This document shows, one piece after another, positions 1 to 46,343 of a stretch of DNA of 46,343 nt (position 1 is the stretch's first letter; each line of letters opens with the position of its first letter). The stretch is taken from assembly GCA_014377045.1 (NCBI GenBank), contig JACMQI010000010.1, positions 1 to 46,343 of the forward strand. Direction: 5' to 3'. The notes under the pieces were generated by a model. That model was not told the origin of the DNA. It did no database searches and worked only from the letters and a program-made list of their open reading frames with translations. The position numbers and the translations under genes are program-made. Origin of the DNA: a candidate division SR1 bacterium (GTDB taxonomy: Bacteria > Patescibacteriota > JACMRA01).

Positions 1-172
1 CAGATTAAGTTAAGTTCTGGTAATATATTCTTTCCTAGCAGATTGAATACAACACAGAACTCAATTGTTTGTACACAATAAATGTATAAGGTGTGGATTA
101 ACTAGACAGGTTACCAGTAATTAATTTAATAAAAGTACCTTAAAATGTATGAAATTCGATATTCGATAACAT

Positions 173-1204
173 TTAATTGAGGTTATTAGTATTTATAATA
201 TCAGCTTCTAGAATTTTATTAATTGACAAAGAAATCTTCAGATAATTAGATAGAAGACAATAACTTTGATTGTCAAATATATCATTCTTATAAATTGACA
301 TTTGATCTTCTGAAACATTTTGTACCATTTTTAGAGGGTAAAAAGAATACCATCCACTTTCAAAATCTCTACTATCTTGCTCATATTTAGTATTTTCAAG
401 CACTTTTTTGGTATAAACGTGATCACTGACTAGCGTAAATCCGAGAGCTTGCATGTGAAGACGGACTTGGTGCATCCTACCTGTCTTTATTTCTATTTCT
501 ACTAGAGACTGATTTGTTTGATGTGAGATGGCTATAGGCCTGATAATAGAAAAGGCAAATCGTGATTGGCTATCGTACGCCTTAGCTAAATCCTTGTCCC
601 AAAAAAGTTTTTGTCGTTTTACATCTATTTTATCACGAGTTTGATAAGCTTTTACAATATATTGTTTTTCTACAAGCCCTTCAGCAATACATAAATATTT
701 TTTAACAACTTTCCGTTCTTTAAACTGATTTTGAAGAAATATTAAAGTTTCCAAGTTTTTTGCAACGATCATCAATCCTTGTGTATTCTTATCTAATCTA
801 TGAACTAAACCTCGACTAGGATACTTAGTAGAATCAAATTTTTGCTGCTCAGGATATTTTTTTAATAGCCACTCTACGAGATTATCGTTTGTATGTCCTG
901 CTCCTGGCTGAACTACAACACCGAAAGGCTTAAATAAGAGCAAAAAATTTTCATTTTCCTCTAGAATTCTTACCTTATTAAAATCCCCATGCTCTCTTTT
1001 AGGCCAATTATTAATATGAATACTTTGACCTGGCTGTACCCAAAACATCCGATTAAATACTTCTAATTCATCAACGAAAACACCATAATTTTCTATGTTT
1101 CTTTGTATTTCTGGATGTGTGTAGTCAAGATTTTTTTGTGATTTTAAAAACAGTGTTACTGCTTTATGGAGACGAATTCTATTTACTATCATATATTTTT
1201 TCAT
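173..1204 (-). CDS. RluA-family 23S/tRNA pseudouridine synthase
   Basis: This 343-aa protein probably isomerises a specific uridine in rRNA or tRNA. The RluA-family catalytic block GLVHRLDKNTQGLMIVAK lies near residues 133-150, with the catalytic Asp in HRLD. A second family motif, TGRMHQVRLHMQALG, lies near 240-255. The N-terminal ~90 residues resemble an S4-like RNA-binding region. It is last in a four-gene minus-strand run. Its ATG overlaps the end of the ligase fragment by 26 nt, which suggests translational coupling. The last ~80 residues are poorly conserved. RluA, RluC and RluD specificity cannot be separated from sequence alone. Confidence 0.9.
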   Translation of the reverse strand: MKKYMIVNRIRLHKAVTLFLKSQKNLDYTHPEIQRNIENYGVFVDELEVFNRMFWVQPGQSIHINNWPKREHGDFNKVRILEENENFLLLFKPFGVVVQPGAGHTNDNLVEWLLKKYPEQQKFDSTKYPSRGLVHRLDKNTQGLMIVAKNLETLIFLQNQFKERKVVKKYLCIAEGLVEKQYIVKAYQTRDKIDVKRQKLFWDKDLAKAYDSQSRFAFSIIRPIAISHQTNQSLVEIEIKTGRMHQVRLHMQALGFTLVSDHVYTKKVLENTKYEQDSRDFESGWYSFYPLKMVQNVSEDQMSIYKNDIFDNQSYCLLSNYLKISLSINKILEADIINTNNLN

Positions 1205-2210
1205 TTAATTTTTCACATATAAGCTTAGCTACTTCAGGGCCGATACCATCAACCCCAAGTGCTGCTAAAAATCGGTAATCAATCATATTTTTTGACTTCT
1301 CGACTGATTTAGAAAGGTTTTCTACGGATTTTACACCAAAACCCTCTATAGTTTTTATATCTTGCCATGGTAGATTATAGAGATCATAGACATCATGAGT
1401 ATTAAATTTTTTGATAAATTTTTCTATGATTTTATCCGATAGCCCAGGAATATTTACCATATTTCTTTGACAATAATAACTAAGTCTACCTGCAATTTGG
1501 TCATGACAAGATTCTATATTTGGGCAATATATATCAACTTCTGTTTCAGAAAATACTAAATTTACACCGCAAGAAGGGCAGGAAGTGGGTACTTTGACTT
1601 TTCCATCTTGATCAAAGTGATTATTCTCGACATTGTTAGAAAACTGCCTAAGATTGCATAATACTTGAATGACCTCTGGGATAATATCCCCTGCTTTCCG
1701 TATTATCAGGGTATCTTTATAATAAAGATCCTTTTCTATGACTTCTTTATAGTTGTGCAGTGTTGCTCGCTTTACTATAGTTCCAGCTAATTCTGTCTCA
1801 TCCAAATAAGCCACAGGCGTAAGCTTACCAGTTCTACCTACCTGCCAGACTACATCTAACAATTGAGTCGTTACTTCTTCTGCAGCAAATTTCATAGCAC
1901 ACCAGCTACGTGGAGTTTTTCCTACAACCCCTAATTTACTCGATATAGAGTTTTCATATAGCTTTACTACCAAACCATCAATAGGATAAGATAGATTTTT
2001 TCTAATTTCATCCAGATTATTAAAAGATTCAATAATTTTATCAATAGTATCTATTTTTTTATTAAAAGGGTTAGTTGGAAATCCTAATTTAGATAAAAAA
2101 TCTAATTCACTTTCATGCTCAATAAAATTACTAGGATAGAAGTTATTTGGATTTGTAAAATCACGATCTTCTTGCTGTAGCAGTTTTTGTTCTAAATTCA
2201 ACTTGCTCAT
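1179..2210 (-). pseudogene. ligA: Truncated NAD-dependent DNA ligase (ligA fragment)
   Basis: This 343-aa frame matches only the middle of LigA. Ligase motif IV (PIDGLVVK), the motif V region (KFAAEEVTT), the OB-fold (WQVGRTGKLTPVAYL), a four-Cys zinc finger (CPSC...CPNIESC) and the first helix-hairpin-helix are present. Domain Ia and the first part of the adenylation domain, including the KxDG lysine that is adenylated, are absent. So are the later HhH motifs and the BRCT domain. Complete LigA has about 670 residues. The fragment follows the upstream membrane-protein gene by seven codons in the same frame. The adenylation lysine is missing, so it cannot self-adenylate. It is either a decaying relic or a non-catalytic DNA-binding remnant. 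Confidence 0.85.
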
Positions 2211-2231
2211 GTAAGCAGTACAGCTTATATT

Positions 2232-3452
2232 TTACTGACTGTCAACATTATTAATTTTATAAATATTTTTATTTTCTTGACCTGTAAAGTATAAGTTTTT
2301 ATCGTTTATTGAATATATAGATGATGCTGAAAATATACTATCTTTAAGTATATATGAAATTTTATTATTTTTCCACTCAATTTTTACAATTGCATCTGGT
2401 TCCTGAGTAAGATTGTATTGCTTAGCATTTTTTTTAATTAAACAATACAAAATATTAGCATTTTCATCATTAAAATTACATCTATTTGCAAATAAACCAC
2501 CCTTCACGCCTTCGCCTGTTAAGCGTTTAGAAATTTCAATATTGAAGATATCTAATTTTGAGCTACTAAAATCCATAATATTCGTTCTATATTGAGTCAG
2601 CAGATCTGCATTTGATGGTAAATCTGTATAAACAATTTGACTTTTTCCATATTGGAAAGATTCTATATTTTGTAATTCTTTTTGAATCGTTAGCTTGTTT
2701 TGTTCGACTAAAAATATATCAATCTTACCTTCTTTAATAGATTTTTCGAACCCAAACATGTAAACACTTTTACCTAATTGGCGTAGTTCTAGGGATTCGT
2801 ATTTTTTATCCTTGGGTATAATAACATCGGTTACAATAGTTTTGTCAGATAGATCTATCTTGTTAGCCTTAGAAATATGAATAACTTTGTCATTTAAATC
2901 AATAAAATAATACACAGCAGATTTTTCATTTAATGAATCCGCTAAGACCGGAGTTACCTGAATTATTCTATCTGGAAACCCTTTTATGATTTGTTCATTT
3001 GTAAAAATACTCGATCCTCCAGTTTCATTTATAACAATACCGTCTTTACCTGCTAAAAAATTTGATGCTGAGTAAGGAATTGGTGTAACAACTGGCTTAT
3101 CATTGTTAGTAAAATAATATTTGTCATTGATAAAAGCAATATTTTGATTTGTTATAAAAACTTGATTTGGGTATGCAATCAGCTCATTACCTACTTTTTT
3201 AAAATATGAAGTATTATCAAAGTCGTTAGCTGTAACAACAACATTTTCTTTTTTTTCGTTTTTAAATTTTACTGGATTTGTATCTTGTATTTGAACTTTT
3301 TTTTGGTCATAAGTTGTTTTAGAAAAATTTAACCAAATGAAACCTGATATTAATATTGATATTAATAAAAAACTTGCAATTACAACAAATACTTTTCTTC
3401 TAAATATAGGATCGTTTCTAAAAGATTGAATTAGATTAGTTATTAAGTTCAT
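2232..3452 (-). CDS. Membrane-anchored extracytoplasmic protein, unknown function
   Basis: This 406-aa protein has a short basic cytoplasmic N-terminus and one transmembrane segment at about residues 20-43 (VFVVIASFLLISILISGFIW). A long beta-rich extracytoplasmic part with repeated Phe/Tyr/Asn-rich strands follows, reminiscent of a beta-propeller but without a family motif I recognise. It begins 4 nt after the end of the upstream VirB2-like-topology protein and precedes the ligA fragment by 21 nt, so the three are probably co-transcribed. A role in the cell envelope or a secretion/pilus apparatus is inferred from context only. Confidence 0.75.
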   Translation of the reverse strand: MNLITNLIQSFRNDPIFRRKVFVVIASFLLISILISGFIWLNFSKTTYDQKKVQIQDTNPVKFKNEKKENVVVTANDFDNTSYFKKVGNELIAYPNQVFITNQNIAFINDKYYFTNNDKPVVTPIPYSASNFLAGKDGIVINETGGSSIFTNEQIIKGFPDRIIQVTPVLADSLNEKSAVYYFIDLNDKVIHISKANKIDLSDKTIVTDVIIPKDKKYESLELRQLGKSVYMFGFEKSIKEGKIDIFLVEQNKLTIQKELQNIESFQYGKSQIVYTDLPSNADLLTQYRTNIMDFSSSKLDIFNIEISKRLTGEGVKGGLFANRCNFNDENANILYCLIKKNAKQYNLTQEPDAIVKIEWKNNKISYILKDSIFSASSIYSINDKNLYFTGQENKNIYKINNVDSQ

Positions 3453-3456
3453 ATAG

Positions 3457-4845
3457 TTAATCTAAAATTGTTATTTGTCTGTTAAAGCTAAATCCAGATG
3501 GAAAATCAAGTCCTGCAATGGCACCAGGGGTTGGATATCTAAGTTCATAGCTACTACATCCAAAAATAAAACAACCACGATTAAATGTACCGAATTCAGT
3601 TAGCTTAGCCCTATCCATATCTAAATTATTTTTACCACATTCTTTCGTAGATATTTGTTTGTCAGGATAACCGTCGGCACTTACAGTAAAATAGTTAGTA
3701 AAACAAGTTATCTTTCCAGCGGGTTCGTCAAAAGTACCATAATTATAACCATCTGAAACATCAGGTTGTCTATTAACCCAGCGGATCTTTATGGGAACTG
3801 TATTTTTAAATGGTCCTTCGTAGCTACTAATTTTTCTAGCAGCTGCAGTTTTTATAAAACTAACGTCATCAGCGTATTTATTAAAGACTCCTTGAAATTC
3901 GTCTGATTTAACATTTTCACAATCATTAGAGCTGGCACCTGAGAAAGTAAATACTGGATAATCACAATTTTTTGCTACTTGTAATACTTTGATAATAGTA
4001 CTTGATTCGGTTCTATTTCCTGCTACAAAGGCTTGAAAAGAAGAGTCCAATAAAAGCGAGCTAATCCCAGCTACTGTTGTGGCTGGTTGATTTTGGGCAG
4101 TTGTAAAATCACCAGCATCATTAAAGCTTATTTCTGGTCCAATAGTATATCCAGAACCAGGATTTGTAATTTTTACTCCTGTAACTATACCGTCGCGCAC
4201 AGTAGCCACAGCTTTTGCTCCAGTTCCACCACCTCCTGTAATATTTACTGCTGGTGGTACCAGATATTTAGTTCCACCCGTAGCAAGGGTAATTGAAGTT
4301 AGCCTGCCGCCCGAAACTGTAGAACTTGCAAATGCTAAAGCATTTGGATCTTCGATGTAGCCAGTACCAGTACTGCCACTTACAATTTTAGTTGCTTGTG
4401 TCTTGTTAACTTCACTAGTAGATTTGTTGGCTTTTATAGCCGGTGTTCCTCCGGTAAAAGAATTGAAATTAAGAAAGTCAAGCTTCAGAAGATCTTGATT
4501 TAAAGCACCTAATATAATAGCCGGCGCCCCAAGTAATATTAAGCCAATAATTGTATCACGTATGAGACCCACCTGCTGTGCGTCTGCATTTTGACCTAAT
4601 GGATTAAATTTATTTATACCTATATATGCTATTCGAAAGGCCATTGAAAAAATACCTATTACAAACAAAAAGGTCATTATTTGCTGTATACATGGTGTTA
4701 TAGAATTACTTTTACTAGAAGTGGTAAAATTACACTGGGTAAATCCAATTACATTATTATCTTCAGCAAAAGTTGGTATTGCAGTAAAAATGGAAGAAAA
4801 TGCAATACAAGCAATTACAAAGGAAATAAAAATATTTTTAAACAT
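3457..4845 (-). CDS. Exported membrane protein with VirB2/TrbC-like N-terminus and Gly-rich repeat
   Basis: This 462-aa protein begins with a signal peptide (hydrophobic residues 5-24, likely cleavage after PTFA). Two hydrophobic helices follow at about 53-77 and 95-117, a topology like VirB2/TrbC pilins. Residues ~175-245 form a beta repeat of the GGxLTSxTLxxGGxxY / GxVTGVKITNPGSGY type, common in phage tail and surface proteins. The C-terminal ~190 residues contain six or more cysteines and no recognised domain. It heads the four-gene minus-strand operon. A related Gly-rich repeat is seen in the decayed adhesin at 39 kb. The pilin assignment is tentative. Confidence 0.7.
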   Translation of the reverse strand: MFKNIFISFVIACIAFSSIFTAIPTFAEDNNVIGFTQCNFTTSSKSNSITPCIQQIMTFLFVIGIFSMAFRIAYIGINKFNPLGQNADAQQVGLIRDTIIGLILLGAPAIILGALNQDLLKLDFLNFNSFTGGTPAIKANKSTSEVNKTQATKIVSGSTGTGYIEDPNALAFASSTVSGGRLTSITLATGGTKYLVPPAVNITGGGGTGAKAVATVRDGIVTGVKITNPGSGYTIGPEISFNDAGDFTTAQNQPATTVAGISSLLLDSSFQAFVAGNRTESSTIIKVLQVAKNCDYPVFTFSGASSNDCENVKSDEFQGVFNKYADDVSFIKTAAARKISSYEGPFKNTVPIKIRWVNRQPDVSDGYNYGTFDEPAGKITCFTNYFTVSADGYPDKQISTKECGKNNLDMDRAKLTEFGTFNRGCFIFGCSSYELRYPTPGAIAGLDFPSGFSFNRQITILD

Positions 4846-4960
4846 ACTGTGAGATTTGATTTAAGATAATAATTACGTGTTATAAATAGGTTTTATTTTG
4901 TACATTATTTACATGATACTTGTTAAAATTAAAATTGTAAAGAAGTGAAATGGCCCTATA

Positions 4961-4989
4961 TTGACCAAAGAAAAATAATAAATTATAAT
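4961..4989 (+). promoter_or_regulatory. Sigma70-type promoter of adenylate kinase-like gene
   Basis: A TTGACC -35 box (4961-4966) is followed after exactly 17 nt by a perfect TATAAT (4984-4989). The ATG lies 10 nt further on, so the 5' leader should be only about 3-4 nt. No Shine-Dalgarno sequence is present. Confidence 0.75.
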
Positions 4990-4999
4990 CTCAACTATT

Positions 5000-5719
5000 A
5001 TGATAAATAATATACTACCATCCGTAATTATTTTATATGGACCACCACTAGCAGGAAAAGGAACACAAGCTGACTTTTTAGAAAAACATTTGAAAGATTA
5101 TGTACATTTAGATTTTGGAACAGAACTCAGAAACTATGTAAAAGATGGGTTAAATCAAACTGAAAACAAAGACATGTTTGATAGAGCAATGCGACTAGAC
5201 CAAAAAATGAATGCTGGAGAAGGTGTAGATACCGTAGATCTAAGATTTGTTGTAGAAGAGAAGGTTGTAAATACACTTAAAAGTGATAAGAAGCTTCTTG
5301 TGGAAGGTCCTGGTAGAAAAGTAGAGGAAGCAAAATGGCTTGCTAACTTTTTTGAAAGTCAAAAGATCGATGTAATTATTTTTCACTTACATTTAAATCT
5401 TGATGAGGCTATAAAACGGTCTAAAACTCGCTGGTATATCCCAAATAAAGTTTTACCGTTTTTAAATTACGAAGATGCATTAAAAGAAAGTCCTGATGGA
5501 GAAAAACCGTATCAGCGATATGAAGATCTAGACCCTGCGATTAACACTCGTAGATATTCTGATATATATCTTAATGTTTTTGCAAAAGTGCTAGAAATTT
5601 ACCTATTAAGCTCTTCAAGTAAAGTATTTATTGTTGATGCTAGTGAAAACATACACGATGTATCAACAATTATTGCAGCCTATCTAAAAAAGTATTATGG
5701 TTTCAAACTTATCTATTAG
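5000..5719 (+). CDS. Adenylate kinase-like nucleoside monophosphate kinase
   Basis: This 239-aa P-loop kinase probably transfers phosphate from ATP to a nucleoside monophosphate. The Walker A loop GPPLAGKGTQ (residues 14-23) differs from the adenylate kinase consensus GPPGAGKGTQ by one Leu. The NMP-binding segment (HLDFGTELRNYV) and a lid-side arginine segment (RSKTRWYIPNK) follow. It is longer than the usual 215 residues, with an unusual insert around 155-185 and no Cys4 zinc lid. It is monocistronic with its own promoter. Adk is the best guess, but a divergent paralogue of broader specificity is possible. Confidence 0.8.
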   Translation: MINNILPSVIILYGPPLAGKGTQADFLEKHLKDYVHLDFGTELRNYVKDGLNQTENKDMFDRAMRLDQKMNAGEGVDTVDLRFVVEEKVVNTLKSDKKLLVEGPGRKVEEAKWLANFFESQKIDVIIFHLHLNLDEAIKRSKTRWYIPNKVLPFLNYEDALKESPDGEKPYQRYEDLDPAINTRRYSDIYLNVFAKVLEIYLLSSSSKVFIVDASENIHDVSTIIAAYLKKYYGFKLIY

Positions 5720-6330
5720 ATAGTCAAAGTCTTTGCATACCTCTGACTAATAATTTCCCAATTCATAAGTTCAAAATAGTCTTTGATATAGTCAGGTCGT
5801 CTACTTTGATAATCTAGATAGTACGCATGTTCCCAGACATCCATAGTTAATATTGGACTTCTACCATGCATTAGAGGTGAATCGGCATTTGCAGTTTTTT
5901 CGATAGACAGTTTTCCTTCGCCATCTACTACAAGCCAGACCCAGCCAGACCCAAACTGCCCTACACCAGCTGCAGTCCAAAGTTTTTGAAAATTCTCGTA
6001 GCTTCCAAAACTATCAATAGCATCACCAAGCTCTTTGCTAAGTTTAAATTCTTGCTTACCACCTTGCAAACTTTCAAAATAAAGATTGTGATTATAGACT
6101 TGTCCTGCGTTATTAGTAACAGCCTGTCTGATGTCTTCAGGAAGTTTATCTAGATTTTGCACTAGCTCTTCTATGTCATAATTGAGAAAAAACTCATGAG
6201 GAGCTAGAATCTCGTTTAGTTTATTCACATATCCAGCCAGATGTTTGTTATGATGAAATTCGAGAGTTTCTTTACTAATATATGGAATAAGTGCGGTATA
6301 GGAATATGGTAAATCGATCAATGTAAACAT
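5716..6330 (-). CDS. sodB: Superoxide dismutase, Fe-type
   Basis: This 204-aa enzyme dismutates superoxide to hydrogen peroxide and oxygen. Metal ligands are visible as the His in EFHHNKHLAGYV, the His in NNAGQVYNHNLYF, and Asp/His in DVWEHAYYLDYQ. The Gln of NNAGQVYNH together with Ala in TANADSPL matches the iron-type arrangement, whereas Mn-types have Gly and Gln at these positions. Metal preference is inferred from those two residues only. The stop overlaps the convergent adenylate kinase-like gene by 4 nt. There is no signal peptide, so it is cytoplasmic. Confidence 0.93.
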   Translation of the reverse strand: MFTLIDLPYSYTALIPYISKETLEFHHNKHLAGYVNKLNEILAPHEFFLNYDIEELVQNLDKLPEDIRQAVTNNAGQVYNHNLYFESLQGGKQEFKLSKELGDAIDSFGSYENFQKLWTAAGVGQFGSGWVWLVVDGEGKLSIEKTANADSPLMHGRSPILTMDVWEHAYYLDYQSRRPDYIKDYFELMNWEIISQRYAKTLTI

Positions 6331-6339
6331 AATGTAGTA

Positions 6340-6368
6340 ATAATAAAAGAAACCCCTGACACTGTCAA
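6340..6368 (-). promoter_or_regulatory. sodB promoter, near-leaderless
   Basis: On the minus strand TTGACA (6368-6363) is separated by 17 nt from TATTAT (6345-6340). The sodB ATG starts 9 nt downstream, predicting a leader of about 2-4 nt and no ribosome-binding site. Confidence 0.75.
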
Positions 6369-6408
6369 GGTATAATAGATTTAGATGTATTTTATGACTA
6401 AGTTTTTC

Positions 6409-6966
6409 TCATTTAGGAAATAATTTCAATTCTTCGAGACATTTACCGCGTGGACTGATTACATTTCGCTCTTCGTCTGTCATCTGACTTAAGGTATTAG
6501 GTGGTCCATTAAATAAAAATACTGTATAGATTCCTTTACCAACTCCGGTACGAGGAAAGACTATAGCGCCGTCTATTTTATTTGAAAATGTTACAGTTCT
6601 AGTTCTGCCTGTCCAACCTGCTGAAATGGTGATGGTAGCTTTGTAATTATTATGTGATTGGCAAATATGGTTGTATTCATGAGCCCCGCTATCATCTAAA
6701 GATTTTTCAAACCACTTAACCATAGTTCCAGGAAAACCATTTTAGTAATCTAATCCACAACAAAAGTCATCTACAATAAAGCCATCTTCTTTAATAATTT
6801 TTGCCAGTTTACTTTCGAAATTGGAATCAGCTTCTCATTTAAAATAGCTAATGGGGATAAGCTTTGAATTTCAGGTAAGTCTAAGTTAATAGACTTGATC
6901 TCAGAAAAAACATGCTTTTGCTTCATTAAGTTTAATCTCATTTCCAATAACAAAAAAAAGTTTCAT
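6409..6966 (-). pseudogene. rdgB: Broken XTP/dITP pyrophosphatase (RdgB/HAM1)
   Basis: HAM1-family sequence is spread over three frames. The start is MKLFFVIGNEIKLNEAKA (ATG at 6966). After a 1-nt shift at a T run (~6911) comes FSEIKSINLDLPEIQSL. A second shift near 6790 gives EDGFIVDDFCCGLDY, then an in-frame TAA (~6749). The rest is NGFPGTMVKWF and TDEERNVISPRGKCLEEL, the family's C-terminal block. RdgB removes non-canonical purine triphosphates from the nucleotide pool. With two frameshifts and one stop no intact product is expected. The last 104 codons remain open but lack the nucleotide-binding N-terminus. Confidence 0.8.
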
Positions 6967-7056
6967 ACAAATAGATTGTGCAGTACTTGAAACAAGTTTG
7001 TATAAAAAAGCGTTTTTGTCAACAAAAAATACTTCCTGTTAGGAAGCAAATCTGAT

Positions 7057-7144
7057 TGGTGCGCACGAGAGGACTTGAACCTCCACGGGCATAAAGCCCA
7101 CTACCACCTCAAGGTAGCGCGTATACCAATTCCGCCACATGCGC
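7057..7144 (-). tRNA. tRNA-Leu (GAG)
   Basis: This is a class II tRNA with encoded CCA. The acceptor stem GCGCATG/CGTGCGC pairs, the anticodon stem CTACC/GGTAG encloses loop TTGAGGT (anticodon GAG), and a long variable arm and TTCAAGT T-loop follow. It is the last of three tandem tRNA-Leu genes on this strand. Confidence 0.95.
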
Positions 7145-7148
7145 ATTA

Positions 7149-7235
7149 TGGTGCCGCCGGAGAGACTTGAACTCTCACAATATTGCTATCGCGGCATTTT
7201 GAGTCCCGTGTGTCTACCAATTTCACCACAGCGGC
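7149..7235 (-). tRNA. tRNA-Leu (CAA)
   Basis: This is a class II tRNA with encoded CCA. The acceptor stem GCCGCTG/CGGCGGC pairs and the anticodon loop CTCAAAA gives anticodon CAA. The anticodon stem CGGGA/TGCCG contains a G30-G40 mismatch where TCCCG would be expected. It is the middle gene of three tandem tRNA-Leu genes. Confidence 0.92.
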
Positions 7236-7255
7236 AATAAAAAACTTAAATATTT

Positions 7256-7340
7256 TGGTGCCCAATCAGGGACTCGAACCCTGACACCCTAAGGCACTAG
7301 CTCCTAAGGCTAGCGTGTCTACCAATTCCACCAACTGGGC
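7256..7340 (-). tRNA. tRNA-Leu (TAG)
   Basis: This is a class II tRNA with encoded CCA. The anticodon stem CTAGC/GCTAG encloses loop CTTAGGA (anticodon TAG). The T-arm CAGGG TTCGAGT CCCTG is perfect. It is first in the three-gene tRNA-Leu cluster. Confidence 0.95.
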
Positions 7341-7349
7341 ATTATATCA

Positions 7350-7378
7350 AAGTTAATCACTAGCTGGCTTTTTGTCAA
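7350..7378 (-). promoter_or_regulatory. Promoter of the tRNA-Leu cluster
   Basis: Minus-strand TTGACA (7378-7373), 17-nt spacer, TAACTT (7355-7350). Transcription would start only a few nt before the first tRNA at 7340. The nearer TATAAT at 7346-7341 abuts the tRNA 5' end and cannot act as its -10 box. Confidence 0.5.
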
Positions 7379-7387
7379 GAATATAAT

Positions 7388-7900
7388 CTATTTTGATAAT
7401 ATAATTACTTGATCTATATTTAGCTGCGCCATGTTATCAAGATTATTAAGCTGAGTTAAATTTTCTACGCTCATTTTTGTTTCATTAGAAATAGAAGTTA
7501 AAGTATCACCGGCCTTTACCTTATACATTTCAATTTTAGTTTTCTCAGTTTCTAATTTTTGTATATTATTTAATTTAATTTCTTCAATTTTATTGGAATC
7601 GAATAGCTGTTGCCCTTTATTTGATTGAAAGTTAGTCAACATTCTCACCTCGTATGGAGAAGCGCTCACAGGAGTTATTGAAAAATCTGCCAATGACTGA
7701 AAACTAATAAGTATTGCTACAGTTAAAATAGATATTCCTATTACTTGAAATAAAAATGGATTTTCGTCTATTTTATCAAATATTTTAGAAAAATTAGATA
7801 TTACGCTCTTATTGTAAACAAATTTCTTGTTTTGAGCTTTTCTTGTTTTAAAACCACGTATCGCACTTTTAGACGATTTATGAATGCTGTATATTTTCAT
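7388..7900 (-). CDS. Membrane-anchored LysM-domain protein
   Basis: This 170-aa protein has a strongly basic cytoplasmic N-terminus (about residues 1-35), one transmembrane segment near 50-72 (FQVIGISILTVAILISFQSL), an extracytoplasmic linker, and a C-terminal LysM domain at about 125-169 (YKVKAGDTLTSISNETKMSVENLTQLN). LysM binds N-acetylglucosamine polymers, so it probably tethers the membrane to peptidoglycan. No catalytic domain is attached. A TTGACA box lies about 50 nt upstream. Confidence 0.88.
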   Translation of the reverse strand: MKIYSIHKSSKSAIRGFKTRKAQNKKFVYNKSVISNFSKIFDKIDENPFLFQVIGISILTVAILISFQSLADFSITPVSASPYEVRMLTNFQSNKGQQLFDSNKIEEIKLNNIQKLETEKTKIEMYKVKAGDTLTSISNETKMSVENLTQLNNLDNMAQLNIDQVIILSK

Positions 7901-7997
7901 GAAATATGGTTATACTATATTGAAATAGAAGAAAGTTTTAGATATTTTGTCAAGTATTTTTAGTTAAATGGAAAACTTGCCTCAATTGAAAAAGGTA

Positions 7998-8387
7998 TTA
8001 ATCGGCTGATAAATCAACAACTTTAGTACTTTCAATTACAGTTTCAGCTGATTTAACTTCTTTTACTTTTTTCACATTTTTCGGTTTTGTTTCTTCACTC
8101 TTTTCTTCACCTGTAGAAAGATCAGCTAAAGATTGACGAGTCTTTCGAGATTTTGTTTTAGCTTTTTTACTACCGCCGTCTATAATTTGTGAAGCACGGG
8201 CTTGGAATTTTTCGATCCTACCTGCAGTATCAATCAAAGTTTCTTGACCAGTATAAAAAGGGTGACAGTTTCCGCAAATTTCAACGGTAATTTTTTCAAC
8301 AGTCATACCTAATGTGAAAATGCTTCCACAGTTAGAACATGAAGCTGTTGCATCTGGATAGTATTGTAATTCAGTGCTCTTGGCCAT
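7998..8387 (-). CDS. rpmE: 50S ribosomal protein L31 (bL31) with Lys/Glu-rich tail
   Basis: The first ~75 residues are bL31, a large-subunit protein at the intersubunit bridge. The zinc-binding pairs CSNC (17-20) and CGNC (38-41) mark the Cys-containing (C+) form. The usual HPFYTG motif follows. At 129 aa it is well above the typical 65-90. The extra ~55 residues are a low-complexity Lys/Glu/Thr tail (TKSRKTRQSL, EEKSEETKPKNVKKVKEVK). It is transcribed alone from a TTGACA promoter at 8437-8432, just past the groEL terminator. The start MAKSTELQYYPDA fits the family. Confidence 0.92.
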   Translation of the reverse strand: MAKSTELQYYPDATASCSNCGSIFTLGMTVEKITVEICGNCHPFYTGQETLIDTAGRIEKFQARASQIIDGGSKKAKTKSRKTRQSLADLSTGEEKSEETKPKNVKKVKEVKSAETVIESTKVVDLSAD

Positions 8388-8437
8388 ATTATTTAATTAT
8401 AAGTTAATAATTATCATACAATTGCTATTTTTGTCAA

Positions 8438-8459
8438 GAAAAAAGCCCGCAAATGCGGG
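8438..8459 (-). terminator. Intrinsic terminator of groES-groEL
   Basis: On the minus strand CCCGC-ATTT-GCGGG is followed by CTTTTTTCTT, 22 nt after the groEL stop codon. It is the most GC-rich hairpin near any gene here and separates groEL from rpmE. Confidence 0.9.
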
Positions 8460-8480
8460 TAAAAAGTAGGAATATGGTTG

Positions 8481-10112
8481 TTAATAGCCCATTCCCATGC
8501 CTCCCATGCCAGATGGCATTGCGCTAGCTTCTTCTTTTTTAGGTTCATCACAAATAGCTACTTCTGTTGTCAATATAGAACAAGCAACAGAAGAACTGTT
8601 CTGCAATGCTTGCTTTAAAACAAGTACTGGGTCTATAATACCTTCTTTTATCATATCTTCAACCATGATCATTTTCTTGAAGTCATACCCACTAAGTTGT
8701 TCACTTTCGATCTGGTTTACCAATATTGAGATGTCATACACACCGCTATTTTGTGCCATTGCTCTAAAAGGAGCAAGTAAAGCCTTCTTAACAATACTTA
8801 TACCTATATTTTCTTCGGAATTGTCTGATTGCAAAGACTCAAGTTGTTTACTTATTCTTACTAGAGAAGAAGCACCTCCTGGTACTACACCCTCTGAGAC
8901 AGCAGCCTTAGTCGCATTTAACGCATCTTCAACTAAGTATTTAAACTCTTTCATTTCAACTTCTGTAGAAGCACCTACTTTAATTACACCTACTCCACCT
9001 ACAAGCTTAGCAAGTCGCTCTTGTAACTTTTCTTTTTCATAATCACTTTTAGTAACATTTAAACTTTGGCGAATAGTTTCAACACGATTACTCAAAACTT
9101 TTTTATCTCCTTTGCCACCAACTATAGTAGTGTTATCTTTGGTTGAAATTATTTTATCGCTACTTCCAAGGTCAGTTATCGTCAAAGTTTTGAGTTGCAT
9201 ACCTAGATCGCTTGATATAAATGTAGCACCTGTAAGTACAGCAATATCTTCTAAAATAGCCTTACGACTTTCACCAAAACCAGGAGCTTGAACTGCAAGT
9301 ACACTGAAAATACCACGCATCTTATTTAGAACTAAAGTTGCTAGAGCTTCACCATCAATATCGTCGGCTATGATAACCAACTCTTTTTTACCTTGTTGTG
9401 CGATAGCCTCAATAACCGGAACTAGCTCTTGAATAGACGAAATTTTCTTATCAGTAACAAGTATATAGGGTTTATCCAGTATAGCTTCCATACGATTTAC
9501 ATCAGTAACCATATATGGAGATTTATACCCTTTATCAAACTGCATTCCTTCAGTTAACTCTTCTTCGATTTTGTTACTATCACCAGTCTGCACTGTGACT
9601 ACACCATCTTTACCGACTTTATTTATCATTCGAGCGATCATTTGGCCTATATCTCTATTTCGCGATGAAATAGTTGCTACATCAGCCATTTCTTCCTCAG
9701 TGGCGATAACTTTTGTGTATGTTTCTAGTTTTTCAAGAGCAAATTTTACTGCTTTCTGAATTCCGCTTCTTACTTGAATGGGATCACTACCAGATTCGAC
9801 TACTTTGAGTCCTTCGTTTACAAAAGCACCTGTTAGTACGGTAGTCAGTGAAGTACCATCTCCTGCGATATCATTTGTTTTACTTGCAGCTTGTTGGATA
9901 AGTTTCACACCCATTTGTTCAGGCCCTTCTAACTCTACAGCTTTTGCGATTGTTACACCATCATTTGTAACCTGTGGGTCTCCGTAACCCTCTATAATAC
10001 TAGTACGGCCTAGTGGCCCATAGCTTGTTTGTACTGCTTTTACTACAGTATTTACACCCTCTTGAATAGCTTTTCGCGCTTCTGTTCCAAATTTTATGAT
10101 TTTTTTTGACAT
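8481..10112 (-). CDS. groEL: Chaperonin GroEL (Hsp60)
   Basis: This 543-aa chaperonin forms the double ring that folds proteins with ATP and GroES. Hallmarks are SYGPLGRT near residue 30, GDGTSLTTVLTGAF near 85-98 with the ATP-binding Asp, AVQAPGFGESRKAILEDIAVLTG near 270-292, and EGVVPGGASSL near 400. The Gly/Met tail GGMGMGY is present. Length is normal. The start MSKKIIKFG lies 13 nt after the groES stop, forming the classical groES-groEL operon with a terminator behind it. Confidence 0.98.
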   Translation of the reverse strand: MSKKIIKFGTEARKAIQEGVNTVVKAVQTSYGPLGRTSIIEGYGDPQVTNDGVTIAKAVELEGPEQMGVKLIQQAASKTNDIAGDGTSLTTVLTGAFVNEGLKVVESGSDPIQVRSGIQKAVKFALEKLETYTKVIATEEEMADVATISSRNRDIGQMIARMINKVGKDGVVTVQTGDSNKIEEELTEGMQFDKGYKSPYMVTDVNRMEAILDKPYILVTDKKISSIQELVPVIEAIAQQGKKELVIIADDIDGEALATLVLNKMRGIFSVLAVQAPGFGESRKAILEDIAVLTGATFISSDLGMQLKTLTITDLGSSDKIISTKDNTTIVGGKGDKKVLSNRVETIRQSLNVTKSDYEKEKLQERLAKLVGGVGVIKVGASTEVEMKEFKYLVEDALNATKAAVSEGVVPGGASSLVRISKQLESLQSDNSEENIGISIVKKALLAPFRAMAQNSGVYDISILVNQIESEQLSGYDFKKMIMVEDMIKEGIIDPVLVLKQALQNSSSVACSILTTEVAICDEPKKEEASAMPSGMGGMGMGY

Positions 10113-10125
10113 AGATAAAATATTT

Positions 10126-10419
10126 TTAATTTATAACTGCTAATATATCGGTAGATTTGAGAATTTTGTATGTTTTTTCATCATCATTTTCGTCTGTCAC
10201 CTCTTCGCCAGCATATTTACCAAAAAGTACCTTGTCCCCAACATTAAGTCCGAGATCTTTGATATTCTCATCAGTTCCTTGCCCGCCGCCAATAGCTACG
10301 ATTTGACCAATGGCTTGTTCTATTTTTTCTTCGCTGGAAAGTATGATTCCAATCGCTGAAACATTCTTTTTTTTAGTAAGCTCTACTACGAGCCGATTAC
10401 CTATAGGTTTGATATTCAT
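10126..10419 (-). CDS. groES: Co-chaperonin GroES (Hsp10)
   Basis: This 97-aa protein caps GroEL. The N-terminus MNIKPIGNRLVVEL, the mobile-loop region (residues ~16-33, SAIGIILSSEEKIEQ) and the conserved GDKVLFGKYAGEEV near 63-76 identify it. The mobile loop carries the hydrophobic III-like GII instead of the common GIV/GIVL. It is first in the groES-groEL operon. A CIRCE-like inverted repeat and a TTGACA box lie upstream, so heat-shock repression by an HrcA-type regulator is plausible, although no hrcA is seen here. Confidence 0.97.
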   Translation of the reverse strand: MNIKPIGNRLVVELTKKKNVSAIGIILSSEEKIEQAIGQIVAIGGGQGTDENIKDLGLNVGDKVLFGKYAGEEVTDENDDEKTYKILKSTDILAVIN

Positions 10420-10466
10420 AGTATAAAATATATTTAAGTTTATAAATACTTTCTAAGTTTGCTATT

Positions 10467-10493
10467 TTAGCAACATAAGAAGTACAATGCTAG
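10467..10493 (-). promoter_or_regulatory. CIRCE-like operator upstream of groES
   Basis: TTAGCAACA-N9-CAATGCTAG has the exact 9-9-9 geometry of the HrcA operator (TTAGCACTC-N9-GAGTGCTAA). The outer TTAGCA/TGCTAG halves are conserved and the inner triplets are degenerate. The symmetry continues outwards (10 of 12 positions per arm). It overlaps the expected -10 region of the TTGACA promoter near 10520. Confidence 0.5.
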
Positions 10494-10542
10494 AATTGAA
10501 ACTATTTGATTTTTTGTCAAGCAAATTAGGATCACTTATAGT

Positions 10543-10571
10543 TTGACAAGACCTATTTTATATGATATATT
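10543..10571 (+). promoter_or_regulatory. Leaderless promoter of small gene 10576-10854
   Basis: TTGACA (10543-10548), 17 nt, TATATT (10566-10571), then AGAC and ATG at 10576. The predicted transcription start falls on the start codon, which argues for the ATG and against the upstream TTG. Confidence 0.65.
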
Positions 10572-10575
10572 AGAC

Positions 10576-10854
10576 ATGAAAACCTTATTGACAAATTTCG
10601 TGCTAAATGCTAATATTTCGGCTAGCCAAGTTTATTGGCTTTCAAAAGTACTGAATAAGTATAAAAAGCAAAGATGGGTTGTCAAAAGCGTAAGACTATT
10701 TACTGCCAATGGACTAAACAAATTTGATGAATATTTATATTGTGATATTCGTATTGAGTTTGTAAATGACAAAAATTTTCTTACAGTTTACATAACTACT
10801 TCTATTAAAATACAATATTTTTTAAATGGAGACGATTATGACGAAATCAATTAG
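10576..10854 (+). CDS. Small hypothetical protein (92 aa)
   Basis: I do not recognise this protein. It starts MKTLLTNFVLNANISASQ and is basic in the middle (LNKYKKQRWVVKSV), with alternating charged and hydrophobic strands. It has no signal peptide or membrane segment. The ATG is chosen because a TTGACA-N17-TATATT promoter covers the alternative upstream TTG start. Its last 17 nt overlap the next small gene, so the two form a coupled pair, possibly a small two-component module. Confidence 0.6.
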   Translation: MKTLLTNFVLNANISASQVYWLSKVLNKYKKQRWVVKSVRLFTANGLNKFDEYLYCDIRIEFVNDKNFLTVYITTSIKIQYFLNGDDYDEIN

Positions 10855-11008
10855 ACCTAATCGAAAACAGTTAATTCAAATGTTTCCAGAACTAAAAAAT
10901 CTAGAAATTCCACAAGATGGATTAGAATCTCATACTCACTTTCGCCGTTTAATGGATGAGTTTTTTGCAAAAGCTAAAGCTAAGAAGCACAACGAATCCC
11001 GATCATAG
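10838..11008 (+). CDS. Small basic hypothetical protein (56 aa)
   Basis: This unrecognised 56-aa protein starts MTKSIRPNRKQLIQMFPELK and ends with a basic helix (FFAKAKAKKHNE). A GGAGACG ribosome-binding site lies 8 nt before the ATG at 10838, which is preferred over the ATG 12 nt upstream. It overlaps the 92-aa gene out of frame and should be co-translated with it. Nucleic-acid binding is possible from the basic composition, but that is a guess. Confidence 0.6.
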   Translation: MTKSIRPNRKQLIQMFPELKNLEIPQDGLESHTHFRRLMDEFFAKAKAKKHNESRS

Positions 11009-11062
11009 TTAAAAATTTATATAACTCTCATCATTATTAAATGGTACTTTTTTATCTTTATC

Positions 11063-11473
11063 TCACCCCTTAAACTCTCTACCAATCTCCCTATCAATAT
11101 CACGTTTTTTAATATCTTCTTTTTTGTCGTGGAGTTTCTTACCTTTCACCACAGCTATTTCTGCCTTGAGCCAGCGACCCACTGTTTTAATGTTTAGGAT
11201 GATACAACTGACCCCTTTTATCCTTATCTGTCCTGCAATCTCGTCTACTTCACGTTTATTTAATAGTAGTGGAACATTTTCCCGCGATTGCTCGTTTCCA
11301 AATCCTATGATTTGAAGCTGTCCTTTTTGATAGACAACAAACATACCATTTATGACCACTTTATTAGCCCGCACCTGTTTGACCATGTATCCTGATAACG
11401 AAAGCCCAGTCTGAAAAGATTCCAGAACTTTGTACTCAAAATAAGCTTTTTTGTTGACTACTAGAACAGACAT
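11063..11473 (-). CDS. smpB: SsrA-binding protein SmpB
   Basis: This 136-aa protein matches SmpB, which binds tmRNA and rescues stalled ribosomes by trans-translation. Family features are NKKAYFEYKVLESFQTGLSLSG at the N-terminus, LLLNKREVDEIAGQI in the middle and the tail KGKKLHDKKEDIKKRDIDREIGREF. It is shorter than the usual ~150 residues and divergent: the typical TEVKSLR is YMVKQVR, and the HxPxRxRK segment before LLL is lost. It stops with TGA. No tmRNA gene is visible in the window. Confidence 0.87.
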   Translation of the reverse strand: MSVLVVNKKAYFEYKVLESFQTGLSLSGYMVKQVRANKVVINGMFVVYQKGQLQIIGFGNEQSRENVPLLLNKREVDEIAGQIRIKGVSCIILNIKTVGRWLKAEIAVVKGKKLHDKKEDIKKRDIDREIGREFKG

Positions 11474-11563
11474 GAATTACTTTATAACAATAAATTAACA
11501 AAAATAGTAAATAAAGTCAACACTTGACAAAATATTTTGAGCAAATCAATAATATCAAAGATT

Positions 11564-12019
11564 ATGAACAAAAAAACAATAGTAGTAAATTCTGGTTACT
11601 TTAACCCTATTCATCCAGGACATATAGAGTGTATGGAATTGTCTAAAGCCTTAGGTGATGAACTAATAGTAATAGTAAATAATGATATACAAGCAGAATA
11701 TAAACGAAATGTTCCGTCATTTCAAAACGAGCAGTTTCGTATGGATATTGTAAAAGCTCTCAAACCAGTAGATAGAGTATTTCTATCCATTGATAAAGGC
11801 GAGGGATCAAATGGAGTAATGGAGTCACTTCGCATTATATTTCAGAAGCTTCGAGCCGATGAATCTGTAGGTAAAATTATCTTTGCTAAAGGAGGAGATA
11901 GAAATACAGGCAATATTCCAGAAAAACCGCTTTGTGATGAGTTCAACGTAGAAATAATTGACGGATTAGGAGCAAAAACTCATAATAGTAGCGACTTTGT
12001 AAAGCACCAAAAAAATTAA
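11564..12019 (+). CDS. Cytidylyltransferase-like nucleotidyltransferase
   Basis: This 151-aa protein of the HIGH-type nucleotidyltransferase superfamily (TagD/RfaE-C/CoaD-like) transfers a nucleotide from NTP to a phosphorylated substrate. The signature GYFNPIHPGHIECMELSKALGD starts near residue 9, with HPGH as the catalytic motif, followed by DELIVIVNND and a GGDRNTGNIPE loop in the C-terminal half. The ATG at 11564 is preferred over a TTG at 11537, because TTGACA (11524-11529) and AATAAT (11548-11553) place the transcription start just before it. The substrate is not determined. Confidence 0.8.
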   Translation: MNKKTIVVNSGYFNPIHPGHIECMELSKALGDELIVIVNNDIQAEYKRNVPSFQNEQFRMDIVKALKPVDRVFLSIDKGEGSNGVMESLRIIFQKLRADESVGKIIFAKGGDRNTGNIPEKPLCDEFNVEIIDGLGAKTHNSSDFVKHQKN

Positions 12020-12025
12020 AATATT

Positions 12026-12113
12026 GCTCAGATGGCGGAATTGGTATACGTGCTAGCTTCAGGTGCTAGTGAGGCTTTGCCTCATGAGGGTTCGAGTCCC
12101 TTTCTGAGCACCA
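12026..12113 (+). tRNA. tRNA-Leu (CAG)
   Basis: This is a class II tRNA with encoded CCA. The acceptor stem GCTCAGA/TCTGAGC pairs and the anticodon stem CTAGC/GCTAG has loop TTCAGGT (anticodon CAG). The long variable arm is GAGGCTTTGCCTC. It starts 6 nt after the nucleotidyltransferase stop. Confidence 0.95.
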
Positions 12114-12153
12114 ATCTTGACAAACATAGGCAAATTTGCAAACATCATATTAT

Positions 12154-12227
12154 TCGGGGATCGTCTAGCGGTAGGACGACTGGTTTTGGTTCAGTTAACC
12201 GGGGTTCGATTCCCTGTCCCCGAACCA
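12154..12227 (+). tRNA. tRNA-Gln (TTG)
   Basis: The acceptor stem TCGGGGA/TCCCCGA pairs. The anticodon stem ACTGG/TCAGT encloses loop TTTTGGT (anticodon TTG). The T-arm GGTTCGATTCC and an encoded CCA are present. Confidence 0.95.
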
Positions 12228-12238
12228 TCAATATTACT

Positions 12239-12260
12239 CACCTTAAAGGTGGGCTTTTTG
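12239..12260 (+). terminator. Terminator after the tRNA-Leu/tRNA-Gln pair
   Basis: The short hairpin CACCT-TAA-AGGTG is followed by GGCTTTTTG. Similar mini-hairpins follow the tRNA-Met and tRNA-Asp genes. Confidence 0.6.
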
Positions 12261-12364
12261 TTATTATTTTGTCCTTGACAATACGTATATATAGATATAG
12301 TGCTAACACGCGACCATACTTTAATTTTGAAGTATTATATTACACCACAGGAGATACGATCCAA

Positions 12365-12790
12365 ATGTCTTTAGCAATCTCTAAGACTACAATCGACACT
12401 AATCTACTAACCAAACTTGACGAGTTTAACTACTCTGATATTATCCGTGCAATTCTTGCTAAACAGCCTGATTTTGATACGAATAAATGGTTAGGCGAAT
12501 TCAAAAAGTACATGTATTTTGTCATTCACACAAATCAAAGTTTTCATGTACCTTCGCACAAATTAGACGAAGTTTGGCATGCTCTGATTTTAGATACTAA
12601 ACTGTATCAAGAATTTAACGCAGCCCTATCACCACACAGATTTATTCACCATAAGTCCGTCAGCGAACAATTTGCTTCAGATGATATTCTTATCTCAAAA
12701 GCTAAACTTTCTAAGATCGCTATCGAAACCTTTGGTGAAGACTTCACCTGGGATACCAACGCAGCAATCTGCTGGTGCGATGTAAGCTAA
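12365..12790 (+). CDS. Glycine-rich domain-containing protein-like (GRDP/DUF1399-type)
   Basis: This 141-aa protein has the GRDP signature KLDEVWHALILDTKLYQEF (residues ~68-86; family pattern VDxxWHxHxLxTxxY). A FIHHKS segment and LSKIAIETFGEDFTW follow, ending in CWCDVS. The conserved His and Asp suggest a metal or small-ligand site, but the biochemical function of bacterial members is unknown to me. A Shine-Dalgarno-like AGGAGA lies 11 nt before the ATG, and a TTGACA promoter lies near 12276. A strong terminator follows, so the unit is monocistronic. Confidence 0.75.
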   Translation: MSLAISKTTIDTNLLTKLDEFNYSDIIRAILAKQPDFDTNKWLGEFKKYMYFVIHTNQSFHVPSHKLDEVWHALILDTKLYQEFNAALSPHRFIHHKSVSEQFASDDILISKAKLSKIAIETFGEDFTWDTNAAICWCDVS

Positions 12791-12798
12791 TCAACCTC

Positions 12799-12838
12799 AA
12801 TAGGTGTATCAATACAAATGATACACCTATTTTAATTT
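12799..12838 (+). terminator. Strong intrinsic terminator
   Basis: A 13-bp perfect stem AATAGGTGTATCA / TGATACACCTATT with a 7-nt loop is followed by TTAATTT. It ends the GRDP-like gene. Confidence 0.85.
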
Positions 12839-12848
12839 AAATAAATTT

Positions 12849-13494
12849 ATGAAATACTTCAGTAATACATCACAACAAGCAAATTTTCTTATAAATAAAC
12901 TAGAAATCAACCAAGATTCACATGGTCTTGATATAGCTTGTGGGTCTGGTTCATGTCTTTTAGAAATACAAAAAATAGCTTTAAATACCTACGGAGTGGA
13001 TATTGAAAAGTCTGATCTAGTAAATTTTTTCCAAACTGATATCTTTAAAGAGAGATTGCCAGTAAATAATTTAGATTTTGCATACTGTATGGCACCTTAT
13101 TTTGCAGAAAACTGGTGGAATTTAGACTATTTATTTGGAAATATATCGGATTCTCTAAAAACTGATGGGTTATTCTGCTTTGATTTGTTTAACTTCAATT
13201 CGTTTCCAGTTGGAAAAACTATCCAAAAATATAAGATAAATAAAGAAAATATACAATTGTCTAGCGTGAAACGTGAAACCGACAGGGTCAAGATCAATAT
13301 TAAAAAAAGACTGGACCAATAATGAAATTCCGTTACTCTGGCGTGTATTTGAAAAAGAAGAAATCCAAAACTTTGCAATAAACCATAAACTACAATTAAT
13401 AAGTGAATATTCTGACTTTGATGGAAACCAAGGTGTAAACTGGCAGCCAAATTTGGCTGAAAAAAGAATTTTATTAATTTTCAAAAAAATATAA
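12849..13494 (+). pseudogene. SAM-dependent methyltransferase, frameshifted at A7
   Basis: The first 157 codons encode a class I methyltransferase. Motif I is GLDIACGSGSCLLEI (~26-40), the acidic end of strand 2 is YGVDIEKSD, and motif IV is LDFAYCMAPYF. At the A7 run 13302-13308 the frame ends soon after in TAA. The remaining 60 codons (DWTNNEIPLLWRVFEKEEIQ to RILLIFKKI) continue in another frame and complete the C-terminal beta strands. Removing one A would restore about 215 residues. Either the gene is inactivated, or slippage on A7 yields some product. The substrate is unknown. Confidence 0.75.
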
Positions 13495-13507
13495 CTTTAG
13501 ATTTCCT

Positions 13508-14119
13508 GTGATAGAACCTATTTACAGTGCAAAGATGAACAAAAGTAGTCCAGCACAACATATAAAAAAGAAATTATTATTGGGTAAAGGAGAGCTAGAA
13601 TTTGCTACAGATAAACTGATTGATTTTGAAAGTAACAAAATAGTTTGTGGACGTGATATTATCAACCCTATCATAACTTCATACTTAAATAGTTTAGGAG
13701 TAATAGATGTTCAACAAGGCTCGGTTCTGAATGAGGCATTAACTATTGGACTATCATTAGAAACTATTCCAGATTTTAGAAAATATTTTCGACTTGATAA
13801 GCTCAAATCTATATCTGATGAATGGCAAAGAATGCTGTATCTATATAGAAATTCTATTTCAAGCCAGGTTCAAGCCAATATTTTAAAAAAGATATTTTTT
13901 CTATCTCAAATATTAGGTAAAGAGCTAATGAAAGGTGATGGTGTATTTTTAGATACTCTAAATACTGAGTATAAAAGAAACAAAGATTGGTATCTAGACG
14001 ACTCTGATAATGAAGAATATGCTATATCTATTTTTCATACCAAAGTTCCTAAAAATAGTAAAATTATTGAAATAGTAACAAAAATTAATTCACTTATTGA
14101 AAAATTCATACAAAAATAA
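13508..14119 (+). CDS. Hypothetical protein (about 195-203 aa)
   Basis: I do not recognise this protein. It is mainly helical and lysine-rich, with the motif-like stretch EFATDKLIDFESNKIVCGRDI and a middle segment LSLETIPDFRKYFRLDKLKSI. It has no membrane span or signal peptide. Either GTG 13508 or ATG 13535 can be the start, and neither has a clear ribosome-binding site. It follows the broken methyltransferase by 13 nt on the same strand and may be co-transcribed with it. Confidence 0.6.
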   Translation: MIEPIYSAKMNKSSPAQHIKKKLLLGKGELEFATDKLIDFESNKIVCGRDIINPIITSYLNSLGVIDVQQGSVLNEALTIGLSLETIPDFRKYFRLDKLKSISDEWQRMLYLYRNSISSQVQANILKKIFFLSQILGKELMKGDGVFLDTLNTEYKRNKDWYLDDSDNEEYAISIFHTKVPKNSKIIEIVTKINSLIEKFIQK

Positions 14120-14211
14120 GGCTCAAAATAAACAAGTTGGATTTAAGCTAGTTATCGAACCTTCTTATACAATTATCTCTTTTACATCTACCTTTAAAGG
14201 TAATACTATAC

Positions 14212-14550
14212 CTAAAACAACAAATCACCATTTTCCACATCCCCTTCCCACAGGTGTTTTCCCATATCTACACTATCACCGACTAATGTATAACTCTCCT
14301 CTTGCAAGATTTGTTTTTGCCTAAGACCTTTTGGACCCAATTTTAGTGCTGATATAAATCCTGTTTTTGCAACTACTCGATACCAAGGTACCTGTCCCAT
14401 TTCTGCTTCATTTAGTCCTGACAATACCCAGCCTACAGTTCGCGCATCACTTCCGACTATACCTGCTATATATCCAAAATATGTTACCTTATTTTCGGGA
14501 ATTTTACTTACCAAGCCCAAGATTTTTTCTTTTAAAGTTGACTCCTTCAT
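14212..14550 (-). CDS. Alkyltransferase-like protein (ATL)
   Basis: This 112-aa protein is related to O6-alkylguanine-DNA alkyltransferase. The active-site PCHRV is replaced by PWYRV (residues 55-59), so the acceptor Cys is a Trp. This defines ATL proteins, which bind O6-alkylguanine, flip the base and hand the lesion to nucleotide excision repair. The helix-turn-helix DNA-binding segment (DARTVGWVLSGL) is intact. The start overlaps the stop of the upstream membrane-protein gene (ATGA), indicating coupling. UvrB, a natural downstream partner, is also encoded in this window. Confidence 0.85.
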   Translation of the reverse strand: MKESTLKEKILGLVSKIPENKVTYFGYIAGIVGSDARTVGWVLSGLNEAEMGQVPWYRVVAKTGFISALKLGPKGLRQKQILQEESYTLVGDSVDMGKHLWEGDVENGDLLF

Positions 14551-15542
14551 AATATCTTCTTAGTACTTAATTTATAAGTAGAGCGAGATCTGAGCGTTTG
14601 AAATATCAAAATCAAAGTAACACCAAGAATAATGAGGCTTTGACCCCAACCTACCTGATTTCTAAAATACTCACTGCTAAGCCACTGAATATAAATAAAC
14701 ATCCAGAAAATTGAAACTCCAATAGTAATAATGTACCGCTTTATAATTCCAAAAACTAAGCCAGCGAGTAAAGCAAGTACCATTATGAATCCATAGAACC
14801 ATTTATATTCTGTAGTAATACCAAAAGCCATGGCAAATAGAAACATACTACCAAAAATCTGAAAAAGACGTGAAACATGACTGAAAGTTACACGAAAAAA
14901 CTTGGAACCATACATTAGTGCTAATCCAGTAAATCCAAAGAGGATATATTGAGTGATAGTTGTAGTAATATTAAATCTAGTAACTAGATAGGCGTATGAA
15001 AGCCAAAAACTGGCTAAAAAATAAAAATAAATAGACAATATATTAGCCCAATGTTTCTGAAAAATTAGTTGAATTCCTTGAATAAGAGTAGCAAAGATAA
15101 ATCCGATTCCAAGATAAATCGCGTACTGACTTGGTTCAGGCTTAAAAACCTCATATACAAGAACTCCGATACCAAATGACACCAACAAAATACTAATAAA
15201 ATGAAAAGCTAATGGGATAGATCTATGCACCTTCGTATTCAAGAGCAAGACACTGATAAGCCAAAGAAGTAAACCAGAACCTAAGGAAATACTCACTTTG
15301 AGCCAGCTATCAAAACTCTCCCAATAAATAGAGCTGATAAACAAAATACCAAGAAAAACTAAACTAGCTCCGATATAAGAAATAACTTGACTAACAGCAT
15401 TTTTCTCTTTTTGGTTATTAATTATAGGCTTATTTGATGGATATGCAACGAGTAAATCATTGATTTCATAAGTAGTTATTTCACCATTACTGATAGCATT
15501 TTTTATATCTAAAATAGTCATTTTTTTATTAGGTTTAGACAT
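14547..15542 (-). CDS. Polytopic DUF2157-like membrane protein
   Basis: This 331-aa protein has a ~50-residue cytoplasmic head and about ten transmembrane helices from residue ~50 to the end (for example GASLVFLGILFISSIYW and FGSMFLFAMAFGITTEYKW). The head segment ISNGEITTYEINDLL followed by a block of helices resembles DUF2157-type predicted membrane proteins. Function is unknown. It is the middle gene of a three-gene minus-strand unit (membrane protein, this gene, ATL) with an 8-nt gap before it and a 4-nt overlap after it. Confidence 0.7.
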   Translation of the reverse strand: MSKPNKKMTILDIKNAISNGEITTYEINDLLVAYPSNKPIINNQKEKNAVSQVISYIGASLVFLGILFISSIYWESFDSWLKVSISLGSGLLLWLISVLLLNTKVHRSIPLAFHFISILLVSFGIGVLVYEVFKPEPSQYAIYLGIGFIFATLIQGIQLIFQKHWANILSIYFYFLASFWLSYAYLVTRFNITTTITQYILFGFTGLALMYGSKFFRVTFSHVSRLFQIFGSMFLFAMAFGITTEYKWFYGFIMVLALLAGLVFGIIKRYIITIGVSIFWMFIYIQWLSSEYFRNQVGWGQSLIILGVTLILIFQTLRSRSTYKLSTKKIL

Positions 15543-15549
15543 ACAAAGA

Positions 15550-16170
15550 TTAATTAACTTTTATCCAACCTATGAATAAACGATTATAGGGATTTTCTTT
15601 TAACTCAAATGAAATATTTGTACTAGTTTTGTTTGTCAATGTAGCATTACTAAATTTAGCCGTATTGGATGTAAATGGATTGTTATATATATTAGAAAAA
15701 TCTAACTGACTACTTATATCACCACTAAAAGTATACCCATCTGGACTTTCAAAACCATTGATAAATTTAGTTGATTTAACTATATCAAAATCAATTTGCT
15801 TACTAGTCTTAGTTTTAATATCAAATCGATAATACGTTAAGTCCTTAGGCAAGATCATAGAACAATTGTTTAGCATTTGGTCATCAGATGACCCAGCTAC
15901 CTTTTTCATCAAGTTATCGCTATTTTTCTGTTTAAATTCTTCGCAATTATTAAGTTTTAGCTCACCATCATCTTTTATTTCAAATGGATTGTAAATAATA
16001 GGTTTATTATCTTTAGTTCCAAAATATGGATTATTATACGGTGCCACATACACAAAATCATACTTTGGGTTTATTTTACCATTATAATAACTATAATAAC
16101 CCCATATAGATGACACAAAAATAATAGGAAGGACAAAAGTAATAAATAAAAAAATACGTTCTTTTTTCAT
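15550..16170 (-). CDS. Membrane-anchored extracytoplasmic protein, unknown
   Basis: This 206-aa protein has an N-terminal membrane anchor or uncleaved signal (residues ~5-26, IFLFITFVLPIIFVSSIWGYY) and a polar beta-rich extracytoplasmic domain rich in Asn, Tyr and Lys. Two cysteines (NNCEEF and NNCSMI) could form a disulfide. I recognise no family. It is first in the unit with the DUF2157-like protein and ATL. Confidence 0.7.
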   Translation of the reverse strand: MKKERIFLFITFVLPIIFVSSIWGYYSYYNGKINPKYDFVYVAPYNNPYFGTKDNKPIIYNPFEIKDDGELKLNNCEEFKQKNSDNLMKKVAGSSDDQMLNNCSMILPKDLTYYRFDIKTKTSKQIDFDIVKSTKFINGFESPDGYTFSGDISSQLDFSNIYNNPFTSNTAKFSNATLTNKTSTNISFELKENPYNRLFIGWIKVN

Positions 16171-16396
16171 ACAATATGAGTTCTGTAATTAAAAATAACA
16201 AGATTGTCAATCCACTATGATTTCTTAATCACTTTAACTACATCTTTGTCTTAATCTAGCTCAATAAGATGTACATCTTTTAATATTTATTTAAATGCAA
16301 AAAATCATAAGTATTGTCAATCACCACTTGCTCAAATTTACTTGACAAAGTCATAAAATTTATTATTGTTGAAGATAAATCGTAATCTTCTTTAAT

Positions 16397-18493
16397 ATGT
16401 TCCTATCACACCCGAGTCGACGTAAAGTTGCAGCTTTTATACTAATTTTATGTTGCTTATTTTCTAATTTATTTTTAGTTCCTACATTTTCGCACGAAGA
16501 ATATACTAATACAAGTCAAGTAAAACCTAATTTTTCAACCACACCAGAATTTACAGTTTTACAACCAAAATTAGGGTCAAAAGCATCTATTGAAATTACT
16601 CCATATCGCGACAAAGTTAGTCCTAGTACTACTTTAGTTTCTCCTGTAGTAAACAATTCTCATTCTACTGAGACCCCCTATAGCAATCTTTCTCATCTTA
16701 CAACAAAACTAAATTATCGTTCTTTTGAACAGTCATTGCGATCTGCTCCAGTAAGAAAATTACCTATTATTTTTGTAAACCCAGAGACTGAACTCAATAC
16801 AGACATACTACCATCAATCACTACACCGCCGACAATTACACCACCTCCAGCTGTTATAATACCTATTATCACCCCGCCTATACTACCACCTACGCAACTA
16901 CAAAAGTTGGGTCGCTGGTCTGATCCACAAGCTATGTCAGTCGTTGGTATTCAAGCAAGTACGCTTCCAAACGGCAAAATCTTATTATTTGATGGAAGTG
17001 AAGGAGTAGGAGCTGGTGATGCACGAACTCTCAACTATGAGACTTACGATACAACTGAAAAAAAAATTACAAAATCAATGGCAACTACACCACTTGGTGA
17101 TTTACTTAAATACTCTGCTTTTTGTGCTGCGATGCTCGTACTTCCAAATGGAAATCTGTTTTTAGCAGGTGGCGATGTCCAAGGAGATGCGGTCGGAACT
17201 AAAAAATCAGGAGTTTTTAATATAGTAAATGATACTTGGAGTCTACTTAAGCAAATGTCATTTCCTAGATGGTACCCTTCAGCCATCCAAACACTTAGCG
17301 ATCAAATTTTAGTGGTTGGTGGAACTCAAGATAGCTACACAAACCCAGCTACTACACCAGAGTTATATAACATAGCTACAAATACATGGCGCCAGCTAAT
17401 TGGTGCTGATGATACAAATGATCAGGCGTACGGTGGTATTGGACATTTTTATCCATGGTTATACAACTTAAAAAATGGTAATGTAGCAAATCTAGGACCT
17501 AGACCTACTATTTCTATTATTAATACTGAAAATGAAGGTAGTATCACCAATTTTGCACCAAGAGATTTATATGATAATAACAAAATCCTAAGTGCAAGAA
17601 TGCAATCATATGGTTCAGTCGCTAGATTTTCAACCAATGAAGTACTTTTCACAGGAGGAGGCAATGATGAATTAGATACAAATAAATCTAAACTAAGGCC
17701 AGATTCCACTGATTTATTCGGTATATCTCCCGTTGAAACTGCAAATATTATCAAATTAGATGAGCTTCTAAAGTCACCACCAACCATAAATGGAAGAGAT
17801 CCATTATTTACTCAGCGAACTGGTAATCCTAAAGCCCCAAGGTCTAACGCAACTTTAGTTATTATGGCTGATGGAAAAATCATGCTTACAGGTGGTACAT
17901 CTATGAACGAAAGTGCTAATCGAAATGCTCAATATGATAATGCTGTTTTGACACCTGAAATTTGGGATAAAACAACTGGACTTTGGACAGGGTTAGCAAA
18001 CTATAAAACTCATCGTATATATCACTCTATTGCTTTATTACAAAAAGATGCCACGGTTTTCCAAGCAGGAGGAAGCGGATTTAACGGACAATGTATAGCA
18101 CCAAGAGGAGAAAATAAAATTACCGTTAAAGGAGTAAACGCTTGCAAGCAATACGAAATATATCAACCAGGCTATCTTTTTGATGGAAGCGGAGATCTAA
18201 AAAATAGACCAAATATAACATCTAGTCAGCCATCAAATTTGATCCCTAGTTCTAACTTTAATATTACAAGCAATCAAAATATATCAAAAGTAACCTTTGT
18301 AAAAGCAGGAAATGTCACCCACTCTACAAATATTCAGCAATATTTTATGGATACAGTAATTAAAACCAATGGAAATAAAGCAAATATCACACTACCAGAT
18401 AGCTATTTTGCTGCTCCTAAAGGAATGTATTTTATGTTTGTTTGGGACAAAGATGGCACACCAAGTATTGCTCAAGAAATTGATATAAACTAA
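16397..18493 (+). CDS. Secreted galactose/glyoxal oxidase-like copper radical oxidase
   Basis: This 698-aa protein has a signal peptide (residues ~8-32), a Pro/Thr-rich stalk (~100-170), a seven-bladed Kelch propeller and a C-terminal immunoglobulin-like E-set (DUF1929-type). Residues forming the Cu/Cys-Tyr cofactor of family AA5 can all be located: Cys243 (AFCAAM), Tyr293 (RWYPS), Tyr542-His543 (IYHSI) and His642 (VTHSTN). Such enzymes oxidise alcohols or aldehydes to release H2O2. Activity is inferred, not shown. It is monocistronic behind a TTGACA promoter at ~16341. A non-catalytic Kelch adhesin is the alternative. Confidence 0.85.
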   Translation: MFLSHPSRRKVAAFILILCCLFSNLFLVPTFSHEEYTNTSQVKPNFSTTPEFTVLQPKLGSKASIEITPYRDKVSPSTTLVSPVVNNSHSTETPYSNLSHLTTKLNYRSFEQSLRSAPVRKLPIIFVNPETELNTDILPSITTPPTITPPPAVIIPIITPPILPPTQLQKLGRWSDPQAMSVVGIQASTLPNGKILLFDGSEGVGAGDARTLNYETYDTTEKKITKSMATTPLGDLLKYSAFCAAMLVLPNGNLFLAGGDVQGDAVGTKKSGVFNIVNDTWSLLKQMSFPRWYPSAIQTLSDQILVVGGTQDSYTNPATTPELYNIATNTWRQLIGADDTNDQAYGGIGHFYPWLYNLKNGNVANLGPRPTISIINTENEGSITNFAPRDLYDNNKILSARMQSYGSVARFSTNEVLFTGGGNDELDTNKSKLRPDSTDLFGISPVETANIIKLDELLKSPPTINGRDPLFTQRTGNPKAPRSNATLVIMADGKIMLTGGTSMNESANRNAQYDNAVLTPEIWDKTTGLWTGLANYKTHRIYHSIALLQKDATVFQAGGSGFNGQCIAPRGENKITVKGVNACKQYEIYQPGYLFDGSGDLKNRPNITSSQPSNLIPSSNFNITSNQNISKVTFVKAGNVTHSTNIQQYFMDTVIKTNGNKANITLPDSYFAAPKGMYFMFVWDKDGTPSIAQEIDIN

Positions 18494-18742
18494 ACTTTAC
18501 AGCATCAGTATTTTGTATAAAATTAATCTCTATATTATTAACATTTTTAATGGTCATTATTTTAGTAATTAAGTGCTTTATTTTAAACACAAAACTTTTG
18601 CCCTTGCCAAAAATCTAAAAACTGTTTACATATTATGTAGTAAACCTGTTTTACTATCATATTATTCTGAAAATCCAACCTCACCTTAATACTTAGCCAA
18701 TTAACACTTACAAATTATAAACAATTAACTTATTACCCTATT

Positions 18743-19081
18743 ATGTCAGACAACAAAACTACACTATTCCTACACGGATTCCCATCAGAAATGGATAAAC
18801 AGGCTCGAATCGATTTCGTTCTAGAAAAATTTGGAGAATACGACGAAACAATCACAGAAGCAAATATCAAAATTATAGAAAACCGTGAATACGGAGGTCT
18901 TAAGAATTTCTGTTTTGCTGATTTAGACTTTGCAGGTGCAAAGAAAGCTATGTCTTCAGATCTAAACGGATTTGCATTTGATGAAGATAGCAAACTCTCT
19001 ATCTCAATCGCTAAACCACGTGAAGCACGAGATAATAGCGGATACAATAACGGAGGAGGACGATCAAACAACAACTGGTAA
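18743..19081 (+). CDS. RRM-type RNA-binding protein
   Basis: This 112-aa protein has a single RNA-recognition motif. An RNP2-like TLFLHGFPSE (residues 7-16) and an RNP1-like GLKNFCFADLDF (~52-63) are seen, and the last ~18 residues are a Gly/Asn/Arg-rich tail (YNNGGGRSNNNW). Bacterial proteins of this design bind single-stranded RNA, often in cold response or RNA chaperoning. It is transcribed alone, 70 nt upstream of the RNase HII gene. No Shine-Dalgarno sequence is apparent. Confidence 0.85.
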   Translation: MSDNKTTLFLHGFPSEMDKQARIDFVLEKFGEYDETITEANIKIIENREYGGLKNFCFADLDFAGAKKAMSSDLNGFAFDEDSKLSISIAKPREARDNSGYNNGGGRSNNNW

Positions 19082-19154
19082 GCCTTAGCCAAAACAAGAT
19101 AGAATACATCCAGGTAATACTGGATTATTCTTTTAGTAAAAAGTGTGTTAATTT

Positions 19155-19850
19155 ATGAAATATACTTTAGGAATTGATGAAGTAGGAAGAGGGTGCCTCG
19201 CTGGCCCTGTCTATATGGCATCCGTATTACTTGATAACAGCTATCCGAGATATTGCGACCATTTGCAAAAAGATAATTACTTAGAACATCGAGAACTAGT
19301 TTATATACGAGATAGCAAGAAACTAAGTTTAGTTAGACGTAATGCGGTGCTAAACATGGTTACAGAAAAGCAAATTTATCATCAGATAATTCATGTAAGT
19401 AATTCGCTTATAGATAAATACGGTATGGGAATCTGTTTATCGTATATTATCTTAATTCTTATATCACTTTGCCAAAATTCCAATGAATCACAAATCATTA
19501 TTGATGGGCAAATTACTCTAATTCGAGAACCAAATAAAAATATTCTTAGTACCATATTAAAAGAAAATAATATTAAATCAATAAAAATTATAGACATTGA
19601 TACCGTAAATATTTTAAGAGAAAATAAAGCAGATGATAATTATCTATCTGTAGCTATAGCAAGCTCTGTAGCTAAAGTAATCCGGGATAATCTAATGAAT
19701 GAGTTACATTTAAACTATCCAGAATTTGGGTGGAATCAAAACAAAGGCTATGGAACAGTTAAGAATCGAGAAGCTATAAAAAAACACCTAGATAATCAAT
19801 ACTTGAGGCAAAGTTATTTGGATAATATTAGAGCTAGCCTGAAAGCTTGA
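19155..19850 (+). CDS. rnhB: Ribonuclease HII
   Basis: This 231-aa enzyme cleaves the RNA strand of RNA-DNA hybrids and removes misincorporated ribonucleotides. The signature GIDEVGRGCLAGPV holds catalytic Asp8 and Glu9. RDSKKLS, IIDGQI with a further Asp, and KADDNYLSVAIASSVAKVIRD with the last catalytic Asp follow. The C-terminus has the typical GYGT motif. It ends with TGA, one of the clear TGA stops in the window. Confidence 0.96.
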   Translation: MKYTLGIDEVGRGCLAGPVYMASVLLDNSYPRYCDHLQKDNYLEHRELVYIRDSKKLSLVRRNAVLNMVTEKQIYHQIIHVSNSLIDKYGMGICLSYIILILISLCQNSNESQIIIDGQITLIREPNKNILSTILKENNIKSIKIIDIDTVNILRENKADDNYLSVAIASSVAKVIRDNLMNELHLNYPEFGWNQNKGYGTVKNREAIKKHLDNQYLRQSYLDNIRASLKA

Positions 19851-19868
19851 CACCAAGCTATCAAAATT

Positions 19869-21053
19869 TTACTTTTTTAGACTAATTAAATAATTATAAC
19901 CTTCAGGGTTTTGATCAATAAAGTCTCTAATCGGCGTAAACCAAGCTACAAGACAGTCAGCTACACCGTTTTTAAGGTCCATTGGATGCAATTTTCCGCT
20001 TAAATAATCTTTTTCTAGTTCTTCATATGAATTATAAATTAAGTCACCACCCCACTCTAGTTTTCGCTTTATTTCTATTATTTTACCAGCTGGATATATC
20101 ATTTTTCGAGACCAATCTAAAAATGGATTGAATTCCTGCTCATTTCTTTTTTCTTCTTCAGTTTGACTATCTTGCGGCATTGGACAATAAGCTTTTTTAA
20201 GTTTTCGAGCTATTTCTTCACTACTATCATGGACAAAAATACATGAATTTGGTTTAGATTTTGACATCTTGCTTGCTTCAAAAATATTGGTTTCTTCTCT
20301 TAAAATAGGCTTATCTAACCCCAAAAGAAGAGCATGGTGTACAGCTATGGGCTTAACAGCCAAAGTGCCAATTTTGAGTGCAAAAATATCACTTAACTTC
20401 GGTGCAACCTCACGCATTAGTACATGGCATTTTCTTTGATCTATTCCTGCATGTACTATATGAGTTTGCATAAAAAAAGCGTCAGCAACCTGTAAAGGAG
20501 CATACCTGAGTGTTCCAAAATCTACATCGCTTCCTGCAGCTTTTCCAGTAATCGAGACAGATTTAAGGACACGAGATAGAGTTAAGTTCTTAGCCACCAT
20601 CAAATCGTATGTCCAAAAGGTATTACCATTTCGTTCCAGCTTATAGACATCTTCAGCAAAAAGAATATCAATATCGTCAATATTACACCCGACCACTTCA
20701 CAACATTTGAGCATGACGGGACCAAAGTATTCGTGAGCAACTCTGCGTATAGTCTCGATATTGCCATCTAGTTTGTTATTTAGCCAGGTATGATAGTCAG
20801 CCAGCCAAATGGAACACTTAACTCCAGCATCTTGTAGTTTTTTTATCTTTAGGGCACTCATAATACCAGTACCAATATGAATCTGACCACTAATTTCAAA
20901 TCCGATATAATGCTTAATAGGTTGTCCAGATATCTCAGATTCTTTAATAAACTTGTCTAGTTCTATTTCTAAAGATTGTTCATTATTTGGTAAAACTTCT
21001 ACAGAATTGAAAAATATAGCATCTTTAAGTAAATTTAGATCATATTTTAGCAT
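19869..21053 (-). CDS. tyrS: Tyrosyl-tRNA synthetase, archaeal/eukaryotic type
   Basis: This 394-aa class I synthetase charges tRNA-Tyr. The HIGH-equivalent is HIGTG within YIGFEISGQIHIGTG, and the KMSKS loop is SKMSKSKPN. Blocks such as AGIDQRKCHVLMREV, KKAYCP and GGDLIYNSYEELEKDYLSGKLHPMDLKNGVA follow the archaeal/eukaryotic TyrRS pattern. No S4 domain, which ends bacterial TyrRS, is present. A TTGACG box about 45 nt upstream suggests its own short-leader promoter. TrpRS is the closest alternative but the blocks fit TyrRS better. Confidence 0.88.
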   Translation of the reverse strand: MLKYDLNLLKDAIFFNSVEVLPNNEQSLEIELDKFIKESEISGQPIKHYIGFEISGQIHIGTGIMSALKIKKLQDAGVKCSIWLADYHTWLNNKLDGNIETIRRVAHEYFGPVMLKCCEVVGCNIDDIDILFAEDVYKLERNGNTFWTYDLMVAKNLTLSRVLKSVSITGKAAGSDVDFGTLRYAPLQVADAFFMQTHIVHAGIDQRKCHVLMREVAPKLSDIFALKIGTLAVKPIAVHHALLLGLDKPILREETNIFEASKMSKSKPNSCIFVHDSSEEIARKLKKAYCPMPQDSQTEEEKRNEQEFNPFLDWSRKMIYPAGKIIEIKRKLEWGGDLIYNSYEELEKDYLSGKLHPMDLKNGVADCLVAWFTPIRDFIDQNPEGYNYLISLKK

Positions 21054-21176
21054 ATTAATGATATTAATAACTTATAATCATGAAGCTCGTCAAGTATCTT
21101 TTCACTAAGTTATAGTTGACAAATACACCAACCTTACTTAAGTCTATATAATATAAATCTTATTATTCAAACTATT

Positions 21177-21911
21177 ATGCCAGGATCTAACAAATTTGAT
21201 TTTAAAAAGCCGTATCAGTCAGGAGAAGATTTTGATACATATATAAAAGAAACAGAATACCATCTTAAGAATCGTATTGATTCTAAGACAACCCATAGTA
21301 ATTTACTTGGGCTTGTGACCATCCTAACCATTGGTATTTTAGGACTAGGCGGATACCTATTTTGGCAAACCCAAAATGGTAATAATGCCCTAAATATACT
21401 ACAACAAAAGAAAGTGGCTGGTGTACAGGAAACATCAGTTCAAAATATTTTTTCAGGAGAGGGATTTAGTATTATACTCAAAAATAATACTCCATCAGGA
21501 TTTGAATCTACCAAAAAAACTGTAGATTTTCCGTATATAAAAAATAAAAAAGGTGTAGAAACAACACTCTTTAATAAACAAGATATTAACGGTACTGTTG
21601 TGACAAATTCTATTTCGATAGTAACTAGTGAGTATGATAATGCTTATGATTTACAAAAATTTGGTAACTTAGTTGTTCAAAACCTTGGTTCAGATTATGA
21701 AATCAAATCTAGCGAAATATCTGTACCAAAAAATATTAAATTATCAAAAATTCAAAAAAAAGATAGTACTGGAGACGTCAGTTATTTTGCGGCAGTTACT
21801 GCAGATAACTATTACATGATAAAAATTATCAATGAAAGTAAGGATTACGCTGAGCTAAGCGAATATACCAAATTTACTGATAGTTTTTTAGAAGGTCTAT
21901 ATCTTAATTAA
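21177..21911 (+). CDS. Single-span membrane protein, unknown function
   Basis: This 244-aa protein has a ~44-residue charged cytoplasmic head, a transmembrane segment at about 45-64 (LLGLVTILTIGILGLGGYLFW) and a ~175-residue extracytoplasmic domain. That domain alternates beta strands and Lys/Asn loops and ends LSEYTKFTDSFLEGLYLN, reminiscent of PsbP-like or lipoprotein folds, but no motif decides this. It diverges from tyrS; a TTGACA at ~21117 lies between them. Confidence 0.7.
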   Translation: MPGSNKFDFKKPYQSGEDFDTYIKETEYHLKNRIDSKTTHSNLLGLVTILTIGILGLGGYLFWQTQNGNNALNILQQKKVAGVQETSVQNIFSGEGFSIILKNNTPSGFESTKKTVDFPYIKNKKGVETTLFNKQDINGTVVTNSISIVTSEYDNAYDLQKFGNLVVQNLGSDYEIKSSEISVPKNIKLSKIQKKDSTGDVSYFAAVTADNYYMIKIINESKDYAELSEYTKFTDSFLEGLYLN

Positions 21912-21990
21912 AATCAATAGTTATTTAATACCAAATCAGTACATATTTTATCACAATGAAAATTTGAATCTGTATATTTTGACACTAATA

Positions 21991-22015
21991 AATAAAATTT
22001 CACCCTAGGGTGAAA
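21991..22015 (-). terminator. Terminator of rpsG
   Basis: The perfect palindrome TTTCACCCTAGGGTGAAA (21998-22015) is followed on the minus strand by TTTTATT. It lies 27 nt after the rpsG stop and could also stop the convergent gene at 21911. Confidence 0.75.
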
Positions 22016-22041
22016 TAATGTATTAGTATATTCTTGTACGA

Positions 22042-22533
22042 TTACTTCTTTCGAGAAACACGAGATGCTAAGTGAGCAAACGCTTTATTTCCAGCAGCTG
22101 TTTGGTGTACAGAGTTTCGTTTAGCGACTGCAGGTCCTTCAAGATTGTACGAGTCACGTAGAATTTGTTGGAGTTTGCTAGCCATGTTACGGCCTTTTAT
22201 ATCACGAGCACTGTTTGAGATCCAAGTAAGTGCCAATCTGAGAGCGCGAGCTTCGTAAGGCTCAATAGGTACTTGATAATTTGCACCACCCACACGTACC
22301 GACTTGACTTCAATTTGTGGTTTCACGTTTGCTATTACTGTATCTAAAACTTCTAATGGAGCAACTTGAAGCTCATCACTAGCACCTTTAAGTGCTTCAG
22401 TAACAATTTTTGCAGCAACAGTTTTTTTACCATCCCACATAATACGGTTTATAAGGCGAGAAACAAGGATACTATTGAAAGTATTGTCTGGTAAAATAGT
22501 TGGTCTTTTGAGGACTCTTTTTCTTCTTGGCAT
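22042..22533 (-). CDS. rpsG: 30S ribosomal protein S7
   Basis: This 163-aa head protein of the small subunit nucleates 16S rRNA 3'-domain assembly. MPRRKRVLKRPTILPD, NRIMWDGKKTVAAKI, VRVGGANYQVPIE and the tail AFAHLASRVSRKK are standard. The ATG at 22533 is chosen, since an in-frame start 7 codons upstream would add non-conserved residues. A TTGACA-N17-AATACT promoter (22573-22545) ends 11 nt before this ATG. The gene stands alone, without rpsL, fusA or tuf. Confidence 0.96.
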   Translation of the reverse strand: MPRRKRVLKRPTILPDNTFNSILVSRLINRIMWDGKKTVAAKIVTEALKGASDELQVAPLEVLDTVIANVKPQIEVKSVRVGGANYQVPIEPYEARALRLALTWISNSARDIKGRNMASKLQQILRDSYNLEGPAVAKRNSVHQTAAGNKAFAHLASRVSRKK

Positions 22534-22616
22534 ATTTATAACAAAGTATTTCAAAAACTTTGAAAGTTGTCAAGTAAATTTGGCTTAGTTTTATTATAAT
22601 AGTAAGTATAATATTC

Positions 22617-22645
22617 TTGACAAAACTAAAATTTTTATATATTAT
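22617..22645 (+). promoter_or_regulatory. Promoter of initiator tRNA-Met
   Basis: TTGACA (22617-22622), 17-nt spacer, TATTAT (22640-22645). The mature tRNA begins about 100 nt downstream, so an unusually long leader would be processed off. The rpsG promoter faces the other way 45 nt to the left. Confidence 0.65.
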
Positions 22646-22749
22646 TATTAATGTCGGTTAATTTTTTGGATTCTCGATAGTATTGAAACCCTAGATTCCT
22701 TATTATCCTCAATATTAAATCAATCACTATAAAACAAATAAAACTTGAT

Positions 22750-22823
22750 CGCGGGATTGAGTAACGGCAGCTCACGTGGCTCATAACCACGCAGTCCAGG
22801 TTCGAGTCCTGGTCCCGCCACCA
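22750..22823 (+). tRNA. Initiator tRNA-fMet (CAT)
   Basis: The anticodon stem CGTGG/CCACG encloses loop CTCATAA (anticodon CAT). With encoded CCA the acceptor is CGCGGGA/TCCCGCC, leaving a C1-C72 mismatch. An unpaired 1-72 position is the bacterial initiator hallmark, where C1-A72 is usual. The 29-31/39-41 pairs are T-A, G-C, G-C rather than three G-C. Confidence 0.85.
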
Positions 22824-22836
22824 TCATAAATTACTT

Positions 22837-22858
22837 CCACCCTAAAGGTGGATTTTGT
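22837..22858 (+). terminator. Terminator after tRNA-fMet
   Basis: The hairpin CCACC-CTAAA-GGTGG is followed by ATTTTGTG, 14 nt past the tRNA. Confidence 0.55.
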
Positions 22859-22982
22859 GTTATTTATAAAATATGTTTACCCTTGTGCGCATTAATTATT
22901 TCTGCTGTATTAGGTACAGCCATTTTGGTTTATTTTAAAATTTGGAGGAAAACTAAATTTGCTCATTTCAAACGTTCTTAAT

Positions 22983-24992
22983 AAAGTTGTCATTAAATCG
23001 AACACTCTTACCCACAAAACTATCGCTGGTAGCGTAGATGCACTGAAGATTTGTGGTGATATTGGTACTACCTGTGTGTGTCAGTACTATTTCTAGTAGT
23101 ATAGTGCTACACACTTTAGCTCATTAAATTAATCCCAAATATTAGGTATTACAAATTTATTAATTTGGACTAGTATTCTAGTATTTATACTGTATATATT
23201 CGGCTTAGCGCATTTGACGGATTTAGAAGAAAAAATAGAAGGCAGATCACCTGTATTTTACTTACTTATACAGCAATTAAAGACAGAGCCTCTTACAGCA
23301 TCAACCTTTCTTTCAATCGTGGTTCTTGTAATGATGGCCCTGACTATACTAGATTTCTGGCTCACAGGCGTCACCAGTCTACTTACAGCATTTAGCGGAC
23401 TTAAAATTGCCATTCTAGACCTGTATCCATATACTGAGTGTGGATTCCTGCTTACATAGTGGCTATATGATTTTTTGGACCACTTATGAGCAAAAGGTAT
23501 CGATAAGATAAATTCATTTTTTGGGCCTATAACCCTAATTTAGTTTATTTTAGTATCCATCTTTAGCATGTTTGCAATATCTCAGAACCCAAACTTTCTA
23601 TCAGCTTCGATAAAATTCTTACCTTTGACCATCACTATGAGGCTTTTTAGAACTTTGATATTGATTATTACGGGTTGGGAAGAAGTGCAACCAGATCGCA
23701 AAGATCATATGTTAGATATTTCTGGTAGTCGCGCAGTATTGCCTATTCAAATTGCATTTAGTGTCAACATTATAACAAATATTCTGTCTGTTTTAGCTCA
23801 ATGTTCTTTTACTCTTCAGTTAGCTGTAGGAATAAAAATTATACACGGTATCATAAGAAACCCTTTAACAAACCCGTTTACTATAGAAAAAAATCTTCTA
23901 AATAAATTTTTTGGTGCTTTGCCTTCACAGCAAATTATATTTTTTATGGTTGCCTATGCCCTGGTCGGAGTCATTATCGCAACTATACTTGGAGCCCAAA
24001 ATATCTTTGCTGAGCTCCATGGACTAGGTTTGTAGTTGCACATGCCTCGCATCTTCACTAGCAAGACAAACAAATACGAGTTTTATGTTCGGTCTATTTG
24101 TAACAGCTTGGTAATTGGGTATGCGTTACTTATTATTTTAGTTCAAACTGATGAAAAATTAGCCAGTGCATACGGTACTTCAATAATATGTAGTATGTTT
24201 GTTGGAAGTTTTCTAGCTAGCCAGCTCGTACCATATGTGATAAAAGAGCTTAATATCCAATCATCTTATAAGCGATTTCTTAAAAAAGCTGCAGCTATAT
24301 TTTTCAGTATTTGTAGTTTTCTTAGTATCTTATCTTCTAGGTGAGTTAAGTAAAATAGTTGAAGGAAAATGGATGACACTACTTGGTGCGGCTATTTTTA
24401 CCTTATTCTAGATTCATATCAATGGAGAGAAGAGTGCGTGAGTGAAGTATTAAATACTTAAACAATGACTATTACTGAACTGTATACTACTCACGAGACA
24501 TCTCCAGTTACAGGTATACTATTAGTAAAACCTTATAGTAATAGAATAAATGATGTAAATAAAGCACCCGTTTTCTTTCAAATGTACGCTCAAAAGCATC
24601 GTGTAGTTCCTCAGTATCTTATTTGTATAAGTATCAATATCGGCGTTGTTGCAAATAAGGTTTCTGGTCGATTCTCTTATCAGTTGCATCCTTATAGTAA
24701 TCACGAGGTTATTACTATCTCTGCAAGCTATGGATGGGCTGACGAGATCGATATTTACGATGCTATTGATTATATGAGTCATAAAATTAAGGTAGATCAG
24801 CTAGAAAATAGTATTTTTCTAACAAATAAGATCTATCTAACTTCTCGCAAACGAACCACTTAGTACCGCTGGTTAAAATACGAAATATATATATGCGAAT
24901 CCGTACAAATTTCAGTCAACCATTTCACGAATTGGTAGGTATTAATAACCCAAATAGTATAGTCAAAGTCAACTTTACTACCAAAATTTAAT
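22983..24992 (+). pseudogene. kup: Decayed Kup-family potassium transporter
   Basis: Kup homology runs through the region: GDIGTT (23055), a transmembrane block ending LKIAILDLYPY, FFGPITLI (~23520), an ITGWEEVQPD block (~23675), LASAYGTSII (~24160), EGKWMTLLGAAIF (~24364) and the cytoplasmic tail from GILLVKPYSN to about 24860. Most lies in one frame but is broken by about eight in-frame stops (such as TAGTAG near 23094, TAG 23457, TAG 24033). Frame changes occur near 24330-24460 and before the last 33 codons (24893-24992). Kup imports K+ with protons; no working transporter can be made. Confidence 0.85.
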
Positions 24993-25085
24993 TATACCTA
25001 TTTACTTGTCTTCATATATACTATGGGTTTTTTTATATCTTCTTGACAAAATCAAACTTGTTTGTCATCTTCACTATTACATAGT

Positions 25086-25163
25086 GGGATTGTAGCTCAG
25101 CTGGTTTAGAGCGCCGCCCTGTCACGGCGGAGGTCACGGGTTCGAACCCCGCCAGTCCCGCCA
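25086..25163 (+). tRNA. tRNA-Asp (GTC)
   Basis: The acceptor stem GGGATTG/CAGTCCC and anticodon stem CCGCC/GGCGG with loop CTGTCAC (anticodon GTC) are clear, and discriminator G plus CCA is encoded. A TTGACA box lies about 40 nt upstream. Confidence 0.95.
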
Positions 25164-25176
25164 TTATAAAACTTAA

Positions 25177-25197
25177 CACCTTAGGGTGATTTTTTTG
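25177..25197 (+). terminator. Terminator after tRNA-Asp
   Basis: The small hairpin CACC-TTAG-GGTG is followed by ATTTTTTTG, 13 nt past the tRNA. Confidence 0.5.
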
Positions 25198-25240
25198 TTG
25201 ATACTTTACAAAGATCAAGTTTTTATTTAGCCTTATTTAC

Positions 25241-26431
25241 ATGAAAACAGTGATTGTCCATGACTTTTTATTTCAATATGGGGGAGCTGAAAAAGTAGTA
25301 GAAAAATGGCTAGAAATGTATCCAGATGCAATTATTTATACTTCGTTTTGCATTCCTGAAAAATTTCAATCCTCCACTACCTTTAGCAAAGCCTTTGATG
25401 AAAATAGGATAATAACTAGCTTTGCACAACGTATATTTGACATTAAAAATCAGAATGGAGGTTCGAAATTTATTCGTTTTCAAAAACACTTTTTTTGGTT
25501 ATATCCCCTTTCAATGAGATCTATCAAAATAAAAAATGCAGGGCTAGTCTTAATCTCATCCACAGACTGTGCGAAGCAAGTGAGGCTTCAAAACTGCAAC
25601 AAAGTCATTCACTATTGTCATAGTCCTACTCGCTACCTCAATGGACTAACTACTGACACAGAACATGCAACATTATCACTTGCATATAAATTGCTCCTTC
25701 CTTTATTTACATGGTGGCTAAAAATACTCGACCATGACGCAGTAAAATACTTAAATAATCAGAATACAATTTGGGTTGCTAATTCAAAGTATATACAAAA
25801 AACGATAAAAAATGTATATCACACTCGTTCAGAAGTGATATATCCACCAATAGAACTAAATAAATTTTTAGATAATCCTCGACTAAAAAACAAGAAAGAG
25901 TTTTATCTCTGCCATGGTCGTATCAGTTTTCACAAACGCCTTGATCTAGCTATTGAGACTTGTCTCAAACTTGGTAAAAAATTAAAAATTAGTGGAACTT
26001 CAGCTCTTGATAAACAGACAGAAGATTTAAAAAAAATAGTGAGTGATTACAATACAACACACCCTGAATCTGTGGGTTTGATAGAATTTTTAGGTCGAAC
26101 TTCAGATGAAGAGGTATTGGAATTAATGAGCGAATGCAAAGCCTTTTTGTTTCCTGGTAAAGAAGATTTTGGTATTGCCCCTATAGAGATGCTTGCTGCC
26201 GGAGTACCAATTATAGCTTATGAGGATGGCGGTGCCTTAGAATACGTTCAAAATGGTATAAACGGAGTTTTTTTTGACGAACAAAGCATTAAAAGTATGG
26301 TCAAAGCAATTGAAAATTTTGAAGCTAGTTTTATAGAAAATACGCAAAATATACGCAAAACTACTCTTCCTTTCGATGAATCTAAATTTAGAAATAGTAT
26401 AAATGATGTAGTAGCTCAAAAAATGACATAA
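25241..26431 (+). CDS. Glycosyltransferase family 4
   Basis: This 396-aa GT-B enzyme probably moves a sugar from a nucleotide donor onto a lipid or polysaccharide acceptor at the inner membrane face. The acceptor-side MKTVIVHDFLFQYGGAEKVVEKW and HYCHSPTRYL are GT4/WbaZ-like. The donor site contains YLCHGRISFHKRLDLAIETC, EFLGRTSDEEVLELM and the EX7E-type FPGKEDFGIAPIEMLAAGVPIIAYEDGGALEYV. No neighbouring glycan genes are seen, so the pathway is open (cell-surface glycan inferred). Confidence 0.9.
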   Translation: MKTVIVHDFLFQYGGAEKVVEKWLEMYPDAIIYTSFCIPEKFQSSTTFSKAFDENRIITSFAQRIFDIKNQNGGSKFIRFQKHFFWLYPLSMRSIKIKNAGLVLISSTDCAKQVRLQNCNKVIHYCHSPTRYLNGLTTDTEHATLSLAYKLLLPLFTWWLKILDHDAVKYLNNQNTIWVANSKYIQKTIKNVYHTRSEVIYPPIELNKFLDNPRLKNKKEFYLCHGRISFHKRLDLAIETCLKLGKKLKISGTSALDKQTEDLKKIVSDYNTTHPESVGLIEFLGRTSDEEVLELMSECKAFLFPGKEDFGIAPIEMLAAGVPIIAYEDGGALEYVQNGINGVFFDEQSIKSMVKAIENFEASFIENTQNIRKTTLPFDESKFRNSINDVVAQKMT

Positions 26432-26557
26432 AAATTAGATATTACAAGCTACACAACAATGATTAAAATACAACTAAATTCTTTGAGAGATTTGTAGATT
26501 ATACAATATGATTTGAGTTTTTTGACAAAATTTAGTTTTACTTCCACACTATTTGGC

Positions 26558-28738
26558 ATGAAAGCCTCCTCCCAAGCTAGTAAACCTTTTAAACTACATT
26601 CACCCTACCCACCAGCTGGTGACCAAGAAAACGTAATCCGGTCTATCACTGATTCTATAAAAAAGAGGAATCGAGAGCAGACAATTTTGGGTGTGACTGG
26701 CTCTGGAAAAACCTTTATGATGGCTTCTATAGTCCAAAACTTACAACGCCCTACACTGGTAATTGCGCACAATAAAACACTAGCTGCTCAACTCGCAGAA
26801 GAATTCAAACGATTTTTTCCAGACAATGCTGTGCATTATTTTGTTAGTTATTATGATTATTATCAACCTGAAAGTTATATACCTCGCTCTGATACATTTA
26901 TCGAAAAGCAAACACAAATCAATGAAGAAATAGAACGGCTCCGCAATGCTTCCACACAAGCTCTTCTGACACGTAAAGATGTTCTGATTGTAGCTAGTGT
27001 TTCGTGTATTTATGGTCTCGGTAACCCAGAGGACTTTAACGCACTGAAGCTCATAATGGAAGTTGGTGAAGATTTTAAACTAGATAAAGTTGTCCGCCGT
27101 CTTATCGACATGCAGTTTATTCGTACTCAGATGGATCTGCGTCGTGGAGTTTTCCGACTGCGAGGAGATACTTTAGAAGTCGTACCAGCAAGCGAGGAGC
27201 TTGGTTACCGATTTATATTTTTTGGCGACACTCTTGAAGAAATAGAAGCTTTTAATCTAATTACAAATGTTACTAAAGAAAAAATCAAATCCTACACTAT
27301 TTTTCCAGCTAAACAGTATGTAACTACACAAGAAAAAATTAATAATGCCATGGTTAAGATTCAAGAAGACATGGAAAAACAAGTAGCTCTTTTTCAAGCA
27401 GAAAATAAGCTTTTGCCTGCCGAGCGTATCAAACAGCGTACTCAAAATGATCTTGAAATGCTTAAAAATCTTGGTTTTGTTAGTGGTATCGAAAACTATT
27501 CTTCCTATTTTGATAACCGTCAGGATGGTGAAGCCCCTACAACTTTACTTGACTATTTTCCTGCAGATGCACTATGTTTTGTAGATGAAAGTCATATCAC
27601 TTTACCCCAAATTGGTGCCATGTACGCCGGTGATCGAAGTCGGAAAACTACACTAGTGGAGTATGGTTTTCGTCTTCCAAGCGCACTTAACAACCGACCA
27701 CTCAAGCGCGAAGAATTCAATGAAAAAATGAGTCAGCTTGTTTATGTCTCCGCAACACCAGCAATATATGAAATAGAAGCTTCTAGCGTCGTTGCCAAAG
27801 CTATAATACGTCCTACCGGATTACTTGATCCTGAAATTACGATAAAACCTGTAAAATATCAAGTAGAAGACGTATTAGAACAAGTAAGGCTACGTGTGGA
27901 AAGAGGTCAGAGAGTGCTAATAACTACCCTAACCAAAAAGTTTTCGGAAGAACTTGATATATATTTCAAACAAATTAATATTAAATCCGCATATATTCAT
28001 AGCGATGTAGAGACACTTGATAGACTAGATATTTTGTCCGATCTGAGGCGAGGACGATACGATGTTCTAATAGGTATCAATCTACTTCGAGAAGGTTTGG
28101 ATTTACCAGAGGTATCTTTGGTAGCTATTTTTGATGCTGATAAAGAAGGCTTTTTGAGATCTAAGACTAGTTTAACACAAATTGTGGGACGTGCAGCGAG
28201 GCATGAAGAAGGTAAAGTCATCATGTATGCCGATACCATTACTAAATCTATGCGTGGAGCTATCGAAGAAACAGAAGCAAGGCGTAGCTTACAAATAGCA
28301 CATAATCTCAAACATGGAATAACTCCAAAATCCACTACCCGTGAACTTAAAACAATAGCAGATGATATTCGAGAGGAAGTCGAAAAAGACGAAGAGTACG
28401 GTATGGCAGGTGCGAATTATAGTGTAACTGGTTTTGAAGAAATCAAAATAGAAAGTAATTTTGGAGGCGGCGGAGAAGGTAGAAAAAATGCCAATCGTAT
28501 GGCAAGAGAAAGAAGAAATGAAAGTAAAAGTATCCATGGTAGCAAGCCCCAAGAACGATCCACACAAAGAGGTAGGCAAGTGTTTGATATGTTCGATGAA
28601 CAAAAGAGACAAAACACTCTAGAACTTGAAAAACTCAATCTTAATAAAACTGAACTTAAAGAAAGATTAAAAATTGCAATTGACGCAATGGATTTTGAAA
28701 TGGCTGCTGCAGTACGCGATATAATTGGTAAAAAGTAA
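26558..28738 (+). CDS. uvrB: Excinuclease ABC subunit B
   Basis: This ~726-aa DNA-damage recognition helicase loads onto lesions with UvrA and recruits UvrC. It has Walker A GVTGSGKT (45-52), the beta-hairpin VSYYDYYQPESYIPRSDTFIEK, the helicase motif FVDESHIT, the domain-3 motif GINLLREGLDLPEV, QIVGRAAR, and a C-terminal UVR motif (LKERLKIAIDAMDFEMAAAVRDII). A Gly/Arg/Asn-rich linker near 645-690 makes it longer than the usual ~670. ATG 26558 is preferred over an upstream TTG because a TTGACA (26522-26527) lies 30 nt before it. Confidence 0.97.
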   Translation: MKASSQASKPFKLHSPYPPAGDQENVIRSITDSIKKRNREQTILGVTGSGKTFMMASIVQNLQRPTLVIAHNKTLAAQLAEEFKRFFPDNAVHYFVSYYDYYQPESYIPRSDTFIEKQTQINEEIERLRNASTQALLTRKDVLIVASVSCIYGLGNPEDFNALKLIMEVGEDFKLDKVVRRLIDMQFIRTQMDLRRGVFRLRGDTLEVVPASEELGYRFIFFGDTLEEIEAFNLITNVTKEKIKSYTIFPAKQYVTTQEKINNAMVKIQEDMEKQVALFQAENKLLPAERIKQRTQNDLEMLKNLGFVSGIENYSSYFDNRQDGEAPTTLLDYFPADALCFVDESHITLPQIGAMYAGDRSRKTTLVEYGFRLPSALNNRPLKREEFNEKMSQLVYVSATPAIYEIEASSVVAKAIIRPTGLLDPEITIKPVKYQVEDVLEQVRLRVERGQRVLITTLTKKFSEELDIYFKQINIKSAYIHSDVETLDRLDILSDLRRGRYDVLIGINLLREGLDLPEVSLVAIFDADKEGFLRSKTSLTQIVGRAARHEEGKVIMYADTITKSMRGAIEETEARRSLQIAHNLKHGITPKSTTRELKTIADDIREEVEKDEEYGMAGANYSVTGFEEIKIESNFGGGGEGRKNANRMARERRNESKSIHGSKPQERSTQRGRQVFDMFDEQKRQNTLELEKLNLNKTELKERLKIAIDAMDFEMAAAVRDIIGKK

Positions 28739-28777
28739 ACATAGTTTATAGTTGATGGATTATTCTAAACTATATAT

Positions 28778-29865
28778 ATGAAAACAAGTATTGCTAAAAA
28801 CATAATAAAATTTATCTCAAAAAATCAGTAAAGTACTGTCAAGGATCCAGTGGATCATTTTGGTTTCTCCCCTAAGCAATCCAACACCAACTCAAAAAAA
28901 CTAATAGAAACTGAAAAACTTAATAAAGTAGGTACTCCTTTTCGTGTCTATTATATGGTACTTCATAAAATAGAAAATAATGCAAGAGCCGTAAACAACC
29001 TTGAAAATAACTCAGATTTAAAAACTAAGCTAAGAAAGTTGGTTTTTTCGATAGAAAGAAGAAGTGCGGAGTTAGAAGATAAAAAATAAAATACAATAAT
29101 AACGAAAACATTTGTATCAATATTAAAAGAAAATCAAATAATAAGTGGAGTAAATACTTTCCAAAAATGGTGCATTGATCAAAAACTACCACTTAATGAA
29201 ACAATAGATGATTATATCGACACAATAAGTAGATATAGCAAATATCAAAATTATCTCGGCATTATAGCTACCACACACAAATTTCAATCAACTTTTAATC
29301 CGTCATACCTAAATAAAGCTTATTATATAGACTTTTATAATATAAAACGATTTGGAAAAACCAAGATTAGTACCTACATTTTGTACGCCAAACAAAGCCA
29401 AAGTATTCAGCTTATGAAAGAGGTATTTAAAATAGTCGACGAACCAATTATGAACCTCATTAAATCGGAAAAATAGATGCAATCGGGTTTATTCCACCAA
29501 CTATTTCCCGCAAGATCCAATTTATGACAAAACTTAAAAGAATGTTGACTATTGAGCTACCTGAAATCAAAATAACAAAAATAAAATCAGTTGTAACAAT
29601 TGCACAAAAAACGTTTAGCAAGCTCTCCGACCGCGAGCCAAATGCTAGAAATACTATGTTTATCGATGAAAAAAGAATCTATAAAAATATTTTATTGATA
29701 GACGATGCAGTTGGTAGTGACGCTACATTTAATGAGGTCGCGAAAAAGATCCGACAAAGAGGTATAGTCATAGGTAGTATTATAGGTGTTGCACTGACTG
29801 GGTCAGCAAACGGTATAATAGACACAAATACTAAAAAAGGTTTCGGTATAGTAAATGAAGTCTAA
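28778..29865 (+). pseudogene. Phosphoribosyltransferase-domain protein, disrupted
   Basis: The C-terminal 113 codons encode a phosphoribosyltransferase domain with the PRPP loop NILLIDDAVGSDATFNEVAKK. A long N-terminal extension is readable in one frame from ATG 28778 to 29473. It is interrupted by TAA at 28829 and TAA at 29087, and a -1 frameshift at an A5 run (29469-29473) is needed to continue into KIDAIGFIPPTISRKIQF. Together about 360 codons appear to be one ancestral protein. The intact piece from 29524 could still make the domain alone. A ComF-like or nucleotide-salvage role is possible but unproven. Confidence 0.65.
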
Positions 29866-30326
29866 AAATTGCTCCGAACTGCATAATCATAAGCACTTTC
29901 TCCAAAAATGATGATCTGTTTCTGAGCGTGTCCGATCAAGACAGCTTCAGCATCTAGCTTGATTTGCGATAGATATTTTCTAAGTATTTTGAGCTGCGTT
30001 GGGTTTTCTAAGTGATATACATCATGCCATCCTTTTTCTGAGTATTCAGGTTTATCATAATACCTTTCGATAAGAAAAAAGCCTTTTTGACTCAAGTCAA
30101 GCTCATCTACTTTTGCCCTTACTTCTGGCCTCACCCATCCTGGAGAATCTAAATTATTGCAGACTATTATTTTTGGTTTTCCCCCTCCTAGTTGATAAAA
30201 ACTTTGTATTATTATATCTCTTTCTTCTGGACCTATGGTTTTGACGTCGATAAATTGTTCTATATTAATGATTTTTGGCTCACTATTTACAGCAGAATTT
30301 TGAGGAGTATTTGGTAAGTTATTCAT
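29862..30326 (-). CDS. Hypothetical protein (154 aa)
   Basis: I do not recognise this protein. After a disordered Asn/Pro-rich start, residues ~19-154 look globular, with alternating strands and helices and motifs such as GGGKPKIIVCNNLDSPGWVRPEVRAKV and a C-terminal AVLIGHAQKQIIIFGESAYDYA. It has no signal peptide. It starts 10 nt after the end of the 206-aa gene and is probably co-transcribed. The stop overlaps the convergent phosphoribosyltransferase end by 4 nt. Confidence 0.6.
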   Translation of the reverse strand: MNNLPNTPQNSAVNSEPKIINIEQFIDVKTIGPEERDIIIQSFYQLGGGKPKIIVCNNLDSPGWVRPEVRAKVDELDLSQKGFFLIERYYDKPEYSEKGWHDVYHLENPTQLKILRKYLSQIKLDAEAVLIGHAQKQIIIFGESAYDYAVRSNF

Positions 30327-30336
30327 ATATTTAAGA

Positions 30337-30957
30337 TTATTTAATAAATGTCAGGTGTCCATGAAATAAACCATATTGAGGATGATTGTCAAATATAATA
30401 TTATAATGGGGTAATAATGCATTTGCGTCTCCGCAATCAGCCAAATGTTCATGTCCGCGAGGATGATACAAAATCTCTCCAATATGTTTTCCAAGAAATA
30501 GTATATTGTACTTATTATCCCCATCTTTATCGACACTTAGACTTAGATCAAGACCAAACTTCGGTAGTCTTATACGTTTTTCTGGTTTTTGCCAGTCAAT
30601 TGTACCTGATATATCTGCATTTTCAAGCATCTGATGAAATGACTGCAAAGCTTTGTTTATCTCCAATATAACTTCTTCTTGGTTAATACAGGCAATATCT
30701 CGGCGAGTTTCTTTTCGAAGTCCTACAAATTTGGTGTATTCAAAGTCTCCACCTTTTTGTCTCATTTCTACGATAGCGGCTTTATCCAACAAGCCATCTT
30801 TAGATTTATAAAAAGTTTCGGTGGAAGTAATATCGGGGTGATCAGACAAAGACTTCATTTTTTGCTTAGTTTGCTCAGGAGTACGAAGAGTAGGTTTATT
30901 TAGCCCTTGCTTGAGAGTCTGTAGTTTATTCATGCTTTCAGGTGAGAAACTAGGCAC
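30337..30957 (-). CDS. Hypothetical protein (206 aa)
   Basis: This unrecognised cytoplasmic protein has a flexible basic N-terminus (about 1-45). The C-terminal half is rich in His, Asp and Asn (ILYHPRGHEHLADCGDANALLPHYN and the terminal YGLFHGHLTFIK). Clustered His residues could bind metal, but no catalytic motif is established. It is first of a two-gene unit with the 154-aa gene. The pair adjoins the nuclease-like and kinase-like genes. Confidence 0.6.
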   Translation of the reverse strand: MPSFSPESMNKLQTLKQGLNKPTLRTPEQTKQKMKSLSDHPDITSTETFYKSKDGLLDKAAIVEMRQKGGDFEYTKFVGLRKETRRDIACINQEEVILEINKALQSFHQMLENADISGTIDWQKPEKRIRLPKFGLDLSLSVDKDGDNKYNILFLGKHIGEILYHPRGHEHLADCGDANALLPHYNIIFDNHPQYGLFHGHLTFIK

Positions 30958-30998
30958 TGGTAGATAGTATATGCTAAATTTTTAGTAATATAGAATCT

Positions 30999-32072
30999 TT
31001 AAATTATGGTTAAAGTCGAAAGAGAGTTGATGATTTTTTTATCTAATTTAAATATATCATTCGTCTTTTCTATTTTGTATGACTCTGTCCCTGTATCACT
31101 ATTTCGCACCTCAATCAAATATCCTTTTTTCTGAGTAATCACTCTTACGAACCATTTTGTAACCATATTATCTATATTGACATTAAAATATGATTGAGTA
31201 TCTTTGTAAAAGACTTTCTCTGGGTCAATATTTCTTCTTACAATGGATTTTATCATATAAAATAATTCTTTCTCCTCGTCAGTTGTAATAATTTTATTTT
31301 CTTTTATATTTTTATCCAATTTTGAAGATTCCAGCTCTTCGTTAGCTTTATTATCATTATTTTTAATAGCAATATTTAGATTTTTGGTTAACAGCTCATC
31401 TTGAAATTGCTTATTTCCGTCAGATATATAGTTCTTAAAAAGATCTTTTATTTTTTGTGTAACTGTCTTTCCATCATAAATTTGTTTCGTAAAATAAGCT
31501 ATAAAGTCATCACTTGGGTTGTCAAGTTCTTTACTAAGTAGGTTCTTGTATTTTGTAACGTACTTTAAGTCTTCTGCTCCACTAGTTATATTTTCTGGGT
31601 TCAACACCTCTTTATGAAATTTTCTCAACTCTTCAATTTGATTTGGTCGCAAGTTTTCTAAATCAATTTCTAAAAATGGATGCTTGTCCATTATATTCTT
31701 ATTATCCAAATCAGTAAAAAAAGAATATTTAATTCCATTGGTTACAACAGCAAATTTAGCCTCTTCACATTGAATAAAATATTTATGTAATTGAACTAAG
31801 TGGTTATTTATATCCTCTGTGTGGTGTTTGCATTCTATAAGAATCACAGGTTTTCCATTCTGGAGAATTGCATAATCCACCTTCTCTCCTTTTCTACCTC
31901 TGACATCGGCACCAAATTCAGGCACAACTTGTGACGGATCAGATAAATTATAACCAAGAATTTGTAAAAGTGGAGTAATTAAATACTGTTTAGTTGCCTG
32001 TTCAGTTAAGCTAAATTGTCTAAGGTGAGCTAATTGATTTTTGTGTTGGTTTAATTCCAAAATGAAGTCCAT
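30999..32072 (-). CDS. Stand-alone HsdR_N-type nuclease-like protein
   Basis: This 357-aa protein matches the N-terminal domain of type I restriction HsdR subunits (HSDR_N-like). The PD-(D/E)xK core is readable: Asp66 in KVDYAIL, then Glu80 and Lys82 in VILIECKHH, preceded by an EFGADVRGRKGEKVDY loop. The C-terminal ~150 residues have a Lys/Asp/Asn-rich linker and a beta-rich tail. No helicase motor, HsdM or HsdS is nearby. It could be a DNA-targeting defence nuclease, a repair enzyme or a stray domain. Function is inferred from the fold only. Confidence 0.75.
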   Translation of the reverse strand: MDFILELNQHKNQLAHLRQFSLTEQATKQYLITPLLQILGYNLSDPSQVVPEFGADVRGRKGEKVDYAILQNGKPVILIECKHHTEDINNHLVQLHKYFIQCEEAKFAVVTNGIKYSFFTDLDNKNIMDKHPFLEIDLENLRPNQIEELRKFHKEVLNPENITSGAEDLKYVTKYKNLLSKELDNPSDDFIAYFTKQIYDGKTVTQKIKDLFKNYISDGNKQFQDELLTKNLNIAIKNNDNKANEELESSKLDKNIKENKIITTDEEKELFYMIKSIVRRNIDPEKVFYKDTQSYFNVNIDNMVTKWFVRVITQKKGYLIEVRNSDTGTESYKIEKTNDIFKLDKKIINSLSTLTII

Positions 32073-32132
32073 ATTTTTGATTTAAAACTTTTGTTTCATT
32101 TAGTATACAACATAATTGTTTTTTTTGCAAAT

Positions 32133-32164
32133 AACAAAAAAAAGCCCTAGAAATATATTTCTAG
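32133..32164 (-). terminator. Terminator of the kinase-like gene
   Basis: The palindrome CTAGAAATATATTTCTAG (32147-32164) is followed on the minus strand by GGC and an eight-T run. It separates the kinase-like gene from the downstream nuclease-like gene, so they are separate transcription units. Confidence 0.85.
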
Positions 32165-32188
32165 AGAGTCACTTGTAATATTATTATT

Positions 32189-32872
32189 TTATTTTGATGA
32201 TCTCCAATACAAATTTAAATTTTCCATAGTCAATGTTTCGATTACATGCTTAGCATAAAATTGCTGTAAATTAGTTGGAAGTGATTGAGTTGAACATGCA
32301 TTTAAAATTTTACCCTCATTAATATCTTGTAAAACACGATTTTTATTATCGGTAATCTCCCCAAAATCAATTAGAATAACATTACCATAATAATCTATTC
32401 CACAATTAATTGAAAAATTATAAATATATTCATGTAAACCGTAGATCCACTGCTCAATATACAGATTTACTACTTGTAAAAGATAGTTTTTTTGAGTTAT
32501 TTCGTCCAAATTTACAAAAACTTTGTTCCAAACCTCAACTTTATCTTGTATAATAATCTGATTATGAATTTCAAAATTTCCCAATAAATTAGCAGGTACT
32601 TTAGAGGTGTTAACCAGTTCTATAGCTCTATCTCGGGACGAAACTAGTTGCTGGTATTTTGCTTCAAAATCTGGTGTTTCATGGCCCCAATTGACTATCC
32701 TACAAAGAATTTCTTCTTTGGTCATGGGTATTTTGATTACCTTATCTACTCCATAAGCAAATACCTTATACTGGCCACCATAGTCGATAAAATCTCCTAC
32801 AAGACTAAAATCAAGATTAGAATTACCAAAATTTTCAATAGTTACTTGAATTATAGAAGGTAAAATATTCAT
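32189..32872 (-). CDS. Protein-kinase/aminoglycoside-phosphotransferase-like protein
   Basis: This 227-aa protein shows a degenerate kinase fold. A Gly-rich turn (DYGGQYKVFAYG, ~30-41) leads to Lys47 in VIKIP, the expected ATP-anchoring lysine. SINCGIDYYGNVILIDFGE (~154-172) resembles the catalytic loop and metal-binding DFG, with Asp169. Length is near the lower limit for kinase-like folds. A TTGACA-N17-TTTATT promoter (32926-32898) and a terminator make it monocistronic. The substrate (protein, small molecule, or none if a pseudokinase) is unknown. Confidence 0.6.
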   Translation of the reverse strand: MNILPSIIQVTIENFGNSNLDFSLVGDFIDYGGQYKVFAYGVDKVIKIPMTKEEILCRIVNWGHETPDFEAKYQQLVSSRDRAIELVNTSKVPANLLGNFEIHNQIIIQDKVEVWNKVFVNLDEITQKNYLLQVVNLYIEQWIYGLHEYIYNFSINCGIDYYGNVILIDFGEITDNKNRVLQDINEGKILNACSTQSLPTNLQQFYAKHVIETLTMENLNLYWRSSK

Positions 32873-32926
32873 GTAAATATTTGCTGAGTGTATTTAGAAT
32901 AAACTATAATAAAACATTTTTGTCAA

Positions 32927-32958
32927 AACAAAAAAGCCCTAGATTAAAGTATCTAGGG
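32927..32958 (-). terminator. Minus-strand terminator with no protein gene upstream
   Basis: On the minus strand CCCTAGAT-ACTTTA-ATCTAGGG is followed by CTTTTTTG. It sits directly before the kinase-like gene's promoter. No minus-strand protein frame ends at it, so it should terminate a non-coding transcript arriving from 33.0-33.2 kb. Confidence 0.8.
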
Positions 32959-32959
32959 G

Positions 32960-32988
32960 TTAACAAGTGTATAAAAGTGTAATAATAT
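32960..32988 (+). promoter_or_regulatory. Putative plus-strand promoter of the mini-ORF locus
   Basis: TTAACA (32960-32965), 17-nt spacer, TAATAT (32983-32988). It would start transcription near 32995, just before the hairpin AGCTAATTAGG (32997-33007)/CCTAACTAGCT (33024-33034). Confidence 0.4.
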
Positions 32989-33060
32989 ACTTTTGGAGCT
33001 AATTAGGTTTGTTAACAGCAGTCCCTAACTAGCTATCTTCATTAAGGAGGTAACGAATCA

Positions 33061-33150
33061 ATGGAAAAGTATATTATTGCTTTGACTATTTACAAGTATG
33101 GCTGTAGCTCTACTTGCTCTGGCTTTACGAGTTTTAACTCTATAGGCTAG
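33061..33150 (+). CDS. 29-aa mini-ORF with perfect Shine-Dalgarno
   Basis: The ATG at 33061 is preceded by TAAGGAGGT (33043-33051, 9-nt spacing), the best ribosome-binding site in the window, in a genome segment where such sites are rare. The peptide starts MEKYIIALTIYKYG and ends in a Cys/Ser/Thr-rich CSSTCSGFTSFNSIG. Codons 2-6 form one arm of the long 14-bp stem, so translation and folding compete. It may be a leader peptide for the 33-aa ORF. Whether it is translated is unproven. Confidence 0.35.
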   Translation: MEKYIIALTIYKYGCSSTCSGFTSFNSIG

Positions 33151-33239
33151 ATAGTTCTGAGAAGTGGTAGCGTGTAAAAACCTGCTACTTCTCAATACTG
33201 CTCTAACAGACCTTAAATTATTTGTCAAGGAGTGTAAAA

Positions 33240-33341
33240 GTGAATCATTTTACTAAACCACAGTTGATATCCGGAGCATTGGTTCTTATTGGAATACTTT
33301 GCTTCATATTAGTGTATCGCATGCTAAAAATGCAACCTTAA
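33240..33341 (+). CDS. 33-aa single-span membrane peptide
   Basis: A GTG start at 33240 has AAGGAG (33227-33232) at 7-nt spacing. The peptide is a polar N-terminus (MNHFTKPQ), a hydrophobic helix (LISGALVLIGILCFILVY) and a basic end (RMLKMQP). This is the layout of small membrane toxins of type I systems and of other bacterial small membrane proteins. The minus-strand TTGACA overlaps its Shine-Dalgarno region. It lies 90 nt after the 29-aa ORF on the same strand. Confidence 0.45.
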   Translation: MNHFTKPQLISGALVLIGILCFILVYRMLKMQP

Positions 33342-33397
33342 TATAATTTAATTTTAGCGTAGAATCTTCGGAAACTAGGCTTTTTTATCGCTTAATT

Positions 33398-33436
33398 CAA
33401 AAAATAAAATCCACTATAATACAATACTATAGTGGA
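33398..33436 (-). terminator. Terminator of the interrupted gene 33466-33771
   Basis: The 9-bp perfect stem TCCACTATA/TATAGTGGA with a 9-nt loop is followed on the minus strand by TTTTATTTTTTG. It lies 30 nt after the second stop codon of the gene at 33466-33771. Confidence 0.75.
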
Positions 33437-33465
33437 GTTGCTCTAAAGTAAATCAATAAAATAAT

Positions 33466-33771
33466 CTATTCTAGCACGATGTAATTATTTCCTAGATATT
33501 CCGAATCTGTAATATACTCTATTTTCCAATTTGCCATAGAATACGACCACATAGTTATTTGAACAACTATAGGATTGTAGTAGTAAACTGCAAGTTAGAC
33601 AAAGTTAGAATCGGACATTTTTGAAATAGTTTCTTCAATGTCACCAACGAGGCTTTCTTGTTGTAAATCAAAATCTTCTTTTGTTATGGAAAAGTTTGGC
33701 AAATTAAACAATTCAAAATCAATTCTAGGTTCTATATAAACAAGAGCTCTACTCTTAGACGTTATTTGCAT
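33466..33771 (-). pseudogene. Small gene interrupted by one in-frame TAA
   Basis: From ATG 33771 a 58-codon frame (MQITSKSRALVYIEPRIDFE... to MSDSNFV) ends at TAA 33597-33595. The same frame then continues open for 42 codons (LAVYYYNPIVVQITMWSYSM to NNYIVLE) to TAG 33468-33466, and a terminator follows 30 nt later. The position of the terminator suggests an ancestral ~101-aa protein. Either the shorter 58-aa form is real, or a nonsense mutation or readthrough is involved. I recognise no family. Confidence 0.5.
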
Positions 33772-33891
33772 TTAGATATACCCTTTAAAATAAAAAAAAT
33801 TGTTTAAGGTATTACAGTTGCATATATGCTTGTCAAGACGAAAAAGAACGCCATAATCATAGATTATAGCGAATAATATTATATGAGTAAT

Positions 33892-34131
33892 TTATACTTT
33901 TTTGAGTTCTATATAGCTGGCTCCTGATTCGTCTGATACGTCAGACTCTGTATCAGAAAATTCGCCTTTCCACCCGTGCTTAAGACAGAACGCAAGAACC
34001 CGATTGATACTTTCAATATTTTCACCAACACCTTTCAAAACGATGGTTTTTGAACCTGGACTTTCATCAATCTTAGATCGAATCAAATTAACTAATTCAA
34101 TATCTTCAGGAACGAAATGTAGACTAGTCAT
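33892..34131 (-). CDS. Small acidic hypothetical protein (79 aa)
   Basis: This unrecognised protein begins MTSLHFVPEDIELVNLIRSKI. Its middle looks like a small alpha/beta fold (KTIVLKGVGENIESINRVLAFCLKHGW), and a Ser/Asp/Glu-rich stretch (EFSDTESDVSDESG) precedes the C-terminus. It is expressed away from msrA; the short gap between them contains TTGACA-type boxes for both directions. Confidence 0.6.
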   Translation of the reverse strand: MTSLHFVPEDIELVNLIRSKIDESPGSKTIVLKGVGENIESINRVLAFCLKHGWKGEFSDTESDVSDESGASYIELKKV

Positions 34132-34197
34132 AAGTAAAACTTGAATGAACTTTTATACTTAAGCATAGCTTTTTGCTATTGTCAAATACATTTAACA

Positions 34198-34226
34198 TTG
34201 ACATGTATGAGCAATATTATTAGTTT
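34198..34226 (+). promoter_or_regulatory. Leaderless msrA promoter
   Basis: TTGACA (34198-34203), 17-nt spacer, TAGTTT (34221-34226), then 6 nt to the msrA ATG. The geometry is identical to gyrB and puts the transcription start at the start codon. Confidence 0.65.
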
Positions 34227-34232
34227 ATAAAC

Positions 34233-34751
34233 ATGGAAAACATCGTACTAGGAGGAGGTTGTTTTTGGTGTTTAGAAGCAGCTTATCAATTGATAAAAGG
34301 TGTCACTAAAATCACTAGTGGATATAGTGGTGGTGAAACTATAAATCCTAGCTACGAAACAGTTTGCGATGGTAAGACTGGACATGCAGAAGTTGTAGAA
34401 ATAGAATATGATCATACAGTTATAACTCTAAACGAACTATTGATTATATTTTGGAAAATACATGATCCAACGAGTCTTAATAGGCAGGGCGGAGATGTGG
34501 GAACTCAGTACAGATCGTGCATTTTTTACCTAAATGAAGGACAAAAAAAAATTATAGAGACACAAATAAAAGCGCTTACTGAAAATAAGACTTTTGCTAG
34601 TCCAATAGTTACCCAAGTAGCTCCGCTAGATATTTTTTATGTTGCAGAAGAATATCATCAAAACTATTATCTAAAACATCCTGAACAAGGTTATTGTCAG
34701 TTTGTAATTGGACCAAAACTATCTAAACTAAAAGAAATACTCGATAATTAG
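34233..34751 (+). CDS. msrA: Peptide-methionine (S)-S-oxide reductase
   Basis: This 172-aa enzyme repairs oxidised methionine using a catalytic cysteine. The signature GGGCFWCLEAAY contains Cys10 (catalytic) and Cys13. SGYSGG, GHAEVVEIEYD, FWKIHDPTSLNRQGGDVGTQYRS and EEYHQNYY are all family blocks. No MsrB domain is fused, and no signal peptide is present. It fits with sodB as oxidative-stress defence. Its stop overlaps the convergent MscS gene by 4 nt. Confidence 0.97.
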   Translation: MENIVLGGGCFWCLEAAYQLIKGVTKITSGYSGGETINPSYETVCDGKTGHAEVVEIEYDHTVITLNELLIIFWKIHDPTSLNRQGGDVGTQYRSCIFYLNEGQKKIIETQIKALTENKTFASPIVTQVAPLDIFYVAEEYHQNYYLKHPEQGYCQFVIGPKLSKLKEILDN

Positions 34752-35791
34752 TTTAAGACTTTAAATTCCACCTCGTTATCTTCAAATGTTTCCAGGATCT
34801 TCATGTTAACGATATTTTTTAGCTCGATAAAATCTTTAAATGGCATTTTATTAGTTTCAAATTCTAGAAAATAAATGTAGTAATTTTCACTTACCTCCTT
34901 TAAATATGCAGCAAAAAATTTAACTTTTGGTAGTTCGTTTATAATCTTTTTTAAAATACTTGGAACCTGTAGAGCAAAGTCTATCTCAGTTTTTTCATTT
35001 TTGCGAATCTTAACATCCATAAAAACCTTTCTTCTACCTACCCTACTAAGATTTTTAATTTTGGAGGTAGAAATTTCTTTATTAGAAATCACCAACTCAT
35101 CACCACTTAAATTTTTAATTCTGGTGGTCTTAAGTCCAATTTTTACTACTTCTCCTATATCATCTCCAATTTGAATATAATCACCTATTACAAAAGGTTT
35201 ATCAGTATAAATGGACACAGATGAAAATAAATCACTGACTAAATTTTGTAGTGTAAATGCAAAAACTATACCCGCAACTCCAAGGCCACCAACAAGTGCG
35301 TTTATATTTATATTACGATTTTGTAATACAAATAAAACTGCTACCACCCAGACTAAGATGTTGAAACCGAACTCTAGAAAACGCAAACCAGAGGCATCAA
35401 AGTTAGGGTCTTCACCCTGAAATGTACGATTTTCAATAATGGATTGCACTGATATGCTGATAACTTTCTGAACAATCATCGTTACATAAGTAATCACAAG
35501 TGAAAAAACAGTGAATTCAATAATGTCGTTAATGCTCGAATCTTGAGAATTTAAAAAACGAATACCAACTTTAATACCTACTACTAGATAAAGTGGCCAA
35601 GTTAGTAACTGTGAACAGCGAAATAAAATATTTGATAGTTTAATCTTTTTTTCATCTTTCAAAAAATCAATATATCTAAGCAGCAGACCTTTTATACCAG
35701 CGAAACCAAGTATGCACCCAATTATTATAGCGATAACTATTATATAGTTCAAAACAGCTTCATTTAAAATTTGTAAAATAAAGCGTCGCAT
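34748..35791 (-). CDS. mscS: Small-conductance mechanosensitive channel (MscS family)
   Basis: This ~347-aa channel opens under membrane tension and releases solutes on osmotic downshock. Four transmembrane helices precede the pore helix GGLGVAGIVFAFTLQNLVSDLFSS, and the beta domain GDYIQIGDDIGEVVKIGLKTTRIKNLSGDELVISN follows. The start MRRFILQIL (35791) is preferred because the upstream in-frame ATG would overlap the previous gene by 35 nt. It follows the Asp-box propeller gene by 19 nt and is likely co-transcribed. Confidence 0.9.
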   Translation of the reverse strand: MRRFILQILNEAVLNYIIVIAIIIGCILGFAGIKGLLLRYIDFLKDEKKIKLSNILFRCSQLLTWPLYLVVGIKVGIRFLNSQDSSINDIIEFTVFSLVITYVTMIVQKVISISVQSIIENRTFQGEDPNFDASGLRFLEFGFNILVWVVAVLFVLQNRNININALVGGLGVAGIVFAFTLQNLVSDLFSSVSIYTDKPFVIGDYIQIGDDIGEVVKIGLKTTRIKNLSGDELVISNKEISTSKIKNLSRVGRRKVFMDVKIRKNEKTEIDFALQVPSILKKIINELPKVKFFAAYLKEVSENYYIYFLEFETNKMPFKDFIELKNIVNMKILETFEDNEVEFKVLN

Positions 35792-35810
35792 AATAATAGT
35801 ATTTAATATA

Positions 35811-37202
35811 TTAATTTCCAAATAAACTTCCTCCTTGCGTATCATTAGATAGCATTAGATACGTCACCTGCGAGTCAGTCTTATCAATAATAATTTGCTT
35901 TATGGATCCTATTGGTGAACTTAAATTAATTTTATCGTTTGCTGACCAGCTCTGACCACGATTGTTTGTTTCAAAAATTTTATCATTTATACTCACTAAT
36001 AACCTATCTAGTCCTTTTTGAGGATCGGGCTGCACATCATTTATCTTATATTTATCGCTTTTCAATGGTAATAATAATTTTGTAAATGGTTTATTAAGAC
36101 TATCAGAATACCATATTTGACTATCTCCTATTATAAGCCACGAATTTTTAGCAGCCGTAATCGGTACAATTTTTTGAAATTGACTAAATTTAGTATTATC
36201 GAATATGTCTGAAGTTAATAATTTGTCTTTGCCTTGATTATCTCCAGAAATACGGGGCTGAGCGTGCAACAAGTTTACCGGATCCCAAGTTTGTCCTCCA
36301 TTTTTAGATAATCTCAACCCCTTACTAGCAAGTAAAACATAAAATTGATTATCAAACTCAGGAACAAAACCAAACTGTACAATCTTATCTTCAAAATTAA
36401 TAAGCTTTTGCCAAGTGGCACCTCCATCAGTACTTCGAATTAGCGTTCCACCATCAAGTATTGCAAAAACTGTCTGACTATTTGTCGGGTCAATAGAAGA
36501 TGCAACAACGGTGACTCCACTTTCTACCTCAGAATAAACTTCACTAAATGTATTTCCACTATCTATACTCTTAAAGATCTTCCCAAAAGTACTAATCTTA
36601 CCAGTTAAATATATGATTTCAGGTTTTGTAGGGTTAACTGCCATGCTGCTTGCTACAAATGTATTGTTTTTATTTATAAGATTTGTCACTTCCTCAACTG
36701 ACGCGTTTTGGGTAATAGGATAAATATATTTTCTTTCCCAAACTAGCACATCAGTATCAAGTTTTTGATTGTTTATTTCTCGGGTTGTATAGCTTTTGAA
36801 AAGCCCTCTAGTACTATTTAATAAATAAAAATTATTTTTTCCTGTTTGAATCATCTGTAAACCTGAAATTTGATTTAACCCGTCTGTTTGCACTTGTCCG
36901 TTGAGAAGTTTTACTGCATTTATAGTGCCAAAACCATCTCGCTTTGTACCGTCCTTGAGAATAAAATTTGGATCTTGCTTGAGCACTCCTAAAATCTTGG
37001 GAGAAGCATTAGAATTACCAATATTTAGACCAGGAATCCCGCAAGAAGCAGCAGAACCAAGAATAGTGAGACTAGTAAAAGCTAAAACAATTATTCTTGT
37101 AATTATAGGTTGGCTTATAAATTTAGTAAGTGAGAAAAGCATACAAGTGGCTAGAATATGGGTATTAATTGTAAGTTTAAGCTGTTTATGCTTTTTTGTC
37201 AA
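35811..37202 (-). CDS. Exported Asp-box (BNR/sortilin-like) beta-propeller protein
   Basis: This 463-aa protein has a hydrophobic export signal at about residues 31-52. A Cys in GSAASCGIPG could be a lipobox, making it a lipoprotein; an internal Met at about 21 may be the true start. Asp-box motifs mark propeller blades: SIDSGNTFSEV, STDGGATWQKL, SKNGGQTWDPV and TNNRGQSWSAN. Relatives include sortilin-type and Ycf48-like propellers. A ligand-binding surface role is inferred. It is first of a two-gene unit with mscS. Confidence 0.8.
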   Translation of the reverse strand: MTKKHKQLKLTINTHILATCMLFSLTKFISQPIITRIIVLAFTSLTILGSAASCGIPGLNIGNSNASPKILGVLKQDPNFILKDGTKRDGFGTINAVKLLNGQVQTDGLNQISGLQMIQTGKNNFYLLNSTRGLFKSYTTREINNQKLDTDVLVWERKYIYPITQNASVEEVTNLINKNNTFVASSMAVNPTKPEIIYLTGKISTFGKIFKSIDSGNTFSEVYSEVESGVTVVASSIDPTNSQTVFAILDGGTLIRSTDGGATWQKLINFEDKIVQFGFVPEFDNQFYVLLASKGLRLSKNGGQTWDPVNLLHAQPRISGDNQGKDKLLTSDIFDNTKFSQFQKIVPITAAKNSWLIIGDSQIWYSDSLNKPFTKLLLPLKSDKYKINDVQPDPQKGLDRLLVSINDKIFETNNRGQSWSANDKINLSSPIGSIKQIIIDKTDSQVTYLMLSNDTQGGSLFGN

Positions 37203-37291
37203 AGCTGATTATACAAAAACTTATAAATTGATACAGATAGCTTGACAATTACTATAAAAATATTTTGTATTAAATCATCAATCTTCATCAT

Positions 37292-38341
37292 ATGGTCAAA
37301 TTTATCTCCCTTTTTGGGGTATTAATTATTTTTATAGCTAATTTTCTTTTTACTCCTCATGTTTATGGAGCAAACTCTGTGTACATAAGTGAGATAAATT
37401 ATAATGGTAGTTCAGTAAGCGGTGGTGACAAATGGATAGAATTATATAATTCCACAAATAATCCTATTAACCTAGTCAACTGGAAGCTCAACATGCCAAA
37501 TAGCTCTAAGTCAGGTACTGTGGCTTTAACAGGTATCATTCCTGCGAATTTTCCTTTCGTAATAGGAGTAAAAAATACTAAATTTACAAATCTTTACAGT
37601 GCATCGAATCTCACTAATTATAATATAACTAATATTAGCAATACTCAAACTAATGAGATAAATTATATTAACGTACAATTAATTAATGAAACAGGTAGTA
37701 TCGTCTCGCAAATTCAAAAGAATGATAACTATATAAGAGCTCTAGGAGTATCAAGTAAGGGTGGAATCAAGCACTCGCTAGAATGCGATGAAGAGGCTAT
37801 TTGTAGCTTATCAAACGAAGCATATAGTGGTAGTAGTCTAGATTTTGGAACTCCTGGTATACCAATTCGACCCTTAGTTAAGCAAGAGCCTACTCCTGTC
37901 AAAATTATCGAGCCTGCACAGACTCAAACCCAGGTTAATTCTGAGCCTTTATCATTAGAAACAAATGCAATATCCGCTTTATATCCTGCTATTCAAGAAA
38001 ATCAAAGTATTGTAAATGTACCTGAAACGAATATCGTTATTTCACCTAATGTTAGCCCTATATTAGTATCGCAAACGTTTTCAAAAAATGTAGCCATAAA
38101 TTTGATTGATTCAGTCAGCTTCACAATACCATCAATGTCATTTAAACCTGTCGAAAACTTGGTTATAAATAAAGTTTCAATCCCAGAAGTAAAATTTCAG
38201 TCATTTTCTACCAAGTCTTCTCCTGCTTTATATCGATCAACCATTTCACCTGAATTTCAATTACTATTACTAGCAGTGCTAATAAGTTACAGTATTATTT
38301 CTAAAATGAAATTTGGAATATTAAGCCTTGTTACAGCTTGA
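37292..38341 (+). CDS. Lamin-tail-domain surface protein
   Basis: This 349-aa protein has a signal peptide (residues 3-25), then a lamin-tail domain at about 29-200 with the typical VYISEINYNGSSVSGGDKWIELYNST. A Pro/Thr/Gln-rich linker and a C-terminal transmembrane helix (LLLLAVLISYSIISKM) complete it, so it is tethered at the cell surface. A TTGACA lies ~50 nt upstream. Its TGA stop sits inside the -35 box of the next gene. Confidence 0.82.
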   Translation: MVKFISLFGVLIIFIANFLFTPHVYGANSVYISEINYNGSSVSGGDKWIELYNSTNNPINLVNWKLNMPNSSKSGTVALTGIIPANFPFVIGVKNTKFTNLYSASNLTNYNITNISNTQTNEINYINVQLINETGSIVSQIQKNDNYIRALGVSSKGGIKHSLECDEEAICSLSNEAYSGSSLDFGTPGIPIRPLVKQEPTPVKIIEPAQTQTQVNSEPLSLETNAISALYPAIQENQSIVNVPETNIVISPNVSPILVSQTFSKNVAINLIDSVSFTIPSMSFKPVENLVINKVSIPEVKFQSFSTKSSPALYRSTISPEFQLLLLAVLISYSIISKMKFGILSLVTA

Positions 38342-38366
38342 CAAAATAAAAGATTGACTATAAAAT
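38338..38366 (+). promoter_or_regulatory. Promoter of ybaB inside the preceding stop codon
   Basis: TTGACA (38338-38343) contains the TGA stop of the lamin-tail gene. A 17-nt spacer leads to TAAAAT (38361-38366), about 22 nt before the ybaB ATG. Confidence 0.7.
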
Positions 38367-38388
38367 ATTTTAGTTAAAACTAAATTTT

Positions 38389-38760
38389 ATGTTTCAAGGA
38401 ATCAAAAATACAGCAGGAGCTTTGGCAGGTGCGAACAAAATGAAAGCACAACAAGAAAAATTACAAAAATTACTTAATTCTGTACGTGTTGCAGGTGTAA
38501 GTAAAAATGGTAAAGTAACTGTAATTCTTACTGGTGATCAAAAAGTGGTAGAAATAAAAATTGACCCAAGTCTTATTACTTTTGTTTATGAAAACTATAC
38601 TTCTCAAAGTAAGGAAGACACGCTATTAGCAAAATCTATAATGGAAGCTATAGAGGATGCTGTATCTAAAGTACAGGCAGAAGTTGTCAAAAAAATGCAA
38701 GAAACTGGTAGTCTTGGTGATCTTATGTCCATGTTGCAAGCCGCCGGAGGAAATAATTAA
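38389..38760 (+). CDS. YbaB/EbfC-family nucleoid-associated protein
   Basis: This 123-aa DNA-binding protein dimerises and coats the nucleoid. The N-terminal coiled helix (KMKAQQEKLQKLLNSVRVAGVSKNGKVTVILTGDQKVVEIKIDP), the central beta sheet and a C-terminal helix ending SLGDLMSMLQAAGGNN fit the family in order and length. In many bacteria it sits beside dnaX and recR; here it stands alone. Confidence 0.88.
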   Translation: MFQGIKNTAGALAGANKMKAQQEKLQKLLNSVRVAGVSKNGKVTVILTGDQKVVEIKIDPSLITFVYENYTSQSKEDTLLAKSIMEAIEDAVSKVQAEVVKKMQETGSLGDLMSMLQAAGGNN

Positions 38761-38763
38761 ACT

Positions 38764-40110
38764 TCAGCAAATAAAATTGTAATAATTACATTTACTGTGA
38801 TTGTGTCAATAATTCCACCGTTAACACTCTAGTTCAAGCTCTGGTTATATACTTGAAATGGTAATGTAAAAACCAAACCATTTAAGTCTGATGCTTAAAT
38901 TACTTGATTCGCAAATACATCAACACCGTTGAGTTTAAGTGTGCCCTAATTTGGAAAAGACGGTATCTTTATAGATACTATTGGGTTATAATCTGCATCG
39001 GTGCAAAGATTTTAAAAATGAAATCTAGGAAAAGAAATAGTATTGTTTCCCGGTGGTTATGCATAACTATTACTAATTACTGGCGAAGTATTAACTATAC
39101 CGCTATCGATTACAATCGTCTGGGTTATTGTTGTGCTGTAATCTCCAGATGAAAGATATACAGGAACTCTCAAACCAAAAATTGTTTTGCCTAAATCATA
39201 CCTTCCTTATGGTACAATTGATGTGTTACTGAACAGAGTATGTTGTACAGCTGGATCCGTAATTAGAGCTTTGGAGCCTGTCACAAAATTTGAAGAGTTT
39301 GTAATTAGATTTGATTTAATTTTTGATATAGTTCCGATAGAAGGATCTAAAGTTGCAGAAATTTTATCTTCTGCTAAAAAATTTGCCGGGTTTATGTTTG
39401 AGCCAGTCTCAATGATTTTTGTAGTTGCTACTACGCTAGTTCCTCCGTTTATTGGTATGATTACCACTATAGGCACTGAAGTATACCCTGTACCATAATT
39501 TTTTACACCAATCTTTGTTATCATATCATTTAATACTGCTGATGTTACTCCAAATCCATTACATCCTACGAAAGTTATCTCAAGTACCGATTTATATCCT
39601 GACCCAGCATTGCTAACAGCTACACTGGTTATCGCTCCTTGATCTAGTACTGCTAGGGCTCTATCTAGATTTGTACCTAACGCGATAATATTTGCAATAT
39701 TGTTGTAATCTACTAAATTCGATATCTCTGTAGTAATTGTACAGACCTAAATAGCTTGACCTCTAAGATCGTTAAAAAGCATATCATGAATTAATGTCGA
39801 TGGATTTTGTCTTACTAGAGCTACATTTATAGAACCAAGGAAAATACTATTTTCGTCTGTGTTACATGTTACAAGTTTTTTGATTACTTGAAATCCTGGA
39901 CTATTCATTGTTGTAGTGATATCAGCATTTAAACATATATCATCGCTGTCTAGGCTATCACCTGTATACACAAGTCAATGATCTACCTAAAATATTTAAT
40001 GAGGCATTTGTAGCTATTTGTGAACACACTAATAGAGAGGTGTTAAGAGTAATAAAGCAGATTAAAATAATAGTTATTAAATTGAAAAGAAGGGAAAAAA
40101 TCTAGATTTT
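38764..40110 (-). pseudogene. Decayed secreted adhesin with cadherin-like repeat
   Basis: Reading the minus strand, a signal-peptide-like start (LITIILICFITLNTSLLVCS, ~40080) shifts frame near 39975. About 400 codons then stay in one frame but contain seven stops, all TAA or TAG (first at 39749-39747). Readable parts are Gly-rich repeats (AITSVAVSNAGSGY, GVKNYGTGYTSVP), PVYLSSGDYSTTITQTIVID, and a repeat of the TDADYNPIVSIKI / GTLKLNGVDVFANQVI type. The Gly-rich part resembles the exported protein at 3.5-4.8 kb. No ATG precedes the signal peptide. Confidence 0.75.
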
Positions 40111-40211
40111 GCTTTTAATTTTTGGTTTTTGTTATACCTTTACATATCAATAGTTTTATGTATTTGAAATAAAAAATACCAAAAGGGGTGCACTAACTGG
40201 TTTTTTATATC

Positions 40212-42245
<2,034 letters not shown>

Positions 42246-42329
42246 TTATTACTACTTAATGAGTATGAGTTTATTAAAATTGTAGTGCAAAGTTGACTTG
42301 GTTAAGACCAAGTTTATTTATCGCGCTTC

Positions 42330-42830
42330 TTAGTTTTTATTACTTGTTTCTACATGGTCATTATCATTTCTAAACCATTCTTTATTACTTAAAAGTAACA
42401 TATGTGGTTGTTCTTTCCAATGAAAAAATGAAGTTTTCTCAGTAAATAATAAATAAAGACTTCTTAGAAACTCAAATTTTGGTCTACTATATGACTCAAT
42501 TTTAATAATACTTATATCTTCTATTTTATGTTTATAATTGTAAAAAGATAGAGTTTTACATTCAAATTCATAAATATCATCAATAAAATCACTTTTCTGG
42601 TCACAATATTCAGGTTTTAGCTGCCAAGAGTATAATAAGTGACAATCTTCAGTACAGTCAGGAGTATTTATACTTTGTTGTATACTAATTACCGTATATT
42701 TAAGAGAATTAATATGGATTTGAAATTTACTACTAGTTAAAATATTATAATCTCGTAATTGCTCAAAAGCAAAAAAAAAAACCGTTATCAATTAACCATT
42801 TTTCAGCTCTGAATAAAGCGAAATTTTACA
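42330..42830 (-). pseudogene. Hypothetical gene broken at codon 2 and at a T11 run
   Basis: The minus strand reads ATG TAA AAT TTC at 42830. If codon 2 were AAA the protein would begin MKNFALFRAEKWLIDNGF. It then meets an 11-T run (42781-42771), after which a different frame continues for ~145 codons (AFEQLRDYNILTSSKFQIHI to DNDHVETSNKN). One T fewer would join them. The readable part has paired Cys (TPDCTEDCHLLY and PEYCDQ) and many aromatic residues. I recognise no family. A TTG start before the T run could still express the C-terminal part. Confidence 0.5.
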
Positions 42831-42880
42831 TTGAATTTACCTAAAATAAAGTATAAACCTAATTTATTCAATTCCATTTT

Positions 42881-43963
42881 TTATTTTTTAGTAATACTAT
42901 TATTATCATTTTTAATAGCTTTTCTTACTGCAAAAAATCCAATAATTGAAATCAAGATAATAATCAAATTTTTAGCTACTTTAATTTTTCTACTTTCTGA
43001 ATAATCTGGATCCTGAGTTTTATCTATTCCTCTAAACTGAGCTACAGCTTTATTATTTACGTCTATATAACTTTCTAAACTACCTGAAACATTTTCATTT
43101 ATTGTTTCACCAATTTCAAGATTGTTTAAAGCTTCCACTGTATAATCTAGTTTAATACTAGTTTTACTTGATTTATAGGGTAAATTAGTTGAAATAAAAT
43201 ATTCTTTTTCACCTATATTTGGTACCATATTTGTAGTAAATTCACCTGTTTTTTCATCACTGTTTTCATATTTAATTGTGTACTTTCCTCTTATAACAGA
43301 AAAAATATTTCCTGTATCTTGAGCTATAAAGCTGAAAACTATATTATTTTTATCCCAAAAGTTTAGCTTTTTTTGAAGATTCTCTTTATCAGGTGCACTG
43401 GGATTCAATATGTTCAAATTGCTAACAGTAGAAGAAAGAATAGGTAATCCTTCATTTTGTACAAGCAGATATAATTTTAAGCCTTTTCGAATAGTATTTT
43501 TTACACTAGCTCCAGTTTTATCAGTACTCTGTATAGTTAATGTAATACCTGCTCCATATTCACCGTTTTTAACATTTGCAGGAACGATAATTTTTATTGG
43601 AACATTGATTTTGCCATTAGGCTCAACTGCAATATTACCTGTTAACATTTCTACCCAGCTCGCTAGTTGTTTATTTTTTTCAGTATTTTGCAGTAAAGCT
43701 ATAGTACCTTCGTTAGTCACTGAAATGTCATTTATTTGTAAAGCAAAATTTGAAGTCGTTACATCAGTATTAATTACATCAAAGGATTCTGAAATAACTT
43801 CACCAGGTTTGGCTTTAAAAAACATGGCTTTTTCTTCGCTTGCATTTTTAGGCGTAACGATAAGCGCAGCGTTAACCTGAAGAAATACGAATTGGGATAC
43901 ACAAAAAATAATGACTGCTAAGTAGAAAGTGATACTATTTTTAAAGAGATATTTATGAATCAT
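42881..43963 (-). CDS. Cell-surface protein with DUF916-like domain and C-terminal anchor
   Basis: This 360-aa protein has a signal peptide (residues ~10-32, cleavage after VNA), then beta-sandwich domains like those of DUF916/WxL-associated proteins (AKPGEVISESFDVINTD, NGEYGAGITLTIQ), a second Ig-like domain, and a C-terminal transmembrane helix (LIIILISIIGFFAV) with a Lys-rich tail. It starts 10 nt after the stop of the large adhesin, so the two form an operon. Presentation or anchoring of the adhesin is a reasonable inference. Confidence 0.78.
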   Translation of the reverse strand: MIHKYLFKNSITFYLAVIIFCVSQFVFLQVNAALIVTPKNASEEKAMFFKAKPGEVISESFDVINTDVTTSNFALQINDISVTNEGTIALLQNTEKNKQLASWVEMLTGNIAVEPNGKINVPIKIIVPANVKNGEYGAGITLTIQSTDKTGASVKNTIRKGLKLYLLVQNEGLPILSSTVSNLNILNPSAPDKENLQKKLNFWDKNNIVFSFIAQDTGNIFSVIRGKYTIKYENSDEKTGEFTTNMVPNIGEKEYFISTNLPYKSSKTSIKLDYTVEALNNLEIGETINENVSGSLESYIDVNNKAVAQFRGIDKTQDPDYSESRKIKVAKNLIIILISIIGFFAVRKAIKNDNNSITKK

Positions 43964-43973
43964 ATTTATTTTA

Positions 43974-46343
43974 TTAAATTATAGTGTACGTAATTACCGT
44001 TGTGTAACTACCTGTGGCAGTATATGGGTCTAAATCTTGGCAAATATCTTGGTTTATACTATAATTTCCTCTGCCTTGCCCACTATTTACTGAAAACACT
44101 GTAAAAGCATCATCGGTAGCAGTAACAGTTTTGTTAACACCACCTTGTGGTCCAGTTAGTCCAGAAATCACACTAACACTACCTGGACTAGATCTAAATT
44201 TATTTACTACAGAAAGAGTGTTGTTATTATTTGCAGCGTAAAAATTATCAACTACACCTGTTACAGACCACCCAGTCTGACTAATTCTTGTATCTAAAAC
44301 CACTATAGGATTGATAGAGGTACAAACTGTTTGTGGAGAAGAAGATGTATTTATTGTTGGAAAAGAAACACTTGGTGGTGTAGCCAAAGTTAAGATACCA
44401 TTAGTATATCCAAATTTAACATTGGTTCTAACGTTATTGGAAGCTACACTTACCTGCCTTATTTGTCCTCCAGTTGTATTATATATAGTAAGTGGATTTG
44501 GATCTATAATTTTATAAATATTGCCACCTCCAGCAATGCTATTAAAGCATGTGTTACCTGCTGTGTCTGTTATAATAGAAGAAACTAAATCTATACCATT
44601 CTCACGATATAGGCTTATTGTTTGTCCAGAAACATTGCCTTCTCCTGTGGATTGAATACCATCGGCATTTAAGTCATAAAATACAATAGGGCATATTTTT
44701 GGTTGGTAATTACATGTGAAGTCCTGATCTGAACGTAATTCAGCGTCAGTTAAAGTCAAGTTTATTTGCCAATTATTAGGATATCTTGAAGAACATGTTA
44801 TAATATCTATAGAGTTTTCTCCTCCAGAAATTACATTACCAAAATTTCCTGTTAAACTCGCATTTGTTCCATATAATCCAAATGCATTTTGATTTGAAGT
44901 CATTTTATACTCTATATAACCATATCCACGCGAGGTATCCAACATATCAAAATTTCCGACAACAGATTGTGTTATGCTATTAGGAGAACTACAAATAGGT
45001 GTAAATGTAGGATTATTATTAGCAGTTGTGTTTGCACTACGATTAGGAGAATCAATATTAAAAGTATTTTTGTCTCCGGCTACACTTGATTCAAAACACT
45101 CTACAAGGTGGAGATATCGATTACCAAAAAGATTTATCGTTTCTACTGATGAGCTATTTATTGGTTTATTAGAAGTACAACTAGGTGTAATAGAAGCTAA
45201 GTTATTAACAATTGTATTATTAATTTGATTTGGTACAGATGTATTAAAAGTTTGTATATCACCGTTAGTGTAAGTCTGAAAACACTCAACTAAATGTAAA
45301 TATCGATTAGCCAGGATATCTAAACTTTGCACATTAGCATTATTAATAGTTTGGGGGGAAACACAACTTGCAGTTATTGAAGGTACGTTGAAAACACCTG
45401 TATTCGCCAATCGACCAGCTGAATTAATATTAAATGTGCTTATGTTTGAGGCAGAAGAATATTCGGAGCATTCAACTAAGTGTAAATAGTGTTTTTTACC
45501 CATTTCAAAGTCCTGTGGTGATGCAGAATTTGTCGGAAATCCAAAATATCCAGCAGTTGGAGCCACTGTTATCGTTCTACTACCTATAACAGTAACCTTT
45601 ACACATGGTGGAGTCCCACCATCATCCGTATAGCCAGAGGGACAAACACTGATATTTTCTTTTGTTGTTCTTTGTTCGCACTGAACTCCGTTTAAAGTGT
45701 ATCCTGTAGGACAATTAGATCCTGAAGCTGGTGTGTAGCGAATACATGGTGGGGTTCCGCCATCATCTGTATAGCCAGAAGGACACACATTTATGTTTTC
45801 TTTCACTATTCTTTGTTCGCACTGAGTTCCACTATATGTGAACCCTGCAAGACAAGTGCTGATAGGCGAAACATAACGAATACATGGTGGGGTTCCTCCA
45901 ATATCCACATAACTAGAAGGACACGTATAAATATTTTCTTTTACTGTTCTTTGCTCACATATGTTATTGCTTGAATTATAGGTATATCCAGATGGACAGG
46001 GTGCAGGTGCTTGTGTTTGATAGCACTGATATTGAGGTAAACCTATATCGGAGCCTTTGTTTCCTGTAGGACAGTATGGGACTGAAGCTTGATAAGTGAA
46101 TTGAGAACAAATACGAACTCGGTCATTATGACCTGCACCTGCTGGATAAAAAGGATTAGTTTTTCCAAACCCATCCCACGTTTGACCAATCTCATTTGGG
46201 CCACAAAATCTGTCGTTTACTACACTATCTCCTACACCACCATGTACAACGCTAAGATTTGGTGTAGCTCCAAGTAAACTTCCATTAGCAAAACCTTTAT
46301 TTATACATAAAAAGGTTAAAGAGTTAGGAGAGTAATTATTTAA
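43974..46343 (-). CDS. Large secreted repeat adhesin, N-terminus outside the window
   Basis: The frame is open from the right edge to TAA at 43974 (~789 codons), so the gene is partial; an internal GTG at 45908 is not the start. From the N-terminal side it shows a Cys-rich region, about four CPSGYT...GGTPPC repeats of 46-47 aa, three ~63-aa repeats containing YLHLVECF, a beta domain, and an SdrD/Cna-B-like domain (VFYDLNADGIQSTGEGNVSGQTISLY). There is no C-terminal anchor; the next gene supplies a membrane-anchored surface protein. A role in attachment to other cells is inferred. Confidence 0.78.
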   Translation of the reverse strand, partial: LNNYSPNSLTFLCINKGFANGSLLGATPNLSVVHGGVGDSVVNDRFCGPNEIGQTWDGFGKTNPFYPAGAGHNDRVRICSQFTYQASVPYCPTGNKGSDIGLPQYQCYQTQAPAPCPSGYTYNSSNNICEQRTVKENIYTCPSSYVDIGGTPPCIRYVSPISTCLAGFTYSGTQCEQRIVKENINVCPSGYTDDGGTPPCIRYTPASGSNCPTGYTLNGVQCEQRTTKENISVCPSGYTDDGGTPPCVKVTVIGSRTITVAPTAGYFGFPTNSASPQDFEMGKKHYLHLVECSEYSSASNISTFNINSAGRLANTGVFNVPSITASCVSPQTINNANVQSLDILANRYLHLVECFQTYTNGDIQTFNTSVPNQINNTIVNNLASITPSCTSNKPINSSSVETINLFGNRYLHLVECFESSVAGDKNTFNIDSPNRSANTTANNNPTFTPICSSPNSITQSVVGNFDMLDTSRGYGYIEYKMTSNQNAFGLYGTNASLTGNFGNVISGGENSIDIITCSSRYPNNWQINLTLTDAELRSDQDFTCNYQPKICPIVFYDLNADGIQSTGEGNVSGQTISLYRENGIDLVSSIITDTAGNTCFNSIAGGGNIYKIIDPNPLTIYNTTGGQIRQVSVASNNVRTNVKFGYTNGILTLATPPSVSFPTINTSSSPQTVCTSINPIVVLDTRISQTGWSVTGVVDNFYAANNNNTLSVVNKFRSSPGSVSVISGLTGPQGGVNKTVTATDDAFTVFSVNSGQGRGNYSINQDICQDLDPYTATGSYTTVITYTII
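44940..45500 (-). repeat. Three ~63-aa coding repeats (YLHLVECF motif)
   Basis: Three tandem units within the adhesin each contain K/R-YLHLVEC followed by an Asn/Thr-rich stretch, a TFN motif and a conserved Cys in the form ITxSC or FTPIC. Two Cys per unit suggest a disulfide. Confidence 0.75.
45590..46005 (-). repeat. Tandem Cys-rich repeats (CPSGYT...GGTPPC)
   Basis: The coding repeat spacing is 141 and 138 nt (GGTPPC codons near 45603, 45744 and 45882), with a diverged fourth copy to the right (CPSGYTYNSSNN). Each unit carries CPSGYT, CEQRTVKENI and several Cys. Confidence 0.75.

Follow-up and report, generated by a model that had tools for sequence, protein, structure and literature searches.

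A copper radical oxidase gene in the small genome of a candidate division SR1 bacterium

Copper radical oxidases have been studied mainly in fungi and Streptomyces. What, then, is a gene of this kind doing in a candidate division SR1 bacterium, on a contig of 46,343 nucleotides (JACMQI010000010.1 of assembly GCA_014377045.1) that was analysed over its whole length and is referred to here as the window? The enzyme class is known and the news is its host distribution, since an intact oxidase in a 1 Mb genome, from a group nearly without the enzyme, represents a redox enzyme kept or gained despite gene loss and makes one wonder what oxygen, copper and substrate are available to such a cell. Our literature search found no paper reporting copper radical oxidases in such small-genome bacteria, which is of course no proof that none exists.

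The gene is intact and is a genuine copper radical oxidase gene (Table 1). When its product was compared with solved structures, copper radical oxidases and GlxA accounted for all of the 21 best-matching distinct sequences, e.g. a Colletotrichum enzyme (6ryv, 1.2e-32), 9g8h (4e-30), galactose oxidase (1gof, 8e-24) and GlxA (4unm, 2.3e-15), with similar scores for the best fungal and the best bacterial match. A fungal AA5_1 enzyme (9n3u) is matched at 4.9e-11. In Pfam, Kelch_6 is matched at 5.5e-12, while Glyoxal_oxid_N stays below its cut-off (28.4 bits vs 37.5), which is why the protein is not filed as AA5_1. An AlphaFold2 model of residues 161-698, made with 51 relatives, has a pTM of 0.90 and a mean pLDDT of 85.0, rising to 89-95 in the ten-residue blocks around the five catalytic residues. 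When this model was compared to the PDB with Foldseek, the first 27 matches were galactose oxidase, alcohol oxidases, GlxA and Fusarium glyoxal oxidase, with TM-scores by query length of 0.70-0.78 for AA5-type oxidases, then ~0.4 for plain kelch propellers. The hallmarks of AA5 enzymes, that is, a kelch propeller with a GO-like E-set domain, and the Cys, Tyr, axial Tyr and two His residues, are all present. An initial annotation made from the sequence had proposed a galactose/glyoxal-type copper radical oxidase, which is supported by sequence, Pfam, AlphaFold fold and the five residues; the structure prediction that it suggested as a check of the active site was passed for fold and alignment only.

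Table 1. Features of the oxidase gene and of its upstream region, in window coordinates.
Feature	Position	Strand	Basis
Promoter-like site TTGACA-16-TATTGT, 27 bases before ATG	16342..16369	+	10/12, consensus match only
Copper radical oxidase gene (AA5-like)	16397..18493	+	ATG start, 698 aa, open frame; Pfam, solved-structure matches
Signal peptide or membrane anchor RRKVAAFILILCCLFSNLFLV, within residues 1-33	16397..16495	+	Hydropathy; read from sequence
Ser/Thr/Pro-rich stalk, residues 34-165	16496..16891	+	Composition
Kelch beta-propeller, ~residues 168-602	16898..18202	+	Pfam Kelch and Glyoxal_oxid_N, AlphaFold, Foldseek
Codon of Cys243, cysteine of predicted Cys-Tyr cofactor	17123..17125	+	Alignment
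Codons of Trp292-Tyr293, AA5_1-type second-sphere Trp and cross-linked Tyr (predicted)	17270..17275	+	Alignment; PMC13094651
Codons of Tyr542-His543, axial Tyr and copper ligand (predicted)	18020..18025	+	Alignment
GO-like_E_set C-terminal domain (PF09118), residues 604-697	18206..18487	+	E 6.4e-15, over cut-off
Codon of His642, predicted copper ligand	18320..18322	+	Alignment

Export is predicted from the N-terminus, in which a hydrophobic stretch (~residues 11-28, peak Kyte-Doolittle 2.64) comes after RRK, with no canonical lipobox in this region. The stalk consists of 16% P, 14% T and 11% S, and has neither a recognisable Pfam domain nor a convincing match in relatives. Hydropathy and composition thus agree with the signal peptide and Pro-rich stalk that had been proposed, except that the helix could also be an anchor. 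The protein should therefore be either secreted, if the helix is cleaved, or membrane-anchored, if it is kept; the signal sequence of GlxA doubles as an N-terminal anchor (PMC11022532).

Five residues in FCxG, RxYxx, RxYHS and VTHS motifs align with those that form the active site in copper radical oxidases of solved structure, and their positions, given from the start as Cys243, Tyr293, Tyr542, His543 and His642, are exact. The window protein was aligned with relatives from the best 80 bacterial loci in 84,980 species genomes, scanned with a three-row alignment as query, and from plasmid loci. All five residues are kept in 76 of the 89 relatives aligned, the other 13 being eleven kelch-only relatives (L088-L099), L075, which is truncated by a contig end, and L062. 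In the latter, His replaces the axial Tyr542 and the other four residues are kept, which is either a natural variant or a sequence error. In other words, only one full-length true relative lacks any of the five residues, which kelch-only proteins have lost. Such agreement goes well past what chance would give. Their conservation at only ~30% overall identity is strong evidence of selection on chemistry. Judging from this alignment, the window protein would bind copper and form the Cys-Tyr cross-link, and is probably active as a copper radical oxidase.

Which substrate class is favoured can be approached through the second sphere. In galactose oxidase W290 stacks on the Cys-Tyr pair, in GlxA the stacking residue is W288, and in a fungal AA5_1 aldehyde oxidase the Trp stands directly before the cross-linked Tyr, in a flipped orientation (PMC13094651). 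The window oxidase has W292-Y293 within RWYPS, Gln311 at the position of galactose oxidase W290, and no GSW motif, that is, it has by sequence the Trp that marks AA5_1 (PMC13094651) and lacks the stacking aromatic that marks AA5_2. The two arrangements are almost mutually exclusive across the 77 rows of the relatives alignment: Trp before Tyr without a GSW motif in 66, Gly or Ala before Tyr together with GSW in 10, and both in a single row. The stacking residue, which the initial annotation had left open, is thus probably W292, in the AA5_1/aldehyde-oxidase arrangement, which favours aldehyde/glyoxal-oxidase-like chemistry and makes galactose oxidation the less likely activity.

None of the known systems is matched in every respect. 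GlxA of Streptomyces lividans (4unm) shares with the window protein the five residues, a propeller with C-terminal E-set and probably an N-terminal membrane anchor, and the GlxA equivalog model NF052501 matches at 5.5e-33, but with 114 bits vs a cut-off of 800; moreover, cslA (cellulose synthase-like) is not beside the window gene, and W288 sits elsewhere in the chain than W292 (PMC13094651). Fungal AA5_1 (9n3u) has the same fold and the Trp before the cross-linked Tyr (W509-Y510 vs W292-Y293; PMC13094651), but overall similarity is low (4.9e-11) and the window protein is without a WSC domain. AA5_2 enzymes including galactose oxidase (1gof, 6ryv, 5c86), with the same fold and five residues, are the best sequence and structure matches, but they differ at the W290 position (Gln311 in the window protein), in having RGYQ, in galactose oxidase, instead of RWYP, and in having an N-terminal carbohydrate-binding domain, which the window protein lacks. 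Finally, uncharacterised RWYP-type oxidases in Actinoplanes, Acidobacteria, Gemmatimonadota and Burkholderiales have the same motif set at ~24-33% identity to the window protein, but most carry C-terminal extensions that it is without, and it falls in no RWYP-type clade with support.

We consider it likely that the gene encodes a functional exported copper radical oxidase, probably tethered, that oxidises aldehydes or glycan alcohols with production of H2O2 and was gained laterally long ago. In such a scheme, the protein would be exported, with its N-terminal helix and proline-rich stalk probably tethering it to the outside of the membrane. Copper would be bound by Y293, Y542, H543 and H642, with Y293 cross-linked to C243 and carrying the radical, and W292 stacked over Y293 as in fungal AA5_1. 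An aldehyde (or a glycan primary alcohol) and O2 would then yield an oxidised product and H2O2, whose predicted release follows from established AA5 chemistry. The most likely role would be surface glycan or aldehyde oxidation, modifying surface/environmental glycans or reactive aldehydes in a manner comparable to GlxA of Streptomyces. A distinctly less probable alternative, although the most serious, is scavenging or detoxification, in which a glyoxal/methylglyoxal-type oxidase would clear reactive carbonyls outside the cell. This would fit the AA5_1-type Trp-Tyr arrangement, and a fungal glyoxal oxidase does just that (PMC11315307), but the window protein resembles fungal AA5_1 only distantly in sequence (9n3u, 4.9e-11, a much weaker match than those to AA5_2 enzymes) and its sequence does not reveal the substrate.

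The gene stands alone, in divergent orientation to 15550-16170 and with the next gene 250 bases on. These neighbours encode proteins of 206 aa and 112 aa, respectively, and Pfam matches neither of them; no recognised toxin, attachment, peroxidase or glycan-synthesis gene adjoins it. Promoter-like sites in the region are not above shuffles in number, and the one in Table 1 is no better than chance. Superoxide dismutase (SOD; 5716-6330) and MsrA (34233-34751) had been pointed out in the same window, and both are indeed there, but they are not clustered with the oxidase, the former being ~10 kb upstream of it and the latter ~16 kb downstream. The genome also has four AhpC/TSA-type matches, including two stand-alone peroxiredoxin-like proteins. 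No catalase, COX1 (haem-copper oxidase subunit I) or Sco was found in the 86% complete genome, and the CPC motif of copper pumps is absent from both of its P-type ATPases, so that nothing clearly points to other uses of copper or oxygen by the cell, although these absences are soft because of that completeness. Among relatives, the oxidase gene adjoins one for an SCO protein in Caballeronia (L014) and one for a copper P-type ATPase in Haliscomenobacter (L017). Another copper radical oxidase (L019) lies on a contig of 170 kb that is classed as viral (IMGVR_UViG_3300043788_000023), which may be bacterial DNA, and is followed by what appear, from sequence, to be polysaccharide deacetylase and glycosyltransferase genes.

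How unusual is such an enzyme here? The genome comprises 1,044,403 bases in 42 contigs at 86% completeness, with a contamination estimate of 1.5%, and its relatives in the phylum mostly have 0.5-1.1 Mb. Its 16S sequence has one mismatch to each of the TM7-580F and 515F primer sites, which, like the small genomes, suits a Patescibacteria-like lineage without pointing to a particular one; no L15 was found from which to read the L15/L30 neighbourhood. The 'reduced bacterium' of the initial annotation is therefore correct as regards small genome size, and so is its view that the enzyme is unusual for such a genome, given that only two of the 380 genomes sampled from the phylum contain PF09118 and that the five other members of the family/class examined all lack it.

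The small genome also invites a host-directed reading, in which an episymbiont would carry the oxidase on its surface and damage or cross-link the host cell surface with H2O2 or aldehydes. The protein is exported and stalked by prediction, other likely surface proteins are encoded in the window, and peroxiredoxins could protect the producer. We nevertheless regard this as improbable: there is no known host, the neighbours of the oxidase include no recognised gene for a toxin, for attachment or for a peroxidase, sisters of the same genome size are without it, and the relatives found sit in many bacteria with larger genomes, e.g. Actinoplanes and Burkholderiales. The fuller scenario, that a host-dependent small-genome bacterium took up the oxidase and uses it on host envelope or glycans, with H2O2 as a weapon or crosslinking agent, is slightly more doubtful still, and the weapon or crosslinker that had been suggested is speculation without support. 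It is no more probable that the protein is a non-catalytic kelch-propeller surface protein (an adhesin) that kept the fold and lost the chemistry, an idea to which its long branch and the failure to find a copper delivery protein lend something, but which sits badly with five catalytic residues and a second-sphere Trp kept at ~30% identity when kelch-only relatives lose the five.

Returning to the exported oxidase that we favour, where did it come from? The window protein is divergent, its best identity being 33%. Its terminal branch measures 1.9 changes per column, and neither of two trees gives it a supported neighbour. No donor clade emerged, as no supported set holds the window protein in trees without eukaryotic sequences. 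Single-protein scans of genome and viral contigs gave no close relatives, and neither did phages. The gene is nevertheless at home in its genome, with a GC3 of 0.20 and a codon fit no less typical than those of the genes around it, in a window of even GC (27-38%). The same contig carries rpsG, gyrB, uvrB, groES/groEL, smpB, tyrS and rnhB. All five sister genomes, which are without a counterpart of the oxidase, have TyrRS at ~48-64% identity, and the gene at 21177-21911 is beside tyrS in two of them, which shows that the contig belongs to the lineage. Its divergence, its adapted codon usage and its place on a contig that belongs to the lineage make the gene look like an old lateral acquisition rather than a contaminant, and we infer that the lineage acquired it long ago. 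That the contig is contaminating or mis-binned is very improbable, since the draft state of the assembly, its estimated contamination of 1.5% and the presence of the gene in only one genome of the class weigh little against rpsG, gyrB, uvrB, groEL, smpB and tyrS on the same contig, the sister-like tyrS with its upstream neighbour kept in two genomes, and the even GC and uniform codon use.

The other copy in the phylum (L003/L108, G051:C93:44383-45780) comes from a genome of 1.7 Mb, where its contig measures 418 kb. It shares 75% identity with an enzyme of Actinoplanes and carries a C-terminal extension; it looks like a separate, Actinoplanes-like and more recent transfer. Placing it in one group with the window oxidase is disfavoured (p-AU 0.026, less than firm owing to the long branch of the window protein), and the two are best read as separate acquisitions.

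Several minor features deserve mention. In one sister genome TyrRS (G001:C45:13903-15039) is in three pieces, the last with all three kinds of stop codon, which points to assembly errors or to gene decay in this family. Within the window, 35811-46343 encodes likely surface proteins (Vps10/BNR propeller, lamin-tail, WxLIP-like and SdrD_B domains) interspersed with gyrB and others, and 23100-24863 (+) is the remnant of a KUP-type potassium transporter, a pseudogene with many in-frame stops in one frame. An NAD-dependent DNA ligase at 1179-2210 (-) is without the first ~170 positions of its adenylation domain and looks like a truncated copy, the ORF upstream of it (2232-3452) having no Pfam match, and a Ham1-like pyrophosphatase at 6409-7050 (-), of which only the last third is matched in one ORF, seems to be split between two or more frames.
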